From: Mariniflexile sp. TRM1-10
GTDB taxonomy: Bacteria; Bacteroidota; Bacteroidia; Flavobacteriales; Flavobacteriaceae
Assembly (NCBI RefSeq): GCF_003425985.1
Contig: NZ_CP022985.1
Span: forward strand, 1,215,501 to 1,279,500
DNA length: 64,000 nucleotides
Direction: 5' to 3'
The first letter of the stretch is position 1. Every line of letters begins with the position of its first letter. The notes below the pieces were generated by a model. It saw nothing but the letters and a program-made list of their open reading frames with translations, was not told the origin of the DNA and did no database searches. This document shows, piece after piece, positions 1-64,000 of this stretch. A program made the position numbers and the translations under genes.

Positions 1-57
1 CGCTGCTTCCTTATCAAGGAATTTAACTATTATTTTATGCGCCTTAGACTTCTTCAT
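1..57 (-). CDS. Partial gene start, possibly FecR-like anti-sigma factor
   Basis: A minus-strand reading frame starts at the ATG at 57-55 and runs off the left edge after 19 codons. It begins MKKSKAHKIIVKFLDKEAA. It is divergent from the ECF sigma factor at 131. Bacteroidetes ECF sigma factors in polysaccharide loci are often next to a FecR-type anti-sigma gene, and the basic start followed by an IIVKFLxKxA stretch resembles the short N-terminal cytoplasmic domain of such proteins. That identity is inference from context and very little sequence; it could be any gene start. Confidence 0.4.
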   Translation of the reverse strand, partial: MKKSKAHKIIVKFLDKEAA

Positions 58-130
58 TTTGCATGTTTCTATTATTAATTACGTGATAATTTTTCTTACC
101 CCTCTATTTATATGATAATTTTTTTTAGAT

Positions 131-760
131 TTGTTTGCACATATAATAAAAATTTACAATAAAAAATTGGATTTTACTGAAAATATTACGTTAGCAAAAC
201 AATTAAATCTAGGCAATACAAAAGCTTACGATTTCTTAATGGATACCTATTATAAAAATTTATGTCGCTATGCTTTTACATTAACTCACGACAAAGGTAA
301 AGCTGAAGATATTGTTCAAAATGTGTTTGTGAAAATTTGGGTAAATAGAAAAAACATTAATTCTCATTTTATTATTAAAAATTACGTTTACAAATCGGTT
401 TACAATCAGTTTATAGATCAATTTAGAAAAAATAAACCCGTAATTTATTTAGAGAAAAAGTATTTAGAAGCTCTTGATTTGGTAGTTGAAAATGATTATG
501 AAAATTTAGATGAATTAACTCAACTGGTAAATGAAGAAATCATGAACTTGCCTCCTAAATGTAGAGAGATTTTTATACTTAATAAAAAAGATGGTTTAAC
601 GCATATTGAAATATCTGAATATTTAAACATATCCATAAAAACTGTTGAAGGTCACATGACAAGGGCATTTAAAGTCCTTGCAGATAAATTAACCCCTAAG
701 GTTGATGCTATTCTTTTTTTACTTTATGATTTTAAAAAAGAAATGAGTCAACTTAAATAA
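131..760 (+). CDS. ECF RNA polymerase sigma-70 factor, Bacteroidetes type
   Basis: About 209 residues. Sigma region 2 is visible around residues 25-95, with the conserved AEDIVQNVFVKIW segment at about 59-71. Region 4 is at about 135-200, with the LPPKCREIF and HIEISEYLNISIKTVEGH helix-turn-helix. Such factors direct transcription of outer-membrane uptake genes after release by an anti-sigma factor. The start is uncertain: the longest frame begins at a TTG at 131, another TTG lies at 167, and the first ATG is at 239, which would cut into region 2. A TAGATTTG box at 126-133 matches the Bacteroidetes -7 consensus TAnnTTTG and would favour a later start if it is real. No CAZyme gene is directly fused to it in an operon; its targets are unknown. 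Confidence 0.85.
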   Translation: MFAHIIKIYNKKLDFTENITLAKQLNLGNTKAYDFLMDTYYKNLCRYAFTLTHDKGKAEDIVQNVFVKIWVNRKNINSHFIIKNYVYKSVYNQFIDQFRKNKPVIYLEKKYLEALDLVVENDYENLDELTQLVNEEIMNLPPKCREIFILNKKDGLTHIEISEYLNISIKTVEGHMTRAFKVLADKLTPKVDAILFLLYDFKKEMSQLK

Positions 761-816
761 AAAGGTATTTTATTCTAAAATCTCCATCTTTAAAATAATA
801 TCTTTTCTTTAATGTT

Positions 817-955
817 TTAGTTATTATATACGACATCGTTCCAATCTGAAGCATCATTCATAATTGCTTAAAAACTCACACCTTTTTTAAGTACAGCTTT
901 TATTTCCCAAGTTCTACTCACACTAGAATTAAAATTGAACCATATGCCCAAACAG
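817..955 (-). pseudogene. Possible decayed gene tail
   Basis: Between the sigma factor and the GH28 gene the minus strand holds two adjacent protein-like but startless pieces. One is open through about 955-868 and reads ...WFNFNSSVSRTWEIKAVL... before a TAA. The other, 861-817, begins MNDASDWNDVVYNN before a TAA. Their composition looks coding rather than random, and together they could be the frameshifted C-terminus of a lost gene. The family was not recognised. The rest of the 761-1028 gap holds only the CAGGAT-repeat promoter region. Confidence 0.25.
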
Positions 956-1003
956 GATGCCACAGGATAGAATTAATTAATGCATGCTCTATTTTTACTA
1001 AAT
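951..1003 (+). promoter_or_regulatory. CAGGAT direct-repeat promoter region, copy 1 (GH28 gene)
   Basis: ACAGGATGCCACAGGATAG at 952-970 holds two CAGGAT half-sites spaced 10 bp apart, about one helical turn. A TATTTTTACTAAA box begins at 990, 38 bp after the first A. The same arrangement recurs at 2422 and 15932. The box resembles the Bacteroidetes -7 element and lies 39 bp before the GH28 ATG. Promoter function and the identity of the binding protein are inferred. Confidence 0.5.
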
Positions 1004-1028
1004 GCTAAAAGCATTAACTAAAGGATCT

Positions 1029-2405
1029 ATGAAAATAACTAAAACACTGCTACTTATTTTAATCCCCATAATATTTTCATGTAAAAAAGAAGATACTCAT
1101 ATTAAAATAATAGAAATACAAGTTGAAGCACCTTTTGAAATGCCCACTATTAAGGTACCCGACTTTAGCAACTGTAAGCAATTTTTAATTACAGATTTTG
1201 GAGCGGTTCAAGGTGACAAAGAACTCACATCTAATGCCATTTCAAAAGCCATTGATGAAGCAAACAAAATTGGCGGTGGCATCGTTATAATTCCTAAGGG
1301 CGAATGGCTTACTAAAAAAATTCATTTGAAAAGCCATGTTAATCTACATGTAAACAAAGATGCCATATTGCTTTTTTCTGAAAATCCTAAGGACTATTTA
1401 CCGGCAGTACACACCACTTGGGAAGGCATGGAATGTTACAACTATTCACCTCTAATATATGCCTATGAGTGTAAAAATATTGCTATTACAGGTGAAGGAA
1501 AGCTAAAAGCCAAAATGGCTATTTGGGAAACATGGTTTGCACGCCCAAAATCACATATGAACAGCTTAAAAAGGCTTTACTACTTAGCATCTTATAACAA
1601 ACCCGTTGAAGAACGTCAAATGGTTAACGATTCTGCTAACTTCCGCCCACACTTTATTCAATTTAACCGCAGTGAAAATATTTTACTTGAAGGTGTTTCT
1701 ATTGAAAACAGTCCGTTTTGGACCATTCACCCTTACCTTTCTAAAAACATGCTTATTAAAAATGTAAAAGTGAAAGCTCATGGACATAATAATGATGGTG
1801 TTGACCCAGAGATGAGTCAAAACATCCTAATTGAAGATTGTATTTTTGATCAAGGAGATGATGCCATTGCCGTAAAATCTGGAAGAAACCAAGATGCCTG
1901 GCGATTAAACACCCCTTCAAAAAACATCGTCATGAGAAATTGTACCATGAAAAACGGTCACCAATTATTGGCCATAGGCAGCGAATTATCTGGTGGTATA
2001 GAGAATGTGTTTGTTGAAAATTGTAATGTGGTTGATGGTGCTAAAATGTTTCACTTGGTATTTATAAAAACCAATGAGCGTCGTGGCGGCTATGTAAAAA
2101 ATATATACGTAGAAAATATTAAGGCAGGCAGCATACAAAATGGTGTTCTAGGTATAGAAACCGATGTGCTATACCAATGGCGGGACTTAGTGCCTACTAT
2201 AGAACGTAAGCTAACCCCCATAGAACATGTTTATTTAAAAAACATAAGGGCTACCAAAACCGAATACGTATCAAAAATCACAGGACAAGCTGAACTTCCT
2301 ATAAAAAATATTTTTCTAAACTATGTCGTTGTAGATTCCATTACAAGCGAAAAACACATTCATGACCATGTTGTTAATTTTAGTGAGTTATCAAAAACAG
2401 AATAA
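1029..2405 (+). CDS. GH28 polygalacturonase-type glycoside hydrolase, lipoprotein
   Basis: Family GH28 enzymes hydrolyse galacturonic acid linkages in homogalacturonan or rhamnogalacturonan. The start at 1029 gives 458 residues opening with a lipoprotein signal (MKITKTLLL...LIPIIFSC, Cys about 18), so the enzyme is probably tethered to the cell surface or periplasmic face. The right-handed beta-helix shows the GH28 catalytic set: NNDGVD at about 254-259 (Asp 256 and 259), QGDD at about 275-278 and NGH at about 309-311. A longer frame from a TTG at 1002 adds nine residues before the signal and is less likely. First gene of the plus-strand CAZyme block; a CAGGAT-repeat promoter region lies just upstream. 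Confidence 0.93.
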   Translation: MKITKTLLLILIPIIFSCKKEDTHIKIIEIQVEAPFEMPTIKVPDFSNCKQFLITDFGAVQGDKELTSNAISKAIDEANKIGGGIVIIPKGEWLTKKIHLKSHVNLHVNKDAILLFSENPKDYLPAVHTTWEGMECYNYSPLIYAYECKNIAITGEGKLKAKMAIWETWFARPKSHMNSLKRLYYLASYNKPVEERQMVNDSANFRPHFIQFNRSENILLEGVSIENSPFWTIHPYLSKNMLIKNVKVKAHGHNNDGVDPEMSQNILIEDCIFDQGDDAIAVKSGRNQDAWRLNTPSKNIVMRNCTMKNGHQLLAIGSELSGGIENVFVENCNVVDGAKMFHLVFIKTNERRGGYVKNIYVENIKAGSIQNGVLGIETDVLYQWRDLVPTIERKLTPIEHVYLKNIRATKTEYVSKITGQAELPIKNIFLNYVVVDSITSEKHIHDHVVNFSELSKTE

Positions 2406-2421
2406 CAATTGTTAAACAGGT

Positions 2422-2473
2422 AACAGGATGCCACAGGATAGAGTTTATTGTGGCAAGTTATATTTTTACTAAA
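2422..2473 (+). promoter_or_regulatory. CAGGAT direct-repeat promoter region, copy 2 (PL22 gene)
   Basis: ACAGGATGCCACAGGATAG recurs exactly at 2423-2441, preceded by a further CAGG at 2416. TATTTTTACTAAA begins at 2461, again 38 bp after the first A. The PL22 gene begins at 2639, so a transcript from here would have a leader of about 160 bases containing the hairpin at 2538-2581. Confidence 0.5.
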
Positions 2474-2537
2474 ATATCCTGTTGGATGTAGTTGATTATA
2501 TTAAAATTTAAAGTCAATTATAACACAACTACCAGTC

Positions 2538-2581
2538 TAAGCTTGTCGAAGACATTCAAAAGATGTATTTCGACAAGCTTA
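2538..2581. repeat. AAGCTTGTCGAA inverted repeat
   Basis: A perfect 13-bp inverted repeat, TAAGCTTGTCGAA at 2538-2550 and TTCGACAAGCTTA at 2569-2581, encloses an 18-base loop. It lies in the leader of the PL22 gene. One arm occurs again alone at 41688-41700, so this belongs to a dispersed short-repeat family. It has no T-run after either arm and so is not a typical terminator. Confidence 0.6.
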
Positions 2582-2638
2582 ATGTGTCAATAGAAATAAA
2601 ATTAAATAAGTATCTCTTTTGATACTAATATAAAAAAG

Positions 2639-3907
2639 ATGAAACCTATTAAAACCCTCCTACTATTCTTAATTTTGATAAGCTTCTCTTGTAAAGGAAA
2701 ACTAACCAAATCGGATGCAGCCAAAGACGCTAAAACAACTAGCATTCAAATTCCTATAATGCAAACAAGCAAAGCAAGTTCGTTAGCTAAAGTTTGGATA
2801 GATTCTACTACCGGACATAAAATAGAAAAATTGGTAAATAGAGCTGGCGATAACCGTAGTTTTTATTTCCATAACAATCCATTTTTAAAATCGGAAGACG
2901 GCAACAGCGATTTAATGATTTTCTCTGGAAGCACAGAAACGGGCAACCAGTTTTTTTCAGTCAATTTAAAAACAAAAAACATAGACCAAATTACCACAAG
3001 AAAAGGCCATAAAAGAGGTGAGATTCTTGGCAAAAAAACACGAAAAGTGTTTTATATGATACAAGACAGTGTTTTTGCAACCCATATTGATACCCATAAA
3101 ACTGAATTCATTTACAAATTCAGTAACGATGTTATTGGTTCTGTCACCAGTTTAAACGCTGATGAAACTTTATTGGGTGGCGCTTTAATAACCAAGGAAG
3201 AAAACGATATTTTTAAAAAGAATCCTAAAAAATCGGATTATTTTGACAAAATTTATGAAGCAAAGCTTAAAAGAAGCCTTATCACCATCCATGTGAATAC
3301 TAAGGAATTTAATAAAATTTATTCTGAAAACGCTTGGTTAAACCACATCCAATTTTCACCAACAGACCCCGATTTATTAATGTATTGCCATGAAGGACCT
3401 TGGCATAAAGTAGATCGTATTTGGAACATCCATATAAAAACAAAAAAGAATGAACTAATTCATAAAAGAACCGTTTACAGAGAAATTGCGGGTCATGAAT
3501 TTTTTAGCCCTGACGGAAACACCATTTGGTTCGACCTTCAAATTCCCAGAGGTGAAACCTTTTATTTAGCAGGAAAACATTTAGATACGGGAGAAGAAAC
3601 CAAATATGCCTTAAAACGGGACGAATGGTCTATACATTTCAATATATCACCAGATCAAAAAACCTTTGCTGGCGATGGTGGCGATGAAGGTCAGGTGGCC
3701 CATGCTAAAGATGGCATGTGGCTTTACCATTTTACACCGAAAGGAGACAGTTTGGTTTCAACTAAATTGGCAAACATGAAAAATCACGATTATGATCTAG
3801 AACCAAACGTTCACTTTTCTCCAGATGGAAAACAAATTATTTTTAGAGCCAATTTTGAAGGAAGCACACAAATTTATGCTGTAGACATTGAAAAACCTTC
3901 CTTATAA
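2639..3907 (+). CDS. ogl: Oligogalacturonate lyase, PL22, lipoprotein
   Basis: PL22 enzymes cleave short oligogalacturonides by beta-elimination, yielding 4-deoxy-5-keto-uronate products that feed into KDG formation. The 422 residues open with a lipoprotein signal (LILISFSC). The body matches the seven-bladed propeller family throughout, with SFYFHNNPFL near residue 80, TLNADETLLGGA near 178, ENAWLNHIQFSPTDP near 230, GHEFFSPDG near 285, GQVAHAKDG near 350 and LEPNVHFSPDG near 385. The GHEF and QVAH segments correspond to the regions carrying the metal ligands in characterised members. A lipoprotein signal is notable because many PL22 enzymes are cytoplasmic; here the depolymerisation step appears periplasmic or surface-bound. 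Confidence 0.92.
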   Translation: MKPIKTLLLFLILISFSCKGKLTKSDAAKDAKTTSIQIPIMQTSKASSLAKVWIDSTTGHKIEKLVNRAGDNRSFYFHNNPFLKSEDGNSDLMIFSGSTETGNQFFSVNLKTKNIDQITTRKGHKRGEILGKKTRKVFYMIQDSVFATHIDTHKTEFIYKFSNDVIGSVTSLNADETLLGGALITKEENDIFKKNPKKSDYFDKIYEAKLKRSLITIHVNTKEFNKIYSENAWLNHIQFSPTDPDLLMYCHEGPWHKVDRIWNIHIKTKKNELIHKRTVYREIAGHEFFSPDGNTIWFDLQIPRGETFYLAGKHLDTGEETKYALKRDEWSIHFNISPDQKTFAGDGGDEGQVAHAKDGMWLYHFTPKGDSLVSTKLANMKNHDYDLEPNVHFSPDGKQIIFRANFEGSTQIYAVDIEKPSL

Positions 3908-3984
3908 ATTTCAAACCAACTCAAATTTATAATCATTTGAAAAGTTTATTTTTAAAAACCAATACATACTAAAGCATTAAATAA

Positions 3985-6720
3985 ATGAAAATTAAGTTTA
4001 AACACGCACTCCTATTTTTAGCCTTTATATCTTTTTTTACCTGTAAAGTGAATGACCAAGACAAAGCATCGCCTTGGCCAGAACAAAGCAATGTAAACAA
4101 ACCTTGGACACGTTGGTGGTGGATGGGTAGCGCCGTAGATAAACCCAACATTAAATCGAGTTTAATAGATTTTCATAAAGCCGGTATTGGTGGTGTAGAA
4201 ATAACGCCCATTTATGGTGTAAAAGGACAAGAAGACAATTTTATTGATTACCTATCGCCAAAATGGGTAGATATGCTAAATTACACCATTACAGTGGCCG
4301 ATAGTTTGGACATGCAAGTTGATATGGTTTTAGGTACAGGCTGGCCTTATGGTGGTCCACAAGTTACTGCTAATAATGCCGCAACAAAATTATTGGTTGA
4401 AACTTATGAAGTAAAAAAAGATGAAACTTTCAATAAAGAAATTATTGCACAAAACGATAAAAACAAAGATATCGCACAACTACTAAATGTTTTAGCCTAT
4501 GGCAGCGACTCATCCTATGTAGATTTAACCTCAAATTTAAAAGGAAACCATTTAGAATGGAAAGCAACAAATACCAATTACACCATTTATGCCGTTTTTG
4601 CTGGTAAAACAGGGCAACAGGTTAAACGTGCTGCTCCCGGTGGAAGTGGATTTACCTTAGACCACTATTCATCTGAAGCATTATTCACGTACACCGAACC
4701 TTTTAACAAAGCACTTAAAGGTTTTGAAGGTAGATTACGCGCTATTTTTAACGACAGTTACGAAGTGTATGGCACCGATTTTACTCCGCTATTTTTTGGA
4801 GAATTTGAATCACGCCGTGGCTATGATTTAAGACCCTATTTACCACAATTATTAGATAATGAAGACACCGAAATTGGTAATAGAATAAAAAGCGATTATA
4901 GAGAAACCATATCAGATTTACTATTAAACAAATTTGATATTCCTTGGACAAATTGGGCACATTTTAAAAACTTTAAAACAAAGTTACAAGCACATGGGTC
5001 GCCCGGGAATTTAATAGATTTATATGCTTCTGCCGATATTCCAGAATGTGAAACTTTTGGCTCCATGCCTTATGATATCCCAGGGTTTAGACGGGAACAA
5101 GAAGATATTAGAGAAGGCGATGCCGATCCTGTTATGTTGAAGTTTTCATCATCGGCAGCACATATTTCGGGCAAACCTTTAACCTCATCAGAAACATTTA
5201 CTTGGCTACGTGACCATTTTAAAACAGCATTGTCCCAATGCAAACCTGAAGTTGAAGATTTATTTTTAAACGGTATAAACCATGTGTTTTTACATGGCTC
5301 TACCTACTCGCCAAAACAAGCCGAATGGCCTGGATGGAAATTCTATGCATCGGTTAACTTTAACCCTACCAATACCATTTGGGAAGATGTGCCTTCACTG
5401 TTTTCTTATATAGCGAACTGCCAATCGATGCTTCAATCGGGAAAACCAGACAATGAAACCCTATTGTATTGGCCTATTTATGATACTTGGGGCAAAAACT
5501 TAGGAGGAAACTTATTTTTTCAATTTAAAATCCACTCTTTAGATGAATGGTTGCACGATACACCATTTTACAACACAACAAAAAAGTTAATGGACAACGG
5601 CTATGGCGTCGATTTTATTTCCGATAATTTTATTGCACAAGCAACTTTTAAAGACGGACTGATTATGCTTCCGGGAGGCAACTACAAATCGTTAGTCATT
5701 CCTAATTGCGAAAAAATGCCAATGGCGACTTTAGAAAAGTTAATAGCATTAAAAAAGTCGGGCGCACCTATTATTTTTGAAGGCTTACCAAATTCGGTTC
5801 CAGGATTTTATAATTACGAAGCGAAAAACTCAAAATTATCACAAGTAATTTCAGAAAACAGCGGTCTTTTAAGCCTAACTTCAAACGTGTTTAAAGATTT
5901 AGAAACGGCAAAGGTTTACCCAGAAACTTTAGTTAAAACAGGGTTGAAATTTATTAAAAGAGCTATTGATGGTGAAAAAATATACTATATAGTTAATCAC
6001 ACATCCCAAATTATAGATGATTATATTCCACTGGCCATAGAAAACAAAGAAGTCATCATTTTAGACCCTTTAACTAAAAAATATGGCAATGCCCTTGTAA
6101 AAAAAGAAACCAATGCTACCTTAGTAAAACTTCGTATAGAACCCGGGCAATCGTTTATTCTTAAAACAGAAAACACTAAATCTTATCAAAATTGGAATTA
6201 TTTTAAAGCCAGCGAAAATCCCATAGAACTAAAAGGTGACTGGCAAATTAGTTTTGAAAAAGGAGGACCGGAATTGCCTCCATCGGCTAAAATAAACACG
6301 TTACAATCTTGGACTACTTTAAGCCCTGAGGCAGAAGCTTTCTCAGGCACTGCACTTTACACCTTGAAATTTAATGCGCCAAATGTTGAGGCAGACAATT
6401 GGAAATTAAATCTAGGTGATGTTAGGGAAAGTGCTAAAGTTTGGCTTAACGGGAATTATATTGGAAATCTTTGGTCTGTACCTTTCAGCATCAATTTAGG
6501 ACAACTAAAAAAAGGGGAAAATGAATTAAAAGTACAGGTTACCAATCTTGCTGCCAATAGAATCCGTGCCAAAGAACTTAGAGGTGAAGAATGGAAAATT
6601 TTCTATGAAATCAATATGGTAGATAAAGACTATAATAAGTTTGACGCTACAAAATGGCAACCCATGCCTTCTGGTTTACTGGGCCCCATTTCAATAACGC
6701 CTTTAAAAGAAACTGAATAA
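3985..6720 (+). CDS. GH106 alpha-L-rhamnosidase-like glycoside hydrolase, lipoprotein
   Basis: GH106 enzymes remove alpha-L-rhamnose from rhamnogalacturonans and related glycans. The protein is 911 residues, with a lipoprotein signal (LAFISFFTC). The family N-terminal signature is clear: KPWTRWWWMGSAVDKPN at about 38-54, GIGGVEITPIYGVKGQE at about 67-83 and MVLGTGWPYGGP at about 114-125. A C-terminal beta-sandwich (about 745-890) has the sugar-binding-like pattern KVWLNGNYIGNLWSVPF. It is somewhat shorter than many family members, which often exceed 1,000 residues, but no break is visible. It follows PL22 after 77 bp and probably shares its transcript. Confidence 0.88.
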   Translation: MKIKFKHALLFLAFISFFTCKVNDQDKASPWPEQSNVNKPWTRWWWMGSAVDKPNIKSSLIDFHKAGIGGVEITPIYGVKGQEDNFIDYLSPKWVDMLNYTITVADSLDMQVDMVLGTGWPYGGPQVTANNAATKLLVETYEVKKDETFNKEIIAQNDKNKDIAQLLNVLAYGSDSSYVDLTSNLKGNHLEWKATNTNYTIYAVFAGKTGQQVKRAAPGGSGFTLDHYSSEALFTYTEPFNKALKGFEGRLRAIFNDSYEVYGTDFTPLFFGEFESRRGYDLRPYLPQLLDNEDTEIGNRIKSDYRETISDLLLNKFDIPWTNWAHFKNFKTKLQAHGSPGNLIDLYASADIPECETFGSMPYDIPGFRREQEDIREGDADPVMLKFSSSAAHISGKPLTSSETFTWLRDHFKTALSQCKPEVEDLFLNGINHVFLHGSTYSPKQAEWPGWKFYASVNFNPTNTIWEDVPSLFSYIANCQSMLQSGKPDNETLLYWPIYDTWGKNLGGNLFFQFKIHSLDEWLHDTPFYNTTKKLMDNGYGVDFISDNFIAQATFKDGLIMLPGGNYKSLVIPNCEKMPMATLEKLIALKKSGAPIIFEGLPNSVPGFYNYEAKNSKLSQVISENSGLLSLTSNVFKDLETAKVYPETLVKTGLKFIKRAIDGEKIYYIVNHTSQIIDDYIPLAIENKEVIILDPLTKKYGNALVKKETNATLVKLRIEPGQSFILKTENTKSYQNWNYFKASENPIELKGDWQISFEKGGPELPPSAKINTLQSWTTLSPEAEAFSGTALYTLKFNAPNVEADNWKLNLGDVRESAKVWLNGNYIGNLWSVPFSINLGQLKKGENELKVQVTNLAANRIRAKELRGEEWKIFYEINMVDKDYNKFDATKWQPMPSGLLGPISITPLKETE

Positions 6721-6742
6721 AATTTAAACAATATAAAATAAA

Positions 6743-6792
6743 ACATCCATATACGGTTTCACGATATATATGGGAATGATATATGGATGTTC
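6743..6792. terminator. Imperfect hairpin between GH106 and GH105 genes
   Basis: Left arm AACATCCATATA and right arm TATATGGATGTT can pair across a loop of about 25 bases. No long T-run follows, so it may be a transcript-stabilising or processing structure rather than a strong terminator. A short AGCGCAGTCGAAG segment follows at about 6806-6818, a sequence type common in flavobacterial intergenic repeats. Confidence 0.4.
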
Positions 6793-6850
6793 CAAGCCTG
6801 TGCTGAGCGCAGTCGAAGCATGACCAAATTAAAATAATAAATATAAACAG

Positions 6851-7975
6851 ATGAAAAGATCACTTTTATTTATAAGCCTGGGCTTCTTAATTGCTCAAAT
6901 ATCATTTGGCCAACAGCCTTTTAATAAAAAAGAGGTATTGGCACAAATGGAATTAGCCAACAAATACTTTATGGAAAAATGGCCAGATGTGGGCAAAACC
7001 ATAGTAACCAATAGAGAACGTCCAAGCAATATATGGACGCGCGGGGTGTATTATGAAGGTTTAATGGCTTTATATGAAATTTACCCAAGAGAAGCCTATT
7101 ATGATTATGCTTATGCGTGGTCTGAATTTCACAATTGGGGTTTTAGAAACGGTAACGCCAACCGCAATGCAGACGATTATTGTGCCGCTCAAACCTATAT
7201 AGATTTATACAATTTAGAACCAGATCCTAAGAAACTTAAAAACACAAAGTCTTGCATAAACATGTTGCTTAATACCCCACAGTTAGACGATTGGTCATGG
7301 ATTGATGCCATACAAATGGGCATGCCTGTGTTTGCGAAATTGGGTGTGTTAGAAAACGATAATCGCTATTATGAGAAAATGTACGACATGTACATGTACA
7401 CAAGAAACAAGCATGGTGATAACGGACTTTTTAACCCAAAAGATGGGTTGTGGTGGCGCGATGCCGATTTCGACCCGCCTTACACAGAACCTAATGGCGA
7501 AGATTCCTATTGGAGCCGTGGTAATGGTTGGGTAATTGCGGCATTGGCAAAAGTATTGGCTATCATTCCTGAAGATGCTCCACACAGAAAACAATATATT
7601 GTCGATTTAAAATCGATGGCAGAAGCTTTAGTGCCAATACAAAGAAAAGATGGCTTTTGGAACGTAAGCTTGCACGACCCAAACCATTATGGTGGTAAAG
7701 AAACCTCGGGTACTGCCCTATTTGTTTATGGCATGGCTTATGGTGTAAACAACGGTATTTTAGATAAAAACAAATACTTGCCTGTAATAGAAAAAGCTTG
7801 GAATGCCATGATTAAGGAAGCCTTACACAAAAATGGCTTTTTAGGTTACTTGCAATCTACAGGAAAAGAACCTAAAGATGGACAACCATTGTCTTATGAT
7901 AAAGTTCCTGATTTTGAAGATTATGGTTTAGGATGTTTTCTATTAGCTGGAGCTGAAATTTATAGAATGCAGTAA
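6851..7975 (+). CDS. GH105 unsaturated rhamnogalacturonyl hydrolase
   Basis: GH105 enzymes hydrate and release the unsaturated uronic acid left at the non-reducing end by PL4, PL9, PL11 or PL22 lyases. The protein has 374 residues, close to the family norm, and begins with a Sec signal peptide (LLFISLGFLIAQISFGQ). The alpha/alpha-barrel signatures are visible: WTRGVYYEGLMALYE near 58-72, RNADDYCAAQTY near 103-114 carrying the catalytic Asp candidate, SYWSRGNGW near 219-227 and KETSGTALFVYGMAYG near 284-299. It fits directly downstream of the lyases encoded in this locus (PL22, PL4). It is probably periplasmic. Confidence 0.93.
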   Translation: MKRSLLFISLGFLIAQISFGQQPFNKKEVLAQMELANKYFMEKWPDVGKTIVTNRERPSNIWTRGVYYEGLMALYEIYPREAYYDYAYAWSEFHNWGFRNGNANRNADDYCAAQTYIDLYNLEPDPKKLKNTKSCINMLLNTPQLDDWSWIDAIQMGMPVFAKLGVLENDNRYYEKMYDMYMYTRNKHGDNGLFNPKDGLWWRDADFDPPYTEPNGEDSYWSRGNGWVIAALAKVLAIIPEDAPHRKQYIVDLKSMAEALVPIQRKDGFWNVSLHDPNHYGGKETSGTALFVYGMAYGVNNGILDKNKYLPVIEKAWNAMIKEALHKNGFLGYLQSTGKEPKDGQPLSYDKVPDFEDYGLGCFLLAGAEIYRMQ

Positions 7976-8083
7976 ATTATAAAACACCCAGTAACAATCT
8001 GCCTTCCCCCAACGGGTAGATTTGTAAACCAAATGATAATTAAATATTATATTTAGCCTTTAAAAAACAATAAGCATTAATAG

Positions 8084-10993
8084 ATGAAATATTTAATATT
8101 TGCCTGTACATTATTTTTTGGTTACAAATCAATGCCGAATAATACGTCTGTAGAAAAAACCAACACAATTAAAACGCTCGATTTCGAGATTTATTCACAA
8201 AACACTAAAGCCGTTATTTTATATGAAAAAAATGGAAACCCTTTAGATTCTATATCGGCTTATTTACTAGCAGATGATATTTTTAAAGTCACCAATTACA
8301 AACCCGAAGTTGTTACAAGCATAAAACAAGCAAAAGGTAACGTAATTGTTATTGGAACTATTAATTCCAAACTTATTGCTTCCTTTATAAATAAAAAAGA
8401 ACTAAAGGCAGGATTTGAAAACCAATGGGAAAGCTATCTCTATAAAACCATTTCAAATCCAAACAGAAAAATAAAAAACGCCTTTATTATTGCAGGCACC
8501 AATCCACGTGGTACAGCCTATGGCGTTTTTAATATATCAAAAAAAATAGGCGTTTCACCATGGTATTGGTGGGCTGATGTGCCTGTCAAACAAAGTAACG
8601 AACTCATTTTAAACCAACCAGACTATTATAGCAATCCGCCTTCAGTCACTTATCGTGGCATTTTTTTAAATGACGAAGATTGGGGTTTGCAACCATGGGC
8701 AGCCAAAACTTTTGAACCCGAAACAGGCGATATTGGACCTAAAACATACTCCAAAATATTTGAACTTTTATTACGCCTAAATGCCAATACCATTTGGCCC
8801 GCTATGCATCCAAGTACCAAAGCATTTTTTTATTATCCAAACAATGCTAAAATGGCAAGCTTATATAACATAGTTATTGGCACCTCCCATGCAGAACCTA
8901 TGCTACGTAACAATGTAGACGAATGGGATAAAAATAAATTTGGAAGTTTTAATTACAAAACCAACAAAGACCATGTGTACAAGTATTGGGAAACCCGAGT
9001 AAAGGAAGCAAAAAATATCGATGCTATTTACACCATGGGCATGCGCGGTGTTCATGATAGCGGTATGGAAGGTGTGAAAAGTAAAGATGAAGCTGTCTCG
9101 CTATTAGACGGAATTATTTCAGACCAACGAGGTTTGCTCAAAAAGCATATCAATCCAAACATTGAAAAAATACCACAAGCCTTCACCGTTTACAAAGAAG
9201 TGCTGGATTTATATAAAAATGGCCTTCAAGTTCCTGATGATATAACGCTCGTTTGGACGGACGATAACTACGGATACATTCGAGCTTTAAGTAATGCCGA
9301 AGAACAAAAACGTTCTGGCGGTGGCGGTGTTTATTACCATGCATCCTATTGGGGCAGACCACATGATTATTTGTGGTTAAGCACAACACACCCTGCTTTA
9401 ATACGCGAGGAAATGATGAAAGCTTACAACTTAAACAACAATGAGATTTGGATTTTAAATGTAGGTGATATCAAACCTATAGAGTATAATACCCAACTGT
9501 TTTTAGATATGGCTTATGACGCAGAAAAGTTTCAGAATCCAGAATATATTATCGAGCATCAACAACAATTTTATGGTGATATTTTTGGCTTTAAATTTGC
9601 TGAAAATATTACCAAAATTAAAGAATCTTATTTCGATCTGGCCTTTGAACGTAAACCGGAATTTATGGGTTGGAGCCAAACCGAACCTACCACGCCAATT
9701 TCAACGACGGCTTATAATCCCTTTGCAAATGGTGATGAAATTCAAAAAAGAATGGATGCATACCAAACTATAGATAAGCACGTTGAAGCTATTGAAATGC
9801 AATTGCCAGAAAATTTAAAAAGTTCATTTACACAATTGATAAGCTATCCGGTAAAAGCATCGACTAGCATGAACAAAAAGTTTTTATACCGCGATAAGGC
9901 TTTAAGCTATGCTAAACAAGGGCGTTTGAGTGCTTCGAAATATAAAACATTATCGAATGACGCATTTGAATATATTGAAGCCTTAACTAAAAACTATAAT
10001 GGGCTATCTAACGGAAAATGGCAAGGCTTTATGGATATGAAACCGCGAAATCTTCCTGTTTTCGATAATCCTTCAATAGAATTAGAATTTGCAGAAGCTA
10101 ACGACGCTTTTGGATTCGCCTTAGAAGACACGCTATCAACAATAGAAGGGATAAAACGTTTACCAACATTTTATGTAGGAGATTCATCATCATATTTCAT
10201 AGATATTTTTCTAAAAAAAGCGACTCGGGTTGCTTGGCAAATTAAAGAGCTGCCTAATTGGATACATATTACCAAATTATCTGGAATTTTAAATAATACA
10301 GACATGTTGGAAGACAGAATTTTTGTTTCAATAGATTGGGATGCATGGAAACAAGCCGGTGAACCAATCTCTGAAATCATCAAAATCCAATTAAATTCCG
10401 AAGAAAAACATATTCAAATTAATATCTCAAATAGCTATAGAAACATTTCTAAAAACAATGTTGTTGAAAAAAACGGAAAGGTTGTTCTATACGCAAACCA
10501 TTATTCAAACAATGAAGCGAAAAACAATTTTCTTTGGAAAGAAATTATAGGGCTTGGACATTCTAAATCAGTCATGGAATCGCTTCCTTTAAATAGTTCT
10601 CCCTTATTAAATCATGAAAACGCTCCGGTTTTAAGCTATGAGCTATTTACCGAAACAGTAACCCAAGATGCGACACTTCATTTAAGTGCCATCCCAACGC
10701 ATCCCATAACCACAGATAGCGAACTTAGGATTGCGGTACAATGGAACAACGAACCAATCCAAATGGTGAATTTTAAAACTGAAGGCAGAAGCAGTACTTG
10801 GAAAGATAATGTATTAAGTAATAAAACTGTTGGCAAAATACAAGTTCCTATCACTGAAAAAGGAAAACAGACGCTTAAAATTTACATGATGGATCCTGGC
10901 GTGTTATTAGATTATATTATTTTAAACACAAAAGACAAAAACATATTACCATATCAACTCATACCAGAAACTAAAATTAATTCTTTTAAATAA
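8084..10993 (+). CDS. GH115 alpha-glucuronidase-family glycoside hydrolase
   Basis: GH115 enzymes release alpha-1,2-linked (4-O-methyl)glucuronic acid, best known from glucuronoxylan and also seen in arabinogalactan-protein degradation. The 969-residue length is typical. Family segments are visible: GVSPWYWWADVPV near 161-173, TYRGIFLNDEDWGLQPWAAK near 189-208, NTIWPAMHPSTKAF near 232-245 and LVWTDDNYGYIR near 388-399. The hydrophobic N-terminus (MKYLIFACTLFFGY) is a short, weak signal peptide, probably enough for export. Only seven bases separate it from the GH2 gene, so the two are co-transcribed. Its substrate in a pectin locus is unclear; a glucuronic acid side branch is the natural guess. 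Confidence 0.9.
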   Translation: MKYLIFACTLFFGYKSMPNNTSVEKTNTIKTLDFEIYSQNTKAVILYEKNGNPLDSISAYLLADDIFKVTNYKPEVVTSIKQAKGNVIVIGTINSKLIASFINKKELKAGFENQWESYLYKTISNPNRKIKNAFIIAGTNPRGTAYGVFNISKKIGVSPWYWWADVPVKQSNELILNQPDYYSNPPSVTYRGIFLNDEDWGLQPWAAKTFEPETGDIGPKTYSKIFELLLRLNANTIWPAMHPSTKAFFYYPNNAKMASLYNIVIGTSHAEPMLRNNVDEWDKNKFGSFNYKTNKDHVYKYWETRVKEAKNIDAIYTMGMRGVHDSGMEGVKSKDEAVSLLDGIISDQRGLLKKHINPNIEKIPQAFTVYKEVLDLYKNGLQVPDDITLVWTDDNYGYIRALSNAEEQKRSGGGGVYYHASYWGRPHDYLWLSTTHPALIREEMMKAYNLNNNEIWILNVGDIKPIEYNTQLFLDMAYDAEKFQNPEYIIEHQQQFYGDIFGFKFAENITKIKESYFDLAFERKPEFMGWSQTEPTTPISTTAYNPFANGDEIQKRMDAYQTIDKHVEAIEMQLPENLKSSFTQLISYPVKASTSMNKKFLYRDKALSYAKQGRLSASKYKTLSNDAFEYIEALTKNYNGLSNGKWQGFMDMKPRNLPVFDNPSIELEFAEANDAFGFALEDTLSTIEGIKRLPTFYVGDSSSYFIDIFLKKATRVAWQIKELPNWIHITKLSGILNNTDMLEDRIFVSIDWDAWKQAGEPISEIIKIQLNSEEKHIQINISNSYRNISKNNVVEKNGKVVLYANHYSNNEAKNNFLWKEIIGLGHSKSVMESLPLNSSPLLNHENAPVLSYELFTETVTQDATLHLSAIPTHPITTDSELRIAVQWNNEPIQMVNFKTEGRSSTWKDNVLSNKTVGKIQVPITEKGKQTLKIYMMDPGVLLDYIILNTKDKNILPYQLIPETKINSFK

Positions 10994-11000
10994 TTATTAC

Positions 11001-14000
11001 ATGAAAAAGGCCGTACTGGTAACAACAATAATATTATTATCGTTTTTTCTAAACATAAACCTATCACATTCCCAAGATTTTGAAAGAATTAAATATAATT
11101 TCAATTCTGATTGGAAATTAAAAACAGGTGAACACCCACAAGCTATCGACAGTAATTTTAATGATAGCAATTGGAAACAAGTTACACTACCTTATGCATA
11201 CAATCAACAAGAAACCTTTAAAGAAGAGATAACCAATTTTACCACAGGTATTGTATGGTATAGAAAAACATTTAAACTTCCTGAAAATACCATTGATAAA
11301 AAAGTATTTATTGAGTTTGAAGGTGTTCGGCAAGGAGGCACCATTTATGTTAATGGCAAAAAGGTAGGCTTGCATGAAAATGGTGTTATGGCATTTGGTT
11401 TCGATATTTCAAAATTTGTAAAACCTTTTCCTTTTGAAAATATTATAGCGCTTCGCATCGATAACGACTGGAAATACAAAGAGACTGCAACAGGGGCTAC
11501 ATACCGTTGGAATAATACCAATTTTAATGTTAATTTAGGTGGTATTCCTAAAAATGTATATTTACATGTTACCAATAAATTATATCAAACCCTTCCTCTC
11601 TACTCAAATTTAAAAACGACAGGCGTTTATGTGTACGCAAAGGATATTGATATAAAAAGCGCAAGTGCCTCAATACATGTGGAATCTGAAATTAAAAACG
11701 AATTCAATACACCTAAAATTGTTGAGTTGTATGTTGAAGTCCATGATCTAAATGGCCATAAAATAGCCGAATTCAATGGCGGTAAAAATTCAATACAACC
11801 TCAAGAAACTTTAGTTTTAAAAGCTGATAAATATATTGAAAACCTAAATTTCTGGAGTTGGGGGTATGGTTATTTGTATACAGTAAAAAGCATCTTGAAA
11901 GTTGATGGAAATAGTATTGATGAAGTGAGTACAAAAACTGGCTTTCGTAAAACAGCCTTTAGACATGGTGAAGTTGTTTTAAACGACCGCGTTATTCAAA
12001 TCAAAGGTTATGCACAACGCACCAGTAACGAATGGCCTGCCATTGGCATGTCGGTTCCTGCATGGTTAAGCGATTTTAGCAATAGAATGATTGTTGAAGG
12101 CAATGGAAATTTGGTACGATGGATGCATGTAACACCCTGGAAACAGGACATAGAATCTTGCGACCGTGTTGGACTCATGCAAGCCATGCCTGCAGGTGAT
12201 GCCGAAAAAGATTCACAAGGTGATCAATGGAAACAAAGGGTTGCACTAATGCGTGATGCCATTATTTACAACCGAAACAATCCCAGTATTATTTTTTATG
12301 AATGTGGTAACGAAGTTATAAGTGAAGCGCACATGCATGAAATGAAAAGCCTTAGGAACACTTACGATCCCCATGGTGGTCGCGCCATTGGTTCACGCGA
12401 AATGCTAGATAGCCAAGAAGCAGAATATGGTGGCGAAATGTTATACATAAACAAAAGTGCCAGAAAACCCCTTTGGGCAACCGAGTATTCCAGAGATGAA
12501 GGCTTGAGAAAGTATTGGGACGAATTTAGTCCACCATACCATAAAGATGGAGAAGGTGGTACAACGCATACCAATGTTAACGGAAGTAAAGTTGTAGATG
12601 CAAGCCCCTACAACCGTAACCAAGATTCGCATGCCATTGAGAATGTTACCCGCTGGTATGATTATTATATAGAAAGACCTGGTACAGGGCACAGAGTGAG
12701 CTCTGGCGGCGTAAATATTGTGTTTTCTGACACGAATACCCATTTTAGAGGTGCCGAAAATTACAGGAGAAGTGGTGAAGTAGATCCCATGCGTATTCCT
12801 AAAGATGGCTTTTTTGCACATCAAGTCATGTGGGATGGCTGGGTTGATATTGAAAATTACAACAGCCATATTTTAGGCCATTGGAATTATAAAGAAAATG
12901 TTATAAAAAATATCTATGTTGTATCTTCTGGTGATAAAGTGGAACTTTTTATAAACGGCACATCTAAAGGTTTTGGAAAACAAAGCAAACAGTTTTTATT
13001 CACTTTTGAAAACATAAAATGGGAAGCTGGAACGATTAAAGCTGTTAGTTATAACACACATGGAAAAATAATTAGTGAAGCCAGTAAAACAACCGCTGGA
13101 GAGCCTTTTGAAATTAAATTGACACCGCATACAAATCCTACGGGGTTTCTGGCAAACAATGCTGATGTTGCTTTAGTTGATGTTGAAGTGGTAGACAAAA
13201 ATGGCCATAGATGCCCTATTGATAATAGCCTAATTGAATTTTCTTTAAAAGGCGATGCAACATGGTTAGGAGGTATTGCTCAAGGTCCAGGTAATTACGT
13301 CCTTTCTAAAAAGCTTCCTGTTGAAAATGGTGTTAACAGAATTATGATCAAGTCAGGTTTGAAAGCAGATAAAATTAGTGTTATAGCTAAATCGAATCAT
13401 TTAAAATCTGCAAAAATCGTCTTAGAAACACGTCCTTTTATTACCAATAATGGTCTTTCAACAGAATTACCAAACCACAATTTACCTTCAAATCTAGAAA
13501 GAGGTCCTACTCCAAAGACACTTTCTTATACCATAAAAAGACACCCTGTTTTTATAAGTCATGCTTCGGCACAATCCAATAACGATACTGCTTATAATAG
13601 TCATGATGATAACGAACTCACCGAATGGACCAATGATGGCCGAATAAGTACAGGACAAATAACCTATACCCTAGCGAAACCATCGGTAGTAACCACATGT
13701 GTTGTTAAGCTTACAGGGTGGCGCACTAAAAGCTACCCGATTCGAATACTAGCCGATGACGAAGAAGTATATCAGGGAAAGACTTGGCAAAGTTTAGGAT
13801 ATATTACCATCCCTTTAAAACCAGTTTTGGCAAAAAAAATAACCATTGAGTTGGTTGGTGACAATACCGATAAAGACGCCTTCGATAAAATTGTAGAAGT
13901 AGATCCTACAAAAGAATTAGACTTATATAAAGACAAAAATGCTACCAATGCCAAAGGGCAATTGCGTATTGTAGAAATTGAATTTTATGAAAGCCCATAA
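11001..14000 (+). CDS. GH2 family glycoside hydrolase with C-terminal discoidin-like domain
   Basis: GH2 covers beta-galactosidases, beta-glucuronidases and beta-mannosidases; the exact sugar cannot be read from the sequence. Of 999 residues, 1-24 are a Sec signal, about 30-200 the GH2 sugar-binding domain (GIVWYRKTFKLPE, GTIYVNGKKVG), about 205-315 the Ig-like domain, and about 320-600 the TIM barrel. The acid/base Glu is in YECGNEV (about E438) and the nucleophile in WATEYSRDEG (about E495). A DUF4982-like Ig domain follows, then a galactose-binding/discoidin-like fold at about 845-998 (ISHASAQSNNDTAYN, DDNELTEWTNDG). Translationally close to the GH115 gene, suggesting sequential action on one side chain. 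Confidence 0.92.
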   Translation: MKKAVLVTTIILLSFFLNINLSHSQDFERIKYNFNSDWKLKTGEHPQAIDSNFNDSNWKQVTLPYAYNQQETFKEEITNFTTGIVWYRKTFKLPENTIDKKVFIEFEGVRQGGTIYVNGKKVGLHENGVMAFGFDISKFVKPFPFENIIALRIDNDWKYKETATGATYRWNNTNFNVNLGGIPKNVYLHVTNKLYQTLPLYSNLKTTGVYVYAKDIDIKSASASIHVESEIKNEFNTPKIVELYVEVHDLNGHKIAEFNGGKNSIQPQETLVLKADKYIENLNFWSWGYGYLYTVKSILKVDGNSIDEVSTKTGFRKTAFRHGEVVLNDRVIQIKGYAQRTSNEWPAIGMSVPAWLSDFSNRMIVEGNGNLVRWMHVTPWKQDIESCDRVGLMQAMPAGDAEKDSQGDQWKQRVALMRDAIIYNRNNPSIIFYECGNEVISEAHMHEMKSLRNTYDPHGGRAIGSREMLDSQEAEYGGEMLYINKSARKPLWATEYSRDEGLRKYWDEFSPPYHKDGEGGTTHTNVNGSKVVDASPYNRNQDSHAIENVTRWYDYYIERPGTGHRVSSGGVNIVFSDTNTHFRGAENYRRSGEVDPMRIPKDGFFAHQVMWDGWVDIENYNSHILGHWNYKENVIKNIYVVSSGDKVELFINGTSKGFGKQSKQFLFTFENIKWEAGTIKAVSYNTHGKIISEASKTTAGEPFEIKLTPHTNPTGFLANNADVALVDVEVVDKNGHRCPIDNSLIEFSLKGDATWLGGIAQGPGNYVLSKKLPVENGVNRIMIKSGLKADKISVIAKSNHLKSAKIVLETRPFITNNGLSTELPNHNLPSNLERGPTPKTLSYTIKRHPVFISHASAQSNNDTAYNSHDDNELTEWTNDGRISTGQITYTLAKPSVVTTCVVKLTGWRTKSYPIRILADDEEVYQGKTWQSLGYITIPLKPVLAKKITIELVGDNTDKDAFDKIVEVDPTKELDLYKDKNATNAKGQLRIVEIEFYESP

Positions 14001-14088
14001 TGGGCATTTAACAAGACTTACTTAATGTAAATCCATTTGATTGTATTTAAGACAACCCACCAAAAAAATTAAAGAAATAAAAAGCAAG

Positions 14089-15885
14089 ATGAGTAAACTA
14101 AGTAAAGCATTAATTTTCGGATTCGTATTTTTTGGACTAACAAATATGGGCATGTCCCAAAACGAAGAAATTAAACTTTGGAAAAAAGTTCCGGGAGCTA
14201 TCGAAAATAAAACTTACAAAGAAGAATTCCGATTAAATTCTGAAGGTGAAGCTACCGGTATTCGAAAAGTTACAGAGCCTACACTTAAGGTTTTTTTAGC
14301 AGATAACAACCATTCAAAAACCACCGCAGTTGTTATTTGTCCCGGTGGTGGTTATGCGCTTTTATCACATGACAAAGAAGGTGATAAAATTGCGGAATGG
14401 CTAAATTCCATAGGTATTTCTGCTTTTGTGCTTAAATATAGGCTGCCAAGTAATATTATTATGGAAGACAAAACCATAGGTCCTTTACAAGATGCGCAAG
14501 AAGCCATTAGAACGTTAAGACGAAATGCCAAAAATTGGAACTTAGACCCCAATAAAATTGGCGTCATAGGGTTTTCAGCAGGTGGGCATTTAGCTTCAAC
14601 AATAGCTACCCATTATAATGATAAGGTATATGCTTCAGATGAAACAAGTGCGCGCCCCGATTTCTCAATGCTAATCTATCCCGTTATTTCTATGGAAGAT
14701 GGCATTACCCATAATGGTTCAAAAGAAAATTTATTAGGGAAAGACCCTTCGGAAGCATTAATTGAAAAATATTCAAACGAAAAACAAGTAAATGAGCAAA
14801 CACCACCAACCATTCTAATTCATGCTACCGATGATGGTGCTGTACCGGTTGAAAACAGCATCAACTATTACTTAGCTTTAAAAGAAAACAACGTACCTAC
14901 CGAAATGCACATTTACGAAAATGGTGGTCACGGTTTTGGTTTGGGTAGGTTTGGAACACATCTTAATTGGCCAAAAGCTTGTGAAAACTGGCTGACAGCA
15001 AATAAATTTATTCCTGAAAAAGATATTTATATGTTTTCTTATTTTAAAGGAAACGGCGAAGATGGTTTGCATTTAGCCTTTAGTGAAGATGGTTACAAAT
15101 GGGAAGCTCTTAAAAACGATACCTCTTTTTTAACACCCGAAGTTGGCAAGGATAAATTAATGCGCGACCCATGTATTATTAAAGGCGGCGATGGCTTATA
15201 CCATATGGTATGGACAGTGAGCTGGACAGATAAAGGTATTGGTTACGCTTCTTCAAAAGACCTAATAAATTGGTCTAAGCAAGAATTCATCCCTGTTATG
15301 GAACATGAAAAAGGCACACGAAACACCTGGGCTCCAGAAATAACTTATGATGAGACTTCAAAAGAATATATCATCTATTGGGCTTCTACTATTGTAGGAG
15401 CATTTCCAGAAACACAATCTACCGAAGACGACGGCTATAACCACAGAATGTACTATACAACCACCAAAGATTTTAAGTCTTTTAGTAAAACCAAACTTTT
15501 ATACGAACCCGGATTCAATGTGATTGATGGAACCATTCAGAAGTTAGATAACAAATTTGTGATGTTTCTAAAAGACGAAACCAAAAAACCTGCACAAAAA
15601 AACCTTAAGGTAGCTTTTAGCGACCATTTGACAGGCCCTTACACGAATGCCAGTGAACCCATTACAGGCAATTATTGGGCAGAAGGACCAACAGCCATTC
15701 AAATTGATGGCAATTGGATTGTCTATTTTGATAAATATAGAGATCATAAATATGGTGCCATACAATCTAAAGATCTAAAAACATGGGAAGACATTTCAGA
15801 TAACGTACAATTTCCAAAAGGTGCCAGACATGGTAGTATTTTTAAAACATCAGCTTCAACTTTTTCAAAATTAAAACTTCACTAA
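14089..15885 (+). CDS. Secreted esterase fused to GH43-like five-bladed propeller
   Basis: The start at ATG 14089 gives 598 residues with a Sec signal peptide (ALIFGFVFFGLTNMGMSQ). A longer frame from a TTG at 14041 only adds lysine-rich leader. Residues about 40-300 form an alpha/beta hydrolase of the acetyl-xylan-esterase-like type, with the oxyanion segment VVICPGGGYALLSHDKEG, nucleophile elbow GFSAGG near 160 and catalytic His in ENGGHGFGLG near 285. Residues about 305-598 form a GH43/GH32-like beta-propeller (LMRDPCIIKGGDGLYHMVWT, TRNTWAPEITYDETSKEY, YWAEGPTAIQIDGNW) with plausible acidic residues. It would deacetylate and remove an arabinose- or galactose-type side sugar in one polypeptide. 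The reaction specificity is inferred. Confidence 0.85.
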   Translation: MSKLSKALIFGFVFFGLTNMGMSQNEEIKLWKKVPGAIENKTYKEEFRLNSEGEATGIRKVTEPTLKVFLADNNHSKTTAVVICPGGGYALLSHDKEGDKIAEWLNSIGISAFVLKYRLPSNIIMEDKTIGPLQDAQEAIRTLRRNAKNWNLDPNKIGVIGFSAGGHLASTIATHYNDKVYASDETSARPDFSMLIYPVISMEDGITHNGSKENLLGKDPSEALIEKYSNEKQVNEQTPPTILIHATDDGAVPVENSINYYLALKENNVPTEMHIYENGGHGFGLGRFGTHLNWPKACENWLTANKFIPEKDIYMFSYFKGNGEDGLHLAFSEDGYKWEALKNDTSFLTPEVGKDKLMRDPCIIKGGDGLYHMVWTVSWTDKGIGYASSKDLINWSKQEFIPVMEHEKGTRNTWAPEITYDETSKEYIIYWASTIVGAFPETQSTEDDGYNHRMYYTTTKDFKSFSKTKLLYEPGFNVIDGTIQKLDNKFVMFLKDETKKPAQKNLKVAFSDHLTGPYTNASEPITGNYWAEGPTAIQIDGNWIVYFDKYRDHKYGAIQSKDLKTWEDISDNVQFPKGARHGSIFKTSASTFSKLKLH

Positions 15886-15930
15886 ACCATTTGCCCTGTA
15901 AAAATGTATTTCATCTATATTCTGATGAAT

Positions 15931-15984
15931 AACAGGTAGGTACAGGATGCTAAGACAATTGTATCATAATATTTTTAAGAAGTG
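15931..15984 (+). promoter_or_regulatory. CAGGAT-type promoter region, copy 3 (T9SS protein gene)
   Basis: ACAGGTAGGTACAGGATGC at 15932-15950 is a diverged copy: CAGG at 15933 and CAGGAT at 15943 keep the 10-bp spacing. TATTTTTA begins at 15970, 38 bp after the first A, the same distance as in the copies at 952 and 2423. The gene start is at 16040. Confidence 0.45.
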
Positions 15985-16039
15985 TAATGCATTACATTAA
16001 TAACTATTTATTAACTAATTAATACAACTTAACTAAATT

Positions 16040-17107
16040 ATGAAAACAACTTTACTAAAAAACATTTTAACCATGTGTGTTTTGGTCTTCTCTGTGGGGG
16101 CAATAAATGCGCAAGTAATTACATGGACAGGAGTATCTGATTCCAATTTTCTAAACACAGCCAATTGGGATTTGGGCACAATACCAAATTCTACCAGCGA
16201 TGTTACTATTGCCGCCTCTACTAATAGCTCCATATACAATATGGCTTTAAGCACCGTTGATTCTGGAAATTCTACTAATTATATCAGCCATTTAATAATT
16301 CAATCTGGTGGACAATTAACAGTATCTGCACCTATAAACATTACCAGTAGTGGAAATAATTATACAGGAGGCAACCTAAAGCTTGAAGATGGAGGTAGTA
16401 TGAATTTTAGAAATGCACTTTATTTAGGGATTACAAGCAATCCTGCAACAGTAAATATCGATGGTGGGACTCTTAATTCAAAGTCATTTCTAATTATTAG
16501 TGAAAGAAGTGACTGTACAATGAATATAAATGGAGGTACAGTATCTGTAGATCAAAATAGTAATGGAAGGGCTATTATAATAGGTAATTATTATGCTGTT
16601 GGAATAGTAAATCTTAACGAAGGCACTCTTAAAACTAACCCATTATTGAATGGTACTGCTGCGCTTACTATTGCAGAAAATGGTAAAGGCGATCCAAATG
16701 CTTCTGGTTATTTGATGATTGATAATGGAACACTACAGATGGGAGGCGACCAACAAACATTCGTTCAAGGTTATGTTACAGCTGGCAAAATAAAACCTGC
16801 AGCAGGCAAACAAATTGTTGTTACTTACGATTCAACTGCTGCTGTTACTTATGTAACCGCTACAACACCTTTAAGTATTAATGATGAAACATCAATTGTT
16901 TCTACAAATGTTAATGCTATTGGAAATAAAATTTATGTATCTAATGTTAAATCAACTTCAGAAATTAACATTTACAGTATTACAGGTGCTTTAGTAAAAT
17001 CATTTAAAACAAATGAAGATACTAACTTTAGTTTTAAATCTGGTTTATGGATCGCTACTGTTAGAACTCTTGAAGGTCAAAAATCCATTAAATTATTAAT
17101 GAAATAA
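16040..17107 (+). CDS. Secreted beta-repeat protein with T9SS sorting domain
   Basis: The 355-residue protein has a Sec signal (MCVLVFSVGAINAQ) and opens with VITWTGVSDSNFLNTANWD, a pattern found at the start of passenger-like beta-helix proteins. Residues about 60-270 are short beta repeats of the type VNIDGGTLNSK, MNINGGTVSV and VNLNEGTLKT. The C-terminal 75 residues (NIYSITGALVKSF, GLWIATVRTLEG, SIKLLMK) are a T9SS type A sorting domain, so it is secreted and attached to the cell surface. Its repeat module closely parallels the N-terminus of the PL4 lyase encoded next (both have a MNFRNALYLG / LNFRSAVYLG step). No catalytic domain is visible; a substrate-binding or scaffold role is inference. 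Confidence 0.8.
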   Translation: MKTTLLKNILTMCVLVFSVGAINAQVITWTGVSDSNFLNTANWDLGTIPNSTSDVTIAASTNSSIYNMALSTVDSGNSTNYISHLIIQSGGQLTVSAPINITSSGNNYTGGNLKLEDGGSMNFRNALYLGITSNPATVNIDGGTLNSKSFLIISERSDCTMNINGGTVSVDQNSNGRAIIIGNYYAVGIVNLNEGTLKTNPLLNGTAALTIAENGKGDPNASGYLMIDNGTLQMGGDQQTFVQGYVTAGKIKPAAGKQIVVTYDSTAAVTYVTATTPLSINDETSIVSTNVNAIGNKIYVSNVKSTSEINIYSITGALVKSFKTNEDTNFSFKSGLWIATVRTLEGQKSIKLLMK

Positions 17108-17121
17108 TATTTTGTTTTAAT

Positions 17122-17279
17122 GAACTCATTTAAAGTTTTTGAAATTAAGCGAAAATTAGGGGGTTTTAGTTCTGTTGAAGGCTTTTTGAGTTGCATAGCA
17201 GCGCTACGGAAGGAAGAAAAGGCAAAAACAGAGCTGAAATCAGCAATTTTTCAGCAAATTGAAAAACTTAAATGAGTTC
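17122..17279 (+). repeat. MITE-like inverted-repeat element, copy 1
   Basis: A 158-bp element bounded by GAACTCATTTAAAGTTTTT and the near inverse AAAAACTTAAATGAGTTC. Inside are AAGCGAAAATTAG, GGCTTTTTGAGTTGCATAGC and GCGCTACGGAAGGAAGAAAA. The same order of segments appears, on the opposite strand, at 40018, 48360 and 59125. It has no open reading frame and lies between the T9SS protein and PL4 genes. No clear target-site duplication was found. Confidence 0.75.
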
Positions 17280-17359
17280 AATATACCAATAAATTAAAAA
17301 TAAGGATGTGTATTATTATAATATACATCCTCATTTGTATAAAAAACTAACGTGTAATC

Positions 17360-20245
17360 ATGACAAAACAATTAAAATCCCCAAAATTACTATCGTACAT
17401 TACTGTATTTATATTTTTCAGCTTCACACATTCCCTATTTGCCCAAACAAATTGGATAGGTGCAGTTGATACCGATTTTTATAACGCAAACAATTGGAGC
17501 AACACCGCTATTGACTTTACCAACATACAAAGTGAAACCCTTGTTATTGGTGTAGGTTCACCAAATAACCCTATACAAACAGGAGGCAATGCTGGTAATA
17601 TTAATTATCGTCCAGGAAGATTAAATATTTCTCAGGGTGCTAACGCAATATTTAATGGTATATTACTTCCTTGGAATAATGACTATCTTAATGGCACCAT
17701 AACGCTAAACGCTCCTGCAGACCTTAATTTTAGAAGTGCTGTTTACCTTGGTAAAGCAACAGATGGAATTATAAATTTAAATGGAGGCAACCTGCATAGT
17801 AGATTTCAATTTTACATAGGCTACGATACTGGCGGAAATGGAACTGTAAACGTATTAGGAGGCACTTTATATGTTGGAACCTATTTAGAAGTTGGAACTA
17901 GCCCCAACGGCACAAATCCTACTGGCGTTTTAACCATAGATGGAGGCACTGTAGAAGTACCATCGGGTGTTAATATTGGAACCAATGGAAGTATCCATAT
18001 TGCTAATTTAGGTGCCTTAATAATTACAGGCGATCACACGACCACTATAAATAACTACATTTCAAACGGAAAGATTACCTCACCAGTAAGTACAACTTTA
18101 GCCGTTACGTTTGATGGTTCTAAAACAACGGTGGCTATATCCCAAAACCCAAATAGCTTAATAACAGAATATGCAAGTTATATAATTCTTGACAGTGGTC
18201 CGTTACAAGCAAAAATAGACAAAGCAACAAGTAATATTCAGTCGTTAATAGTAAATGGCAAGGAAACAGTTGCTACTTCAAATCCAGCAAATAGTGGTAG
18301 GGTTGGCACTTATTACGATTTTACAGGTTCTTATGGCTTTGATAAAATTTCAGGAACTGTATTTTCTATTAAAGAAGAAACCGAAGATTATATTGATGTT
18401 TCATTCAAAAGAACGTATTCTGATGGCACTTTTCTAGCACCTTGTGATGCCGATATACATTATGTGCTTAAAAAAAATGATACAGGTATATATACCTATT
18501 CTATTTTAACACATAAAGCCGAATATCCAGACTTTGATTTGGGCTCTTGGAGACAAGTACTTTGGCTTGGAAATGATGGCACTAATTACTTAACTGAAAA
18601 AATTTACGTTACTGAACAAAAAAGTTGGCAAATGCCCTCTGTTTTTGATTTTCAAAATGCATCTTCAACACCTATTCAAGAAATTGTAAAACTGAATACA
18701 GGTGTTAGAGCAGGAAAGTATGATGGAAAATATGAATACTGTGAAAATCTATACGATCTCCCTGTTTGGGGCCATGCCAGTGATGTAAATTCTATTGGAA
18801 CTTGGGCCGTATTTGGAAGTCACGAATTTTTTCCAGCAGGACCAACCAGTCATGATTTAAATGCAGCTGCAGGCATCATTCATATAGATATGACCAATGT
18901 TCATTACAATTCTCGAGGCTTTAATATCCCACAGGGAGAAGAATGGTCCAAAATTTATGGTCCCTATTTATGGTACACTTCTGAAAAACCTACGGGCGAC
19001 GAAAATTGGGCAGATGCAAAAGCAAGAGCAGCACAAGAACGTGCAGAATGGCCTTATGCATGGTTAACCAATACACCAGAATATCCACTTGCCGATGGTA
19101 GAGGTAATATAGTTGGTAATTTTTCAATAACAGATTCTGAAAAACCAGAAATAGATGGCGGAAACGCTTGGATTGGTGTTACCCAATTACTTCCTGAATC
19201 TGATGGTGATTGGCAGTTTGAAGACAGAAGCTATCAATATTGGGTTAAAACAGATGCCTCTGGCAATTTTGATATTAAACATATACGTCCAGGAACCTAT
19301 ACGCTGTTTGCTTTTAAAACGGGTGAAATTGATGAATACAGGATAGAAAATGTTACAGTGACCGCTGGAGGAACAACAAATTTAGGTAATATTAACTGGA
19401 CAATACCCCGTAACAATGGAAACCTTGTATGGGATATAGGTATTCCTGATAGAACAGCTGGTGAATATAAATTTGGTGATTTCGATTACTGTGAAGGCTA
19501 TGTAGAAGATAAGTTCGAAAGTACCTTTCCAAATCCAATAGAATATAATGTAGCCGATAAAAACTGGTCTACGGCGCTTCCTTATGTGCATTCAAGATAT
19601 TACAAATCTGATGGAAATGAAGATATATGGGATTGGAATATTAATTTTAATCTAGAAGGGAACATACCCACTACTGGTAATGCAAAATTAACTATAGCCT
19701 TTGCAAGTGTGGATAGGTCACGATTTGATTTATATGTAAATGGAACACGCATTACGCCTTCAACATACTATCCAAATGTACCAGATCGTGGAAATGCTTT
19801 TATAAGACAATCAAATCATGCCAAATACGGAATAGACTCGTTTAATATTCCTTATAGTAATTTAAATTTAGGAGCAAACACATTTACTTTTGTTATGCCA
19901 TCAAGTTCATTTTCAAGTCATATGATGTATGACTATATAAGTTTAGAAGGAAATTTGACAGCGACATTAGACACTCATGATTTTGACAAAAATGATCTTG
20001 GAATTAAAATATTCCCTAATCCTGCATCTGAATCTATTCATGTGAAAATTGAAAATGAAAATTTTGATAGTTTAACTTTATCTGTCTATGATTTATTAGG
20101 GAAACAACTAATTAAAACAACTCCCATAAAGTCTATTTCCAACACATATTCCATTGATATAAAAAACAAATTAGTTTCTGGGATATATATTGTAAAAATA
20201 GATACTGAAAAAGGAAATTATACCTCAAAAATAGTGATCAAATAG
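17360..20245 (+). CDS. Rhamnogalacturonan lyase, PL4, with beta-repeat module and T9SS tail
   Basis: PL4 enzymes cleave the rhamnogalacturonan I backbone by beta-elimination. Of 961 residues, 1-28 are a Sec signal. About 30-265 is a beta-repeat module (IINLNGGNLHSR, TVNVLGGTLYVG, LTIDGGTVEV) similar to the preceding protein. About 268-570 is the PL4 catalytic region (DSGPLQAKIDK, YDLPVWGHASDVNSIGTW, GPTSHDLNAAAGIIHIDMTN). About 574-680 is the Fn3-like domain (NFDIKHIRPGTYTLFAFKTG), about 687-870 the jelly-roll CBM-like domain (LVWDIGIPDRTAGEYKFGD, SHMMYDYISLEG), and about 880-961 a T9SS type A sorting domain (IKIFPNPASESIHVK). It is probably surface-anchored and acts first on the polymer. The products suit GH105 and GH106 encoded upstream. 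Confidence 0.92.
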   Translation: MTKQLKSPKLLSYITVFIFFSFTHSLFAQTNWIGAVDTDFYNANNWSNTAIDFTNIQSETLVIGVGSPNNPIQTGGNAGNINYRPGRLNISQGANAIFNGILLPWNNDYLNGTITLNAPADLNFRSAVYLGKATDGIINLNGGNLHSRFQFYIGYDTGGNGTVNVLGGTLYVGTYLEVGTSPNGTNPTGVLTIDGGTVEVPSGVNIGTNGSIHIANLGALIITGDHTTTINNYISNGKITSPVSTTLAVTFDGSKTTVAISQNPNSLITEYASYIILDSGPLQAKIDKATSNIQSLIVNGKETVATSNPANSGRVGTYYDFTGSYGFDKISGTVFSIKEETEDYIDVSFKRTYSDGTFLAPCDADIHYVLKKNDTGIYTYSILTHKAEYPDFDLGSWRQVLWLGNDGTNYLTEKIYVTEQKSWQMPSVFDFQNASSTPIQEIVKLNTGVRAGKYDGKYEYCENLYDLPVWGHASDVNSIGTWAVFGSHEFFPAGPTSHDLNAAAGIIHIDMTNVHYNSRGFNIPQGEEWSKIYGPYLWYTSEKPTGDENWADAKARAAQERAEWPYAWLTNTPEYPLADGRGNIVGNFSITDSEKPEIDGGNAWIGVTQLLPESDGDWQFEDRSYQYWVKTDASGNFDIKHIRPGTYTLFAFKTGEIDEYRIENVTVTAGGTTNLGNINWTIPRNNGNLVWDIGIPDRTAGEYKFGDFDYCEGYVEDKFESTFPNPIEYNVADKNWSTALPYVHSRYYKSDGNEDIWDWNINFNLEGNIPTTGNAKLTIAFASVDRSRFDLYVNGTRITPSTYYPNVPDRGNAFIRQSNHAKYGIDSFNIPYSNLNLGANTFTFVMPSSSFSSHMMYDYISLEGNLTATLDTHDFDKNDLGIKIFPNPASESIHVKIENENFDSLTLSVYDLLGKQLIKTTPIKSISNTYSIDIKNKLVSGIYIVKIDTEKGNYTSKIVIK

Positions 20246-20275
20246 ATTTTTATAAAAAAAAGATTCACAAACAAG

Positions 20276-20311
20276 AAAAGCCGTCTTAAAATTTATATTG
20301 AGACGGCTTTT
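20276..20311. terminator. Terminator after PL4 gene
   Basis: AAAAGCCGTCT on the left pairs with GAGACGGCTTTT on the right across a loop of about 13 bases, followed by a T-run on the plus strand and preceded by A residues. It closes the plus-strand CAZyme block and could work in both directions because susD approaches from the other side. Confidence 0.75.
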
Positions 20312-20383
20312 TACTATAAATAATTCTAATCATTTTCTAAATTACCATTAACCAAACACCAAATATTTAATTTGTTTTCTGCT

Positions 20384-20452
20384 TTAAAAAGCATCTGGGT
20401 CATCTTGAAAGTAAATTGGACGTAAGTAAAACTCAATAATCTGTTCAAACAT
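20384..20452 (-). CDS. Very small ORF, 22 residues, function unknown
   Basis: Minus-strand ATG at 20452 to TAA at 20384, beginning MFEQIIEFYLRP and ending IYFQDDPDAF. The composition (acidic, aromatic, no stop-like noise) looks like real protein rather than random AT-rich sequence. It lies downstream of susD, beyond that gene's hairpin, and is flanked on the other side by the PL4 terminator. It may be a small peptide, the last codons of a lost third gene of the susCD operon, or chance. The family was not recognised. The rest of the 20246-20543 gap holds only the two hairpins. Confidence 0.35.
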   Translation of the reverse strand: MFEQIIEFYLRPIYFQDDPDAF

Positions 20453-20483
20453 AATTAGTGAGTGTTTAAATTATCATGTAAAT

Positions 20484-20515
20484 AAAGGCCCGCTACGTTT
20501 ATGCAGCGGGTCTTT
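20484..20515 (-). terminator. Terminator after susCD
   Basis: AAAGGCCCGCT and AGCGGGTCTTT form a GC-rich stem around a short loop, 29 bp after the susD stop; on the minus strand the right arm is followed by TTTATTT. Confidence 0.75.
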
Positions 20516-20543
20516 AAAATTATCAATCATTTAGAGACATTAA

Positions 20544-22664
20544 CTATTCAGATGCATGTCCATATCCTTGCGTAATATTACCATTAGATTGGTCTAATGT
20601 TTCAGAAGGTATTGCCCTTATATAACGTGGCGGTTGACCTTCATTATAATAAGAATCTGGATACCCTTTAAAAATATCTGAAGTATATTGACTTTCATTG
20701 CCAACAATATTGATACCCCAAGGTGATTTAACGTAACCATCGGCTTCAAGAGCCAAGGCAACTGGCCCATTTGGGTCTATATATTCATATAAACCACGTA
20801 TAGCTAAATTAACCTTGTTACTAGGTAATGTGCTAATATAATCTGTCCAAGTATCACTAGTGCCACGCCATCCTGGAACTAAAACAGGATATCTAGGATC
20901 TGATACTGTAATACCTTCTGGAGTTTGAGCTGTCAATAAGTTTAAAGATGGATCAATATCTGTTTTAATATTAACATATTTTGTCCAAACATAATTTGAT
21001 ATCGTCATTCCAGTTTCTGGAAATGTATAATAGCCATTATTTTTTAAACCGTTAAACATATCAATTTGTCTATCTCGAAGCTGTTTAATTCTTTCTGGCA
21101 TTTTACCATAAAGTGTCATGTCCCAACGGGTTTTACCTTCGCCAGCTAGTTCTAACTTACGCTCAAAAGCAATAGCATCTAATAATGCCTGACCCGATTT
21201 TCCATCAACATATGCTGTAACAAAAGTTGCTTGATCTGCAGCAGAAAATGCACGACTACGCACTTTCTTTAAGTATGTTTTAGCAGTTGACTCATCACCT
21301 GAAGCCGCAGAAGCATAAGCAAGATCTAACATAACATCGGCCATACGTAATTGTTGCCAATTACATCCAGATTGACGTTGTCTAGCCTCATAAGGATCTT
21401 TAAAACGCGCTTCATCTAGTTTATTCATGGCCAAACCTCCTTTTTCACGACTTCCTGGGGCAAAATTCATTAATACCTCTGAAGCTTTTCCAGAATTACC
21501 TGTTACACAAGCCGTAACATCACGACGTTTATCATTTGGCATAAAATCACCATAATAAAAGCTCGCATAAATACGTGCTTGTCCATAGTTTTTGGCAGGA
21601 TATCCGTTAGATCCAGGCCCTCCAGAAGGACGTCCAAATGAATATGGAAAATCTGAATTAAAGCCTTGTGTATAACCTGATTCATATAAAGACTCAGGAC
21701 TTACCTCTAAATCCATTAAATATTGGAAATTTCTTTGAAATGGATTGTTAAAGCCTGCCCCTCTTTCATCAGACTCAATTAAGCGTGCACTGCCTGGATT
21801 GTTAACTACTTTTAAATAATATTCTTTAGCTATTTCCATATAGGATTTCCAATCGGTACGTCTTACATATTTAGCCTTCCAAGTAGCATTTTCAATACCT
21901 ATTTGATCAAAAGACACGTTTCCATAATCAAAATCGGTACGGCGCAATTGATAACCTGCTGCATCAAACGCTAATCGACCTATTAAGGCATCGCCATAAG
22001 TCCCAGAAAAACGTTCAGCAGTTAAACCTCCTGCTCCCAATCGGTACATTAAAGGCACTGCTTTTTGAAGCGCTTCTATCTCCTTGTCGTAAATAACATC
22101 TCTTGATGTAAGACCCATGGTATCGGTTTGTGATTTTGTTCTAACAGCATAATCAAAATAAGGCACATCACCAAAATAACGCACTAATAATTTATAACAG
22201 GTGGCACGAGCAGCAACTGCTTCTCCATAAACCTGAGTCCATGCACTTGGCTCCCCTACGGCTTTTGCTTGTTGATAGGCATCCTTTGCCTCTAAAGCCT
22301 CTAAAATAATATTGCAACGATTAATGATTTGATAACATTCATTAAATGTTGGGCGCGCATTAGAATCGTCTATAAGGTGTTCTGTAGCAAACAACCCTTC
22401 TGGAATGTGACGGTTTTGAGAGGCATAATTCTCTGGATGACATTCAGAATCAGAACCTACTACTTCCGTTTCATAATACAACAGTCTGTCCAAATCATAC
22501 CAAATATCATAAATCCCTGCTAATACTTTTTGTGCATCTTCTGGTGATACCAACACAAAGTCTTCATCTACATTAGATGGTGCTTCTACATCTAAAAAAT
22601 CTTTTGAACATGCCGTATTTATTAATATAAATACAGTAAGCATGCTATACAATAACTTTTTCAT
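20544..22664 (-). CDS. susD: SusD/RagB family outer-membrane glycan-binding lipoprotein
   Basis: SusD-like proteins are surface lipoproteins that cap a SusC transporter and capture oligosaccharides. The 706 residues begin with a lipoprotein signal (LTVFILINTACSKDFLD, Cys 19). The SusD N-terminal pattern follows (SPEDAQKVLAGIYDIWYD), with the tetratricopeptide-like region YQIINRCNIILEA near 105-117 and the SusD C-terminal region LLDAIAFERKLELAGEGKTR near 490-510 and RWDMTLYGKMPERIKQLR. It is longer than the usual 500-600 residues, as seen in some marine pectin loci. It is only 19 bp from the susC stop, so the pair is one transcript. The ligand is inferred from the neighbours to be pectic oligosaccharide. 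Confidence 0.95.
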   Translation of the reverse strand: MKKLLYSMLTVFILINTACSKDFLDVEAPSNVDEDFVLVSPEDAQKVLAGIYDIWYDLDRLLYYETEVVGSDSECHPENYASQNRHIPEGLFATEHLIDDSNARPTFNECYQIINRCNIILEALEAKDAYQQAKAVGEPSAWTQVYGEAVAARATCYKLLVRYFGDVPYFDYAVRTKSQTDTMGLTSRDVIYDKEIEALQKAVPLMYRLGAGGLTAERFSGTYGDALIGRLAFDAAGYQLRRTDFDYGNVSFDQIGIENATWKAKYVRRTDWKSYMEIAKEYYLKVVNNPGSARLIESDERGAGFNNPFQRNFQYLMDLEVSPESLYESGYTQGFNSDFPYSFGRPSGGPGSNGYPAKNYGQARIYASFYYGDFMPNDKRRDVTACVTGNSGKASEVLMNFAPGSREKGGLAMNKLDEARFKDPYEARQRQSGCNWQQLRMADVMLDLAYASAASGDESTAKTYLKKVRSRAFSAADQATFVTAYVDGKSGQALLDAIAFERKLELAGEGKTRWDMTLYGKMPERIKQLRDRQIDMFNGLKNNGYYTFPETGMTISNYVWTKYVNIKTDIDPSLNLLTAQTPEGITVSDPRYPVLVPGWRGTSDTWTDYISTLPSNKVNLAIRGLYEYIDPNGPVALALEADGYVKSPWGINIVGNESQYTSDIFKGYPDSYYNEGQPPRYIRAIPSETLDQSNGNITQGYGHASE

Positions 22665-22683
22665 AATTTATAAATTGATTAAA

Positions 22684-25600
22684 TTAAAATTCAATATTTA
22701 CTCCAAACGTAAACGTGCGTGAACGTGGATATGAACCGAAATCAAGCCCTGGTGTCGGATAAAAATCATTCCTACCTCTCTCGTCAGCATTTACTTCAGG
22801 GTCAAATCCACTGTACCCTGTAAGGGTAAATACATTAAAGACCGACCCATACACTCTGAATTTATTTATTCCAAATCTATCGACAACAGATTGAGGAAGT
22901 GTATAACCTAGTGTAGCTGTATTAAGCCTTAAATAGGAGCCATCTTCAATAGCAAAAGTAGAAACTATGGTACTTTCAGGATATGGTAAGTGCGTAGTTG
23001 CATTTGCATTAAGTGCATCTAAAGCCGCTGGATCTACAACCTTTGTTAATTGACCATTGACGATGTCATAAATTTTATAATGTCCAGCCAGTTCTTGAAA
23101 TCTATTTCTATAAACTCCTGCTTCTTTATTTCCTAAATAAGCCTGTTGATGTGTTGCATTATAGATATCGTTTCCAACACTCCAGTTAAAGTTTAAGGCA
23201 AAATCAAACGCTTTATAATTTCCAGACAAACTAAAACCACCCGTATTACTTGGGTTCGTATCTCCAATAATGGTAACGTCTTCATCGTTTATAATGCCAT
23301 CACCATTAAGGTCTTTTGCTTTTTGAACACCTGGATATGCTGTTTGGGAACCTGGCTTGTTAGCGTTTGTTCCATAAACGAATCCTAAAACACCACTAGC
23401 GTAATCGGCTATTCCAGGTTTTAGCGTATAAATTTGAGTACTTGGGTCATAATCAAAATCATCTGTAGTATACCAACCATCATGTGTATAACCTTGAATT
23501 AATCCAACTGGTTTACCAACTTCAAATACATAGTCTTCTCTTGGGTTTTGCGCAACACCGCCCCAACCAGCACTATAACTGCCGTCGATACCATCTGCCA
23601 ATTCATCTACGTTCCCTTTATTAAAGTTCACATTAATACTTGCTTGTAAATTAAAATCTTCAGAAGAAATTAAATCGCCATTTAAAGATATTTCTAGCCC
23701 TTTATTGCTAGTGGACCCTACGTTTTCTTGCGTAAATCTAAAACCTGTTAATCCTGAAACAGGAGAGACTAATAATAAATCTTTAACGGTATTTTTATAT
23801 ACTTCTATAGTACCAGATAATTTATTATCAAATAATGTAAAATCCAAACCTAAGTTTCTAGTAATGGTGGTTTCCCATTTTAAATTTGGGTTAGCCAATA
23901 AATCTGAAGCAGGCGTATAATTTGGTTGTAATTCCTCGTTAATAGAATACGTTCCTACACCCGAAGCCCAACTTTGTTTCCATAACTCTGAGCTAATGGC
24001 ATCACTACCTACAGAACCATAAGATACACGCATTTTTAAGTCATTAATCCAACTAGAGTTTTTCAAAAAGTCTTCTTCAGACATACGCCATGCAAATGCT
24101 GCTGCTGGAAAATACCCCCAACGGTTACTTGGAGCAAATCTTGATGACCCATCGGCGCGAACTGTTGCTGTTAGTAAATATCTATCAAACATGGAATAAT
24201 TTAAACGACCAAAATAAGATTGTAATCTATTTGCCGGTGATACTGTTGAAGTAAAGTAATTTTTATCACCTTCGGTTGTATCATAATCTCGCATGTTTGC
24301 AAAAGCACGATCGGCATCATAAGCTTTAGGATATCTTACCCCCCTAGCATCAAGAGTTTCAGAGCCAGAATCGGCTACTTCCATACCTGCAAGGATGCTT
24401 AATTTATGGTTTTCGCCTAAACCTTGAACTTCATAATTTAAGGTATTCACCCAACGTAAATTCCAACCTTCAGTTGATATAATACGTGCGTTACCTCCAA
24501 AAGTCTTCTCTCCAAAATCATCAAAATAGTTATTGGTATATGCTCCTGTCCATTGTTTTTGTCTTCTCCAAGTAACACCTAAACCTAAATCTGTTTTTGC
24601 AGTAAGGCCATCAATTATTTCCCAACTTAATGACGCATTGTTAACTAAAGAACGTCTTCTATCTAATTGCACATTATCATTTACTATTGAAACTGGATTG
24701 TAAGCATCTTGAAGGATATTGTTATAATCTCCTAATTGCGAATTACTAGTGACATCTAAATCACCCAAAACATCACTTGTGTTGATAGGACGGAAATAAT
24801 AAGCCGTAGAATTACCATCGTTGTCTAATGATTTTTCTTGAGCATAACGGGTATTTAAAGAAAAATCTAATTTGTCTCCTAATTTTTGATCCAGCTTGAT
24901 AGATAAGTTGCTTCTTTCATAACCTGATCCTACTTTGTTACCCTCTTGATCTAAATGATTAAACGCTAAAAGGTATCTCGTGTTTTCATTACCACTAGAT
25001 ATATTAAAATTATGATTATGTGTAAAAGCTGAATTGTACAATTCTTTTGTATAATCTCGACTTCCAACATTCCTGTAATAATCAATTCCAGCAGTATTGG
25101 AACCACTTTCATCACCTATTAACCATAGTTTTTCCCAAGCATCTGAATATTGGCTACCAACCGCATCTGCATATGCCCAGTTATATGCAACATAATCATA
25201 AGCTCCCATAACTGGGATGTATTTTGGTATCATACTAAACTGTGTGTACCCATCATAATTAACTGTTGTTTTACCACTTCTACCACTTTTTGTAGTAACA
25301 ATAATAACACCATTTGCACCACGTGCTCCATATATAGCTGTAGAAGAGGCATCTTTTAAAACGTCAATGCTTTGTATTTGACTTCCAGGAATATTGCTAA
25401 TAGAACTTACAGGAAACCCATCAACTATAAAAAGTGGCTGATTACTTTGTGATATTGAACCACCGCCACGAACACGTATGGCAATATCGGCTCCAGGACG
25501 TCCATCCTGAGTAGTAACACTAACCCCTGGCAACTTACCTTGTAAAGCCTGAGCTGCATCAGGCACTGGTACTGCCGCTAATTTTTCTCCTGTTACAGAA

Positions 25601-25977
25601 GCAATGGCACCAGTAACATCCCGTCTTGTGGTACTCCCATACCCTATGACTACCACTTCATCTAAAACATTTTTGTCTTCACTTAGACTTACATTTATGG
25701 TAGATTTTCCGCTAACAGGAATTTCTTGAGTTTTATAACCCAAAAAGCTGAATACCAATATATCGCTAGACTTAACATCTATCGAATAATTTCCGTCAAA
25801 ATCGGTAGCAGTTCCTTTTGTTGTATTCTTTACGACGATAGACACCCCTGGCAATGGTATTCCAGATTCATCTGAAACGTTTCCTTTTACATTGGATGTG
25901 TTTTGCGCATAAATTGGCAAGTAAAATAGTATACCTAATAACAGGAAATAATATTTAAAATTCATTTTTGTCTTCAT
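22684..25977 (-). CDS. susC: SusC/RagA family TonB-dependent oligosaccharide transporter
   Basis: SusC-type proteins import oligosaccharides through the outer membrane using TonB energy. The 1,097 residues open with a Sec signal (YYFLLLGILFYLPIYAQ), a carboxypeptidase-like regulatory domain at about 28-105 (VKGNVSDESGIPLPGVSIVV, LVFSFLGYKTQEIPV), the TonB box region VVVIGYGST at about 109-117, and the plug domain (LQGKLPGVSVTTQDGRPG, VRGGGSISQSNQPLFIVDG, VLKDASSTAIYGARGANG). The 22-strand barrel fills the rest and ends in the aromatic-rich FTFGVNIEF. Transcription comes from the 415-bp gap shared with the divergent LacI gene. Confidence 0.97.
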   Translation of the reverse strand: MKTKMNFKYYFLLLGILFYLPIYAQNTSNVKGNVSDESGIPLPGVSIVVKNTTKGTATDFDGNYSIDVKSSDILVFSFLGYKTQEIPVSGKSTINVSLSEDKNVLDEVVVIGYGSTTRRDVTGAIASVTGEKLAAVPVPDAAQALQGKLPGVSVTTQDGRPGADIAIRVRGGGSISQSNQPLFIVDGFPVSSISNIPGSQIQSIDVLKDASSTAIYGARGANGVIIVTTKSGRSGKTTVNYDGYTQFSMIPKYIPVMGAYDYVAYNWAYADAVGSQYSDAWEKLWLIGDESGSNTAGIDYYRNVGSRDYTKELYNSAFTHNHNFNISSGNENTRYLLAFNHLDQEGNKVGSGYERSNLSIKLDQKLGDKLDFSLNTRYAQEKSLDNDGNSTAYYFRPINTSDVLGDLDVTSNSQLGDYNNILQDAYNPVSIVNDNVQLDRRRSLVNNASLSWEIIDGLTAKTDLGLGVTWRRQKQWTGAYTNNYFDDFGEKTFGGNARIISTEGWNLRWVNTLNYEVQGLGENHKLSILAGMEVADSGSETLDARGVRYPKAYDADRAFANMRDYDTTEGDKNYFTSTVSPANRLQSYFGRLNYSMFDRYLLTATVRADGSSRFAPSNRWGYFPAAAFAWRMSEEDFLKNSSWINDLKMRVSYGSVGSDAISSELWKQSWASGVGTYSINEELQPNYTPASDLLANPNLKWETTITRNLGLDFTLFDNKLSGTIEVYKNTVKDLLLVSPVSGLTGFRFTQENVGSTSNKGLEISLNGDLISSEDFNLQASINVNFNKGNVDELADGIDGSYSAGWGGVAQNPREDYVFEVGKPVGLIQGYTHDGWYTTDDFDYDPSTQIYTLKPGIADYASGVLGFVYGTNANKPGSQTAYPGVQKAKDLNGDGIINDEDVTIIGDTNPSNTGGFSLSGNYKAFDFALNFNWSVGNDIYNATHQQAYLGNKEAGVYRNRFQELAGHYKIYDIVNGQLTKVVDPAALDALNANATTHLPYPESTIVSTFAIEDGSYLRLNTATLGYTLPQSVVDRFGINKFRVYGSVFNVFTLTGYSGFDPEVNADERGRNDFYPTPGLDFGSYPRSRTFTFGVNIEF

Positions 25978-26392
25978 TCTTGATTAGTTTGTCTTTTGTG
26001 TTAATTGTTTTTAATTGCTTTTTAATGTAAAGGCAGTTCTTTTTACCCATAGGCATTATAATAGATGGTTAATGATTATTATTCTTTTTAATGGAGAGAG
26101 ATACAGCAAAAAGAATGTTTTTTTTGTTTTATTTACTAAAATTTTCGATTATTTACGAAAAATAAGAAACTAAAAATTGCAATCGATTACAACAAAAATA
26201 AAAAAATATCTATATATTGCACTATTATTGCTTAAATTTTTATTAAATAAGCAAAAGGTAAATTTTAAATAACCTAAAAATTATATATTGCGCCCATAAA
26301 AAATAATTTTTATTTTTATTAACTAATTATCATTAAACTGTTTTCAAATAACTTAGTAAGTTTGTACTCACATAAACCCAGCCAATTAACTC
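25978..26392. promoter_or_regulatory. Divergent susC / lacI control region
   Basis: The 415-bp gap between the divergent susC and lacI genes is very AT-rich and carries no protein-like frame. It contains the LacI-type operator at 26177-26192 and, on the plus strand, a TAAGTTTG box at 26357-26364 that matches the Bacteroidetes -7 consensus TAnnTTTG and would give a short leader for lacI. On the minus strand TATTTTTC at 26164-26157, 13 bp past the operator, is an imperfect -7 candidate for susC. Confidence 0.5.
26177..26192. promoter_or_regulatory. LacI-type operator, susC/lacI gap
   Basis: TTGCAATCGATTACAA is a near-perfect palindrome with the central CG of LacI/CcpA-family operators. The same sequence, reversed, is at 34350-34365 upstream of the uronate operon. 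The adjacent LacI gene (26393) is the likely binder; repression with release by a pathway sugar is the usual arrangement. Confidence 0.75.
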
Positions 26393-27433
26393 ATGAGAAA
26401 AAAAACAACCATCTATGATATAGCTCAAAAGCTTAACATAACCGCTGCTACTGTATCGAGAGCTTTAAATGGCAATCCTAAAATAAGTGAAGCTACACGT
26501 AAACTGGTTAATGATACCGCTAAAGAAATGAACTATGAGCAAAACAAGCTTGCTCTAGCACTTAAAAGTGGCAAAAGCTTTAATGTTGGAGTTATTGTAC
26601 CTCGTATAGATAGTAACTTTTTTGCCTCGGTAATTCGTGGTATTGAAGAAGAATTACATCCAAACGGCTATCACGTGATTATTTGTCAGACTCATGATCA
26701 AGAAAATTTAGAAATGGAAAATATCAACTCGTTGCTAAACGCTCAGGTAGACGGTATTTTAATGTCCATCTCCAATGCTAAGTTAGAAACAAACGACCAT
26801 TTCCAAAAACTTCTTAGAAAAGGAGTTCCTTTAATATTTTTCGATAGAAAAAAAGACATTGAAGGGATTAGTTCTGTAACCATTGATGATTTTAAAGGCG
26901 CTTATGATGCGACTCAACATTTAATAGACCAAGGCTGTAAGCATATTGCACATTTGTCTAATAATCGTGAAATACAAATTTTCAAAAACAGGTATTTGGG
27001 TTATAAACAAGCGATTATTGATAATGGCCTTGTATTTGATGAAGGTTTAGTAATAGAAACCATGAGTAAAGTTCTTGAAGGTAGAAAAGTAACAAAACAA
27101 CTTTTAGCTATGGAAACACGTCCTGATGCTATATTTTCTGCCAGTGATTTTACTGCATTAGGTGCTATTGAAGAAATTAAAGCCCATGGGCTTAGAATCC
27201 CGGAAGATATTAGTGTTGTGGGTTTTAGTAACGAACCATTTACTCGATTTATGGAACTTTCAATAACTTCTGTAGATCAATCTCCAATAGAAATGGGCAG
27301 AATTTCGGCACAGGTTTTTTTAGAAGAAGCCAATAACGGTAAAAAAATAAAATCTGAAAAACAGGTTATTTTATCACCAGAATTAATAATTAGAGATTCT
27401 TCGCTTAAATCTCCTGTGCTGGCAAATAGCTAA
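26393..27433 (+). CDS. LacI family transcriptional regulator of the pectin locus
   Basis: The 346-residue protein has a LacI helix-turn-helix at residues 4-55 (TIYDIAQKLNITAATVSRAL, then the hinge-helix region EMNYEQNKLALALKSGKS). The periplasmic-binding-protein-like effector domain follows from about 60 (VGVIVPRIDSNFFASVIRGI, GILMSISNAKL, VPLIFFDRKKD, PDAIFSASDFTALGAIEEI, SVVGFSNEPFTRFMELSITS). It is divergent from susC, and matching operators occur beside its own gene and upstream of kduD. The likely role is a uronate- or oligouronide-responsive repressor that also limits its own synthesis. The effector is inferred, not visible. Confidence 0.93.
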   Translation: MRKKTTIYDIAQKLNITAATVSRALNGNPKISEATRKLVNDTAKEMNYEQNKLALALKSGKSFNVGVIVPRIDSNFFASVIRGIEEELHPNGYHVIICQTHDQENLEMENINSLLNAQVDGILMSISNAKLETNDHFQKLLRKGVPLIFFDRKKDIEGISSVTIDDFKGAYDATQHLIDQGCKHIAHLSNNREIQIFKNRYLGYKQAIIDNGLVFDEGLVIETMSKVLEGRKVTKQLLAMETRPDAIFSASDFTALGAIEEIKAHGLRIPEDISVVGFSNEPFTRFMELSITSVDQSPIEMGRISAQVFLEEANNGKKIKSEKQVILSPELIIRDSSLKSPVLANS

Positions 27434-27462
27434 ATATGTTCATAAAATGAACCCGTTTAATA

Positions 27463-27508
27463 AAAGCATAAAAAAACCAAGATATAGTTCTTGGTTTTTT
27501 TATGCTTT
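27463..27508. terminator. Bidirectional terminator between lacI and uxaA
   Basis: AAAGCATAAAAAAACCAAGA and TCTTGGTTTTTTTATGCTTT form a perfect 20-bp stem with a six-base loop, with A/T runs that serve transcripts from both convergent genes. Confidence 0.85.
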
Positions 27509-27543
27509 CAAATATTAAACAAATTCTTTAACTTGTTTACTTT

Positions 27544-29151
27544 TTATAAAGACACACCTCGTCTCCAAGGTATAAAATCATTTTGGTTTAACAATTTTGC
27601 TTTTGTTTGAACTTCTCCACTGGCTACTTTAATAATAAATTCAAGCATTTCATCAGCCATTTCTTCAATTGTTTTTTCACCGCGAATTACGGCGCCTGTT
27701 TCAATATCAATAATATCTGGCATGCGTTCTGCAAGCTCTGTATTTGAAGAAACTTTAATAATTGGTGCAATGGGGTTTCCGGTTGGTGTTCCTAAGCCTG
27801 TAGTAAATAAAACCACATTGGCCCCAGAACCTACTAAGCCTGTTGTACTTTCCACATCATTACCTGGCGTACATAATAAATTAAGACCTGGCTTAGTAAT
27901 ATACTCACCATAATCTAAAACATCTTGCACAGGCGATGTACCTCCTTTTTTAGCAGCTCCTGCAGATTTCATCGCATCGGTTATTAAACCATCTTTAATG
28001 TTTCCTGGTGACGGATTCATATCAAACCCTGAACCTGCATCAACCACAGATTTTTCATAAGCTTTCATTAACTTTAAAAACTTTTTGCCATCCTCGTCGT
28101 CAACACATCGGTTTACCAATTCCTGTTCTACACCACATAATTCCGGGAATTCTGCTAAAACTGCGGTTCCGTTAAGGGCTGCTAATAAATCTGATACCGC
28201 TCCTAAAGTTGGGTTGGCAGATATTCCTGAAAAACCATCTGAACCACCACACTCCAAACCTACGCGTAGTTTAGACAAAGGGGCTGGTTCGCGTTTAATG
28301 TTATTGGCTTTTTTAATAGCTTCAAAAGACTCTTTAACGATTGCCGTTAACATCTCGTCTACCGTTCCCATTTGTTGTTGTTCGTATATAAGAACTGGCT
28401 TGTTTAGGTTTGGATTGATGTTATGCAAGGCTTCTTTAAATACACTTATTTGAAGGTTTTGACAGCCTAAACTTAAAACGGTTGCTCCTGCAACGTTTGG
28501 ATTATTAACGTACCCTGCTAAAAGTTTTGCTAAACTTTCAGAATCTTGACGAATACCTCCACAACCACCTGGGTGGGTTATAAATTTCACATCAATATTA
28601 TCGAACACATCTGGCGTTGTTGATACTACTTCTGTTTCTTCATTACCACTAACTAACGAGCGAAGTAACATTTGATGTGGATTCACTTTTTGCTTTAAGA
28701 GCTCTTTTTCAAAAACTTCTTTTAAAATTTCAATGTTTCGGTTTTCACAGAATACCAATGGAAAAAACAACCACACGTTTTCTGTACCAACTTGTCCATC
28801 TTCTCTATGATAGCCTAAAAAGGTTTTATCTTTCCATTTATCAACATTTGGTGCTGTCCAACTAAAAGTTTCTGTTCTACCAAATACTTTTTCGCTTTGA
28901 TGTTTTACATTTTCAACAGTTAAAACATCCCCTTTTTCAATAACTCCATTGGCAGATCCAACAAGAACACCATACATGATAATTCTCTCACCAGATTCAA
29001 ATCTTTCTAAAGCTATTTTATGTTTAGATTTTGTATCTGACAGTACTTTAATATCTTGTCCTTCAAAAGAAATAACTTCTCCTGCTTTTAAATTGACTAA
29101 AGCAACTGCAACGTTATCTGATGCATTTACTTTCATGATTTTCTTTTGCAT
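27544..29151 (-). CDS. uxaA: Altronate dehydratase
   Basis: UxaA dehydrates D-altronate to 2-keto-3-deoxygluconate, the last step of galacturonate conversion before KDG kinase. The 535-residue length covers both the N-terminal SAF domain (NVAVALVNLKAGEV, KHKIALERFESGERIIMYG) and the large C-terminal domain (GYHREDGQVGTENVW, THPGGCGGIRQDSE, VGLECGGSDGFSGISANP, TTGLGTPTGNPIAPIIKVS), with conserved Cys-rich motifs for the metal site. A start four to five codons downstream (MKVNASDN) is equally possible. It is the last gene of the kduD-uxaC-exuT-uxaB-uxaA operon and lies 24 bp after uxaB. Confidence 0.95.
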   Translation of the reverse strand: MQKKIMKVNASDNVAVALVNLKAGEVISFEGQDIKVLSDTKSKHKIALERFESGERIIMYGVLVGSANGVIEKGDVLTVENVKHQSEKVFGRTETFSWTAPNVDKWKDKTFLGYHREDGQVGTENVWLFFPLVFCENRNIEILKEVFEKELLKQKVNPHQMLLRSLVSGNEETEVVSTTPDVFDNIDVKFITHPGGCGGIRQDSESLAKLLAGYVNNPNVAGATVLSLGCQNLQISVFKEALHNINPNLNKPVLIYEQQQMGTVDEMLTAIVKESFEAIKKANNIKREPAPLSKLRVGLECGGSDGFSGISANPTLGAVSDLLAALNGTAVLAEFPELCGVEQELVNRCVDDEDGKKFLKLMKAYEKSVVDAGSGFDMNPSPGNIKDGLITDAMKSAGAAKKGGTSPVQDVLDYGEYITKPGLNLLCTPGNDVESTTGLVGSGANVVLFTTGLGTPTGNPIAPIIKVSSNTELAERMPDIIDIETGAVIRGEKTIEEMADEMLEFIIKVASGEVQTKAKLLNQNDFIPWRRGVSL

Positions 29152-29175
29152 ACTAATAATTTAAATTAGTTGTGT

Positions 29176-30621
29176 TTAAAACCTTTTGCTATAATTAGCA
29201 AATCCAGCTTCAATACCGTTGGCATCAATTTCTTGTAAAGCTAAAGCAACGGCTTCGGTTAGGTTATCAACTTTTGTTAAATCTTCACCCCAATAGTCTT
29301 CAATACTTAATGCCTTTTTAGCAATTTCAGTATAATCGGTAGATTTCCAAATGTCGGCAAAAGTTGCAATAATATCATTGCTATCTTGAACCGGTAAAGC
29401 CTCTCCATGCCATGTACCTTTATAAAAACGTATTAAAGCAGCAAAGGCAAAGGTTAAATTGGTTGGCACCTTATTATGGATTTTTATATATCCCAATAAA
29501 CTTGGTAGTACTCTTACTGTAAATTTAGAGATTGAATTTAGTGCAATACTTGATAAATTATGGACGATGAACGGGTTTCTAAAACGATCGAAAATTTCAT
29601 CAGAGAAACTATTTAATTCGTCTTTATCCATTTCAAGGGTATCGTTTATTTCACCAAATACCGCTTTGTTTATAAAAGGCCCCGTAAATTCATTATCTAC
29701 AGATTGTTTTACTGTTTTGTTTCCGTAAAGTAATGAAAAAGGCACCATTGCAGTGTGTGCACCATTTAATATACGTACTTTTCTGGTGCGATATGGTTGC
29801 ATATCATCAACAATCTTAACATCTAGATTTGTTTTGTCGAATGGTAATTTTGCTTTTAAATCATCGCCTCCTTCAATAACCCAAAGTAAAAATACTTCGG
29901 CAGCAACTATTAAATTGTCTTGATAATCTAATTGTGCATTGTAGGCTTCAATGTCATCTTTTGGATATCCAGGAACAATTCTATCTACTAATGTACTGTG
30001 AAAAGAATTGCTTTCTAATAACCATGTTTTAAAATCATCACCCAAATTCCAATCGGAAACATACTTTAAAATGATTTCTTTTAGAGTTTCGGAATTATGA
30101 TTAATAAGCTCGCAAGGAATGATAGTTAATCCTTTACTTGCATCGCCCTTAAAATGCTTGAAACGCTCATGTAAAAGTAACGTTAACTTTGCAGGAAACG
30201 AACTTGGTGGTTGCATTTCAGGTGTGTCCGAGCTTACATAAGCAATACCAGCTTCGGTTGTGTTGGAAATAATAAATTCTAATGAATCTTCCTTTCCCAA
30301 ACTTAAATAATCGTTAAAGTTAGCGTAAGGATCTACTGCTTTAACAATATTTGAAATTAACTCAACTTCTTGAATTTCTTCACCTTTTTTAACACCTTTC
30401 ATAAAAAGTGTATATAAACCATCTTGATCGTTTAGCATACTTACTAAACCTCTATCAATTGGTTGAACTACAGCTATCCCTGCATTAAAATCGGCAGCTT
30501 TATTCAATTCTTGAAATGCATAGCCTATAAAGGCTCTTAAGAAATTACCTTCTCCAAATTGTACTATTTTGATTGGAAGTTTTTCTTCCAACCCAACATT
30601 TTTTCTATTTAATTTTTTCAT
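29176..30621 (-). CDS. uxaB: Tagaturonate reductase (altronate oxidoreductase)
   Basis: UxaB reduces D-tagaturonate to D-altronate with NADH in the cytoplasm. The 481 residues match the mannitol-dehydrogenase-type fold: the nucleotide-binding segment IKIVQFGEGNFLRAFIGYAF is at about 17-36, ISNTTEAGIAY at about 118-128, HSTLVDRIVPGYP at about 208-220 and the active-site helix region TRKVRILNGAHTAMVPFSLL at about 281-300, with the catalytic Lys in the RKVRILNG stretch. It lies between the transporter and dehydratase genes of the uronate operon, consistent with one galacturonate pathway. Confidence 0.95.
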   Translation of the reverse strand: MKKLNRKNVGLEEKLPIKIVQFGEGNFLRAFIGYAFQELNKAADFNAGIAVVQPIDRGLVSMLNDQDGLYTLFMKGVKKGEEIQEVELISNIVKAVDPYANFNDYLSLGKEDSLEFIISNTTEAGIAYVSSDTPEMQPPSSFPAKLTLLLHERFKHFKGDASKGLTIIPCELINHNSETLKEIILKYVSDWNLGDDFKTWLLESNSFHSTLVDRIVPGYPKDDIEAYNAQLDYQDNLIVAAEVFLLWVIEGGDDLKAKLPFDKTNLDVKIVDDMQPYRTRKVRILNGAHTAMVPFSLLYGNKTVKQSVDNEFTGPFINKAVFGEINDTLEMDKDELNSFSDEIFDRFRNPFIVHNLSSIALNSISKFTVRVLPSLLGYIKIHNKVPTNLTFAFAALIRFYKGTWHGEALPVQDSNDIIATFADIWKSTDYTEIAKKALSIEDYWGEDLTKVDNLTEAVALALQEIDANGIEAGFANYSKRF

Positions 30622-30691
30622 TTTTTAGTTGTATACTCTTTTATCTACTGCATAGTAATTGAAACAACAGTAAGAAACAAACATCATTTAA

Positions 30692-31990
30692 TTATTCTAT
30701 AATATGCTTTAAATTTTCATCTAAAGGCGTCATTTTAGGCATTAATATATGAACAAATCCTAATATTATTAAATAGCAGGATCCTGCAATAAGAAACGCC
30801 CAAAAATAACCAGTATTTCCTGCTGTATCTAGAACAGAACCTAAAGCAAAATCTGCAATAATACCTGCTACAGCACCTACCATTCCACCAATACCTACTA
30901 CAGAGGCCGTTGCTTTTCTAGGGAATACATCTGAAGCCAAAGTAAAGATATTGGCAGACCAAGCCTGATGACCAGCTGCTCCCAATCCTATCAAGAAAAT
31001 AGCCAACCATTTATTGTCTGTTATAGCCACAAATGCTACTGGTAATATAATTAAGGAACAAATTAAAAGCGTTATTTTTCTTGCTTTATTGATAGACCAT
31101 CCCTTTTTTATAAAAACTCCTGAAAGGTAACCACCCAAAATACTTCCTCCATCTGCCAAAATATAAATTACAAAGAATGGCAGTGCTATATTATGAATAT
31201 TAACACCAAAAGTATCTGCTAAAAACTTCGCGCCCCAAAAAAGATAGAACCACCATACAGCATCGGTAGTTTTTGCTAAAGCAAATGCCCAAGTTTCTTT
31301 TTTTCCAAGTACACTTGTCCAAGGTAATTTTTCTTCATTTTCTGTATTGGAATCACTTTGAATATAAGCTAGTTCTTCTTTGGTAACATGAGGATGGACT
31401 TCTGGCTTTTTATACATTTTAAACCATAAAAACACCCAAAGTGCACTTAAAGCTCCTGTAATTAAAAAAGGTAATTGCCAATTCTTACCATCTTCATGGA
31501 CTATCCAACCAACAACAAACGGTGCTGCAATAGCTCCTATACTTGTTGCCGCATTAAATAGACCTGTTGCAAACGCTCTGTCCTTTTTTGGAAACCATTC
31601 TGCAGTGGTTTTAATGGCAGCCGGAAAATTTCCAGATTCCCCAAAGCCTAAACCAAATCGTGCTGCAGCAAATCCAATGACACTAAATCCTGGACGCACC
31701 AAAGCGTGCATCATTCCAAATATACTCCAAATAGCAATTGACAAGGTATATCCCTTTTTAGTCCCTAAACGGTCAATTAAACCTCCCATAAAAAGCATAC
31801 CAAGTGCATAGGCAACCTTAAACGAAATCATAATATTAGCGTAATCACTATTTGTCCATCCAAACAATTTTTCTAATGTTGGGGCCATTACACCAATGAT
31901 ACTTCTATCAAAGTAATTAATAGTGGTAGCAAACATTAACAGTGCTAAAATTCTATAACGATAGTTACCTATCTTCTGCGTTTTATTCAT
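30692..31990 (-). CDS. exuT: MFS hexuronate transporter, ExuT type
   Basis: A 432-residue, 12-helix major facilitator of the anion:cation symporter family, which moves galacturonate or glucuronate across the inner membrane. Visible signatures are NYFDRSIIGVMAPTLEKLFG at about 25-44, FKVAYALGMLFMGGLIDRLG at about 57-76 (the MFS loop motif), RFGLGFGESGNFPAAIKTTA at about 112-131 and the central hydrophilic loop ending LPWTSVLGKKETWAFALAKT. It is placed between uxaC and uxaB in the operon. It would import free uronates made by GH28, GH105 and GH115; it does not fit oligosaccharides. Confidence 0.9.
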   Translation of the reverse strand: MNKTQKIGNYRYRILALLMFATTINYFDRSIIGVMAPTLEKLFGWTNSDYANIMISFKVAYALGMLFMGGLIDRLGTKKGYTLSIAIWSIFGMMHALVRPGFSVIGFAAARFGLGFGESGNFPAAIKTTAEWFPKKDRAFATGLFNAATSIGAIAAPFVVGWIVHEDGKNWQLPFLITGALSALWVFLWFKMYKKPEVHPHVTKEELAYIQSDSNTENEEKLPWTSVLGKKETWAFALAKTTDAVWWFYLFWGAKFLADTFGVNIHNIALPFFVIYILADGGSILGGYLSGVFIKKGWSINKARKITLLICSLIILPVAFVAITDNKWLAIFLIGLGAAGHQAWSANIFTLASDVFPRKATASVVGIGGMVGAVAGIIADFALGSVLDTAGNTGYFWAFLIAGSCYLIILGFVHILMPKMTPLDENLKHIIE

Positions 31991-32047
31991 AATTATTAGT
32001 TTAATTGGTGTTAATTATACCTTTGGTTGGTAAAGTAACAATTTTAT

Positions 32048-33448
32048 TTAAAATTTAAAGTATTCTTTTGCATTATTGTAGCTGATATCTGAAACCATTT
32101 TCCCTATCCATTCCATATCATTAGGCAACTCGCCTCTTTTTATTTCATCACCCAATAAATTACAAAGGATGCGTCTGAAATACTCGTGTCTTGGGAACGA
32201 TAAGAAACTCCTAGAATCGGTCAACATCCCTACAAAACAACTAATAAGCCCCATATTAGAGAGTGCATTTAACTGTTTTATCATACCATCTTTTTGATCT
32301 AAAAACCACCAACCAGAACCAAACTGCACTTTACCTTTTACACTCCCATCGTTAAAGTTACCAATCATGGTAGCCATAACCTCATTGTCAGCAGGATTTA
32401 AGTTATATATAATGGTTTTTGTTAATTTATCTTTACTATCTAAAGCGTTTAAAAAAGCTGATAATTTTTGTGCTTGTGGATAATCGCCAATAGAATCCCA
32501 ACCAGTATCTGGTCCTAAAATACGATGCATACGCGCATTATTATTTCTTAAAGCACCTAAATGGAATTGTTGCACCCAACCAAATTCATGGTACGTTTCA
32601 CATAAAAATACTAAAACAGCACTTTGGAATTTTAAAGCATCGTCATTTGAGATCGCTTTACCTTCTCTTTTCTTGGTAAAAATTGATTTTATTTCGCTTT
32701 CGGTGTAGGTTTCAAAATAAATTTGATCCAATCCATGATCACAAAGTTTGCATCCGTTGGCATTAAAAAACTCAATACGTTTTCTTAAAGCACTTAATAA
32801 ATCTTCATAAGAATTGATCGAAACACCCGCAGCATTTGCAAGAGAATCCAAATATGAATTATAGCCATCTGCATTAATTAAAATGGCTTTATCTGGTCTA
32901 AAAGCAGTACTAACTTTAACGTTAAAATCGCTTTTAGCCAATTGTTGATGGTACTGTAAATTATCTATAGGATCTTCGGTAGTACAAACCAATTCTGCGT
33001 TTGCTTTCTGAAGTAATTGGCGACAACTGTAACTACCAGATGTTAATTTCTCTTGAGTTTGTTCCCAAATTTTCTCAGCAGATTTTTCATTTAATAACTC
33101 ATTAATATCAAAATATCTAGCCAATTCTAAATGTGTCCAATGATACAATGGATTACGCATGGTATAAGGAACTGTTTTTGCCCAATTTAAAAACTTGTCT
33201 TTATCAGAGCCATTTCCAGTAATGAATTTCTCGTCAATACCCAAGGTACGCATAGCACGCCATTTGTAATGGTCGCCATTTATCCAAACATTTGTAATGT
33301 TTTCAAAGGTTTTATCCGTTGCTATTTGTTGCGGAGGCAAGTGGTTATGGTAATCAATAATTGGCAGGCTTTTAGAATAATTATGATATAATTCTTCAGC
33401 GTATTTATTCTCTAATAAAAAATTGTCACTAATAAAGTTTGTACTCAT
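32048..33448 (-). CDS. uxaC: Glucuronate / galacturonate isomerase
   Basis: UxaC interconverts D-galacturonate with D-tagaturonate and D-glucuronate with D-fructuronate. The 466 residues match the amidohydrolase-related family: IIDYHNHLPPQQIATDK at about 31-47 carries the metal-site histidines, and ITNVWINGDHYKWRAMRTLG at about 51-70, TEDPIDNLQYHQQL at about 156-169, FHLGALRNNNARMHRILGPD at about 295-314 and MLTDSRSFLSFPRHEYFRRI at about 409-428 follow. It is second in the operon, 16 bp after kduD. Together with uxaB and uxaA it gives the complete isomerase branch from galacturonate to KDG. Confidence 0.96.
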   Translation of the reverse strand: MSTNFISDNFLLENKYAEELYHNYSKSLPIIDYHNHLPPQQIATDKTFENITNVWINGDHYKWRAMRTLGIDEKFITGNGSDKDKFLNWAKTVPYTMRNPLYHWTHLELARYFDINELLNEKSAEKIWEQTQEKLTSGSYSCRQLLQKANAELVCTTEDPIDNLQYHQQLAKSDFNVKVSTAFRPDKAILINADGYNSYLDSLANAAGVSINSYEDLLSALRKRIEFFNANGCKLCDHGLDQIYFETYTESEIKSIFTKKREGKAISNDDALKFQSAVLVFLCETYHEFGWVQQFHLGALRNNNARMHRILGPDTGWDSIGDYPQAQKLSAFLNALDSKDKLTKTIIYNLNPADNEVMATMIGNFNDGSVKGKVQFGSGWWFLDQKDGMIKQLNALSNMGLISCFVGMLTDSRSFLSFPRHEYFRRILCNLLGDEIKRGELPNDMEWIGKMVSDISYNNAKEYFKF

Positions 33449-33464
33449 TTTGTATATTGAAATA

Positions 33465-34250
33465 TTAATCTTCGTTTGATGGTTTACCTATTGTAGCTAA
33501 AATACCGCCATCGACATAAACAACTTGGCCATTAACAAAATCGCTTGCCTTTGAAGCTAAAAAAACAGCAGCTCCAGCTAAATCTTCAGGATTTCCCCAA
33601 CGTGCTGCTGGTGTTCTGCTAATTATAAAGTCATTAAACGGATGTCCGTCTACACGAATTGGTGCGGTTTGGCTGGTTGCAAAATAACCTGGCCCAATAC
33701 CATTTACTTGTATATTATGTTTAGCCCACTCTGTTGCTAAATTTTGTGTAAGCATTTTTAAACCTCCTTTTGCAGCGGCATAGGCAGATACACTATTTCT
33801 ACCCAACTCACTCATCATAGAACAAATGTTTATTATTTTACCTTCTTTACGTTCAATCATTTGTTTTGCAACTAATTGTGACATTATAAAAGGCCCTACT
33901 AAATCCACATCAATAACACGTCTAAAATCTTCAACTGGCATCGTAATTGCCAATTCACGTTTTATTATACCTGCATTATTTACAAGAATGTGTATGTCTC
34001 CTATTTCTTTGGTGATAATTTCTAAATTTTCTTTGGCGTCTACTTCGTTTGTAACATCAAATAAATAGCCACTTGCTTTGTAACCTTTGCCTTTATAATA
34101 ATTTAAAGCATCCTCCATTTTTGATGGGGTTGTGCCTGTAATTATTAATTCTGCTCCGGCACTCGCAAGGCCTTCAGCCATAGCCATACCTAAACCATGG
34201 GTACCACCAGTTACAAGCGCTCTCTTTCCTTTTAAATTAAATAAGTCCAT
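33465..34250 (-). CDS. kduD: SDR oxidoreductase, 2-deoxy-gluconate/DKII dehydrogenase type
   Basis: KduD reduces 2,5-diketo-3-deoxygluconate (DKII), formed from the unsaturated uronates released by pectin lyases, to KDG. The 261-residue classical short-chain dehydrogenase has TGGTHGLG (cofactor motif) at about 15-22, NNAG at about 91-94, the catalytic Ser in ICSMMSE at about 142-148 and YAAAK at about 157-161. The FNLKGKRALVTGGTHGLGMA start is typical of KduD and the related gluconate 5-dehydrogenases, and the pectin context favours KduD. It is the first gene of the operon, with a LacI-type operator about 100 bp upstream. The partner isomerase KduI is not in the window. Confidence 0.85.
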   Translation of the reverse strand: MDLFNLKGKRALVTGGTHGLGMAMAEGLASAGAELIITGTTPSKMEDALNYYKGKGYKASGYLFDVTNEVDAKENLEIITKEIGDIHILVNNAGIIKRELAITMPVEDFRRVIDVDLVGPFIMSQLVAKQMIERKEGKIINICSMMSELGRNSVSAYAAAKGGLKMLTQNLATEWAKHNIQVNGIGPGYFATSQTAPIRVDGHPFNDFIISRTPAARWGNPEDLAGAAVFLASKASDFVNGQVVYVDGGILATIGKPSNED

Positions 34251-34314
34251 ATATTGTTTTTAAGTCAATTGTAAGTGTCAAATTCTTTAGAACTTCGGGA
34301 ATTTACGATAGTGG

Positions 34315-34322
34315 CAAAGCTA
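34315..34322 (-). promoter_or_regulatory. Candidate -7 promoter element of the uronate operon
   Basis: On the minus strand TAGCTTTG matches the Bacteroidetes -7 consensus TAnnTTTG. It lies 65 bp before the kduD start and 28 bp downstream of the LacI-type operator, with a T-rich stretch where the -33 element would be. The placement fits a repressor that blocks polymerase binding. Confidence 0.5.
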
Positions 34323-34349
34323 CAATTATTTTATACTTTAAAAAAAAAT

Positions 34350-34365
34350 TTGTAATCGATTGCAC
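34350..34365. promoter_or_regulatory. LacI-type operator upstream of kduD
   Basis: TTGTAATCGATTGCAC is the inverse of the operator at 26177-26192 over 14 central bases (TGCAATCGATTACA on the minus strand). It ties the uronate operon to the LacI gene at 26393. Confidence 0.75.
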
Positions 34366-34557
34366 AAAAATAATGAAATTATTTAAAAATACTAATTTTA
34401 TTAAGTGTATCATAAAAAAAATTATTTAAAATCCGAAATCATACATTAAACTATAAATAAATTATTGTCGAAATTTAGGTTAAAATATATTTACTGCCAT
34501 CCTGTACTGTACCGCCTAGTCGTTCAAAACACATACATTTAAGATTAATTGAACCTA

Positions 34558-34641
34558 ATGTGGAACAAAAAAAATCCAGAAACTGTTCTTGACCCGAATA
34601 TATATCCTCCAGAATTACAACAATTGGTACGTTACAATTGA
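34558..34641 (+). CDS. Small ORF, 27 residues, function unknown
   Basis: ATG at 34558 to TGA at 34641, beginning MWNKKNPETVLDPN and ending PPELQQLVRYN. The composition is protein-like (proline, glutamine, acidic and aromatic residues), unusual for AT-rich spacer. It sits in the 434-bp gap between kduD and tRNA-Leu and ends just before the tRNA terminator. It may be a genuine small protein or the 5' stub of a gene interrupted beside the tRNA. No family recognised. Confidence 0.35.
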   Translation: MWNKKNPETVLDPNIYPPELQQLVRYN

Positions 34642-34647
34642 AAACAA

Positions 34648-34675
34648 AAAAGCCGAATCTTTCGATTCGGCTTTT
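34648..34675 (-). terminator. Terminator of tRNA-Leu
   Basis: AAAAGCCGAATC and GATTCGGCTTTT form a perfect 12-bp stem with a four-base TTTC loop, ten bases after the tRNA 3' end on the minus strand, followed by a T-run on that strand. Confidence 0.85.
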
Positions 34676-34684
34676 CCTTTACAG

Positions 34685-34766
34685 TGCGGGCGGGGAGACT
34701 CGAACTCCCACACCTTGCGGCACCAGATCCTAAGTCTGGCGTGTCTACCAATTCCACCACGCCCGC
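34685..34766 (-). tRNA. tRNA-Leu, anticodon TAG
   Basis: An 82-base class II tRNA on the minus strand. The acceptor stem GCGGGCG pairs with CGCCCGC, and the discriminator is A. The anticodon stem-loop is CCAGA-CTTAGGA-TCTGG, giving anticodon TAG for CUA/CUG leucine codons. A variable arm (TGCCGCAAGGTG) and a T-loop with GTTCGAG are present. CCA is not encoded. Confidence 0.96.
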
Positions 34767-34896
34767 TAAAGGACTGCAAATATAAACAAGATTTTTAAAT
34801 TGCAAACTTCAAATCACTAAAAACATTCTTTTTTTTATACTTTTAAAAAATAATGATTTATAGAGATTAATTGCTCCTTCAGATATACCATTAATT

Positions 34897-35838
34897 ATGA
34901 ACAAAAAAATAATTTTAATCTTATTTATTTCCATTTTCAGCAATGATTCCCTCTCACAATCTAAAGAAGAACCCATTGTTTTAAATACTGAAACTGGAGA
35001 TATTCACGGAACTTTATCAATATCCGATCCATCAAAAATCACACCTATTGTTTTAATAATAGCTGGGTCTGGTCCAACCGACAGAAACGGAAACAACCCA
35101 ATGATGACAAACAATTCTTTAAAAATGCTTGCGGAAAGTTTAGCTGAAAAAGGCATTTCTTCTTTAAGGTTTGATAAGCGAGGCATTGGTAAAAGTAAAA
35201 ACTCTGGTACTAAAGAATCTAATTTACGTTTTGAACATTATATTAATGACGTAAAACAATGGTGTAATTTCATCAAAAAAGACAATAGGTTTGGCGATTT
35301 AATAGTTTTAGGACATAGTGAAGGCTCGCTAATAGGGATGGTTGCTTCACAAGAAAAACAGGTGGATAAATTTATTTCATTAGCTGGAACTGGATTTCCT
35401 GCTGGCGACATTTTACGAAAACAACTAAAGGATCAACCACCTTTAGTTTTAGAAATGTCAGCACCCATCATTGAAAAATTGGAAAAAGGCGAAACCGTAG
35501 AAAATGCTCCAGAAATGCTTTATGCCTTATTCCGTCCAAGCGTTCAACCCTATTTAATTTCTTGGTTTAAATACAATCCACAATTAGAAATAGCAAAACT
35601 AAATATACCTATTTTAATTGTTCAAGGCACAACCGATATTCAAGTAAATGTTGAAGATGCCGAAAAATTATCCGAATCAAATCAAAAGGCAAAAAAAATA
35701 ATTATAGAAAACATGAATCACATCCTTAAGGAATCAGAAGCCGAAAGAACCAAAAATATTCAAACCTATAGTAACCCTAAATTGGCTTTAAAAGAAGAAT
35801 TGATTCCTGTCCTAGTCAACTTTATTAATGAGCATTAA
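34897..35838 (+). CDS. Secreted alpha/beta hydrolase
   Basis: The 313-residue protein has a short Sec signal (IILILFISIFSNDSLSQ) and a serine-hydrolase fold. Its segments are PIVLIIAGSGPTDRNGNNP at about 49-67 (oxyanion loop), SSLRFDKRGIGKSKNSG at about 88-104, the nucleophile elbow LGHSEGSLIG at about 138-147 and a terminal catalytic His in IENMNHILKES at about 269-279. This is the family of YjfP-like and bile-acid-acyltransferase-like secreted esterases. The substrate is unknown. It is a single gene starting about 130 bp from the tRNA. Confidence 0.85.
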   Translation: MNKKIILILFISIFSNDSLSQSKEEPIVLNTETGDIHGTLSISDPSKITPIVLIIAGSGPTDRNGNNPMMTNNSLKMLAESLAEKGISSLRFDKRGIGKSKNSGTKESNLRFEHYINDVKQWCNFIKKDNRFGDLIVLGHSEGSLIGMVASQEKQVDKFISLAGTGFPAGDILRKQLKDQPPLVLEMSAPIIEKLEKGETVENAPEMLYALFRPSVQPYLISWFKYNPQLEIAKLNIPILIVQGTTDIQVNVEDAEKLSESNQKAKKIIIENMNHILKESEAERTKNIQTYSNPKLALKEELIPVLVNFINEH

Positions 35839-35912
35839 AATCAAGGTTATTCCAAAGAAGTAAGTTAAAAATATTCTTTTTTGTACTTTTGAAACAATCA
35901 TAAGAATACTTC

Positions 35913-37301
35913 ATGAAAAACATTCAATCTTATATCAAAGAACATAAAGACCGATTTATTTCTGAACTTATAGAATTACTTAAAATTCCATCTGTTAGTG
36001 CCGATTCAGCATTCAAAAATGATGTTTTAAAAACTGCCCAAGCCGTTAAAACCAATTTAGAAAAAGCAGGCTGCCATACCGTTGAAATTTGCCCAACCCA
36101 AGGACACCCCATTGTTTATGGTGAAAAAATGATTGACAAAACCTTGCCAACCATTTTAGTTTACGGACACTACGACGTGCAACCACCAGACCCTTTGAAT
36201 TTATGGAACTCCCCGCCTTTCGAACCTGTAATTAAAAAAACAGACTTACACCCCGAAGGTGCCATTTTTGCTCGTGGTGCTTGCGATGACAAAGGACAAA
36301 TGTATATGCATATTAAGGCACTGGAGTTTATGGTGTCTACAGAACAACTGCCTTGTAATGTGAAGTTTATGATAGAAGGCGAAGAAGAAATTGGCAGTGC
36401 TAATTTGGCAACCTTTGTAAAAACCAATCAAGACAAGTTAAAAAATGATGTGATTCTTATTTCAGATACCGGAATGATTGCCAACGATGTCCCATCCATC
36501 ACCACCGGATTACGTGGATTGAGTTATGTTGAAGTAGAGGTTACAGGTCCCAACCGCGATTTACATTCAGGCTTATATGGTGGCGCTGTAGCAAACCCTA
36601 TAAATATTCTAGCTAAAATGATTGCTTCGCTTCATGATGAAAACAACCATATTACCATCCCTGGATTTTACGATAAGGTTGATGAACTTTCAGCAAAAGA
36701 GCGTATTGAAATGGCCAAAGCTCCTTTCAATTTAGAAGACTATAAAAAGGCATTGAATATAGAAGATGTTTATGGTGAAACAGGCTACACCACCAACGAA
36801 CGCAATTCCATTCGCCCGACCTTAGACGTTAATGGCATTTGGGGTGGTTACACAGGCGAAGGTGCTAAAACCGTTATAGCAAGTAAAGCCTATGCTAAAA
36901 TATCCATGCGCTTGGTACCGCATCAAGATTGGGAAGAAATCACACAGCTATTTAAAAAACATTTTGAAAGTATCGCACCAAAAGGCGTTACCGTAAAAGT
37001 AACACCGCACCATGGCGGACAAGGTTACGTAACCCCTATTGACAGTATTGGCTACCAAGCAGCATCAAAAGCTTACGAAACCACTTTTGGAAAAAAACCC
37101 ATTCCGCAACGAAGCGGTGGCAGTATCCCAATCGTATCACTATTCGAACAAGAACTAAAAAGCAAAACCATTTTAATGGGATTCGGTTTAGATAGTGATG
37201 CTATTCATTCGCCAAACGAACATTTCGGCATTTTCAATTATTTAAAAGGCATCGAAACCATTCCGTTGTTTTACAAATATTTTACCGAGCTTTCAAAATA
37301 A
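35913..37301 (+). CDS. M20 family dipeptidase / carboxypeptidase
   Basis: A cytoplasmic 462-residue M20 metallopeptidase of the DapE/carnosinase type. The zinc ligands are visible: His in VYGHYDVQPPD at about 84-94, bridging Asp in RGACDDKGQ at about 122-130 with the following EGEEEIGSAN at about 155-164 containing the general base Glu, Asp in ISDTGM at about 183-188 and His in DAIHSPNEH at about 432-440. The lid dimerisation domain occupies about 200-360 (RDLHSGLYGGAVANP). It is 74 bp after the hydrolase gene and possibly co-transcribed. Role: peptide turnover. Confidence 0.92.
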   Translation: MKNIQSYIKEHKDRFISELIELLKIPSVSADSAFKNDVLKTAQAVKTNLEKAGCHTVEICPTQGHPIVYGEKMIDKTLPTILVYGHYDVQPPDPLNLWNSPPFEPVIKKTDLHPEGAIFARGACDDKGQMYMHIKALEFMVSTEQLPCNVKFMIEGEEEIGSANLATFVKTNQDKLKNDVILISDTGMIANDVPSITTGLRGLSYVEVEVTGPNRDLHSGLYGGAVANPINILAKMIASLHDENNHITIPGFYDKVDELSAKERIEMAKAPFNLEDYKKALNIEDVYGETGYTTNERNSIRPTLDVNGIWGGYTGEGAKTVIASKAYAKISMRLVPHQDWEEITQLFKKHFESIAPKGVTVKVTPHHGGQGYVTPIDSIGYQAASKAYETTFGKKPIPQRSGGSIPIVSLFEQELKSKTILMGFGLDSDAIHSPNEHFGIFNYLKGIETIPLFYKYFTELSK

Positions 37302-37316
37302 ATTTGGGTGTTACCT

Positions 37317-37341
37317 CCTTTTACTTTTTGGCAGTAAAAGG
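37317..37341. terminator. Hairpin after M20 peptidase gene
   Basis: CCTTTTAC and GTAAAAGG pair across a nine-base loop, 16 bp past the stop codon. There is no T-run, so terminator function is only possible. Confidence 0.4.
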
Positions 37342-37471
37342 CGGTTGCACTTTGCGTTTCAATCTTTTTCGAAAAAACAAAAGGATTTTCACTGCAAACA
37401 CGACCTATTCATGATGTCAATATTATAAAAATGAATCAATGAATAATCGCTAACACAGAGCCATCAGCCTA

Positions 37472-38332
37472 ATGAAAAACCAACACAGCAACCACTTAAT
37501 TCAGCTAACACTAGCCACCTTTTTTATTAGTACATCGGGCGCATTAGGTAAATTTATAGACATGCCAACCCCAGTAATTATTTGGTGGCGATGTATTTTA
37601 GGCGGTTTATTTTTATTTACGTTTTGTAGTTACAAAAAAATCAATCTTAAAATTTATTCAAAGAGAGACTTACTTCAAATTATAATAAGCGGTCTTTTGA
37701 TGGGAGCCCATTGGATAACTTATTTTTATGCTTTAAAACTTTCAAATGTGGCATTGGGTATGCTATCACTATTTGCCTATCCTATATTAACAGCCTTATT
37801 AGAACCACTTTTTATTAAAGTGAAATTCGACCCTATATATATTGTATTGGGCTTTATGGTTTTATTAGGTATCTACATTTTAGCACCAGAATTTAATCTG
37901 GAAAGCAGTTATGTACAAGGTGTATTGTTTGGCTTGCTGTCGGCACTTTTTTATGCATTACGAAACATTCTATCAAAAAAACTCACCAATATATATAACG
38001 GAACAAGCATTATGCTTTATCAAGTCATAGTACTCTCTGCTGTTTTAATGCCTGCCTTGTTTTATTTGGACACTTCTGGTATTAAAACCCAATTTCCGTA
38101 TGTTATTATGCTCGCACTTGTAACCACGGCTATAGGGCATACCATGTTGGTCAACAGTTTAAAACATTTTTCGGTAAGTACTGCAAGTATTATTAATAGC
38201 ACCCAACCTATTTTCGGGATCATCATTGCTTTTTTATTTTTAAATGAAATACCCACTTTAAATACCTTTTTAGGCGGCTCACTAATTCTTGCTACGGTTA
38301 TTATTGAAAGCGTGAGATCTAGAAATAAGTAA
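37472..38332 (+). CDS. EamA/DMT family transporter
   Basis: The 286 residues form ten predicted membrane helices in two EamA repeats (LIQLTLATFFISTSGALGKF, LGMLSLFAYPILTALLEP; then GVLFGLLSALFYALRNILSK, SIINSTQPIFGIIIAFLFLN). Such proteins export or import small metabolites such as amino acids; the substrate cannot be read here. It is a single gene with its own terminator at 38360-38398. Confidence 0.88.
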   Translation: MKNQHSNHLIQLTLATFFISTSGALGKFIDMPTPVIIWWRCILGGLFLFTFCSYKKINLKIYSKRDLLQIIISGLLMGAHWITYFYALKLSNVALGMLSLFAYPILTALLEPLFIKVKFDPIYIVLGFMVLLGIYILAPEFNLESSYVQGVLFGLLSALFYALRNILSKKLTNIYNGTSIMLYQVIVLSAVLMPALFYLDTSGIKTQFPYVIMLALVTTAIGHTMLVNSLKHFSVSTASIINSTQPIFGIIIAFLFLNEIPTLNTFLGGSLILATVIIESVRSRNK

Positions 38333-38359
38333 CACCATGTAGTCTTTGTTAACATTTCG

Positions 38360-38399
38360 GACCTCACAGGTTTATAAAACCTGTGAGGTCTTTTTTTTT
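38360..38399 (+). terminator. Terminator after EamA transporter gene
   Basis: GACCTCACAGGTTT and AAACCTGTGAGGTC form a perfect 14-bp stem with a three-base loop, followed by nine T residues. Confidence 0.92.
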
Positions 38400-38465
38400 G
38401 ATTTCATGTAACAAATTGACTGTCTTAACGTTCTAATAGACAATCATCAATCAAAATCAATCATC

Positions 38466-39566
38466 ATGTTAAAGCAATTCTTCATTATTTGTTCAGGTTC
38501 TGACACCGATATTTTAAATCAATGCTCCAAAGGCGAACAAAACAAATATGCAGGCATTGGTGCTACGGTTTTTTTTACTGCACTAATGGCTTTTATTGCG
38601 GCTAGTTTTGCGCTCTACACCGTTTTCGATAATCTATATGCTTCCATATTTTTTGGACTCATTTGGGGGCTTCTTATTTTTAATCTAGATCGTTACATTG
38701 TTTCAACTATCAAAAAAACAGGTAATGTTATGGATGAGCTCATACAGGCGTCTCCAAGAATTATATTGGCTGTTATTATAGCCATCGTCATTTCAAAACC
38801 ATTGGAACTTAAAATTTTTGAAAAAGAAATTGATCAAGTGTTGTTAGAACAAAAAAACGAATTAACACTTGCAAACCAAAACCAAATTGCAGAACAATTC
38901 AATCCAAACATTGAAAATTTAAACAAAAGTATTGCCACTTTACAACAACAAATCAGCACTAAAGAAGCCGAAGTAAATGCCCTTTACAATACATATATCG
39001 CAGAAGCAGAAGGAACCGCTGGCACTAAATTATTGGGTAAAGGCCCTGTTTACAAGGAAAAACGGGACAAACACGATGCCCTATTAGCCGAACTACAACA
39101 ACTTAAAGAGGAAAACAAAGCAAAAATTGCCGTTACAGAATCCCAAATAGCAAAACTAAAAAATGATTACAAAGATCAAGTTACAACCACCCAACCCATT
39201 ATTAATAATTTTGATGGTTTGATGGCACGTGTGAATGCCTTGAGTAAACTTCCCTGGATACCTTCATTCTTTATTTTCCTTTTGTTTTTAGCTATTGAAA
39301 CATCACCCATATTCGCAAAGTTATTATCACCAAAAGGAGCTTACGATTTTAAATTGGAAGATGAAGAAACGGCCCTTAAAACCAATGTGCTTCAAAATAA
39401 AAACCAAAGAGAAGCCATGTTAAAAGCAGATTTTGCAATTAACGACCGTATTTATAAAGATTTAGAAAACGAAGACGAACTTTACACCTATAAGCGTACA
39501 AAAGCGAGGGAACTTATGCAGCTTCAGGCAGATGCCTTTTATAAACAACAGAAAAATATATTATAA
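38466..39566 (+). CDS. DUF4407 domain membrane protein
   Basis: The 366-residue protein has two adjacent N-terminal helices (about 30-50 and 56-78), a third at about 94-112, a long polar coiled-coil segment at about 125-250 (heptad-like NKSIATLQQQISTKEAEVNA) and a fourth helix at about 268-290 (WIPSFFIFLLFLAIETSPI), then a charged cytoplasmic tail. The order and motif FNLDRYIVSTI match DUF4407. The function is unknown. The coiled coil probably lies outside the inner membrane. Convergent with the STAS gene, seven bases away. Confidence 0.85.
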   Translation: MLKQFFIICSGSDTDILNQCSKGEQNKYAGIGATVFFTALMAFIAASFALYTVFDNLYASIFFGLIWGLLIFNLDRYIVSTIKKTGNVMDELIQASPRIILAVIIAIVISKPLELKIFEKEIDQVLLEQKNELTLANQNQIAEQFNPNIENLNKSIATLQQQISTKEAEVNALYNTYIAEAEGTAGTKLLGKGPVYKEKRDKHDALLAELQQLKEENKAKIAVTESQIAKLKNDYKDQVTTTQPIINNFDGLMARVNALSKLPWIPSFFIFLLFLAIETSPIFAKLLSPKGAYDFKLEDEETALKTNVLQNKNQREAMLKADFAINDRIYKDLENEDELYTYKRTKARELMQLQADAFYKQQKNIL

Positions 39567-39573
39567 GATAAAT

Positions 39574-39852
39574 TTATGCAGCCATTTCCGTTTTAAAATG
39601 GTTGTATAAATCTTCACACCCTAAACCAATTATAGATAGGTTTTTATTTTTTGCAATGGCTTCTTTATGCAGTTCTGTTAATGCATTAACACCAAAACGA
39701 TCCATACTATCAACATCTTCAATACTTATGATGAGCGCTTGTACTTTTTCAAAAATGTTTTTAAATGCACTTTGAAATACGCCTAAATTATCTTTGTTTA
39801 GTGTTCCTTTGATTTTAAAAAAATTATTGCAATTTGAAATTTTTAAATCCAT
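39574..39852 (-). CDS. STAS domain protein (anti-sigma factor antagonist-like)
   Basis: The 92 residues form one STAS fold (FFKIKGTLNKDN, AFKNIFEKVQALIISIEDVD, ALTELHKEAIAKNKNLSIIG). In classic antagonists the loop reads DSSG with a phosphorylatable Ser; here the matching loop reads DSMDRFGVNAL, so Asp probably occupies the phosphoserine position. The protein may act as a permanently locked form or bind something else. No anti-sigma kinase gene is near. Convergent with the DUF4407 gene. Confidence 0.8.
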   Translation of the reverse strand: MDLKISNCNNFFKIKGTLNKDNLGVFQSAFKNIFEKVQALIISIEDVDSMDRFGVNALTELHKEAIAKNKNLSIIGLGCEDLYNHFKTEMAA

Positions 39853-40469
39853 AATAAGTTATTATAATATGATTAAACAATAAATTTGGGCTATTAATCT
39901 ATGAGAATCTTTAGTAAATATATTATAACATTTAATTACTGTAGCATTTATTCGACCAATAGATTTTAACTTCAGATAAACAAAAAGTATATGTCAAATA
40001 AATCGATGAGTTGCACAGAACTCATCTTGACTTTTTCTATTTCCTAAAAAATGGCTAAAATTTATCCATATTTCGTTACTTTTTTTATGCGTAGCGATGC
40101 TATGCCCTGCAAAAAGCGCCTCATCTGCATAAATTTTATCTCATTTTCGGTTAAAAACAAAAAATCAAGATGAGTTCATACTTTAAAACCAAGTTTTCAT
40201 TATTTTTACTCTTTTTGTTAAAAGCAATGTTAAAAAAACAATCATTTATTATGAAATCGCCGTGATTTGGAAATACAATTGATAATCATCGAACACCAAT
40301 GAAGATTAAAGCGATTGCTTCGCCAGTTCGCTATCGCTCGTGTCCATATGACTGGAAGAATTATGAATTCAGAATTATGAATAAACAAATAGACGAATAA
40401 CAATTAAACACAACCCTTAGAACCAGTATGAGTTCCCCCTTCGGGGGTTAGGGGGCTAAATATCTACAT
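39853..40469. other. 617-bp non-coding spacer with repeats
   Basis: It contains the MITE-like element at 40018-40177. A segment at about 40300-40400 encodes only the low-value ASPVRYRSCPYDWKNYEFR-type frame and tandem GAATTATGAAT units typical of flavobacterial spacer DNA. A CCCCCTTCGGGGG hairpin lies at 40436-40448 just before the DUF4440 gene. No supported gene was seen. Confidence 0.6.
40018..40177 (-). repeat. MITE-like inverted-repeat element, copy 2
   Basis: A 160-bp element bounded by GAACTCATCTTGACTTTTT and its near inverse (one mismatch in the first 19 bases). The interior carries GCGTAGCGATGCTATGC, itself an imperfect palindrome that corresponds to GCATAGC-GCTACG in copy 1 read on the other strand. 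It is about 85% identical by eye to copy 3 at 48360. No coding frame. Confidence 0.8.
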
Positions 40470-40901
40470 ATGAATAAACTATTCCTTTTACTTTTTGTTT
40501 TATGCACATTTAACTCCTTTTCACAAACAACTGAAAAAGAAGATAAAGATGCAATTATGGCCGTTTTAAAAGCCCAAAGAATGGCTTGGTCTAAAAATAA
40601 TATTGAGGGGTTTATGGAAGGTTACTGGAAAAGTGACTCTCTTAAGTTTTATGGTGTACATGGTATAACTTTTGGATGGGAAAACACCTTGGATCGCTAT
40701 GAAAAAGGGTATCCTACCGAAGCCCATACCGGAAAATTAAGCTACAAAATAAATGATATTACCAAAATAAGTGACGATGCTTACTATGTCTTAGGTGAGT
40801 ACCATTTAAAACGAGAAGTTGGGAATGCTGATGGTATTTTTATGCTTGTTTTTAAACGAATTGATGGGGAATGGAAAATTATAGCTAACACATCTTGCTA
40901 A
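40470..40901 (+). CDS. Secreted DUF4440 / SnoaL-like protein
   Basis: The 143-residue protein has a Sec signal (LFLLLFVLCTFNSFSQ) and one NTF2-like domain (DAIMAVLKAQRMAWSKNNIE, FMEGYWKSDSLKFYG, VFKRIDGEWKIIANTSC). DUF4440 proteins are small periplasmic or secreted proteins, and most have no known reaction. The stop overlaps the convergent PhnA-like gene by four bases. Confidence 0.85.
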   Translation: MNKLFLLLFVLCTFNSFSQTTEKEDKDAIMAVLKAQRMAWSKNNIEGFMEGYWKSDSLKFYGVHGITFGWENTLDRYEKGYPTEAHTGKLSYKINDITKISDDAYYVLGEYHLKREVGNADGIFMLVFKRIDGEWKIIANTSC

Positions 40902-41476
40902 ATTTTTTTAACGTATTTAGTGATAATTACGATGTGCTGCCCATCTACTTTACCTTCAATGTATTCGGCATTTTCATGGTCTAATCGAATATTTCTAACG
41001 GCAGTTCCTTGTTTTGCCACCATACTAGACCCTTTAACCTTTAAATCCTTTACTAAAACTACCGAGTCTCCTGCTTCTAAAATAACCCCATTTACGTCAC
41101 GATGAATTATTTTATTAGCTTCATCTTCATGTTCACCTGTTGCACGCGCTAAAGCCAAAGCTTCATCGTCTAAATACATCATATCCAACAAATCTTTAGG
41201 CCAACCTTCATTTCGTAACCTTTGAAGCATTCTCCAAGCCATAATTTGTACTGCAACAAACTCACTCCACATACTATCATTTAAACAGCGCCAATGGTTC
41301 ACATCCATATCGACACGTTCTTCAATTTGATTTAAACAGGTGCTACATACCAACAAACTATTATCTACATTTTCGTTTAATGAAGGTGGAATGGTGTATT
41401 GTTTTAATTGATTGTTTGAAGCACAAAGCTCGCAGGTATTATGACTTCGCTCTTGTAATGTTTGCAGTACGCTCAT
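40898..41476 (-). CDS. phnA: PhnA-like zinc-ribbon protein
   Basis: The start at 41476 gives 192 residues beginning MSVLQTLQERSHNTCELC; a longer upstream frame encodes unrelated spacer. Two CxxC pairs (CELC and CSTC) form an N-terminal zinc ribbon, and the C-terminal PhnA/YjdM domain reads IIHRDVNGVILEAGDSVVLV, DLKVKGSSMVAKQGTAVRNI and DGQHIVIITKYVKK. Despite the family name its link to phosphonate use is doubtful, and no phosphonate gene is near. Confidence 0.85.
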   Translation of the reverse strand: MSVLQTLQERSHNTCELCASNNQLKQYTIPPSLNENVDNSLLVCSTCLNQIEERVDMDVNHWRCLNDSMWSEFVAVQIMAWRMLQRLRNEGWPKDLLDMMYLDDEALALARATGEHEDEANKIIHRDVNGVILEAGDSVVLVKDLKVKGSSMVAKQGTAVRNIRLDHENAEYIEGKVDGQHIVIITKYVKKI

Positions 41477-41666
41477 TTTTGATTTATTATCTAGCAAAAA
41501 TACATTTAAAATATAGCCACTACAAGAACATTTATGATAATAATTTAAAAAAAAGGATGTGTTTAGCATCCCTTTTAAAAAACCATATAGATCGCGCCTT
41601 GACTTTTTTGATTGAAGTGGAAAAGTCAACATGAGGTGTCTTTTTATCCTAAAGAAGCAATATAAA

Positions 41667-41725
41667 ATGACGTTTAGTTTGTCTGACTAAGCTTGTCGAA
41701 GTCCTAATTTTAAAAAACGTCATTG
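41667..41725. terminator. Hairpin with AAGCTTGTCGAA repeat inside
   Basis: AATGACGTTT at 41667 and AAACGTCATT at 41716-41725 can pair around a loop that contains CTAAGCTTGTCGAAG (41687-41701), the same sequence as one arm of the repeat at 2538. It lies between two minus-strand genes and probably ends transcription from 41743. Confidence 0.45.
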
Positions 41726-41742
41726 GTACCACATAGAATAAA

Positions 41743-42534
41743 TTACAATTTAACGACCCCGTAAATATAATCGCCATGGCTTTTAAAATATTTACCCATA
41801 GCTTTAGATTCTTCTTTTGTAAAAGCGGCTTTCATTAACTCTTGATTCTTTTTAAACATCTTATCCAAATCTCCTAAAGAATCTAAATAAAAAGCTTGTA
41901 CAAAGTCTCTTTTATCAGAACCCCATACGTGCTGATTTGGATAATAAGCTTTTATATAATCATTTTTATTAATTACATCCGTAAGCATTCTATCCATAAA
42001 CCCTTTAAGTTCTTCTTTAGTGCCGTCTTTTGGAAATGCGTGCTTATTTTTTCTTATATAAAGAATAGCATCTTCAGGCAATTCTGCTGAACTCATTTTT
42101 GCGTCAGGTAAAGTGGCGTAAATTTCATCCGAATGAAAATCTGCATAAGCTGAATTCATTTTCTTTAAAAATGCCTCTCTAGCAGTTTCATCTGGCCATG
42201 CTGCCTTCTCAAGTTCTACATTTCTTGCTGCTGCTTTTTCTATTGCTTCCCAGCTTGGATACGTTTGAGCATAAACGACTTCATTACTATCAGGTGTTAA
42301 TAGATGTGTACAATATCCTGCCCACATAATATGCTCATTCTTTTTGGTTACTTTATCCATGTATTCTTTTTCAATAGCTTTCCAGTCATCCATTGACATA
42401 TCACTATCACTATTCCAATACATGGTTGTTACGGAAATATACATGGGGTGTTTTTCTTCTTGTGAAAAAGAAAATGCACTACATAGCAAAAACATTGCTG
42501 CGATTGCGGTAAAAAATTGATTGGTTGTTTTCAT
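41743..42534 (-). CDS. Secreted protein of unknown function with two similar halves
   Basis: The 263 residues begin with a Sec signal (AIAAMFLLCSAFSFSQ). Two similar halves follow: about 30-140 with KKNEHIMWAGYCTHLLTPDS and EVVYAQTYPSWEAIEKAA, and about 160-263 with NKNDYIKAYYPNQHVWGSDK and DFVQAFYLDSLGDLDKMFKK. Both end in a helix rich in Lys and Ala. The pattern resembles a duplicated dimeric alpha/beta-barrel (NIPSNAP/EthD-like) fold, but this is inference and no catalytic residues are recognised. Confidence 0.6.
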   Translation of the reverse strand: MKTTNQFFTAIAAMFLLCSAFSFSQEEKHPMYISVTTMYWNSDSDMSMDDWKAIEKEYMDKVTKKNEHIMWAGYCTHLLTPDSNEVVYAQTYPSWEAIEKAAARNVELEKAAWPDETAREAFLKKMNSAYADFHSDEIYATLPDAKMSSAELPEDAILYIRKNKHAFPKDGTKEELKGFMDRMLTDVINKNDYIKAYYPNQHVWGSDKRDFVQAFYLDSLGDLDKMFKKNQELMKAAFTKEESKAMGKYFKSHGDYIYGVVKL

Positions 42535-42692
42535 AATCAGTTAAAAAATTAAAGTTAATATATAGTTTAGTTAAATACTACTTTAAGATTTTAGGGCGCA
42601 CTCGATTATGCTACTGATAAATTTCGGGAAAAGGATATGAATTAAGTAAATATACAAAAAAGAACTGATTTGCAGAAACTTAAGCATTATAT

Positions 42693-43055
42693 TTATGATA
42701 ACGTATCTCTTAGTTTTTTTGGCATGCTTTTTACAACCATATCATAAGAATGATCGATAAGTTCTAATATGAATTTAGGAGGTAAGTCGCCGTCTTTAAT
42801 AGAAACGGTATTCCAATGCTTTTTACTCATGTGGTAACCTGGTTGGATGCTGCTATATTCTGCCCGAAGTTCTTCGGCGTAATCGGGGTCACATTTAAGG
42901 TTGATGGCTTTTTCTCCAGACTCCCATTTTTTCAACCCGACTAAGGCAAATACTTTGCCCAATACTTTAAACACAAGCGTGTCTTCATCAAAAGGAAAAT
43001 CTTCAGTAACACCTTTCTTTTTAATACAATATTCATGAAGTTGCTCTATGTTCAT
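42693..43055 (-). CDS. MmcQ/YjbR family protein
   Basis: The 120-residue protein has the compact CyaY/YjbR fold: EYCIKKKGVTEDFPFDEDTL at the start, KVFALVGLKKWESGEKAINL, then LRAEYSSIQPGYHMSKKHWN and a terminal LIDHSYDMVVKSMPKK. Members are cytoplasmic; DNA binding has been suggested from structure, but the role is unknown. It follows the cyclase gene on the same strand. Confidence 0.88.
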   Translation of the reverse strand: MNIEQLHEYCIKKKGVTEDFPFDEDTLVFKVLGKVFALVGLKKWESGEKAINLKCDPDYAEELRAEYSSIQPGYHMSKKHWNTVSIKDGDLPPKFILELIDHSYDMVVKSMPKKLRDTLS

Positions 43056-43066
43056 TTTAAAAGGTC

Positions 43067-43813
43067 TTATAGTATCTTGTACAAAACAGGTTTACTAGGT
43101 GTTGCGTCATTCTCAAAAGGCGCTATTTGAAGGTTTAACAGATAACTACCGTCTTCAATTTTATTGGAAACATAAATAAACTCGGTAATGGTACAATCTA
43201 ATCTTTGCTTGCCATCAAAATCCCAAAAGGCTTTGTGTGCTAACAATATTCCGCCGTCCCGCTCTCTATCTACACTGGGTAAATCTATAAGCAGGTGTTT
43301 AATGCCTTTGTCGCGAATAAACACCATGGCTTCTTCGGTCATGTACGTCCAATTGGTATTTGAATAGTGACGCTTCTTCTTTTCTTTGGTATTTGGCATG
43401 GTTCTAATTACCAAAGCTTCAGGTGTTTTATCCTTCAGAAGTAATTCCATTTGTTTTTTCGAAATCACGGTATCTTTCATATATTTTTCCGCTGCTACCG
43501 AAATTAATTCAGCAGTAAAGAAAAACTGTTTTAGGTTTTTGTTTACAGAATGAAATTCTTTTGTAATATGCCCAACACATTCGGTATGCGTACCATGTGC
43601 ATGCGGATTGAAATAAATATTATTAAAATTAACCGATGCGCCTTCCTTTAGACTACCAACCCAATCCCCATTTTTAACAGGCTCTATTCTAGGTTCATCC
43701 AAATACCAGGCATTCACGTTGTTTTTTGAAGCTTTTAGCGGAATAGAAATATCAAGCGGTTTAGATAAATCTATTTGATAGGTGTTTGATTGATATTTTA
43801 TGGTTGCTTTCAT
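43067..43813 (-). CDS. Cyclase family protein (kynurenine formamidase-like)
   Basis: The start at 43813 gives 248 residues (MKATIKYQSNTYQ); a nine-residue longer start exists at 43840. The metal motif HAHGTHTECVGH at about 78-89 matches the HxGTHxD/E signature of the cyclase/arylformamidase family, and PLDISIPL near the start and HLLIDLPSVDRERDGG near 186-201 also fit. The substrate is uncertain because the family includes formamidases and isatin hydrolases. Same strand as the YjbR gene, 11 bp apart. Confidence 0.82.
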   Translation of the reverse strand: MKATIKYQSNTYQIDLSKPLDISIPLKASKNNVNAWYLDEPRIEPVKNGDWVGSLKEGASVNFNNIYFNPHAHGTHTECVGHITKEFHSVNKNLKQFFFTAELISVAAEKYMKDTVISKKQMELLLKDKTPEALVIRTMPNTKEKKKRHYSNTNWTYMTEEAMVFIRDKGIKHLLIDLPSVDRERDGGILLAHKAFWDFDGKQRLDCTITEFIYVSNKIEDGSYLLNLQIAPFENDATPSKPVLYKIL

Positions 43814-43861
43814 TATTTTTTTTCTTATGACCCCTATCAAAGTTTGAAACCCTGATAGAAA

Positions 43862-45058
43862 TTAACTTAAATTCAACATAAATAAATCGGAGGCAATACC
43901 ATCACTCAAAAATTTCCCTTTTTTAGTGACCAGTAGTTTGCCTTCATCAAGATACAATAAATGTTCTAAAATATGTTTTTCTGCTTGTTCCAAGAGATAA
44001 ATTTTATAGTTTTCACCAAAATCTCGCTCCACTTTTTCTAAAGAAACACCCCAAAGGGTTCGTAAACCCGTCATAACGTACTCGTTATATTTATCGGTTA
44101 TTGACAGAATTTCGATTTCGATAGGAAGTATGCTTTGCTCTATAGCTTTAATATATTTTGAATTGTTTTGCACATTCCAACCCCGTTCATTTCCGTTAAA
44201 TGAATGCGCTGAAGGTCCAATGCCTAAATATGGTTTTCCCTGCCAATACGCCGAATTATTTTTACTGAAATAATTGGGTTTGCCAAAGTTTGATAGTTCA
44301 TAATGCACAAAACCTGAAGCTTCCAGTTTTTCAATTAATATATGAAACTGTTGTTGTGCTAAATCATCATCAACATTTTTAACAAGCCCTTTTTTAATAA
44401 ACGTATCTAAAGCTGTTTTAGGCTCTACGGTTAAGGCATAACTTGAAATATGCGGGATGTCAAAACTTAAAACAGTTTCTATGTTTTTTATCCAGTTTTC
44501 GTTAGTCAAACCTGGAATTCCGTAAATTAAATCTATTGAAATATTCTTAAAATATTTTGTTGCTTCTTGCAAACAATTTTTTGCTTCTTCGGCATTGTGA
44601 GCACGATTCATAAGCTTTAAATCAGCTTCAAAGAATGATTGGATACCGATAGAAAGACGGTTTATCCCAACACTTTTATACTCTTCAAAAATAGTTTTCG
44701 ACTGCGCTCGAATAGACACTAAATCATCTGGATTGGCTTCTAAAGTAATTTCTGGATTCTCAGCTACGCTGTAATTTTTATATACTTCATCAATCAACAA
44801 TCGTAATTCGTCAATCGTCAATAATGATGGCGTGCCGCCTCCAAAATAAATGGTTTCAACGGTTGTGTTTTTAAATTCGTCTTTTCGTAATTGCAACTCT
44901 TTAACCAATGCGTTTACCAATTCGCTTTTCTTTTTCAGAGAGGTAGAAAAATGAAAATCGCAATAGTGACAAGCTTGTTTGCAAAAAGGGATATGTATGT
45001 AGATACCTAATTCCCCTCCAAACCTCTCCAAAAGGGAGGAACCCATACTCGAACTCAT
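43862..45058 (-). CDS. hemW: HemW, radical SAM heme chaperone-like protein
   Basis: HemW-type proteins are HemN-related radical SAM proteins that carry heme; most lack coproporphyrinogen oxidase activity. The 398 residues have GIYIHIPFCKQACHYCDFH with Cys 26, 30 and 33, i.e. CxxxCxxC for the iron-sulfur cluster; the HemN-type CxxxCxxCxC fourth Cys is absent, as in HemW. TIYFGGGTPSLL, EANPDDL, GINRLSIGIQSF and a HemN C-terminal domain follow. ATG overlaps the ruvC TGA as ATGA. The first 15 residues (SSLLERFGGE) come from a CCTCCCTTTTGGAGAGG-type spacer repeat, so the native N-terminus may lie at the later GIYIHIPF. Confidence 0.92.
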   Translation of the reverse strand: MSSSMGSSLLERFGGELGIYIHIPFCKQACHYCDFHFSTSLKKKSELVNALVKELQLRKDEFKNTTVETIYFGGGTPSLLTIDELRLLIDEVYKNYSVAENPEITLEANPDDLVSIRAQSKTIFEEYKSVGINRLSIGIQSFFEADLKLMNRAHNAEEAKNCLQEATKYFKNISIDLIYGIPGLTNENWIKNIETVLSFDIPHISSYALTVEPKTALDTFIKKGLVKNVDDDLAQQQFHILIEKLEASGFVHYELSNFGKPNYFSKNNSAYWQGKPYLGIGPSAHSFNGNERGWNVQNNSKYIKAIEQSILPIEIEILSITDKYNEYVMTGLRTLWGVSLEKVERDFGENYKIYLLEQAEKHILEHLLYLDEGKLLVTKKGKFLSDGIASDLFMLNLS

Positions 45059-45648
45059 TTCTTTGCACTTTTTATTCCTCCTTTGGGATTTAGGGGAATT
45101 TTTACTCGACTTTCATTTTGCTTAACAAAACTTGCCCATCCCGAATAACTTTTACCAATTTCCACTTTACCTTCATTATAAAAATGGCAAACTGCTGCCG
45201 CCAAACCATCGGTGGCATCTAGATTTTTGGGTAACGTTTTAAGATTTAGTAGACTTTGAAGCATTTTTGCTACTTGCTCTTTACTGGCATTTCCGTTACC
45301 GGTTATCGCCATCTTTATTTTTTTTGGTGAATATTCGGTAATTGGGACTTCCCTACTCAAACCCGCAGCCATAGCCACACCTTGTGCTCGACCAAGCTTT
45401 AACATACTCTGTACATTCTTTCCAAAAAAAGGTGCTTCAATGGCAATTTCGTCGGGGTGATGCGTATCTATTAGTTCTATGGTACGTTCAAAAATGAGTT
45501 TTAGCTTTAGGTAATGGTCATCATACTTTTTTAAATCGAGTTCATTAAGTTGCAAAAAAGTCATGGTTTTACCTACCACCTTAATGAGTCCGAACCCCAT
45601 AATGGTAGTCCCAGGGTCAATCCCTAAAATAATTTTTTCTTTGCCCAT
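45055..45648 (-). CDS. ruvC: Holliday junction resolvase RuvC
   Basis: RuvC cuts Holliday junctions together with RuvAB. The 197 residues carry the RNase H-like acidic residues: Asp in ILGIDPGTTIMGFG at about 8-21, Glu in IAIEAPFFGKNVQ at about 68-80 and the terminal LDATDGLAAAVCHFYN at about 143-158. The tail after residue 165 (RVKIPLNPKGGIKSAKK) is Lys-rich and coded by a CCCCTAAATCCCAAAGGAGG-type spacer repeat. It overlaps hemW by four bases. Confidence 0.95.
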   Translation of the reverse strand: MGKEKIILGIDPGTTIMGFGLIKVVGKTMTFLQLNELDLKKYDDHYLKLKLIFERTIELIDTHHPDEIAIEAPFFGKNVQSMLKLGRAQGVAMAAGLSREVPITEYSPKKIKMAITGNGNASKEQVAKMLQSLLNLKTLPKNLDATDGLAAAVCHFYNEGKVEIGKSYSGWASFVKQNESRVKIPLNPKGGIKSAKK

Positions 45649-45666
45649 TAATGCGTCCTATTTGAT

Positions 45667-46674
45667 ATGATAACAGAATATTGGTTTAATTTGCAGCTTG
45701 AGTTTATGATTTACACGTTGCCATACAAAACTAAACAATTCTTTTTTGTGCTTATTAAAATAAGTACTGTTGTTGCCGCATTTTATTTTATACATCAAAA
45801 ATTAACCAATAACAACGTTTTAGAATTCTATACTTTTATTGGTTTTTTGAATAAAAATGGTATTTTTTCATTAAAAACCATCATTTTTTTAGCGGTTTTA
45901 ACTGGTTTTAACTGGTTTTTCGAAATTTTGAAATGGCAAAAATTAGTATCTCCTACCAAAAAAATCACTCTTAAAAATGCCTCCGAACAAAGTTTAGGCG
46001 CCTTAACCGCATCCTTGCTTACACCAAACAGAATTGGTGAATATGGTGCCAAAGCCATTTATTATACTAAAGATTTCAGAAAATGCATACTGCTAATCAA
46101 TCTACTTAGCAATCTTTTACAAATGGGGGTTACTACCATTTTAGGGGTTATTGGATTTAGCTTTTTTGTGTCGAAATACCATATAGCATTAGCTTATCCG
46201 AAGCTATTCCAATTCATACTAATTATAGCATTTAGTACCGCTTTGGTGATTTTTATATTACGCAAAACCAAGTTAAGCATCAAAGGGTTTTCATTAGAAA
46301 AAATGAAGACATTCATTTTAAAATACCCGAAGAAACTTATAGCTATTGGGTTTTGCTTATCGTTGCTACGGTATCTTATATTTTCATTTCAATTTTACTA
46401 TTTACTCACTATTTTCGGAATCCACATCTCCTATCTGCATGCTATGAGTATCATCACCTCCATGTATTTATTGGCATCTATAATACCTTCTATTTTTGTC
46501 TTTGATGTCCTTATAAAAGGAAGTGTTGCAGTTTACTTATTTAGCTTTGTTGGGGTAAATGCTTTTACCGTTTTATGCATTGTTACCCTGATGTGGATTT
46601 TTAATTTTGTATTTCCAAGCATTTTGGGAAGCTATTTTGTATTGAATTTTAAATTTCCTGAAGACGACTTATGA
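45667..46674 (+). CDS. Lysylphosphatidylglycerol synthase-like membrane protein (UPF0104)
   Basis: The 335-residue frame has about eight membrane helices and the family pattern NWFFEILKWQKLV at about 79-91, SLGALTASLLTPNRIGEYGAKA at about 107-128 and SLLRYLIFSFQFYYL. These proteins resemble the flippase half of MprF and often handle lipid-linked sugars. The start may be 45706 (MIYTLPYK) instead of 45667, which lies only 18 bp from ruvC. The last codon overlaps the glycosyltransferase gene (ATGA), so the two are coupled and probably act on the same lipid. Confidence 0.85.
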   Translation: MITEYWFNLQLEFMIYTLPYKTKQFFFVLIKISTVVAAFYFIHQKLTNNNVLEFYTFIGFLNKNGIFSLKTIIFLAVLTGFNWFFEILKWQKLVSPTKKITLKNASEQSLGALTASLLTPNRIGEYGAKAIYYTKDFRKCILLINLLSNLLQMGVTTILGVIGFSFFVSKYHIALAYPKLFQFILIIAFSTALVIFILRKTKLSIKGFSLEKMKTFILKYPKKLIAIGFCLSLLRYLIFSFQFYYLLTIFGIHISYLHAMSIITSMYLLASIIPSIFVFDVLIKGSVAVYLFSFVGVNAFTVLCIVTLMWIFNFVFPSILGSYFVLNFKFPEDDL

Positions 46675-47804
46675 CTATAATTAGCATTACCATTACTATA
46701 CTTTATTTGCTTATTATAGGAAGTTTTGCTTTTGGATTTGACAAAGTAAAACTTTTTAAACTTGAAAACTCACCTTCTAAAACTAAGTTTTCGGTAATTG
46801 TTCCTTTTAGAAACGAAGCCAAAAATTTACCGAGTCTAATAAAAACCATTCAATTATTACAATACCCCAAAGAATTATTTGAAGTTATTTTTGTTGATGA
46901 TGCTTCGGAAGACTCTTCCGAAAAAACCATAAGAGACCTATTAAAAGATTTCGACTGCGCCCAACTGGATACTTCAATCATTCATAATGAACGAAAAACA
47001 AATTCGCCAAAAAAGGATGCTATTTCTACGGCCATTAAGCATGCCAAATACGAATGGATTATCACTACCGACGCCGATTGCATATTACCAAGTTATTGGC
47101 TTGAGAGTTTTGATGAATACATTCAAAAAACACGAGCGAATTGCATTGCTGCACCAGTGACTTATCTTGAAAAAGGCGATTTTTTAAATCGGTTTCAATT
47201 ACTCGATATGTTAAGTCTACAAGGTGCCACCATTGGTGGTTTTGGCATTAACAAACCGTTTTTATGCAATGGCGCTAACTTTGCTTATAAGAAGGAATTA
47301 TTTAATGAATTACATGGTTTTGAAGGCAATACCAACACAGCAAGTGGCGACGATATTTTTCTACTTGAAAAAGCTTTAAAAAAACACCCTAAACAACTTC
47401 ATTATTTAAAATGCGACCATGCTATAGTAAAAACCCAAGCGCAACCAACGTGGGAAACATTACTATCACAACGTGTGCGTTGGGCTGCAAAAACCAGTAC
47501 GTACAACAACTGGGTTGGTAAATGTACGGGGTTGATTGTTTTGCTTATGAATGCGCTTATTATTACATTACTCATGCTCACCATTTTCAGCATTTTTAAT
47601 TTGACTATTTTTATATACCTAGTCATTATAAAATTCAACATCGATTTCTTTTTAATTTATAAATCGGCATTATTTTTTAACCAAAAAGGTATATTAAAAA
47701 GCTTTATTGTTGGGTTTTTAGTGTATCCTTTTTTTAGTGTTTATGTTGCTTTTATTTCGATATTTTCTAGCTATAAGTGGAAAGGGCGCACTTTTAAAAA
47801 ATAA
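46671..47804 (+). CDS. Family 2 glycosyltransferase, membrane-bound
   Basis: The 377 residues have an N-terminal helix, the GT2 catalytic domain (FSVIVPFRNEAKNLPSLI near 39-56, IFVDDASED near 74-82, TTDADC near 128-133, the acceptor loop ASGDDIFLLEKAL near 224-236 and QRVRWAAKT near 266-274, i.e. the QxxRW motif) and two or three C-terminal helices. It is a processive or lipid-linked type, and the sugar is unknown. It is translationally coupled to the preceding membrane protein. Confidence 0.9.
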   Translation: MTIISITITILYLLIIGSFAFGFDKVKLFKLENSPSKTKFSVIVPFRNEAKNLPSLIKTIQLLQYPKELFEVIFVDDASEDSSEKTIRDLLKDFDCAQLDTSIIHNERKTNSPKKDAISTAIKHAKYEWIITTDADCILPSYWLESFDEYIQKTRANCIAAPVTYLEKGDFLNRFQLLDMLSLQGATIGGFGINKPFLCNGANFAYKKELFNELHGFEGNTNTASGDDIFLLEKALKKHPKQLHYLKCDHAIVKTQAQPTWETLLSQRVRWAAKTSTYNNWVGKCTGLIVLLMNALIITLLMLTIFSIFNLTIFIYLVIIKFNIDFFLIYKSALFFNQKGILKSFIVGFLVYPFFSVYVAFISIFSSYKWKGRTFKK

Positions 47805-47808
47805 TGTT

Positions 47809-47834
47809 ATACCATTTCAAAGCTTAAATGGTAT
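47809..47834. terminator. Hairpin between convergent genes
   Basis: ATACCATTT and AAATGGTAT form a nine-bp stem with an eight-base loop in the 30-bp space between the glycosyltransferase and lipoprotein genes. Confidence 0.5.
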
Positions 47835-48310
47835 TAATTTGCGTGAATAATAATAGGTAATTTAAATTCGGTTTTAACTTGCTGCCCCCTTTTTATAGCA
47901 GGAAACACCTTAGGTAAGGAATCCAAACTACAATAAATTAAATCTTCAATATGAGGTATTTCTTTAACTATTAGGCTATCTGCTTCAATATCTAAAAGTG
48001 ATAAAACACCCATTTCAGACACTTGGAATTTTAAATGTATAGTATCGGTAACATCTTGGGTTACAACAATGGGTTTACTTTGAAGATATTCTAAAATATG
48101 ATTTGTTAAAACCTCCGTAAAACAAGCAGTTTTCTCATTTTTGGTTTCTATAGAATAACAAACAGAAAAGGTAGGATATACATCTACATCATTCCAATTA
48201 AACGTTTGCAACTCTTCATCCAAAATAGCTTTGGGTGTTGTTTTTTTTGCATTGAAATACTCGCAAGACGTAAGCGCTAAAACTAATATAAAAACATAAA
48301 TTTGTTTCAT
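47834..48310 (-). CDS. Lipoprotein with TonB-C-like domain
   Basis: The 158-residue protein begins with a lipoprotein signal (FILVLALTSCEYF). The body contains VYPTFSVCYSIETKNEKTAC, then LKFQVSEMGVLSLLDIEADS and PKVFPAIKRGQQVKTEFKLP, the same layout as the C-terminal domain of the BlaR1-like protein encoded at 48570 (VFPSCDSLETNDERKAC...IDKEGHIVDVRS...PKMIPGEHKGKKVIVPYSLP). It is thus a stand-alone relative of that domain. The function is unknown. Confidence 0.7.
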   Translation of the reverse strand: MKQIYVFILVLALTSCEYFNAKKTTPKAILDEELQTFNWNDVDVYPTFSVCYSIETKNEKTACFTEVLTNHILEYLQSKPIVVTQDVTDTIHLKFQVSEMGVLSLLDIEADSLIVKEIPHIEDLIYCSLDSLPKVFPAIKRGQQVKTEFKLPIIIHAN

Positions 48311-48359
48311 AGATTATAACTGAAGCCGAAAAGTACAATTTTTTTGGCTTTTATATAAA

Positions 48360-48519
48360 GAACTCATCTTGACTTTTTCTATTTCCTAAAAAATGGATAA
48401 AATTCGTCCATATGTCGTTTCTTTTTTTATGCTTAGCTCTGCTAAGCCTTTCAAAAAGTGCCTTATCTGTACAAATTTTATCTCATTTTCGGTTAAAAAC
48501 AAAAAGTCAAGATGAGTTC
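48360..48519 (-). repeat. MITE-like inverted-repeat element, copy 3
   Basis: A 160-bp element whose first 19 bases (GAACTCATCTTGACTTTTT) are perfectly inverted at its other end. The interior GCTTAGCTCTGCTAAGC is palindromic. It is close in sequence to copy 2. It lies between a lipoprotein gene and the terminator of the BlaR1-like gene. Confidence 0.82.
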
Positions 48520-48524
48520 ATACA

Positions 48525-48553
48525 AAAAAACCGAAGCTTTAACTTCGGTTTTT
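48525..48553 (-). terminator. Terminator of the blaI-blaR1 operon
   Basis: AAAAAACCGAAG and CTTCGGTTTTT form an 11-bp stem with a six-base loop just past the BlaR1-like stop, with a T-run on the minus strand. Confidence 0.85.
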
Positions 48554-48569
48554 CCCTGATTTATTCAAA

Positions 48570-50201
48570 TTATTCTTTTTTGTCCTGAGGGTTATCGTCC
48601 TGCTCCTGAAAAATTATTGGCAAAGAGTAAGGTACAATTACTTTTTTGCCTTTATGTTCGCCTGGAATCATTTTAGGCAACGTTTTAATAACTCGAATGG
48701 CTTCAGCTTCTAATGCAGAGTGTGGTGCCCTAGAACGCACATCTACAATATGACCTTCTTTATCAATTTTAAAAATGACATTAATACGTTGAGTCCCAAC
48801 TAAGCCATTTTCTTTTCCAATTTTGGTGTTGAAATTTTTGCTTACATGGTCTAGAATACCTTTTACCATACATGCTTTTCGCTCGTCATTTGTTTCTAAT
48901 GAGTCACAACTTGGAAATACAGGAACTTGGTCTATAACGCTAAAAGGAATTTCAACGCTTTCCAATTCATTTGCAAAAAATGGATCGTCAAAAGCACCGT
49001 CTGTAGTTAATATCAACAGTGATTTTATGGCTTTTTCATCTTCTGAAGTAATATGTCCTTGAGTTTGTATTTGATTAAACAATTCCACAATTATTTCCAT
49101 AAGTTGGGTTTTGTTTTTCTGATTAGCATACACTTTTACGTTATTTACTAATTCCGGGTTTAAAGAATCATCTTTTACTATTTTCATAAGGAATTTTAAT
49201 CCTTTATCTTCTTCGTCACTAACATTACCTTGAACTTGTATTTGTCGTTTTATTGCCCAAACCAATTCTGAGATCGGACTGTTTTTATTTAATGCAACAT
49301 CAGTATTATTTGTCTGTTGTGCGTTTAAATTTTGAATAGATGACGTGTACACCAACATTCCAAATACCATTGGAATTAATACAGTGTACTTGAATAAATG
49401 AACTTGTTTTGATTTTGATTTTTGTAACATAACGATTCGTTTTTTGATTAATGATTGTTTAAAAAATGGATTGATGAATGATATATTTTTAGTTTCGAAA
49501 ACTTGTGTCAATAGGTTTTTATAGTAGGTTGATTTATCTTCATTTTTAACCGCTTTTGCATCGGCTATAAACTCATGAAGCGTCATCATTCTATTTTGAT
49601 ACATATACACTAAAGGGTTAAACCAAAATAGAATACGCAGCACTTCAAAAAACAATAAATCTAGCGTGTGTTTTTCCTTTACATGAACGATTTCATGTTT
49701 TAAAATAGATGCTCTTTCATTGTCGTTTAAATATTCGCCCAAAAAAATATAGTGAAAAAATGAAAAAGCGGCGTTACTGTTTTGCAGTTTCACAATGAAT
49801 AACTTCCCATGTTTACTTTTAGGATTTCTAGCTAGCATCCAAAACATTTTTGAAATTTTAAAAGCAAAACCAAGTATTGCTAACAGCATGCCCAAATACA
49901 AAATGGTTTCCCACTCGAACAATGGTTTTGACTCGGTTATTAATGTCTCTAACTGTAAATTCGTTTGATTATTTTGCGTTGCATTACCAATAAGAACTTC
50001 CGGAAGATTTATTATAAACTTTTGAGGCACGACCTCTTTAAATCCGTCAATTTTAATAAACGGAATAATTACCGAAATTAACGCTGAACCCATTAAATAA
50101 ACCCTGTTCCAATTAAAAAAGGTCTCACGTTTTAAAAGCACATCATAAATGAGTAAAAAAACCAATTGAAATGCAGCGACTTGTATAATATAATGTACCA
50201 T
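48570..50201 (-). CDS. BlaR1/MecR1-type M56 metalloprotease with TonB-C domain
   Basis: The 543 residues have four membrane helices in the first 320 (about 5-22, 36-52, 99-118 and 280-297) and the M56 zinc motif HEIVH at 169-173. A periplasmic part at about 300-430 contains two similar segments, IQVQGNVSDEEDKGLKFLMK and IQTQGHITSEDEKAIKSLLI. The C-terminus at about 445-535 is a TonB-C-like domain (INVIFKIDKEGHIVDVRSRA). In the BlaR system a sensed signal activates the protease, which then removes the repressor. No beta-lactam sensor domain is present, so the signal differs. It is coupled to blaI, four bases apart. Confidence 0.9.
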   Translation of the reverse strand: MVHYIIQVAAFQLVFLLIYDVLLKRETFFNWNRVYLMGSALISVIIPFIKIDGFKEVVPQKFIINLPEVLIGNATQNNQTNLQLETLITESKPLFEWETILYLGMLLAILGFAFKISKMFWMLARNPKSKHGKLFIVKLQNSNAAFSFFHYIFLGEYLNDNERASILKHEIVHVKEKHTLDLLFFEVLRILFWFNPLVYMYQNRMMTLHEFIADAKAVKNEDKSTYYKNLLTQVFETKNISFINPFFKQSLIKKRIVMLQKSKSKQVHLFKYTVLIPMVFGMLVYTSSIQNLNAQQTNNTDVALNKNSPISELVWAIKRQIQVQGNVSDEEDKGLKFLMKIVKDDSLNPELVNNVKVYANQKNKTQLMEIIVELFNQIQTQGHITSEDEKAIKSLLILTTDGAFDDPFFANELESVEIPFSVIDQVPVFPSCDSLETNDERKACMVKGILDHVSKNFNTKIGKENGLVGTQRINVIFKIDKEGHIVDVRSRAPHSALEAEAIRVIKTLPKMIPGEHKGKKVIVPYSLPIIFQEQDDNPQDKKE

Positions 50202-50205
50202 TTCC

Positions 50206-50565
50206 CTACTCTTTTTTATTAATTTCCTTTAAAACAGATTCTAATTCTTTTAGGCTGATATCATTCTTTTTCATAAAAAAAGAAACCATGCTTTTAAAAG
50301 ACCCTTGAAAATAGTTATCCACTAGCTTATTTATAGATTGGTTACTATAATCTTGCTTAACTACTAATGGAAAATATACATGTCCTTTTCCTTCTTTCTC
50401 ATAGTCAACAAACCCCTTGTTTTCTAATATTCTAACAATGGTTGAAACTGTATTATAGGCTGGTTTGGGCTCGGGAAACTCTTCTATTATAGTTTTTACA
50501 TTCGCTTTTTTTAGTTTCCAAAGTATTTGCATAATATCCTCTTCTGCTTTTGTAAGTTGTTTCAT
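50206..50565 (-). CDS. BlaI/MecI family transcriptional repressor
   Basis: The 119-residue protein has the winged helix of the family: LTKAEEDIMQILWKLKKANV, TVSTIVRILENKGFVDYEKE and GHVYFPLVVKQDY, then a dimerisation helix. BlaI-type repressors bind dyads in their own promoter until cut after BlaR1 signalling. Three such dyads lie at 50581-50645. The target beyond the operon itself is unknown. Confidence 0.93.
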   Translation of the reverse strand: MKQLTKAEEDIMQILWKLKKANVKTIIEEFPEPKPAYNTVSTIVRILENKGFVDYEKEGKGHVYFPLVVKQDYSNQSINKLVDNYFQGSFKSMVSFFMKKNDISLKELESVLKEINKKE

Positions 50566-50580
50566 TTTTAAGAATTTTTA

Positions 50581-50645
50581 AACTAAACAATTAGTTGAAT
50601 AAAACAAATATAACTAAAAAACTAGTTAAAACTAAACTTTTAGTT
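50581..50645. promoter_or_regulatory. Three BlaI-type operator dyads
   Basis: The three dyads are AACTAAACAATTAGTT (50581-50596), AACTAAAAAACTAGTT (50612-50627, one mismatch) and AACTAAACTTTTAGTT (50630-50645). Each is AACTAA-N4-TTAGTT. They lie upstream of the blaI-like gene, with centres 31 and 18 bp apart, and explain autoregulation by that repressor. Confidence 0.7.
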
Positions 50646-50666
50646 AAAAACTTATATAAAAGAAGA

Positions 50667-50699
50667 AACCCTATGGGTCTCTCACATCCATAGGGTTTA
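50667..50699. terminator. Hairpin in the blaI / response regulator gap
   Basis: AAACCCTATGG and CCATAGGGTTT form an 11-bp stem. A second, AACCCGTAA / TTACGGGTT, is at 50800-50822. The rest of the 50646-50916 gap shows no gene. Confidence 0.55.
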
Positions 50700-50916
50700 T
50701 GTAAATTGCTATTATCAACAAAAAAATTGAGGGATTATTAATTTTTTGAAGTGTTGACGTGATAAATATACGAATTACATCTTTTTTCTAGCTGCGGGAA
50801 ACCCGTAATGATGTTACGGGTTATGTGTAGATTTCAAGTATAGCAGGCTAATTGAGAGCAAAAAAAAATGAAAAAAAATTCATTTATTTTTACCACATAA
50901 GAAACAGCTTACATTA

Positions 50917-51591
50917 TTACGCAAATCCTTTATTCTTTGCTGCGTTCACAAGTGTTTCATCCTGTCCATCACGTACCTCAAAAATTTCTCGTAATTGCTT
51001 TTTTCGTTTTTCAACTGCACTTAAAGAAATATCTAAGTGCAATGCCAAATTTTTTGTTTTCACACCTTGCGATAATAAGTGAAGTATTTTTCTGTTTTTT
51101 TCATCAATTACAATATCGCTTGTTATAGCTTTTCTTATAAAACTATTAACCGTACCACTATAAAATGGCGGATTGTTTAGTACTGCTTGAAAAGCACTGG
51201 CAAGCTCGCTGGAAGTTAAATCACTTTTAATTAAGAATCCTTCCGGATCTATGGTTTTGATAATATTATGAATTCTAAACGATTCATTAAACATGGTTAA
51301 GATTATAATCTTTGATTTAGGCAAAACCTTACGGGCATATAGCGCCAAATCTTCACCTGAAGTCATTAACCCATCTGTGGATGGTGGCAAACTAATATCA
51401 ACAAACAACACCTGATAAGGATTTCCATTTTCTACGGATTTATCCATAAACGCAATGGCTTCGTCACAATTATTTGCAATATCTATTACTAATTCCTGTG
51501 TTTCCTTTTTTGTAAAAAGCAATGTGTTTTGGTAACCTTCAATAATCATTGGGTGGTCATCAATCATTAATATTTTAATTTTTTGATTCAT
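50917..51591 (-). CDS. NarL/FixJ-type response regulator
   Basis: The 224 residues hold a receiver domain (KILMIDDHPMIIEGY at 7-20, phospho-Asp candidate D65 in VLFVDISLPPS, KSKIIILTMF near 91-100) and a LuxR-type DNA-binding domain (RKILHLLSQGVKTKNLALHL at about 162-181, LSAVEKRKKQLREIF). It is encoded nine bases after the histidine kinase gene and is its partner. Targets are unknown. Confidence 0.92.
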   Translation of the reverse strand: MNQKIKILMIDDHPMIIEGYQNTLLFTKKETQELVIDIANNCDEAIAFMDKSVENGNPYQVLFVDISLPPSTDGLMTSGEDLALYARKVLPKSKIIILTMFNESFRIHNIIKTIDPEGFLIKSDLTSSELASAFQAVLNNPPFYSGTVNSFIRKAITSDIVIDEKNRKILHLLSQGVKTKNLALHLDISLSAVEKRKKQLREIFEVRDGQDETLVNAAKNKGFA

Positions 51592-51599
51592 AAATTTAG

Positions 51600-53438
51600 T
51601 TAGGTTATTGGGACTTGTATGGTTACGGTTGTTCCTGTTCCTTTTTTTGATGTTATATCCATAACACCTTTTATTTCTTTAATTCTAGAATTCATGTTTT
51701 TTAAGCCTATGCCAGATTTAGCTTTACCAACATCAAATCCAGAACCATTATCAATTAGGGTTAGCCAAATTACATTTTTTTTCAATTTAAAACTAATATC
51801 TACTTGAGTTGCACCGGCATGTTTATAAATATTGTGCAACGATTCCTGAATAATTCTATAAATATGAATCTTCTTTTTATTGGAAACCTCGTCCCAATTA
51901 ATAATACTGTCATGTTCTAAATTATACGTCAAATTATAAACTATTGCCTGTGTTTCTACCAATGTTTCAATGATACCTATAAACCCAGGACCAGAAACAA
52001 AATCGGTATTTAACTCGTGCGATACTTTTCTAATATCTTCTTCTATCGTTTTAAGCTCACTTATATATTGGTTTCTAGCTTTTATAGCTTCAATGCTAGT
52101 ACTCATATTTAGGCTATCTAAACTCAAGCGGGTTCCAAATAGACGTCCTAAAACACCATCATGCAGTTCTTCTGAAATACGTTTTTTCTCTAAAGCTCTT
52201 GCTTCTTCAACCTTTTCATTTTGGGAAAGCATTAAATTATAAATTTCTTCATTTGTTGCTTGTTGCTCTTGTATAAATTGCAATTCTTTATTTTTATTCC
52301 TTTGTCTAATTACAAGGTATAATAAGAACGATGCAATAACTATAACAACCGAAATTATCAAAAACCACAACCGTTCTTTTGCTATTTGAATATTTTCTTG
52401 TTCAATTTGACTGGTTTCAAAACGGATTCTAGCAAATTTATTTCTTATAGTACGTTCATGTTTTTGCAAACTATCATTTAGTTTTATATAAGACTTTAAA
52501 TGTTTGGCAGCTACCTCACCTTCTTCAATTTTTGAAAGTAATAAAAGTGATTTTAATAAATCGTCGTTATGGTACTTCTCAGAAATATCTTTAGCTACAT
52601 AGGCATAGTATTTGGCTAACTCTTTATTGCCTTTGTCGTTATAATACTCGGCTAAATGTTGGTTAATAATTATAGAGTTATATCCCCTATAATTTACACT
52701 ATCGCTAATTTTTAATGCCCTAAGATACAACTTTGGAAGCTGTGTATGCTTTTTTGATAAATACAAGGCATGTGCATAATTGTCTAGTACCAAAGCATAA
52801 AAATCTGGACGTTCTTTAATTAAGTTTCTGTCTTCCAAAATTTGTTCATAATACTTAATAGCTACATTAAATTGTAAAGAATTTTTATAAGTATTAGCGA
52901 GATTGTTTTTAGTAGCATCTATAATATACTGATTATCTCCTTTTATTTTTTTTTTTAACTCGATTGACTTATTAAAATATTTTATTGACTCCTCATATTG
53001 CTCCAATTCTTTAAAAACAATCCCTAAATTATTATAAACGAATGATTTGCCTGTAATAACTTCGTCTGTTTCTTTTAATTGTTCAAATAATGATAATGAT
53101 TCAATACTAGTAACCTCGCTACCAATGAAATCTTTTTCATTTTTTTGAATAGCTGCAATGCCATATAACGTTAATGCCAGTTCATATTTTGAATTTAGCT
53201 GTCTAAATATTTTTTCAGCATTATGATAATAATAAAAGGCACTATCGGTTAAAGGTGTCGATTTTCTATAATATTCTGCAATGGTATATTGATTTCTAGC
53301 AACTGAAGAAGAGTCTTGCTCTTTGGCATTTAATACAAATCGCTTTAATGAATCAATCTTTTTAAAATCTTCACTTTGTTGACTAAAGGAATAATTTAAA
53401 AAAAGTATAACTATAATATGAAAGAAATTAAATTTCAA
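51600..53438 (-). CDS. TPR sensor histidine kinase, HisKA_3 type
   Basis: The 612-residue protein has a Sec signal, tetratricopeptide repeats at about 85-300 in the periplasm (SKYELALTLYGIAAI, VYNNLGIVFKELEQYEESIK), a coiled stretch, one membrane helix at about 357-378 and the cytoplasmic kinase: His 426 in RISEELHDGVLGRLFGTRLS, and an ATPase domain with QESLHNIYKHAGA, IDNGSGFD and SGIGLKNM. It pairs with the response regulator next to it. The ligand is unknown; TPR kinases of this type often sense envelope status or peptides. Confidence 0.92.
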   Translation of the reverse strand: MKFNFFHIIVILFLNYSFSQQSEDFKKIDSLKRFVLNAKEQDSSSVARNQYTIAEYYRKSTPLTDSAFYYYHNAEKIFRQLNSKYELALTLYGIAAIQKNEKDFIGSEVTSIESLSLFEQLKETDEVITGKSFVYNNLGIVFKELEQYEESIKYFNKSIELKKKIKGDNQYIIDATKNNLANTYKNSLQFNVAIKYYEQILEDRNLIKERPDFYALVLDNYAHALYLSKKHTQLPKLYLRALKISDSVNYRGYNSIIINQHLAEYYNDKGNKELAKYYAYVAKDISEKYHNDDLLKSLLLLSKIEEGEVAAKHLKSYIKLNDSLQKHERTIRNKFARIRFETSQIEQENIQIAKERLWFLIISVVIVIASFLLYLVIRQRNKNKELQFIQEQQATNEEIYNLMLSQNEKVEEARALEKKRISEELHDGVLGRLFGTRLSLDSLNMSTSIEAIKARNQYISELKTIEEDIRKVSHELNTDFVSGPGFIGIIETLVETQAIVYNLTYNLEHDSIINWDEVSNKKKIHIYRIIQESLHNIYKHAGATQVDISFKLKKNVIWLTLIDNGSGFDVGKAKSGIGLKNMNSRIKEIKGVMDITSKKGTGTTVTIQVPIT

Positions 53439-53490
53439 TAAAAGGAATTATTTCAGATTCACTCAAAAGTATTTATAATTTCTTTATAAA

Positions 53491-53521
53491 AAAAGCTCTT
53501 TACCCTAGGTAAAAAGCTTTT
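53491..53521 (-). terminator. Terminator between small lipoprotein and kinase genes
   Basis: AAAAGCTCTTTACC and GGTAAAAAGCTTTT pair (one mismatch) around a CTA loop, with T residues following on the minus strand, so the lipoprotein upstream is transcribed separately from the kinase. Confidence 0.65.
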
Positions 53522-53545
53522 ATATAAACTAATAATAAATTTTAT

Positions 53546-53692
53546 TTAGTTATCAACATCTCCTCCTATATAAATTGGAGTTTCTGTTTCTGGAGTTACT
53601 AACACATCGTCTTCGTTTAAGTCTTGTTTAGTACAAGAAGTTAATGATGCAAAAAGTACTGCTACAATTAAGGTAATTTTTAGGGCTTTCAT
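53546..53692 (-). CDS. Small lipoprotein, 48 residues
   Basis: ATG at 53692 to TAA at 53546. The sequence begins MKALKITLIVAVLFASLTSC, a complete lipoprotein signal with Cys 20, followed by an acidic tail with DLNEDDVLVTPETETP and ending GGDVDN. It is a good small secreted lipoprotein by composition. The function was not recognised. It lies upstream of the TPR kinase on the same strand and may be an envelope partner, though a terminator hairpin separates them. Confidence 0.75.
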   Translation of the reverse strand: MKALKITLIVAVLFASLTSCTKQDLNEDDVLVTPETETPIYIGGDVDN

Positions 53693-54046
53693 ATATTTGA
53701 TTTTAAGGTTAATTATTTTTTCTCTAAATTTTTAAATAATACTTTAATCAAGACTTTGATATCAAAATCTTTGTTAGAGGGAAAAAATGGATAATTAACT
53801 TAAAATCGAATGCACACAAAAGCACACAGATTTTTTAATACTATTTTCTTGAGGGGTTTTTGACTTTACAGTCAAATAAAATGGATTAATTTTTCTTAAA
53901 TAGCAAGAGGGGATTTTGGGTGCTTTTAAGTACTGCTAAATTAGTATAAACAGCATTAGTAAGAGAAATAAAATCGATTAAATGAATATTTTTATCGACA
54001 AACAGACTAAGTGTGTTTTTATTTATGTATATTCAATGCAAAAATC
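53693..54046. other. 354-bp spacer upstream of the small lipoprotein gene
   Basis: There is no protein-like frame. An 18-bp dyad, TTTGACT-N4-AGTCAAA at 53859-53876, could be a regulator site. An AAATCGATT core occurs at 53978 but lacks the flanks of the pectin LacI operators. Confidence 0.4.
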
Positions 54047-55051
54047 CTACAAAGTGGAGTTGTTTTTTACTAGGGTTGTTTTTACAATTTTTGTTTTAAC
54101 ATCTATATCTTCCGATTTATTTTGAAGTCTATTTATTAGTAATTGTGCAGCACTGGCACCAATTTCTTTGGCATGTTGTCTTATAGATGTTAATTTAGGA
54201 ATTGTATGGCAAGCATCTGATTTACTGGCAAAACCAATGACCGACATATCTTTAGGCACTTTTAATCCCAATTTAACTGCGGTATTTATAGCTATAATTC
54301 CAGAAGCACTATCGGCAGCTACAACACCATCAATGGTTGTATTCTTTTTGAAAAATGTTATTATTTTTTTTTGCTGATCGTCTTTCTTCTTTATCTTTAA
54401 AACCAAAGGTTCATAAGTATTATTTTCTAAAATGGCTTTTTTATAACCTCGTTCACGCAATTTACCTACACTTAGACCATCTAATGTACTTATGAATACA
54501 ATATTTTTCCGTTTTTCCAATAATAGGCTTTTGGTTGCATTATATGTGGCGTCAAAATCGTCTACTATAACCTTATCACATAATACATCATGAGCCACCC
54601 TATCAAACATGACAATAGGCAAACCCTGACCAATAGTTTTTCTTAAATGCTCTATTTCATTTTTTACCTGAGTTTCTTCTGACAGCGATAAAATAAATCC
54701 ATCAACGCTACCATTTGCCAATAACCTAAGGCTCTCTTTTTCCTGCTCGAAAGATTCGTTAGAGATACAAGTAATAATGTTGTAACCATACTTAGTCGCT
54801 TCTCTTTCAATACCAAAAAGCACTTTAGCTAAAAAATGGTTTAGTATATCTGGAATGATAACCCCAATGGTTTTGGTTTTATTTTGCTTTAAACTTAAAG
54901 CTACTTTATTGGGTTTATAATTATACAATTCGGCAAGCTCTTTTACACGCTTAATGGTTTCTTCACCAATTTCTTCACTATTGTTTAATGCTTTAGAAAC
55001 CGTAGATATAGAAACATTTAACTCTTTTGCTAATTGTTTTAAGGTAACCAT
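54047..55051 (-). CDS. LacI family transcriptional regulator (second)
   Basis: The 334 residues have a LacI helix-turn-helix (VTLKQLAKELNVSISTVSKA at 2-21, NYKPNKVALSLKQNKT hinge) and a sugar-binding-type effector domain (IGVIIPDILNHFLAKVLFGI, GFILSLSEETQ, LPIVMFDRVAHD, GVVAADSASGIIAINTAVKL). It is divergent from a HAD phosphatase, with 168 bp between. The paralogue at 26393 differs clearly in the recognition helix region (AATVSRAL against ISTVSKAL), so its operator should differ too. Its regulon cannot be read from this window. Confidence 0.92.
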   Translation of the reverse strand: MVTLKQLAKELNVSISTVSKALNNSEEIGEETIKRVKELAELYNYKPNKVALSLKQNKTKTIGVIIPDILNHFLAKVLFGIEREATKYGYNIITCISNESFEQEKESLRLLANGSVDGFILSLSEETQVKNEIEHLRKTIGQGLPIVMFDRVAHDVLCDKVIVDDFDATYNATKSLLLEKRKNIVFISTLDGLSVGKLRERGYKKAILENNTYEPLVLKIKKKDDQQKKIITFFKKNTTIDGVVAADSASGIIAINTAVKLGLKVPKDMSVIGFASKSDACHTIPKLTSIRQHAKEIGASAAQLLINRLQNKSEDIDVKTKIVKTTLVKNNSTL

Positions 55052-55087
55052 ACTTGTTAATGTGTAAATTAAATTTATTGCAATTTA

Positions 55088-55201
55088 CAAAAATACACGT
55101 ATCAAAATAGCGGATAGAATTTAACATGACTAATTTTCATTAATAAATGAATCAGATTAGCATTTATCTAACATGTATTAAGTTTTAGAATAGTATTTTT
55201 G
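55088..55201. promoter_or_regulatory. Divergent promoter region, lacI2 / HAD gene
   Basis: TATTTTTG, a match to TAnnTTTG, occurs on the minus strand at 55095-55088 (for lacI2) and on the plus strand at 55194-55201 (for the HAD gene, 19 bp before its ATG). GTAAATT and AATTTAC arms at about 55063-55088 could be an operator. Confidence 0.45.
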
Positions 55202-55219
55202 TAAACATAATCTATTCTA

Positions 55220-56020
55220 ATGAATTTTTCAAAAGTAAAACTAGTAGTTTCAGACATGGATGGCACGCTGCTAAATCCTAACCATGAAGTAAGCCCACGA
55301 TTCCTCAATCAATTTAACGAACTGAAAAAGAGAAACATTCATTTTGTGGCCGCTAGTGGACGCCAATACCAAAGTATTCTGGATAAACTATATACCATAA
55401 AAGATGATATTTCAATTATTGCCGAAAATGGCGGTATGATAAAATACGATAATAAAGAACATATTTTATTAAAGCTAGCAACAGAAAATATTATTAAGTC
55501 CGTTGAAATCTTACGCCAAATAGATGGTGCTTATATTGTTTTATGTGGAAGGAAATCGGCATACATAGAAACTTCAAACCCTGATTTTGTTTCAAAACTC
55601 AGTAAATATTATTCTGAATTTCAAGTTGTTGAAGATTTAACCAAAGTTACCGATGATGATTTTCTAAAAATAGCGGTTTTTCATTTTGAAAGCTCTGAAA
55701 AAAATATACTACCTCATCTAACCACCTTAAAAAGCGACATGCAGATTATTGTTTCCGGTCAAAACTGGTTAGATATTTCGCATGCTGATGCAAATAAAGG
55801 CTATGCTTTAAGTATTCTTCAAAAAAAATTAGGGGTAACTAAAGAAGAAACAATGGTTTTTGGCGATTATAACAACGATTTACAAATGCTAGAACTTGCT
55901 CATTTTAGTTATGCCATGGAAAACGCCCATACCGAAGTAAAAAAAACAGCTCGTTTTCAAACCAAAAGTAATTCCGAAGAAGGTGTTGAATTAATCCTTG
56001 AAAGACTTATTACTGGTTAA
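55220..56020 (+). CDS. Cof-type HAD-superfamily hydrolase
   Basis: A 266-residue cytoplasmic phosphatase with HAD motif I LVVSDMDGTLL at about 9-19, motif II FVAASGRQYQS at about 40-50, the C2B cap in the middle and motif IV FGDYNNDLQML at about 213-223. Cof/YidA-type enzymes remove phosphate from sugar phosphates or flavin precursors. It is divergent from the LacI gene, which suggests a sugar-phosphate role and shared control. Confidence 0.9.
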   Translation: MNFSKVKLVVSDMDGTLLNPNHEVSPRFLNQFNELKKRNIHFVAASGRQYQSILDKLYTIKDDISIIAENGGMIKYDNKEHILLKLATENIIKSVEILRQIDGAYIVLCGRKSAYIETSNPDFVSKLSKYYSEFQVVEDLTKVTDDDFLKIAVFHFESSEKNILPHLTTLKSDMQIIVSGQNWLDISHADANKGYALSILQKKLGVTKEETMVFGDYNNDLQMLELAHFSYAMENAHTEVKKTARFQTKSNSEEGVELILERLITG

Positions 56021-56077
56021 ATATTATTTTAGTGAAAAATACTAAAAAAACCTAATCAATAAAGCTTATTTACGCTT

Positions 56078-56125
56078 AAAGCAAAAACAGGCTTAGTTAA
56101 GTTTAACTAAGCCTGTTTTTGCTTT
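56078..56125. terminator. Long near-perfect palindrome, bidirectional terminator
   Basis: A 23-base arm from AAAGCAAAAACAGG to TTAGTTAA (56078-56100) is fully inverted at 56103-56125, with only two bases between. It separates two convergent genes and has A/T runs on both sides. Confidence 0.88.
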
Positions 56126-56142
56126 TTAGACGTATAAGATTA

Positions 56143-56283
56143 CTATTTACCTAAAATTCTAAACATACCAGTACCACAACTTGGGCATTTACCCTTCATT
56201 GCTTTTCTACCATTTTTCATAGTAACTTCGGCAGCATCTTTTATCTCTTTTTTGTCTTTACATTTTACACAGTATCCTTCCAT
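56143..56283 (-). CDS. DUF5679-like small zinc-ribbon protein
   Basis: ATG at 56283 to TAG at 56143, 46 residues. It has two CxxC pairs, MEGYCVKCKDKKE and GKCPSCGTGMFR, and the family's EVTMKNGRKAMKG between them. Such proteins bind one zinc and are widely conserved in bacteria and archaea with no assigned role. Convergent with the HAD gene. Confidence 0.88.
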   Translation of the reverse strand: MEGYCVKCKDKKEIKDAAEVTMKNGRKAMKGKCPSCGTGMFRILGK

Positions 56284-56623
56284 GATTTATTGAATTTTAT
56301 TTTTATTAAAAATTAATTTTTATAAATGTAGGTTTTATTCTAAGTGCGTGCAAATAAAAAATAAATATTATTAGGTTTTTATGTTAAAATTTGTGCTTAA
56401 AAGGCGATTTTTTAAAAACATCCCCATTTAAAACCGCTATTTTCTTAGTATTGTCATAAAAATTCGAAGGTAAATAAATAGCTTTAAACAAAAAAGCATC
56501 CCAATCTTCTATAAAAAAAGAAAGCTTTCCATTGGATACAATTGAAAATATTCAATTTCACTACATTTTTAAGGTTTTAAAACCCTCCAAAAACAATACA
56601 GCTAATCTTCATTCAATTGGCGT
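56284..56623 (-). pseudogene. Remnant of a minus-strand gene
   Basis: On the minus strand a startless frame from about 56559 to a TAA at about 56390 reads SIVSNGKLSFFIEDWDAFLF then KAIYLPSNFYDNTKKIAVLN and ends FKHKF. The composition is protein-like but no start codon is present. The first part recurs, more decayed, at 57181-57233 on the other side of the next gene. The rest of this 340-bp gap is AT-rich with nothing else visible. The family was not recognised. Confidence 0.4.
56487..56534. repeat. Direct repeat flanking 56624-57055 gene, copy A
   Basis: AAACAAAAAAGCATCCC followed by AATCTTC and AAAGCTT...CATTGG. It matches copy B at 57181-57233 at most positions and in the same orientation. 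Confidence 0.6.
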
Positions 56624-57055
56624 TTACTTATTCTTATGTTTTTTTCCTTTGCTTTTGCCTTTTCTTGTGCTTGTGCTATTTTTTAACTGGTGAAACTCTG
56701 CAGAACCTGGTTTTATGCCAAGCTGTTTAGCTATAACACCCCAGCCCTTAGATTTATTTTTTTTATAAACAGTTAAAACTTCGTCCAAAGGAACCTTTGA
56801 TATCCTAGAAATTTCTAAGGATAAATATATTTCACCGAAAGCCATGCGTAAATTGGTACTCATATAATCAAGTTTCTTTTCTGAGACATTATAAGATAAT
56901 CTCATGTCTCTTCTAAAAGCGCTTAAATCTGTACGGGCATGCGTGTTTATTATATTTAGATCAGTATCTAATTGTACATTTCCAGTATTAAAGGATATCT
57001 GAGCTGAAACTAAATAAAAATTGAATGTAAAAATGAATAAAAATAGGTGCTTCAT
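56624..57055 (-). CDS. Small secreted protein with basic tail, unknown function
   Basis: The start at 57055 gives 143 residues beginning MKHLFLFIFTFNFYLVSA, a Sec signal; an upstream in-frame extension to 57163 puts 36 polar residues before the signal and is unlikely. The mature part has MRLSYNVSEKKLDYMSTNLR, then KKNKSKGWGVIAKQLGIKPG and a strongly basic end (KGKSKGKKHKNK). The helix pattern KGWGVIAKQLGIKPGS is seen in other flavobacterial small secreted proteins, but no function is known to me. It is flanked by direct repeats A and B. Confidence 0.7.
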   Translation of the reverse strand: MKHLFLFIFTFNFYLVSAQISFNTGNVQLDTDLNIINTHARTDLSAFRRDMRLSYNVSEKKLDYMSTNLRMAFGEIYLSLEISRISKVPLDEVLTVYKKNKSKGWGVIAKQLGIKPGSAEFHQLKNSTSTRKGKSKGKKHKNK

Positions 57056-57180
57056 GGGGTTATGATTTGGGTTAATAGAATCTAATGTACGATTATATTT
57101 TAATTTTGGTTTAGGTCTCGAACTATATTTGTCATAAGGCTTTTGGAATTTCACAATTAGCATAAGTTACACCCCATATA

Positions 57181-57233
57181 AAACAAAAAAGCATCCCCAT
57201 CTTCAACTAAGAAAAAAGGAAAGCTTCTCATTG
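57181..57233. repeat. Direct repeat, copy B
   Basis: AAACAAAAAAGCATCCC followed by CATCTTC and AAAGCTTCTCATTGG, the second copy of the repeat at 56487. The 57056-57356 gap otherwise contains only the tRNA terminator. Confidence 0.6.
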
Positions 57234-57315
57234 GTTTAGTGCCCAACTTGATTGGGTACCTCTACCTTTAGCAAACACGAGGTGTTTACTAACAACACAA
57301 CTTCTTTTAAGTGCC

Positions 57316-57345
57316 AAAAAAAGCCCTAATCCCTTAGAGCTTTTT
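57316..57345 (-). terminator. Terminator of tRNA-Asp
   Basis: On the minus strand AAAAAGCTCTAA and TTAGGGCTTTTTTT pair with one mismatch around a four-base loop, 12 bases past the tRNA. Confidence 0.8.
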
Positions 57346-57356
57346 AGCAATTTTAG

Positions 57357-57430
57357 CGGTCTGGACGGGACTCGAACCCGCGACCTTCGCCGTGACAGGG
57401 CGACATTCTAACCAACTGAACTACCAGACC
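57357..57430 (-). tRNA. tRNA-Asp, anticodon GTC
   Basis: A 74-base tRNA with acceptor stem GGTCTGG / CCAGACC, discriminator G and anticodon loop CTGTCAC between TCGCC and GGCGA, giving GTC. The T-arm has GTTCGAG. CCA is not encoded. Confidence 0.96.
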
Positions 57431-57510
57431 GTTGCTTTATTGCGGTTGCAAATATACATGCCTTTTTTAATATCTCAAATCTTTTTTGAAGTTTTTTTAC
57501 AACATTTTTT

Positions 57511-58440
57511 CTAAACAAACTTTTTTCGTTCTACCATGTATGTTGTCAAGATGTTATTAAAATCTTTATTTACATCAGCCTCCACATATTTTATCTTGTA
57601 TTGTAGACATTTAAGCTTTAAAGCATCAAAATAAGTACCCACAGCACGATTATAATTTTCTTTAATACTATCGGCATATAAATTAATATACTCGCCTGTC
57701 TCAACATCAATAAAACGTTTGGGCTTGTTATCGAAATCAAATTGTAATTCTTTCTCTTTATCAAACACATGAAACAAAATCACCTCATGCTTATTATATT
57801 TTAAATGCCGCAGCGCTTCAAACAACTTGGTTTCATCTTCACTTGTTTGGAACATATCTGTAAACAAAAAAATCATGGAACGCTTATGAATCTTCTCTGC
57901 TATTTCATGCAAATACTTATATGTTTCCGTTTGCTTACTTTTGGTTTTTGAAACAACTGCTTCACTTAAATGGTTCAATAACATTTGATGATGGCGCTCA
58001 CTTCCTTTTTCGGGTGCATAATAATCATACGCATCACTATAAATACTTAAACCAACTGCATCCCGCTGTTTTTTTAAAATCTGCATTAACGAAGCGGCAG
58101 CCAAAACCGAAAACGCAATTTTATTAAGATTCTCAATAGAAAACGTTTGTACCTCAGGATAATGCATCGAACTGCTATTGTCTATAATGATATGACAACG
58201 TAAATTGGTTTCATCGTCATACCGCTTGGTATAAAGTTTCTCGGTTTTTGCAAATAACTTCCAATCTATGTGACGTGTGCTTTCTCCTTTGTTGTAAATT
58301 TTGTGTTCAGCAAATTCTGCCGAAAATCCATGAAACGGACTTTTATGCATACCGGCAATAAACCCCTCCACTACCTGTTTTGCTAGTAATTCGAGGTTTT
58401 TAAAACCTTCTGCTTTATTTAGTTCGTTTTGTATATCCAT
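57511..58440 (-). CDS. DUF58 domain protein, MoxR-associated type
   Basis: The 309 residues match DUF58, a von Willebrand A-like fold: GFSAEFAEHKIYNKGESTRH and HIDWKLFAKTEKLYTKRYDD near 40-80, then the metal site IIDNSSSMHYP near 89-99 (DxSxS). These proteins usually work with a MoxR ATPase encoded next door, in envelope or complex assembly. No MoxR gene is in the flanking sequence shown, so the partner is elsewhere. Cytoplasmic. Confidence 0.9.
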   Translation of the reverse strand: MDIQNELNKAEGFKNLELLAKQVVEGFIAGMHKSPFHGFSAEFAEHKIYNKGESTRHIDWKLFAKTEKLYTKRYDDETNLRCHIIIDNSSSMHYPEVQTFSIENLNKIAFSVLAAASLMQILKKQRDAVGLSIYSDAYDYYAPEKGSERHHQMLLNHLSEAVVSKTKSKQTETYKYLHEIAEKIHKRSMIFLFTDMFQTSEDETKLFEALRHLKYNKHEVILFHVFDKEKELQFDFDNKPKRFIDVETGEYINLYADSIKENYNRAVGTYFDALKLKCLQYKIKYVEADVNKDFNNILTTYMVERKKFV

Positions 58441-58560
58441 TTTTTTGAGTCAAGACCACTTCGCTTTTGGAACAGTGAATAAAGATTTAATAGTCGCTTA
58501 GTATCGATACGCCATTTTAATTATTATAAGCAACAGCGTTACTAGTCTATTTTCTTTATT

Positions 58561-59103
58561 CTAAATAACAGCATCAACAATGCCATATTCAACCGATTCT
58601 TGAGCTCCCATCCAATGATCCCTGTTAAAATCTTTCATCACTTTTTCAAAAGTCTGACCACAATTATCGGCTAATATTTGCGCACTTAACTCTTTAGTTA
58701 AAATAATTTCCTTTGCTGTAATTTCAATATCACTGGCTGGACCACGCGCACCACCACTTGGTTGATGAATCATGACACGTGCATGTGGTTGTATAAAACG
58801 TTTTCCTTTTTGTCCAGCCGAAAGAATTATAGACCCCATAGATGCAGCAAAACCTGTACAAATGGTAGATACTTCGCTGTTTATGGATTTAATGCAATCG
58901 TAAATTGCAAAACCTGATGTTACATAACCACCTGGGCTGTTTACGTACAAATGGATATCCTTTGTTTCTAAAGCATCTAAATATAGCAATCTATCTATAA
59001 CGTGCTTTGCAGACTCATCATCTACTTGCCCCCATAAAAACACTTTTCGCTGCTCTATTAATTTCCTATCAATAACATCTTGAACTTTTATTTTATCACT
59101 CAT
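58561..59103 (-). CDS. ClpP-family serine protease, paralogue
   Basis: A 180-residue protein with the ClpP catalytic triad: Ser 88 in TGFAASMGSIIL, His 113 in MIHQPSGGARG and Asp 162 in NRDHWMGAQES. It lacks the longer N-terminal axial loop region of the usual ClpP (about 195-225 residues) and is not next to clpX or tig. It is therefore probably a second ClpP copy rather than the main one. It would form a barrel with Clp ATPases. Confidence 0.88.
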   Translation of the reverse strand: MSDKIKVQDVIDRKLIEQRKVFLWGQVDDESAKHVIDRLLYLDALETKDIHLYVNSPGGYVTSGFAIYDCIKSINSEVSTICTGFAASMGSIILSAGQKGKRFIQPHARVMIHQPSGGARGPASDIEITAKEIILTKELSAQILADNCGQTFEKVMKDFNRDHWMGAQESVEYGIVDAVI

Positions 59104-59124
59104 TTTTATTTAATTTTTAACTTA

Positions 59125-59344
59125 TAACTCATCTAAACTTTTCACAATTGGCTAAAAAATTGTCCTTTTGCACTCGCTTTTAGCCTTTTCTTCGTTCCGT
59201 AGCTTTTCCAACGCGACAAGCTGGCTCCTTCTCTAAAAAGGTTTACTAAACCTTTTCTTTACGCTCGGCCCTAACTCAAAAAAGTCTTCAATCGAACACA
59301 AAATAACTAATTTTCGCTTCAATTAAAAAAGTTTAAACGAGTTC
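59125..59344 (-). repeat. MITE-like inverted-repeat element, copy 4 (long form)
   Basis: A 220-bp element whose ends read GAACTCGTTTAAACTTTTTT (minus strand, from 59344) and the near inverse AACTCATCTAAACTTTT. It shares AAGCGAAAATTAG, GACTTTTTTGAGTT, GCTACGGAACGAAGAAAAGG and ACAATTTTTTAGC, in that order, with copy 1. About 60 bp of extra sequence in the middle includes its own AAAAGGTTT-AAACCTTTT hairpin. Confidence 0.7.
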
Positions 59345-59350
59345 TAAAAT

Positions 59351-59382
59351 AAAAAAAGGTTTACCATTATGGCAAACCTTTT
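59351..59382 (-). terminator. Terminator of trxA
   Basis: AAAAGGTTTACCA and TGGCAAACCTTTT form a 13-bp stem (one mismatch) with a three-base loop just after the trxA stop; T-rich on the minus strand. Confidence 0.8.
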
Positions 59383-59404
59383 TAGTTTTCTTTTTTTATA
59401 TCTA

Positions 59405-59722
59405 TTACAAAAGCGAATCAATCGCCTCAGTATAAGCGTTCTTTGGCGCTACACCAACTTGACGTCCAACGACTTCGCCGTTCTGAAAAACCAAAACAGT
59501 AGGTATGTTACGCACGCCATATTTTGCAGCAAATTCTTGGTTTGCATCTACATCAACCTTTCCAACAACCGCTTTCCCTTCGTATTCTTCACTTATTTGT
59601 TCAATAATTGGCCCAACCATTCTACATGGTCCACACCAAGCAGCCCAAAAATCTACCAATACAGGTTTACTGCTTTTTAATACTGTTTCCTCAAACGTTG
59701 CATCTGTTATTTCTAATGCCAT
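59405..59722 (-). CDS. trxA: Thioredoxin
   Basis: A 105-residue single-domain thioredoxin. The active site WCGPC has Cys 30 and 33, the cis-Pro region is VRNIPTVLVFQNGEVV near 70-85, and VDFWAAW precedes the active site. It acts in cytoplasmic disulfide reduction. A single gene with its own terminator. Confidence 0.97.
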   Translation of the reverse strand: MALEITDATFEETVLKSSKPVLVDFWAAWCGPCRMVGPIIEQISEEYEGKAVVGKVDVDANQEFAAKYGVRNIPTVLVFQNGEVVGRQVGVAPKNAYTEAIDSLL

Positions 59723-59899
59723 AATATTTATCTTTAAATTCGTATTCTATTTTAACAACACAAAATTAGTCAAAATTTTCACTAAAGCTTACAAGGTAAC
59801 AATTTGTTTTCTTTATACTAACATTGTTTTGCACTATCATAGATGTTTGGTCGCATAAAACTAGGGATCGGTTGTACCTTTATTTTGCATTCGCAGGAA

Positions 59900-62800
59900 T
59901 TAATTCAACTTAAACACCACATTTTCATACTCTAATTCATTTAATAATTCTTGACAAACTTTTACTTTTTGTTTTCTACTGGGCATGCTTAATTTTATTT
60001 GTTCTTTATTGTCATAAACCACAAAATTGAGCATCTGGCTACCTGGGTGCATTTGCAAAAGTTCTTTCAATTTTAAAACTTTATCTTCTTTTAAATCATC
60101 AATATTAAGTTGAATGGATAACTTTTTGGCATAATTCTCCATAACGTCGTGCAACAACTGGAAACTATTAAACTGCAGTCTTGGTTCGCTTTTCTTACCT
60201 GTATCTTTATTTACCCAACCTTCTCGGACAAAGGATTTTACAAATACAAAATTGTTCTGCATTAAAAAGTGCCTAAATTTCAAGTATTCTTCACCAAAAA
60301 TGCGGAACTCGTAACTATCAGTATAATCTTCTACGGTAAACATGGCCCATCCTTTTCCCTGCTTACTAACACGGTGTTGCACTTCGGTAACCACGCCTCC
60401 AAAAACCAACTCTCTATTCACATAAGCTTCTAGGTTTTTAAATAATGCTAAACTCGCATTACAAAAAGTAGTCATTTCAATTTTAAAATCATCCAAGGGA
60501 TGTCCCGAAATATAAATGCCTACTACTTCCTTTTCACGAGCTAATTTTTCCATGGTTCCCCATTCTTCACATGGTGGCACTTGCGGTTCTGCAATTTGTA
60601 CATCGCTAGCATCCCCAAATAAACTCACTTGAGCCGAATTTTCATTCTCTTGATGTTTATTCCCATAACGAATCGCTTTTTCCAAAAAAGTAATGCCATC
60701 GCCATCATCATGAAAATACTGTGCTCGGTGTGTCTCTTTAAACCCGTCAAAACCACCTGCCAAAGCTAAATTCTCAAACGCTTTTTTATTAGCAGCACGT
60801 AAATCGATACGTTTAGCAAAATCGAAAATAGATTTGTAGGGACCGTCTTTTTTTCTATTATCAACGATGGTAATAACGGCTCCATGGCCAACACCTTTAA
60901 TGGCTCCCATTCCAAAACGCACCGCATTGTCTTTGTTTACTGAAAATTTATAAAAAGACTCATTCACATCCGGCCCAAGAACATCCAATTTCATACGCTT
61001 ACATTCTTCCATAAAGAACGTAACTTGCTTGATGTCGTTCATATTATTGGACAACACCGCTGCCATATATTCGGCTGGATAATGTGCCTTTAAATATGCG
61101 GTTTGGTAAGCTATCCACGCATAACAGGTGGAATGCGATTTGTTGAATGCATAACTAGCAAAGGCTTCCCAATCTTTCCAGATTTTTTCAAGTATTTTTG
61201 CATCATGACCGTTAGCACTCGCTTGTTCTACAAATTTAGGTTTCATTTTATCGAGTACCGCAATTTGCTTTTTACCCATCGCTTTTCTTAATACATCGGC
61301 TTCACCCTTTGTAAATCCTGCCAGTTTTTGGGATAGCAACATCACCTGCTCTTGATATACTGTAATACCATAAGTTTCCTTTAGGTATTCTTCCATGGCT
61401 TCTAAATCGTACTCAATCGCCTCATCTCCATGTTTTCTACGGGTGAAACTTGGAATGTACTCCATAGGTCCCGGACGGTACAAGGCATTCATCGCAATTA
61501 AATCTTCAAAAACGGTAGGCTTTAACTCTTTAAGATGCTTTTGCATACCGGGTGACTCGTATTGAAACACGCCAACCGTTTCACCTCTTTGGAATAACTC
61601 ATAAGTCTTTTCATCATCTAACGGAAAGTTATCGGGGTCGAGTAAAATATTGTGTTTTGCTTTTACAATTTTAACAGTATCCTTTATTAAGGTTAATGTT
61701 TTCAATCCCAAAAAATCCATCTTTAATAATCCCGCTTCCTCAACTACGGAATTATCAAATTGGGTAACATATAAATCGGAATCCTTAGCCGTTGCAACTG
61801 GTACGAACTTCGTAATATCGTCTGGGGTAATAATGACACCACAAGCATGAATCCCTGTATTGCGAACAGATCCTTCAAGTATCCTTGCCAAGTTTACAGT
61901 TTTCGCCTCTAAATCGCTTCCTTCAGAAATATTCAAAAGCTGATTGACTTTCTCTAAATCTTCAGCACGAAACTTACTGCTCAATTCTTTTTCACTTAAA
62001 CCGAAAATTTTATTCAGTTTAGACATGGTTGGAATTAATTTCGCAATTCTATCGGCATCAAAAAGTGGCAAATCCAAAACGCGAGCCGTGTCCCTGATTG
62101 ATGATTTTGCAGCCATTGTTCCGTACGTGATGATTTGCGCCACTTGATTGCTACCGTATTTTTTGATAACATAATCCATAACGCGGCTTCGACCTTCATC
62201 ATCAAAATCTATATCAATATCGGGCATACTAATACGGTCTGGATTTAAGAAACGCTCAAAAAGCAAATCGTACTTAAGCGGGTCTATATTAGTTATCCAA
62301 AGGCAATATGCAACCACCGAACCTGCTGCAGATCCACGACCTGGACCTACCGACACATCCATATTTCGGGCCTCACGTATAAAGTCTTCTACAATTAAAA
62401 AGTAACCTGGATAACCGGTGTTTTGAATAACATCGAGTTCAAAATCCAAGCGTTCTATGACTTCATCTGAAAGATCTTCCCCATAGCGCTTTTTGGCACC
62501 TTGATATGTTAAATGACGTAAATAGGCGTTTTCTCCACGTTTACCTCCATCGACTAAATCTTCTTCATTCTTAAATTCATCTGGAATACCAAAAGCTGGC
62601 AATAAAACTTCACGAGCCAACTCATAAGCTTCTACTTTATCAACCACTTCCTGGATATTGCTTATCGCTTCGGGAACATCCTTAAAGAGGGATTTCATCT
62701 CTTCGGAAGACTTAAAATAATAATCTTGGTTAGGCAACCCATAACGATATCCACGTCCGCGACCTATAGGTGTAGCCTGCTTTTCACCATCTTTTACACA

Positions 62801-64000
62801 TAATAAAATATCGTGTGCATTTGCGTCTTCTTTTTTACGATAGTAAGTGTTATTTGTTGCTACTAATTTAACATCATGCTTTTTTGAAAGCTCAATTAAA
62901 ACAGAATTCACGCGATTTTCATCTTCTTGATTATGTCGCATCAACTCCATATACAAATCGTCTCCAAACTGTTCTTTCCACCAAAGCAACGCCTCTTCTG
63001 CTTGATTTTCACCAACATTTAAAACCTTACTTGGTACTTCCCCGTATAGATTTCCTGTTAATACAATTAAACCTTCTTTATATTTTTCAATGAGCTGTTT
63101 GTCAATTCTAGGTAAATAATAAAATCCGTCAACAAAAGCAAGCGACGATAATTTTGCTAAATTATGATAGCCATTTTTGTTCTTAGCTAAGAATACTATT
63201 TGGTAGCCATTGTCTTTTCTGGTTTTATCTGTATGGTCTTCGCAAACAAAAAATTCGCAACCAATGATGGGCTTTATTTCTACAGCAGTTGGTGTTTCAC
63301 CTCTTTCAATGGCTGCTTCGTTTTTTGCTTTAACACTTTTGTTATGATTGCTAACGGCTTTTACAAAGTGGAAAGCGCCCATCATATTTGCGTGGTCTGT
63401 TAACGCGACTGCGGGCATATTATATTCAGCAGCGGCAGCTACCAAGTCGGTAACACTTATGGTAGATTGCAGCACCGAAAATTGTGAATGGTTATGCAGA
63501 TGTACAAAATCAACTTCCTTTAAATCGGATACGTTTTGCTTAATCTCTTCGGTAGAAATGGTTTCAACCTGAACATTTTTTAGGCGTTCACGAATTTTAG
63601 CACTTTCCTCCTTAAGATTAATATGCTTTAATCCTATAAGTTGAATCGTTTTAGGATTGGCCTCATTAAAATTTTGAAAGTAATCTGGCTGAACGTCTAA
63701 TTGTTCTTTCGTGTACTCCCCTAAACGAACCAATTCAAAAAAGCAACGTGTGGTTGCCTCCACATCGGCAGTGGCATTATGTGCTTCATCGAAAGGTATA
63801 CCAAATAAAAACTCATGCAATTCGGTAAGCGTCGGCAACTTAAATTTACCATAACGCCCACCTGGAATTTGACATAAACTAGCGGTATGTTCAGTACAAG
63901 TATCTAAAACAGGTAATTCTTGAAGTGGGTTCGCCACATCCCCGCGAACAAATTCAGCACCCATAATGTTCAGGTCGAACTTTACGTTTTGCCCAACAAC
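59900..64000 (-). CDS. dnaE: DNA polymerase III alpha subunit with fused exonuclease, partial
   Basis: The frame runs off the right edge; 1,367 codons are present and the N-terminus is missing. The first residues read VVGQNVKFDLNIMGAEF, exonuclease motif II, and AHNATADVEATTRCFF gives motif III, so a DnaQ-like proofreading domain is fused ahead of DnaE. The PHP domain follows (HLHNHSQFSVLQSTISV; ALTDHANMMGA). The polymerase active site SMPDIDIDFDDEGRSR is at about 62184-62232, with LYRPGPMEYIPSFTRRKHG and ITVYQEQVMLLSQKLAGFTK further on, then a helix-hairpin-helix region and an OB domain (LVFGGVVTEVQHRVSKQGKG). This is the main replicative polymerase. The fused arrangement is known from Bacteroidetes. 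Confidence 0.95.
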   Translation of the reverse strand, partial: VVGQNVKFDLNIMGAEFVRGDVANPLQELPVLDTCTEHTASLCQIPGGRYGKFKLPTLTELHEFLFGIPFDEAHNATADVEATTRCFFELVRLGEYTKEQLDVQPDYFQNFNEANPKTIQLIGLKHINLKEESAKIRERLKNVQVETISTEEIKQNVSDLKEVDFVHLHNHSQFSVLQSTISVTDLVAAAAEYNMPAVALTDHANMMGAFHFVKAVSNHNKSVKAKNEAAIERGETPTAVEIKPIIGCEFFVCEDHTDKTRKDNGYQIVFLAKNKNGYHNLAKLSSLAFVDGFYYLPRIDKQLIEKYKEGLIVLTGNLYGEVPSKVLNVGENQAEEALLWWKEQFGDDLYMELMRHNQEDENRVNSVLIELSKKHDVKLVATNNTYYRKKEDANAHDILLCVKDGEKQATPIGRGRGYRYGLPNQDYYFKSSEEMKSLFKDVPEAISNIQEVVDKVEAYELAREVLLPAFGIPDEFKNEEDLVDGGKRGENAYLRHLTYQGAKKRYGEDLSDEVIERLDFELDVIQNTGYPGYFLIVEDFIREARNMDVSVGPGRGSAAGSVVAYCLWITNIDPLKYDLLFERFLNPDRISMPDIDIDFDDEGRSRVMDYVIKKYGSNQVAQIITYGTMAAKSSIRDTARVLDLPLFDADRIAKLIPTMSKLNKIFGLSEKELSSKFRAEDLEKVNQLLNISEGSDLEAKTVNLARILEGSVRNTGIHACGVIITPDDITKFVPVATAKDSDLYVTQFDNSVVEEAGLLKMDFLGLKTLTLIKDTVKIVKAKHNILLDPDNFPLDDEKTYELFQRGETVGVFQYESPGMQKHLKELKPTVFEDLIAMNALYRPGPMEYIPSFTRRKHGDEAIEYDLEAMEEYLKETYGITVYQEQVMLLSQKLAGFTKGEADVLRKAMGKKQIAVLDKMKPKFVEQASANGHDAKILEKIWKDWEAFASYAFNKSHSTCYAWIAYQTAYLKAHYPAEYMAAVLSNNMNDIKQVTFFMEECKRMKLDVLGPDVNESFYKFSVNKDNAVRFGMGAIKGVGHGAVITIVDNRKKDGPYKSIFDFAKRIDLRAANKKAFENLALAGGFDGFKETHRAQYFHDDGDGITFLEKAIRYGNKHQENENSAQVSLFGDASDVQIAEPQVPPCEEWGTMEKLAREKEVVGIYISGHPLDDFKIEMTTFCNASLALFKNLEAYVNRELVFGGVVTEVQHRVSKQGKGWAMFTVEDYTDSYEFRIFGEEYLKFRHFLMQNNFVFVKSFVREGWVNKDTGKKSEPRLQFNSFQLLHDVMENYAKKLSIQLNIDDLKEDKVLKLKELLQMHPGSQMLNFVVYDNKEQIKLSMPSRKQKVKVCQELLNELEYENVVFKLN

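Follow-up and report, generated by a model that had tools for sequence, protein, structure and literature searches.

Copies of a fixed-spacing direct repeat belong to a widespread flavobacterial switch for rhamnose-containing sugars, probably bound by one GntR-family regulator

Copies of a CAGG repeat stand at a constant distance from a promoter box upstream of pectin genes in Mariniflexile sp. TRM1-10, which raises the question of what protein reads them and what else it controls. The whole stretch of DNA analyzed here (64,000 nucleotides) is called the window. The motif combines a direct repeat of 10-bp period, ACAGGAYASTACAGGAYRS, with a -7 box of the Bacteroidota kind (TAnnTTTG type), placed exactly 27 bases past the second CAGG. 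An earlier note on this DNA had described three copies, and the exact pattern CAGG-N6-CAGG-N23-TATTTTTA was recovered at 953-997, 2424-2468, and 15933-15977. Its 38-bp spacing also held, as TATTTTTA begins exactly 38 bp on from the preceding A (952, 2423, and 15932) in all three. Copies 1 and 2 do share a long stretch, of 21 bases (AACAGGATGCCACAGGATAGA) instead of the 19 given before, and the copy thought to be weaker, on the minus strand upstream of kduD, has the same geometry as the others, with TAAATTTC at +27. When the window was scanned with the box relaxed and at most two mismatches allowed, four matches came back, compared to 0.87 +/- 0.98 in 100 shuffles; three were exact and correspond to sites 1-3. 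Predicted +1 positions follow the placement of the -7 box (TAnnTTTG) at -12..-5 in F. psychrophilum, as given in an excerpt of PMC9723704. The sites and the genes next to them are as follows.

951..970, plus strand: site 1, 10-bp direct repeat AACAGGATGCCACAGGATAG, half-site score 27.5
990..997, plus strand: -7 box of site 1, TATTTTTA, predicted +1 at 1002
1029..2405, plus strand: GH28 gene, likely start 1029, lipoprotein-like signal MKITKTLLLILIPIIFSC
2424..2441, plus strand: site 2, CAGGATGCCACAGGATAG, with an additional CAGG 7 bp upstream, at 2417
2461..2468, plus strand: -7 box of site 2, TATTTTTA, predicted +1 at 2473
2639..3907, plus strand: PL22 oligogalacturonate lyase gene, the first gene past site 2
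15933..15950, plus strand: site 3, CAGGTAGGTACAGGATGC
15970..15977, plus strand: -7 box of site 3, TATTTTTA, predicted +1 at 15982
16040..17107, plus strand: gene after site 3 for a 355-aa protein with no Pfam or NCBIfam match
17360-20245: PL4 rhamnogalacturonan lyase with a type IX sorting domain, next after the 355-aa protein gene
34497..34514, minus strand: site 4, CGGTACAGTACAGGATGG, upstream of a kduD-like SDR gene, second CAGG at 34504
34470..34477, minus strand: -7 box of site 4, TAAATTTC, exactly +27, predicted +1 at 34465
34351..34364, minus strand: LacI-operator-like palindrome TGCAATCGATTACA, between the predicted +1 of site 4 and the kduD-like gene

The start of the GH28 gene in the ORF listing, 1002, coincides with the predicted +1 of site 1. 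Genes for GH106, GH88/105, GH115, GH2, and an esterase-GH43 follow the PL22 gene, and those downstream of site 4 encode the kduD-like SDR, UxaC, an MFS protein, a mannitol-dehydrogenase-type (UxaB-like) protein, and an altronate dehydratase. The first half-site of site 4 is degenerate, as in many rhaEW promoters. We take the palindrome at 34351-34364 to be LacI-like from general knowledge of LacI operators; since it lies between the predicted +1 and the gene, two controls may overlap at kduD. An ECF sigma factor gene (window 131-760) adjoins site 1 and was set aside as a candidate reader because the box appears to be of the sigma-A type and the repeat does not resemble a sigma -35 element.

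Sixteen intergenic sites were counted in the Mariniflexile genome. The full pattern with at most one mismatch gave 15 matches (five exact) and its reversed form two; three of the 15 (L009, L013, and L014) lie inside ORFs and were excluded from the matrix. The earlier note had named random or intragenic matches as the observation that would count against the motif. Run with the half-sites alone, this check yielded 18 matches and two in the reversed control, with 14 of the 18 in intergenic positions: ten have TAnnTT at +27, two TAnnATTG, and two TTnATTTG, while the four within ORFs all lack a box. No box was found for the half-site match at 1093534, upstream of a sigma-factor gene. A looser half-site search (at most three mismatches) returned 18 matches and six in the control, a mixture of real and chance matches.

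Most of the 16 sites begin rhamnogalacturonan/pectin, rhamnose, or galacturonate genes, and a few have less clear targets. Downstream genes encode PL11, GH28, a GDSL esterase, GH88/105, PL4 (as the second gene), RhaEW, SDR-UxuA, and SusC/SusD. The rhamnose catabolic operon is among the targets, with a site at 4511170 in the promoter of RhaEW (TIGR02632, 947 bits against an NCBIfam cut-off of 568); the RhaI of this genome scores under its cut-offs. In ortholog genomes, 57 of 58 rhaEW promoters have a site. Two of the sites are upstream of RHS-type loci, whose promoters are similar across the entire repeat-to-box stretch. These loci, a DUF4998 gene, and a symporter have no obvious fit to a rhamnose program. 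The earlier reading of two half-sites spaced by one helical turn and set at a constant distance from a -7 box is supported. The proposed sub-regulon separate from the LacI operators stands as a distinct regulon upstream of pectin genes, but it is genome-wide and centered on rhamnose and rhamnogalacturonan.

The same geometry recurs in other genomes. RhaEW had 71 matches in 70 genomes, and 68 upstream regions were used after removal of our own genome and partial genes (G007 and G317). The best half-site match scored at least 13 in 58 of the 68, a cut-off set after the ranking of these promoters had been seen. The training sites of the matrix had been found together with the box, but the box was left unscored in this test. 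TA..TT.[GA] occurs at +27 in 57 of the 58 promoters, and the next best offset has four; the genomes are related, so these counts are not independent. In a control of 500 shuffles with the looser pattern TA..TT, the largest count at any offset was eight. Within the box, TA is present in 57/58, TT in 58/58, and the final G in 51/58. TTTG is the -33 consensus of flavobacterial sigma-A promoters. It is absent from all 58 rhaEW promoters: there the second half-site puts its GG in that place, with G at +2 and +3 in 58/58. The promoters therefore look activator-dependent.

Named GntR loci (n = 80) gave 82 matches and none for the reversed pattern, a count that includes near-identical loci and one register-shifted match; 34 of the 80, chiefly from Chryseobacterium but with the closest relative (L221) among them, had no site scoring 15 in the stretch examined. 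One genome (G147) has a GntR ortholog and 11 strict sites, yet none at rhaEW. In two relatives (G007 and G016), sulfatase-rhamnosidase genes lie downstream of such promoters, as ulvan use would predict. A palindromic operator was considered for 116 sites, which take in some rhaEW sites from other loci. A-Y-A-S is found at -6..-3 in 77 of these, and GTAC, which would create a GTAC-N-GTAC palindrome, at -8..-5 in 28. The palindromic look is seen in many rhaEW promoters and is weaker elsewhere, and the motif is a direct repeat with a period of 10 bp.

The candidate reader is encoded outside the window, between two motif sites.

Genome 1198259-1199305, 16 kb upstream of the window: P0001, GntR-family regulator gene

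The N-terminus of P0001 is a GntR winged helix (PF00392, E 9.9e-14, 51.2 bits against a cut-off of 27) that also matches winged-helix structures in the PDB, including 4egy (E 1.5e-07). Its C-terminal part has no Pfam match. An AlphaFold model of the L221 ortholog (90% identical; pLDDT 86.1, pTM 0.70) has LacI-family and ribose-binding-type structures as its best 50 Foldseek matches (TM 0.44-0.53, query length), and on this model the C-terminus of P0001 is predicted to be a LacI/periplasmic-binding-type sugar sensor.

A search of 299 family genomes gave 248 sites, and two with the reversed pattern; 235 of the 248 are in genomes that encode an ortholog of this regulator. All 41 genomes with at least two sites have the ortholog. 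A strict site is present in 52 of 60 ortholog genomes compared to 13 of 239 others (P = 4.5e-37). The GntR gene is divergent from rhaEW and within 3 kb of it in 46 of 58 genomes, counting one RhaEW gene per ortholog genome (G215 has two copies, of which one was dropped, as was the partial gene of G007). This co-occurrence and linkage make a GntR-family regulator likelier than the response regulator suggested earlier. Four relatives have an altered recognition region; three (G241, G128, and G057) carry CAGAAC/CAGAAT-type repeats and G266 has no clear repeat type, a co-change that involves few genomes, may be one event, and includes two sites read by eye. A stricter pattern, which matched 11 of 40 genomes, told little about presence or absence within the genus. 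With this pattern, G002 and G003, which have an ortholog (62% and 90%, respectively), gave only one doubtful match each; G004 has neither ortholog nor site.

The motif, its fixed geometry and conservation, most of the regulon content, and the co-occurrence and linkage with P0001 are computed properties. Direct binding and the ligand are inferred, as is the view that the factor activates and does not repress, which is drawn from promoter geometry. The motif is probably the site of a rhamnose-responsive GntR activator, P0001, which replaces the -33 box by binding around -50 to -32. Rhamnose-containing polymers (rhamnogalacturonan-I here, ulvan-like in some relatives) would yield L-rhamnose or an early catabolite. 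P0001 would then sit on two half-sites of 10 bp in head-to-tail order, covering roughly -50 to -32 and centered near -41, substitute for the missing -33 element, and recruit sigma-A polymerase to the TAnnTTTG-type box, so that depolymerases and transporters would be turned on together with the rhamnose and galacturonate pathways. A broader reading, on which we are evenly divided, is that an obligate GntR/LacI-type activator takes over the sigma-A -33 contact and that one distance-locked L-rhamnose switch unifies responses to rhamnogalacturonan-I from land plants and sulfated ulvan from green algae across flavobacteria, and has captured RHS-type loci here, one with an immunity-like gene.

The same protein could instead repress from the same sites, keeping polymerase off the -33/-7 region until a rhamnose catabolite releases it. 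Such repressors are known among GntR sugar regulators (the Zobellia alginate regulator, by its title, and C. bescii AraR), and the sites overlap the promoter. Blocking would not, however, require the constant spacing to the -7 box seen in 57/58 promoters, nor does the repeat leave room for a TTTG -33 element, and we consider repression unlikely. Chance, or simple promoter duplication within one locus, has next to no probability. Sites 1 and 2 may be a duplication, given the bases that they share, and the two RHS-locus promoters are alike, but the reversed-pattern controls, in the 299 genomes and in the 80 named loci, rule out a chance origin. The spacer between motif and box is scarcely conserved, which argues against mere shared ancestry.

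It is also quite improbable that another regulator of the DeoR, AraC, or HTCS type reads the motif, with the GntR gene a passenger of rhamnose loci. DeoR-type rhamnose regulators use direct repeats of 10-11 bp (in an excerpt of PMC3870299), and in our genome one site has a DeoR gene 0.9 kb away. When the GntR ortholog and this DeoR protein were counted across the 299 genomes, however, the DeoR protein was present in only 12, compared to 65 genomes with sites, which rules it out as the reader. In G016 two sites flank an HTCS gene, but both point away from it, and AraC and HTCS proteins are ruled out by their repeat period, about 21 bp in PMC3870299 and PMC3878776, against 10 bp here. The motif also tracks the GntR ortholog and not the pathway: among RhaEW genomes, a strict site is found in 51 of 59 with the ortholog and 1 of 11 without it.

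GntR regulators usually bind palindromes and repress. FucR has a GntR/LacI-like chimeric architecture, and Bacillus subtilis AraR, which shares with P0001 a GntR winged helix and a LacI-like sugar domain, is a repressor of palindromic operators. Dudek and colleagues reportedly described in 2020 a GntR-family repressor of alginate use in Zobellia galactanivorans; judging by its title, that regulator is like P0001 in belonging to the GntR family and governing polysaccharide use by a marine flavobacterium, but differs in being a repressor and in acting on alginate. AraR of C. bescii was inferred to repress (excerpt of PMC8579813). In PMC3878776, FucR (BT1272) and ManR (BT2103) of Bacteroides are GntR-family sugar-pathway regulators, the motif workflow sought palindromes, and FucR and RhaR each control a single operon. 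P0001 resembles FucR and ManR in GntR-family control of sugar pathways in Bacteroidota, a likeness at the level of description; unlike the single operon of FucR, the flavobacterial fixed-spacing direct repeat serves dispersed depolymerase loci. The same paper predicts regulation of rhamnogalacturonan loci in B. thetaiotaomicron through direct repeats by HTCS_Rgu-1 and HTCS_Rgu-2, which differ in being hybrid two-component AraC-type proteins with sites 21 bp apart on average. RhaR (BT3768) of Bacteroides, a positive regulator of L-rhamnose catabolism, belongs to another protein family (AraC), and the DeoR-family RhaR of other phyla, with two imperfect direct repeats of 10-11 bp periodicity similar to our motif, also differs from P0001 in protein family (both from an excerpt of PMC3870299). 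In the open-access literature searched, no GntR-family regulator of rhamnose or rhamnogalacturonan use in flavobacteria was found.

The motif copies in the window belong to a widespread gene switch for rhamnose-containing plant and algal sugars in flavobacteria, probably bound by one GntR-family regulator that helps start transcription. If true, this would provide a sequence rule to predict flavobacterial genes for rhamnose-rich plant and algal polymers, name a candidate regulator, and offer a fixed-geometry promoter for testing activation of Bacteroidota sigma-A promoters. P0001 would be unusual among GntR proteins as a direct-repeat activator, and it may serve as a base for rhamnose-inducible tools.

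The earlier note had described three copies of a promoter-like motif, and re-reading the sequence at each confirmed their positions and geometry. The first CAGG begins at window positions 953, 2424, and 15933, the second follows 10 bases on, and a Bacteroidota -7 box (TATTTTTA) starts 27 bases past the second C (+27). The weaker copy noted before kduD was recovered at window 34504 on the minus strand (TAAATTTC), with a degenerate first half and the box at +27. A scan of the whole genome (one contig, 4,858,325 bases) with this layout, the box being relaxed, yielded 15 matches with at most one mismatch (five exact) compared to two with the reversed pattern. Three were dropped because they lie inside ORFs. 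The consensus of the remaining 12 is ACAGGATAGTACAGGATAG, 19 bases, then TAnnTTT[GA]. The earlier note had also asked whether matches fall randomly or inside genes. Half-sites alone (CAK-N6-R-CAGGA-YRS) produced 18 matches and two in the reversed control; 14 are intergenic, and the four within ORFs all lack a box. Among the intergenic matches, TAnnTT occurs at exactly +27 in ten, TAnnATTG at two (the RHS-type loci below), and TTnATTTG at two (2752695 and 4612158). A copy at 4510997 on the minus strand (TAAATTTG) has a degenerate first half and the box likewise at +27. In total, 16 sites were identified, all between ORFs.

Sites in the Mariniflexile sp. TRM1-10 genome and the genes behind them, assigned using Pfam and NCBIfam.
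Window 953, + (site 1): GH28
Window 2424, + (site 2): PL22, then GH106, GH88/105, GH115, GH2, esterase-GH43
Window 15933, + (site 3): protein of unassigned family, then PL4 rhamnogalacturonan lyase
Window 34504, - (site 4): kduD-like SDR, UxaC, MFS, UxaB-like, altronate-dehydratase genes
767071: PL11
1198087: GH28-DUF4861
1199366: GDSL esterase-GH2
1208749: GH88-sulfatase
1373810: PL11-PL11-GH2
2751230: DUF4998/DUF5013 protein
2752695: fasciclin-SusC-SusD
4511170: RhaEW, RhaI-like, FGGY kinase, class II aldolase genes
4510997, -: SDR-UxuA, then lactate-utilisation-like genes
4612158 (L330:12166, -): sodium:solute symporter 0.35 kb away, then acetyl-CoA synthetase (tentative)
1086323-1086366, -: RHS-type locus
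1555329-1555372, -: RHS-type locus, ~0.7 kb away

The earlier note had proposed checking whether hits lie ahead of pectin genes. Most of the 16 precede genes for rhamnogalacturonan-I or its monomers, and these targets form a coherent programme for both. This programme does not account for the DUF4998 gene, the symporter, or the RHS loci. For the symporter and acetyl-CoA synthetase, the substrate is perhaps acetate freed by pectin acetylesterases. The RHS loci (RHS-repeat and DUF6443; L035:494-8123 and L039:41-8655) are behind two of the best motif copies, with boxes TATCATTG and TATTATTG, and one is followed by an Imm33-like gene. Their promoter is duplicated here, and a search of five other genomes of the genus found no copy. 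Three Flavobacterium loci (L258, L261, and L265) have several sites with a recurrent variant box (TAATATTG) at +27, which also occurs at the RHS loci as TAnnATTG.

Other features were observed near the sites. A LacI-operator-like palindrome (window 34351-34364) separates the kduD-like gene from its predicted start site, and suggests that the galacturonate operon may be under dual control. An inverted repeat (window 2539-2580; AAGCTTGTCGAA ... TTCGACAAGCTT) is located in the leader that separates site 2 from PL22. Adjoining site 1 is an ECF sigma gene, with a FecR-type anti-sigma gene, SusC, and SusD oriented divergently from it (window 131-760; L037:7401-8558). A second ECF/FecR pair has a boxless half-site match at its start (1093534; L035:15535), immediately before the ECF sigma gene, and this match may be due to chance.

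The spacing is conserved across species. Half-site matches in 68 rhaEW upstream regions were scored with the box left out, and the best match reached the cut-off of 13 in 58, comprising 57 of 58 promoters from genomes with an ortholog of the GntR-family regulator described below (exception G147) and one from G084. TA..TT.[GA] occurs at exactly +27 in 57 of these 58 (exception G236, CATATTTG) and in at most four at any other offset from 10 to 44; 500 shuffles, counting the looser TA..TT, gave a maximum of eight at any offset. The -33 element of such promoters is TTTG, which cannot be present here because two positions are always G. A passage of PMC9723704 places the F. psychrophilum sigma-A box at -12 to -5, so the half-sites would lie near -49 and -39, in the place of the -33 element. 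Columns between repeat and box have low information content in the 58 rhaEW promoters, so selection appears to act on the two elements and their distance. Half-sites in the place of a -33 element match the concept of a class II activator, and by this analogy the layout would be a class II activator arrangement. Repeat type was assessed at positions that the search pattern leaves unconstrained, using 116 distinct sites outside the fetched rhaEW promoters. These positions repeat the second half (A-Y-A-S) in 77 sites, and the palindromic GTAC occurs in 28, favouring a head-to-tail arrangement, an uncommon one among GntR proteins.

Flanked by sites 1198087 and 1199366, a gene of the GntR family (348 aa) is found 16 kb upstream of the window. 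Its ortholog is likewise between two sites in G001 (same genus) and is the second gene after a site in G007; in G016 the ortholog and rhaEW diverge, and a site separates the two. Across 299 genomes of the family, half-sites with the box (strict sites) had 248 matches in 65 genomes, versus two for the reversed pattern. Homologs separated into an ortholog group (≥50% identity) and others (≤44%). The ortholog occurs in 60 genomes, 52 of which have a strict site, compared to 13 of the 239 others (P = 4.5e-37), each with a single match; every one of the 41 genomes in which at least two sites occur has the ortholog. In the eight ortholog genomes that lack a strict site, rhaEW has a site with a box or half-site variant. 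Among RhaEW genomes, strict sites occur in 51 of 59 with the ortholog versus 1 of 11 without. In 46 of 58 genomes, the GntR gene and rhaEW diverge at a distance of no more than 3 kb, with gaps mostly of 150-370 bp. In 80 GntR loci (Mariniflexile, Aestuariibaculum, Algibacter, Leeuwenhoekiella, Flavobacterium, Chryseobacterium, and others), 82 matches were identified, 75 with the box, and none in reversed sequences. The fetched stretches of 34 loci had no match, mostly Chryseobacterium and Epilithonimonas but including L221, L228, L229, L238, and L286. A DeoR regulator near one site was considered as the reader of the motif and rejected, being present in only 12 of 299 genomes. Tandem GntR pairs near rhaEW (G064, G090, G152, G172, and G182) could possibly act as heteromers on the two half-sites.

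The winged helix of the regulator fits GntR models, and the AlphaFold model of a 90%-identical ortholog (L221; pLDDT 86.1) indicates a predicted sensor of the LacI/ribose-binding type. Seven divergent relatives (about 39-44% identity) adjoin rhaEW (G040, G084, G128, and G241) or a GH106-like gene (G057 and G266), or, in G044, share a 16-kb stretch with rhaEW. The helix SRDTVEKAY is SRDTIVRAY in G241, G057, and G266, and ends in VVKAY in G128 (read in part). CAGAAC- or CAGAAT-type repeats occur in G241, G128, and G057; none was clear in G266. In these few genomes, the sequences suggest that helix and motif may have changed together. The alginate repressor of Zobellia, reportedly (by its title) a GntR regulator, is one known case for a flavobacterial polysaccharide pathway. 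The rhamnose regulators described in PMC3870299 belong to the AraC, DeoR, and LacI types, and the string "flavobact" is absent from that article. No GntR rhamnose regulator of flavobacteria was found in the open-access literature searched.

Sites in G007 and G016 directly precede sulfatase-rhamnosidase fusion genes (L081:9987-13499 and L087:4955-8473), a GH78-type rhamnosidase gene (L084:6571-8400), and sulfatase-like genes; further sites precede genes without an assigned family. One scanned GH78 gene (L080:12934-15684) has no site directly before it. Ulvan is a sulfated rhamnose polymer for which sulfatases and rhamnosidases are expected, and this enzyme make-up would fit it. A hybrid two-component regulator gene in G016 (L089:9026-13099) lies between sites at 8817 (minus) and 13339 (plus), both pointing away from it toward sulfatase-like genes.

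The motif is a real, widespread, distance-locked regulon. Association strongly supports assigning it to the GntR protein, with predicted binding. The regulator would probably act as an activator. Rhamnose is the common denominator of the targets, and we therefore propose L-rhamnose or an early catabolite as its likely ligand.
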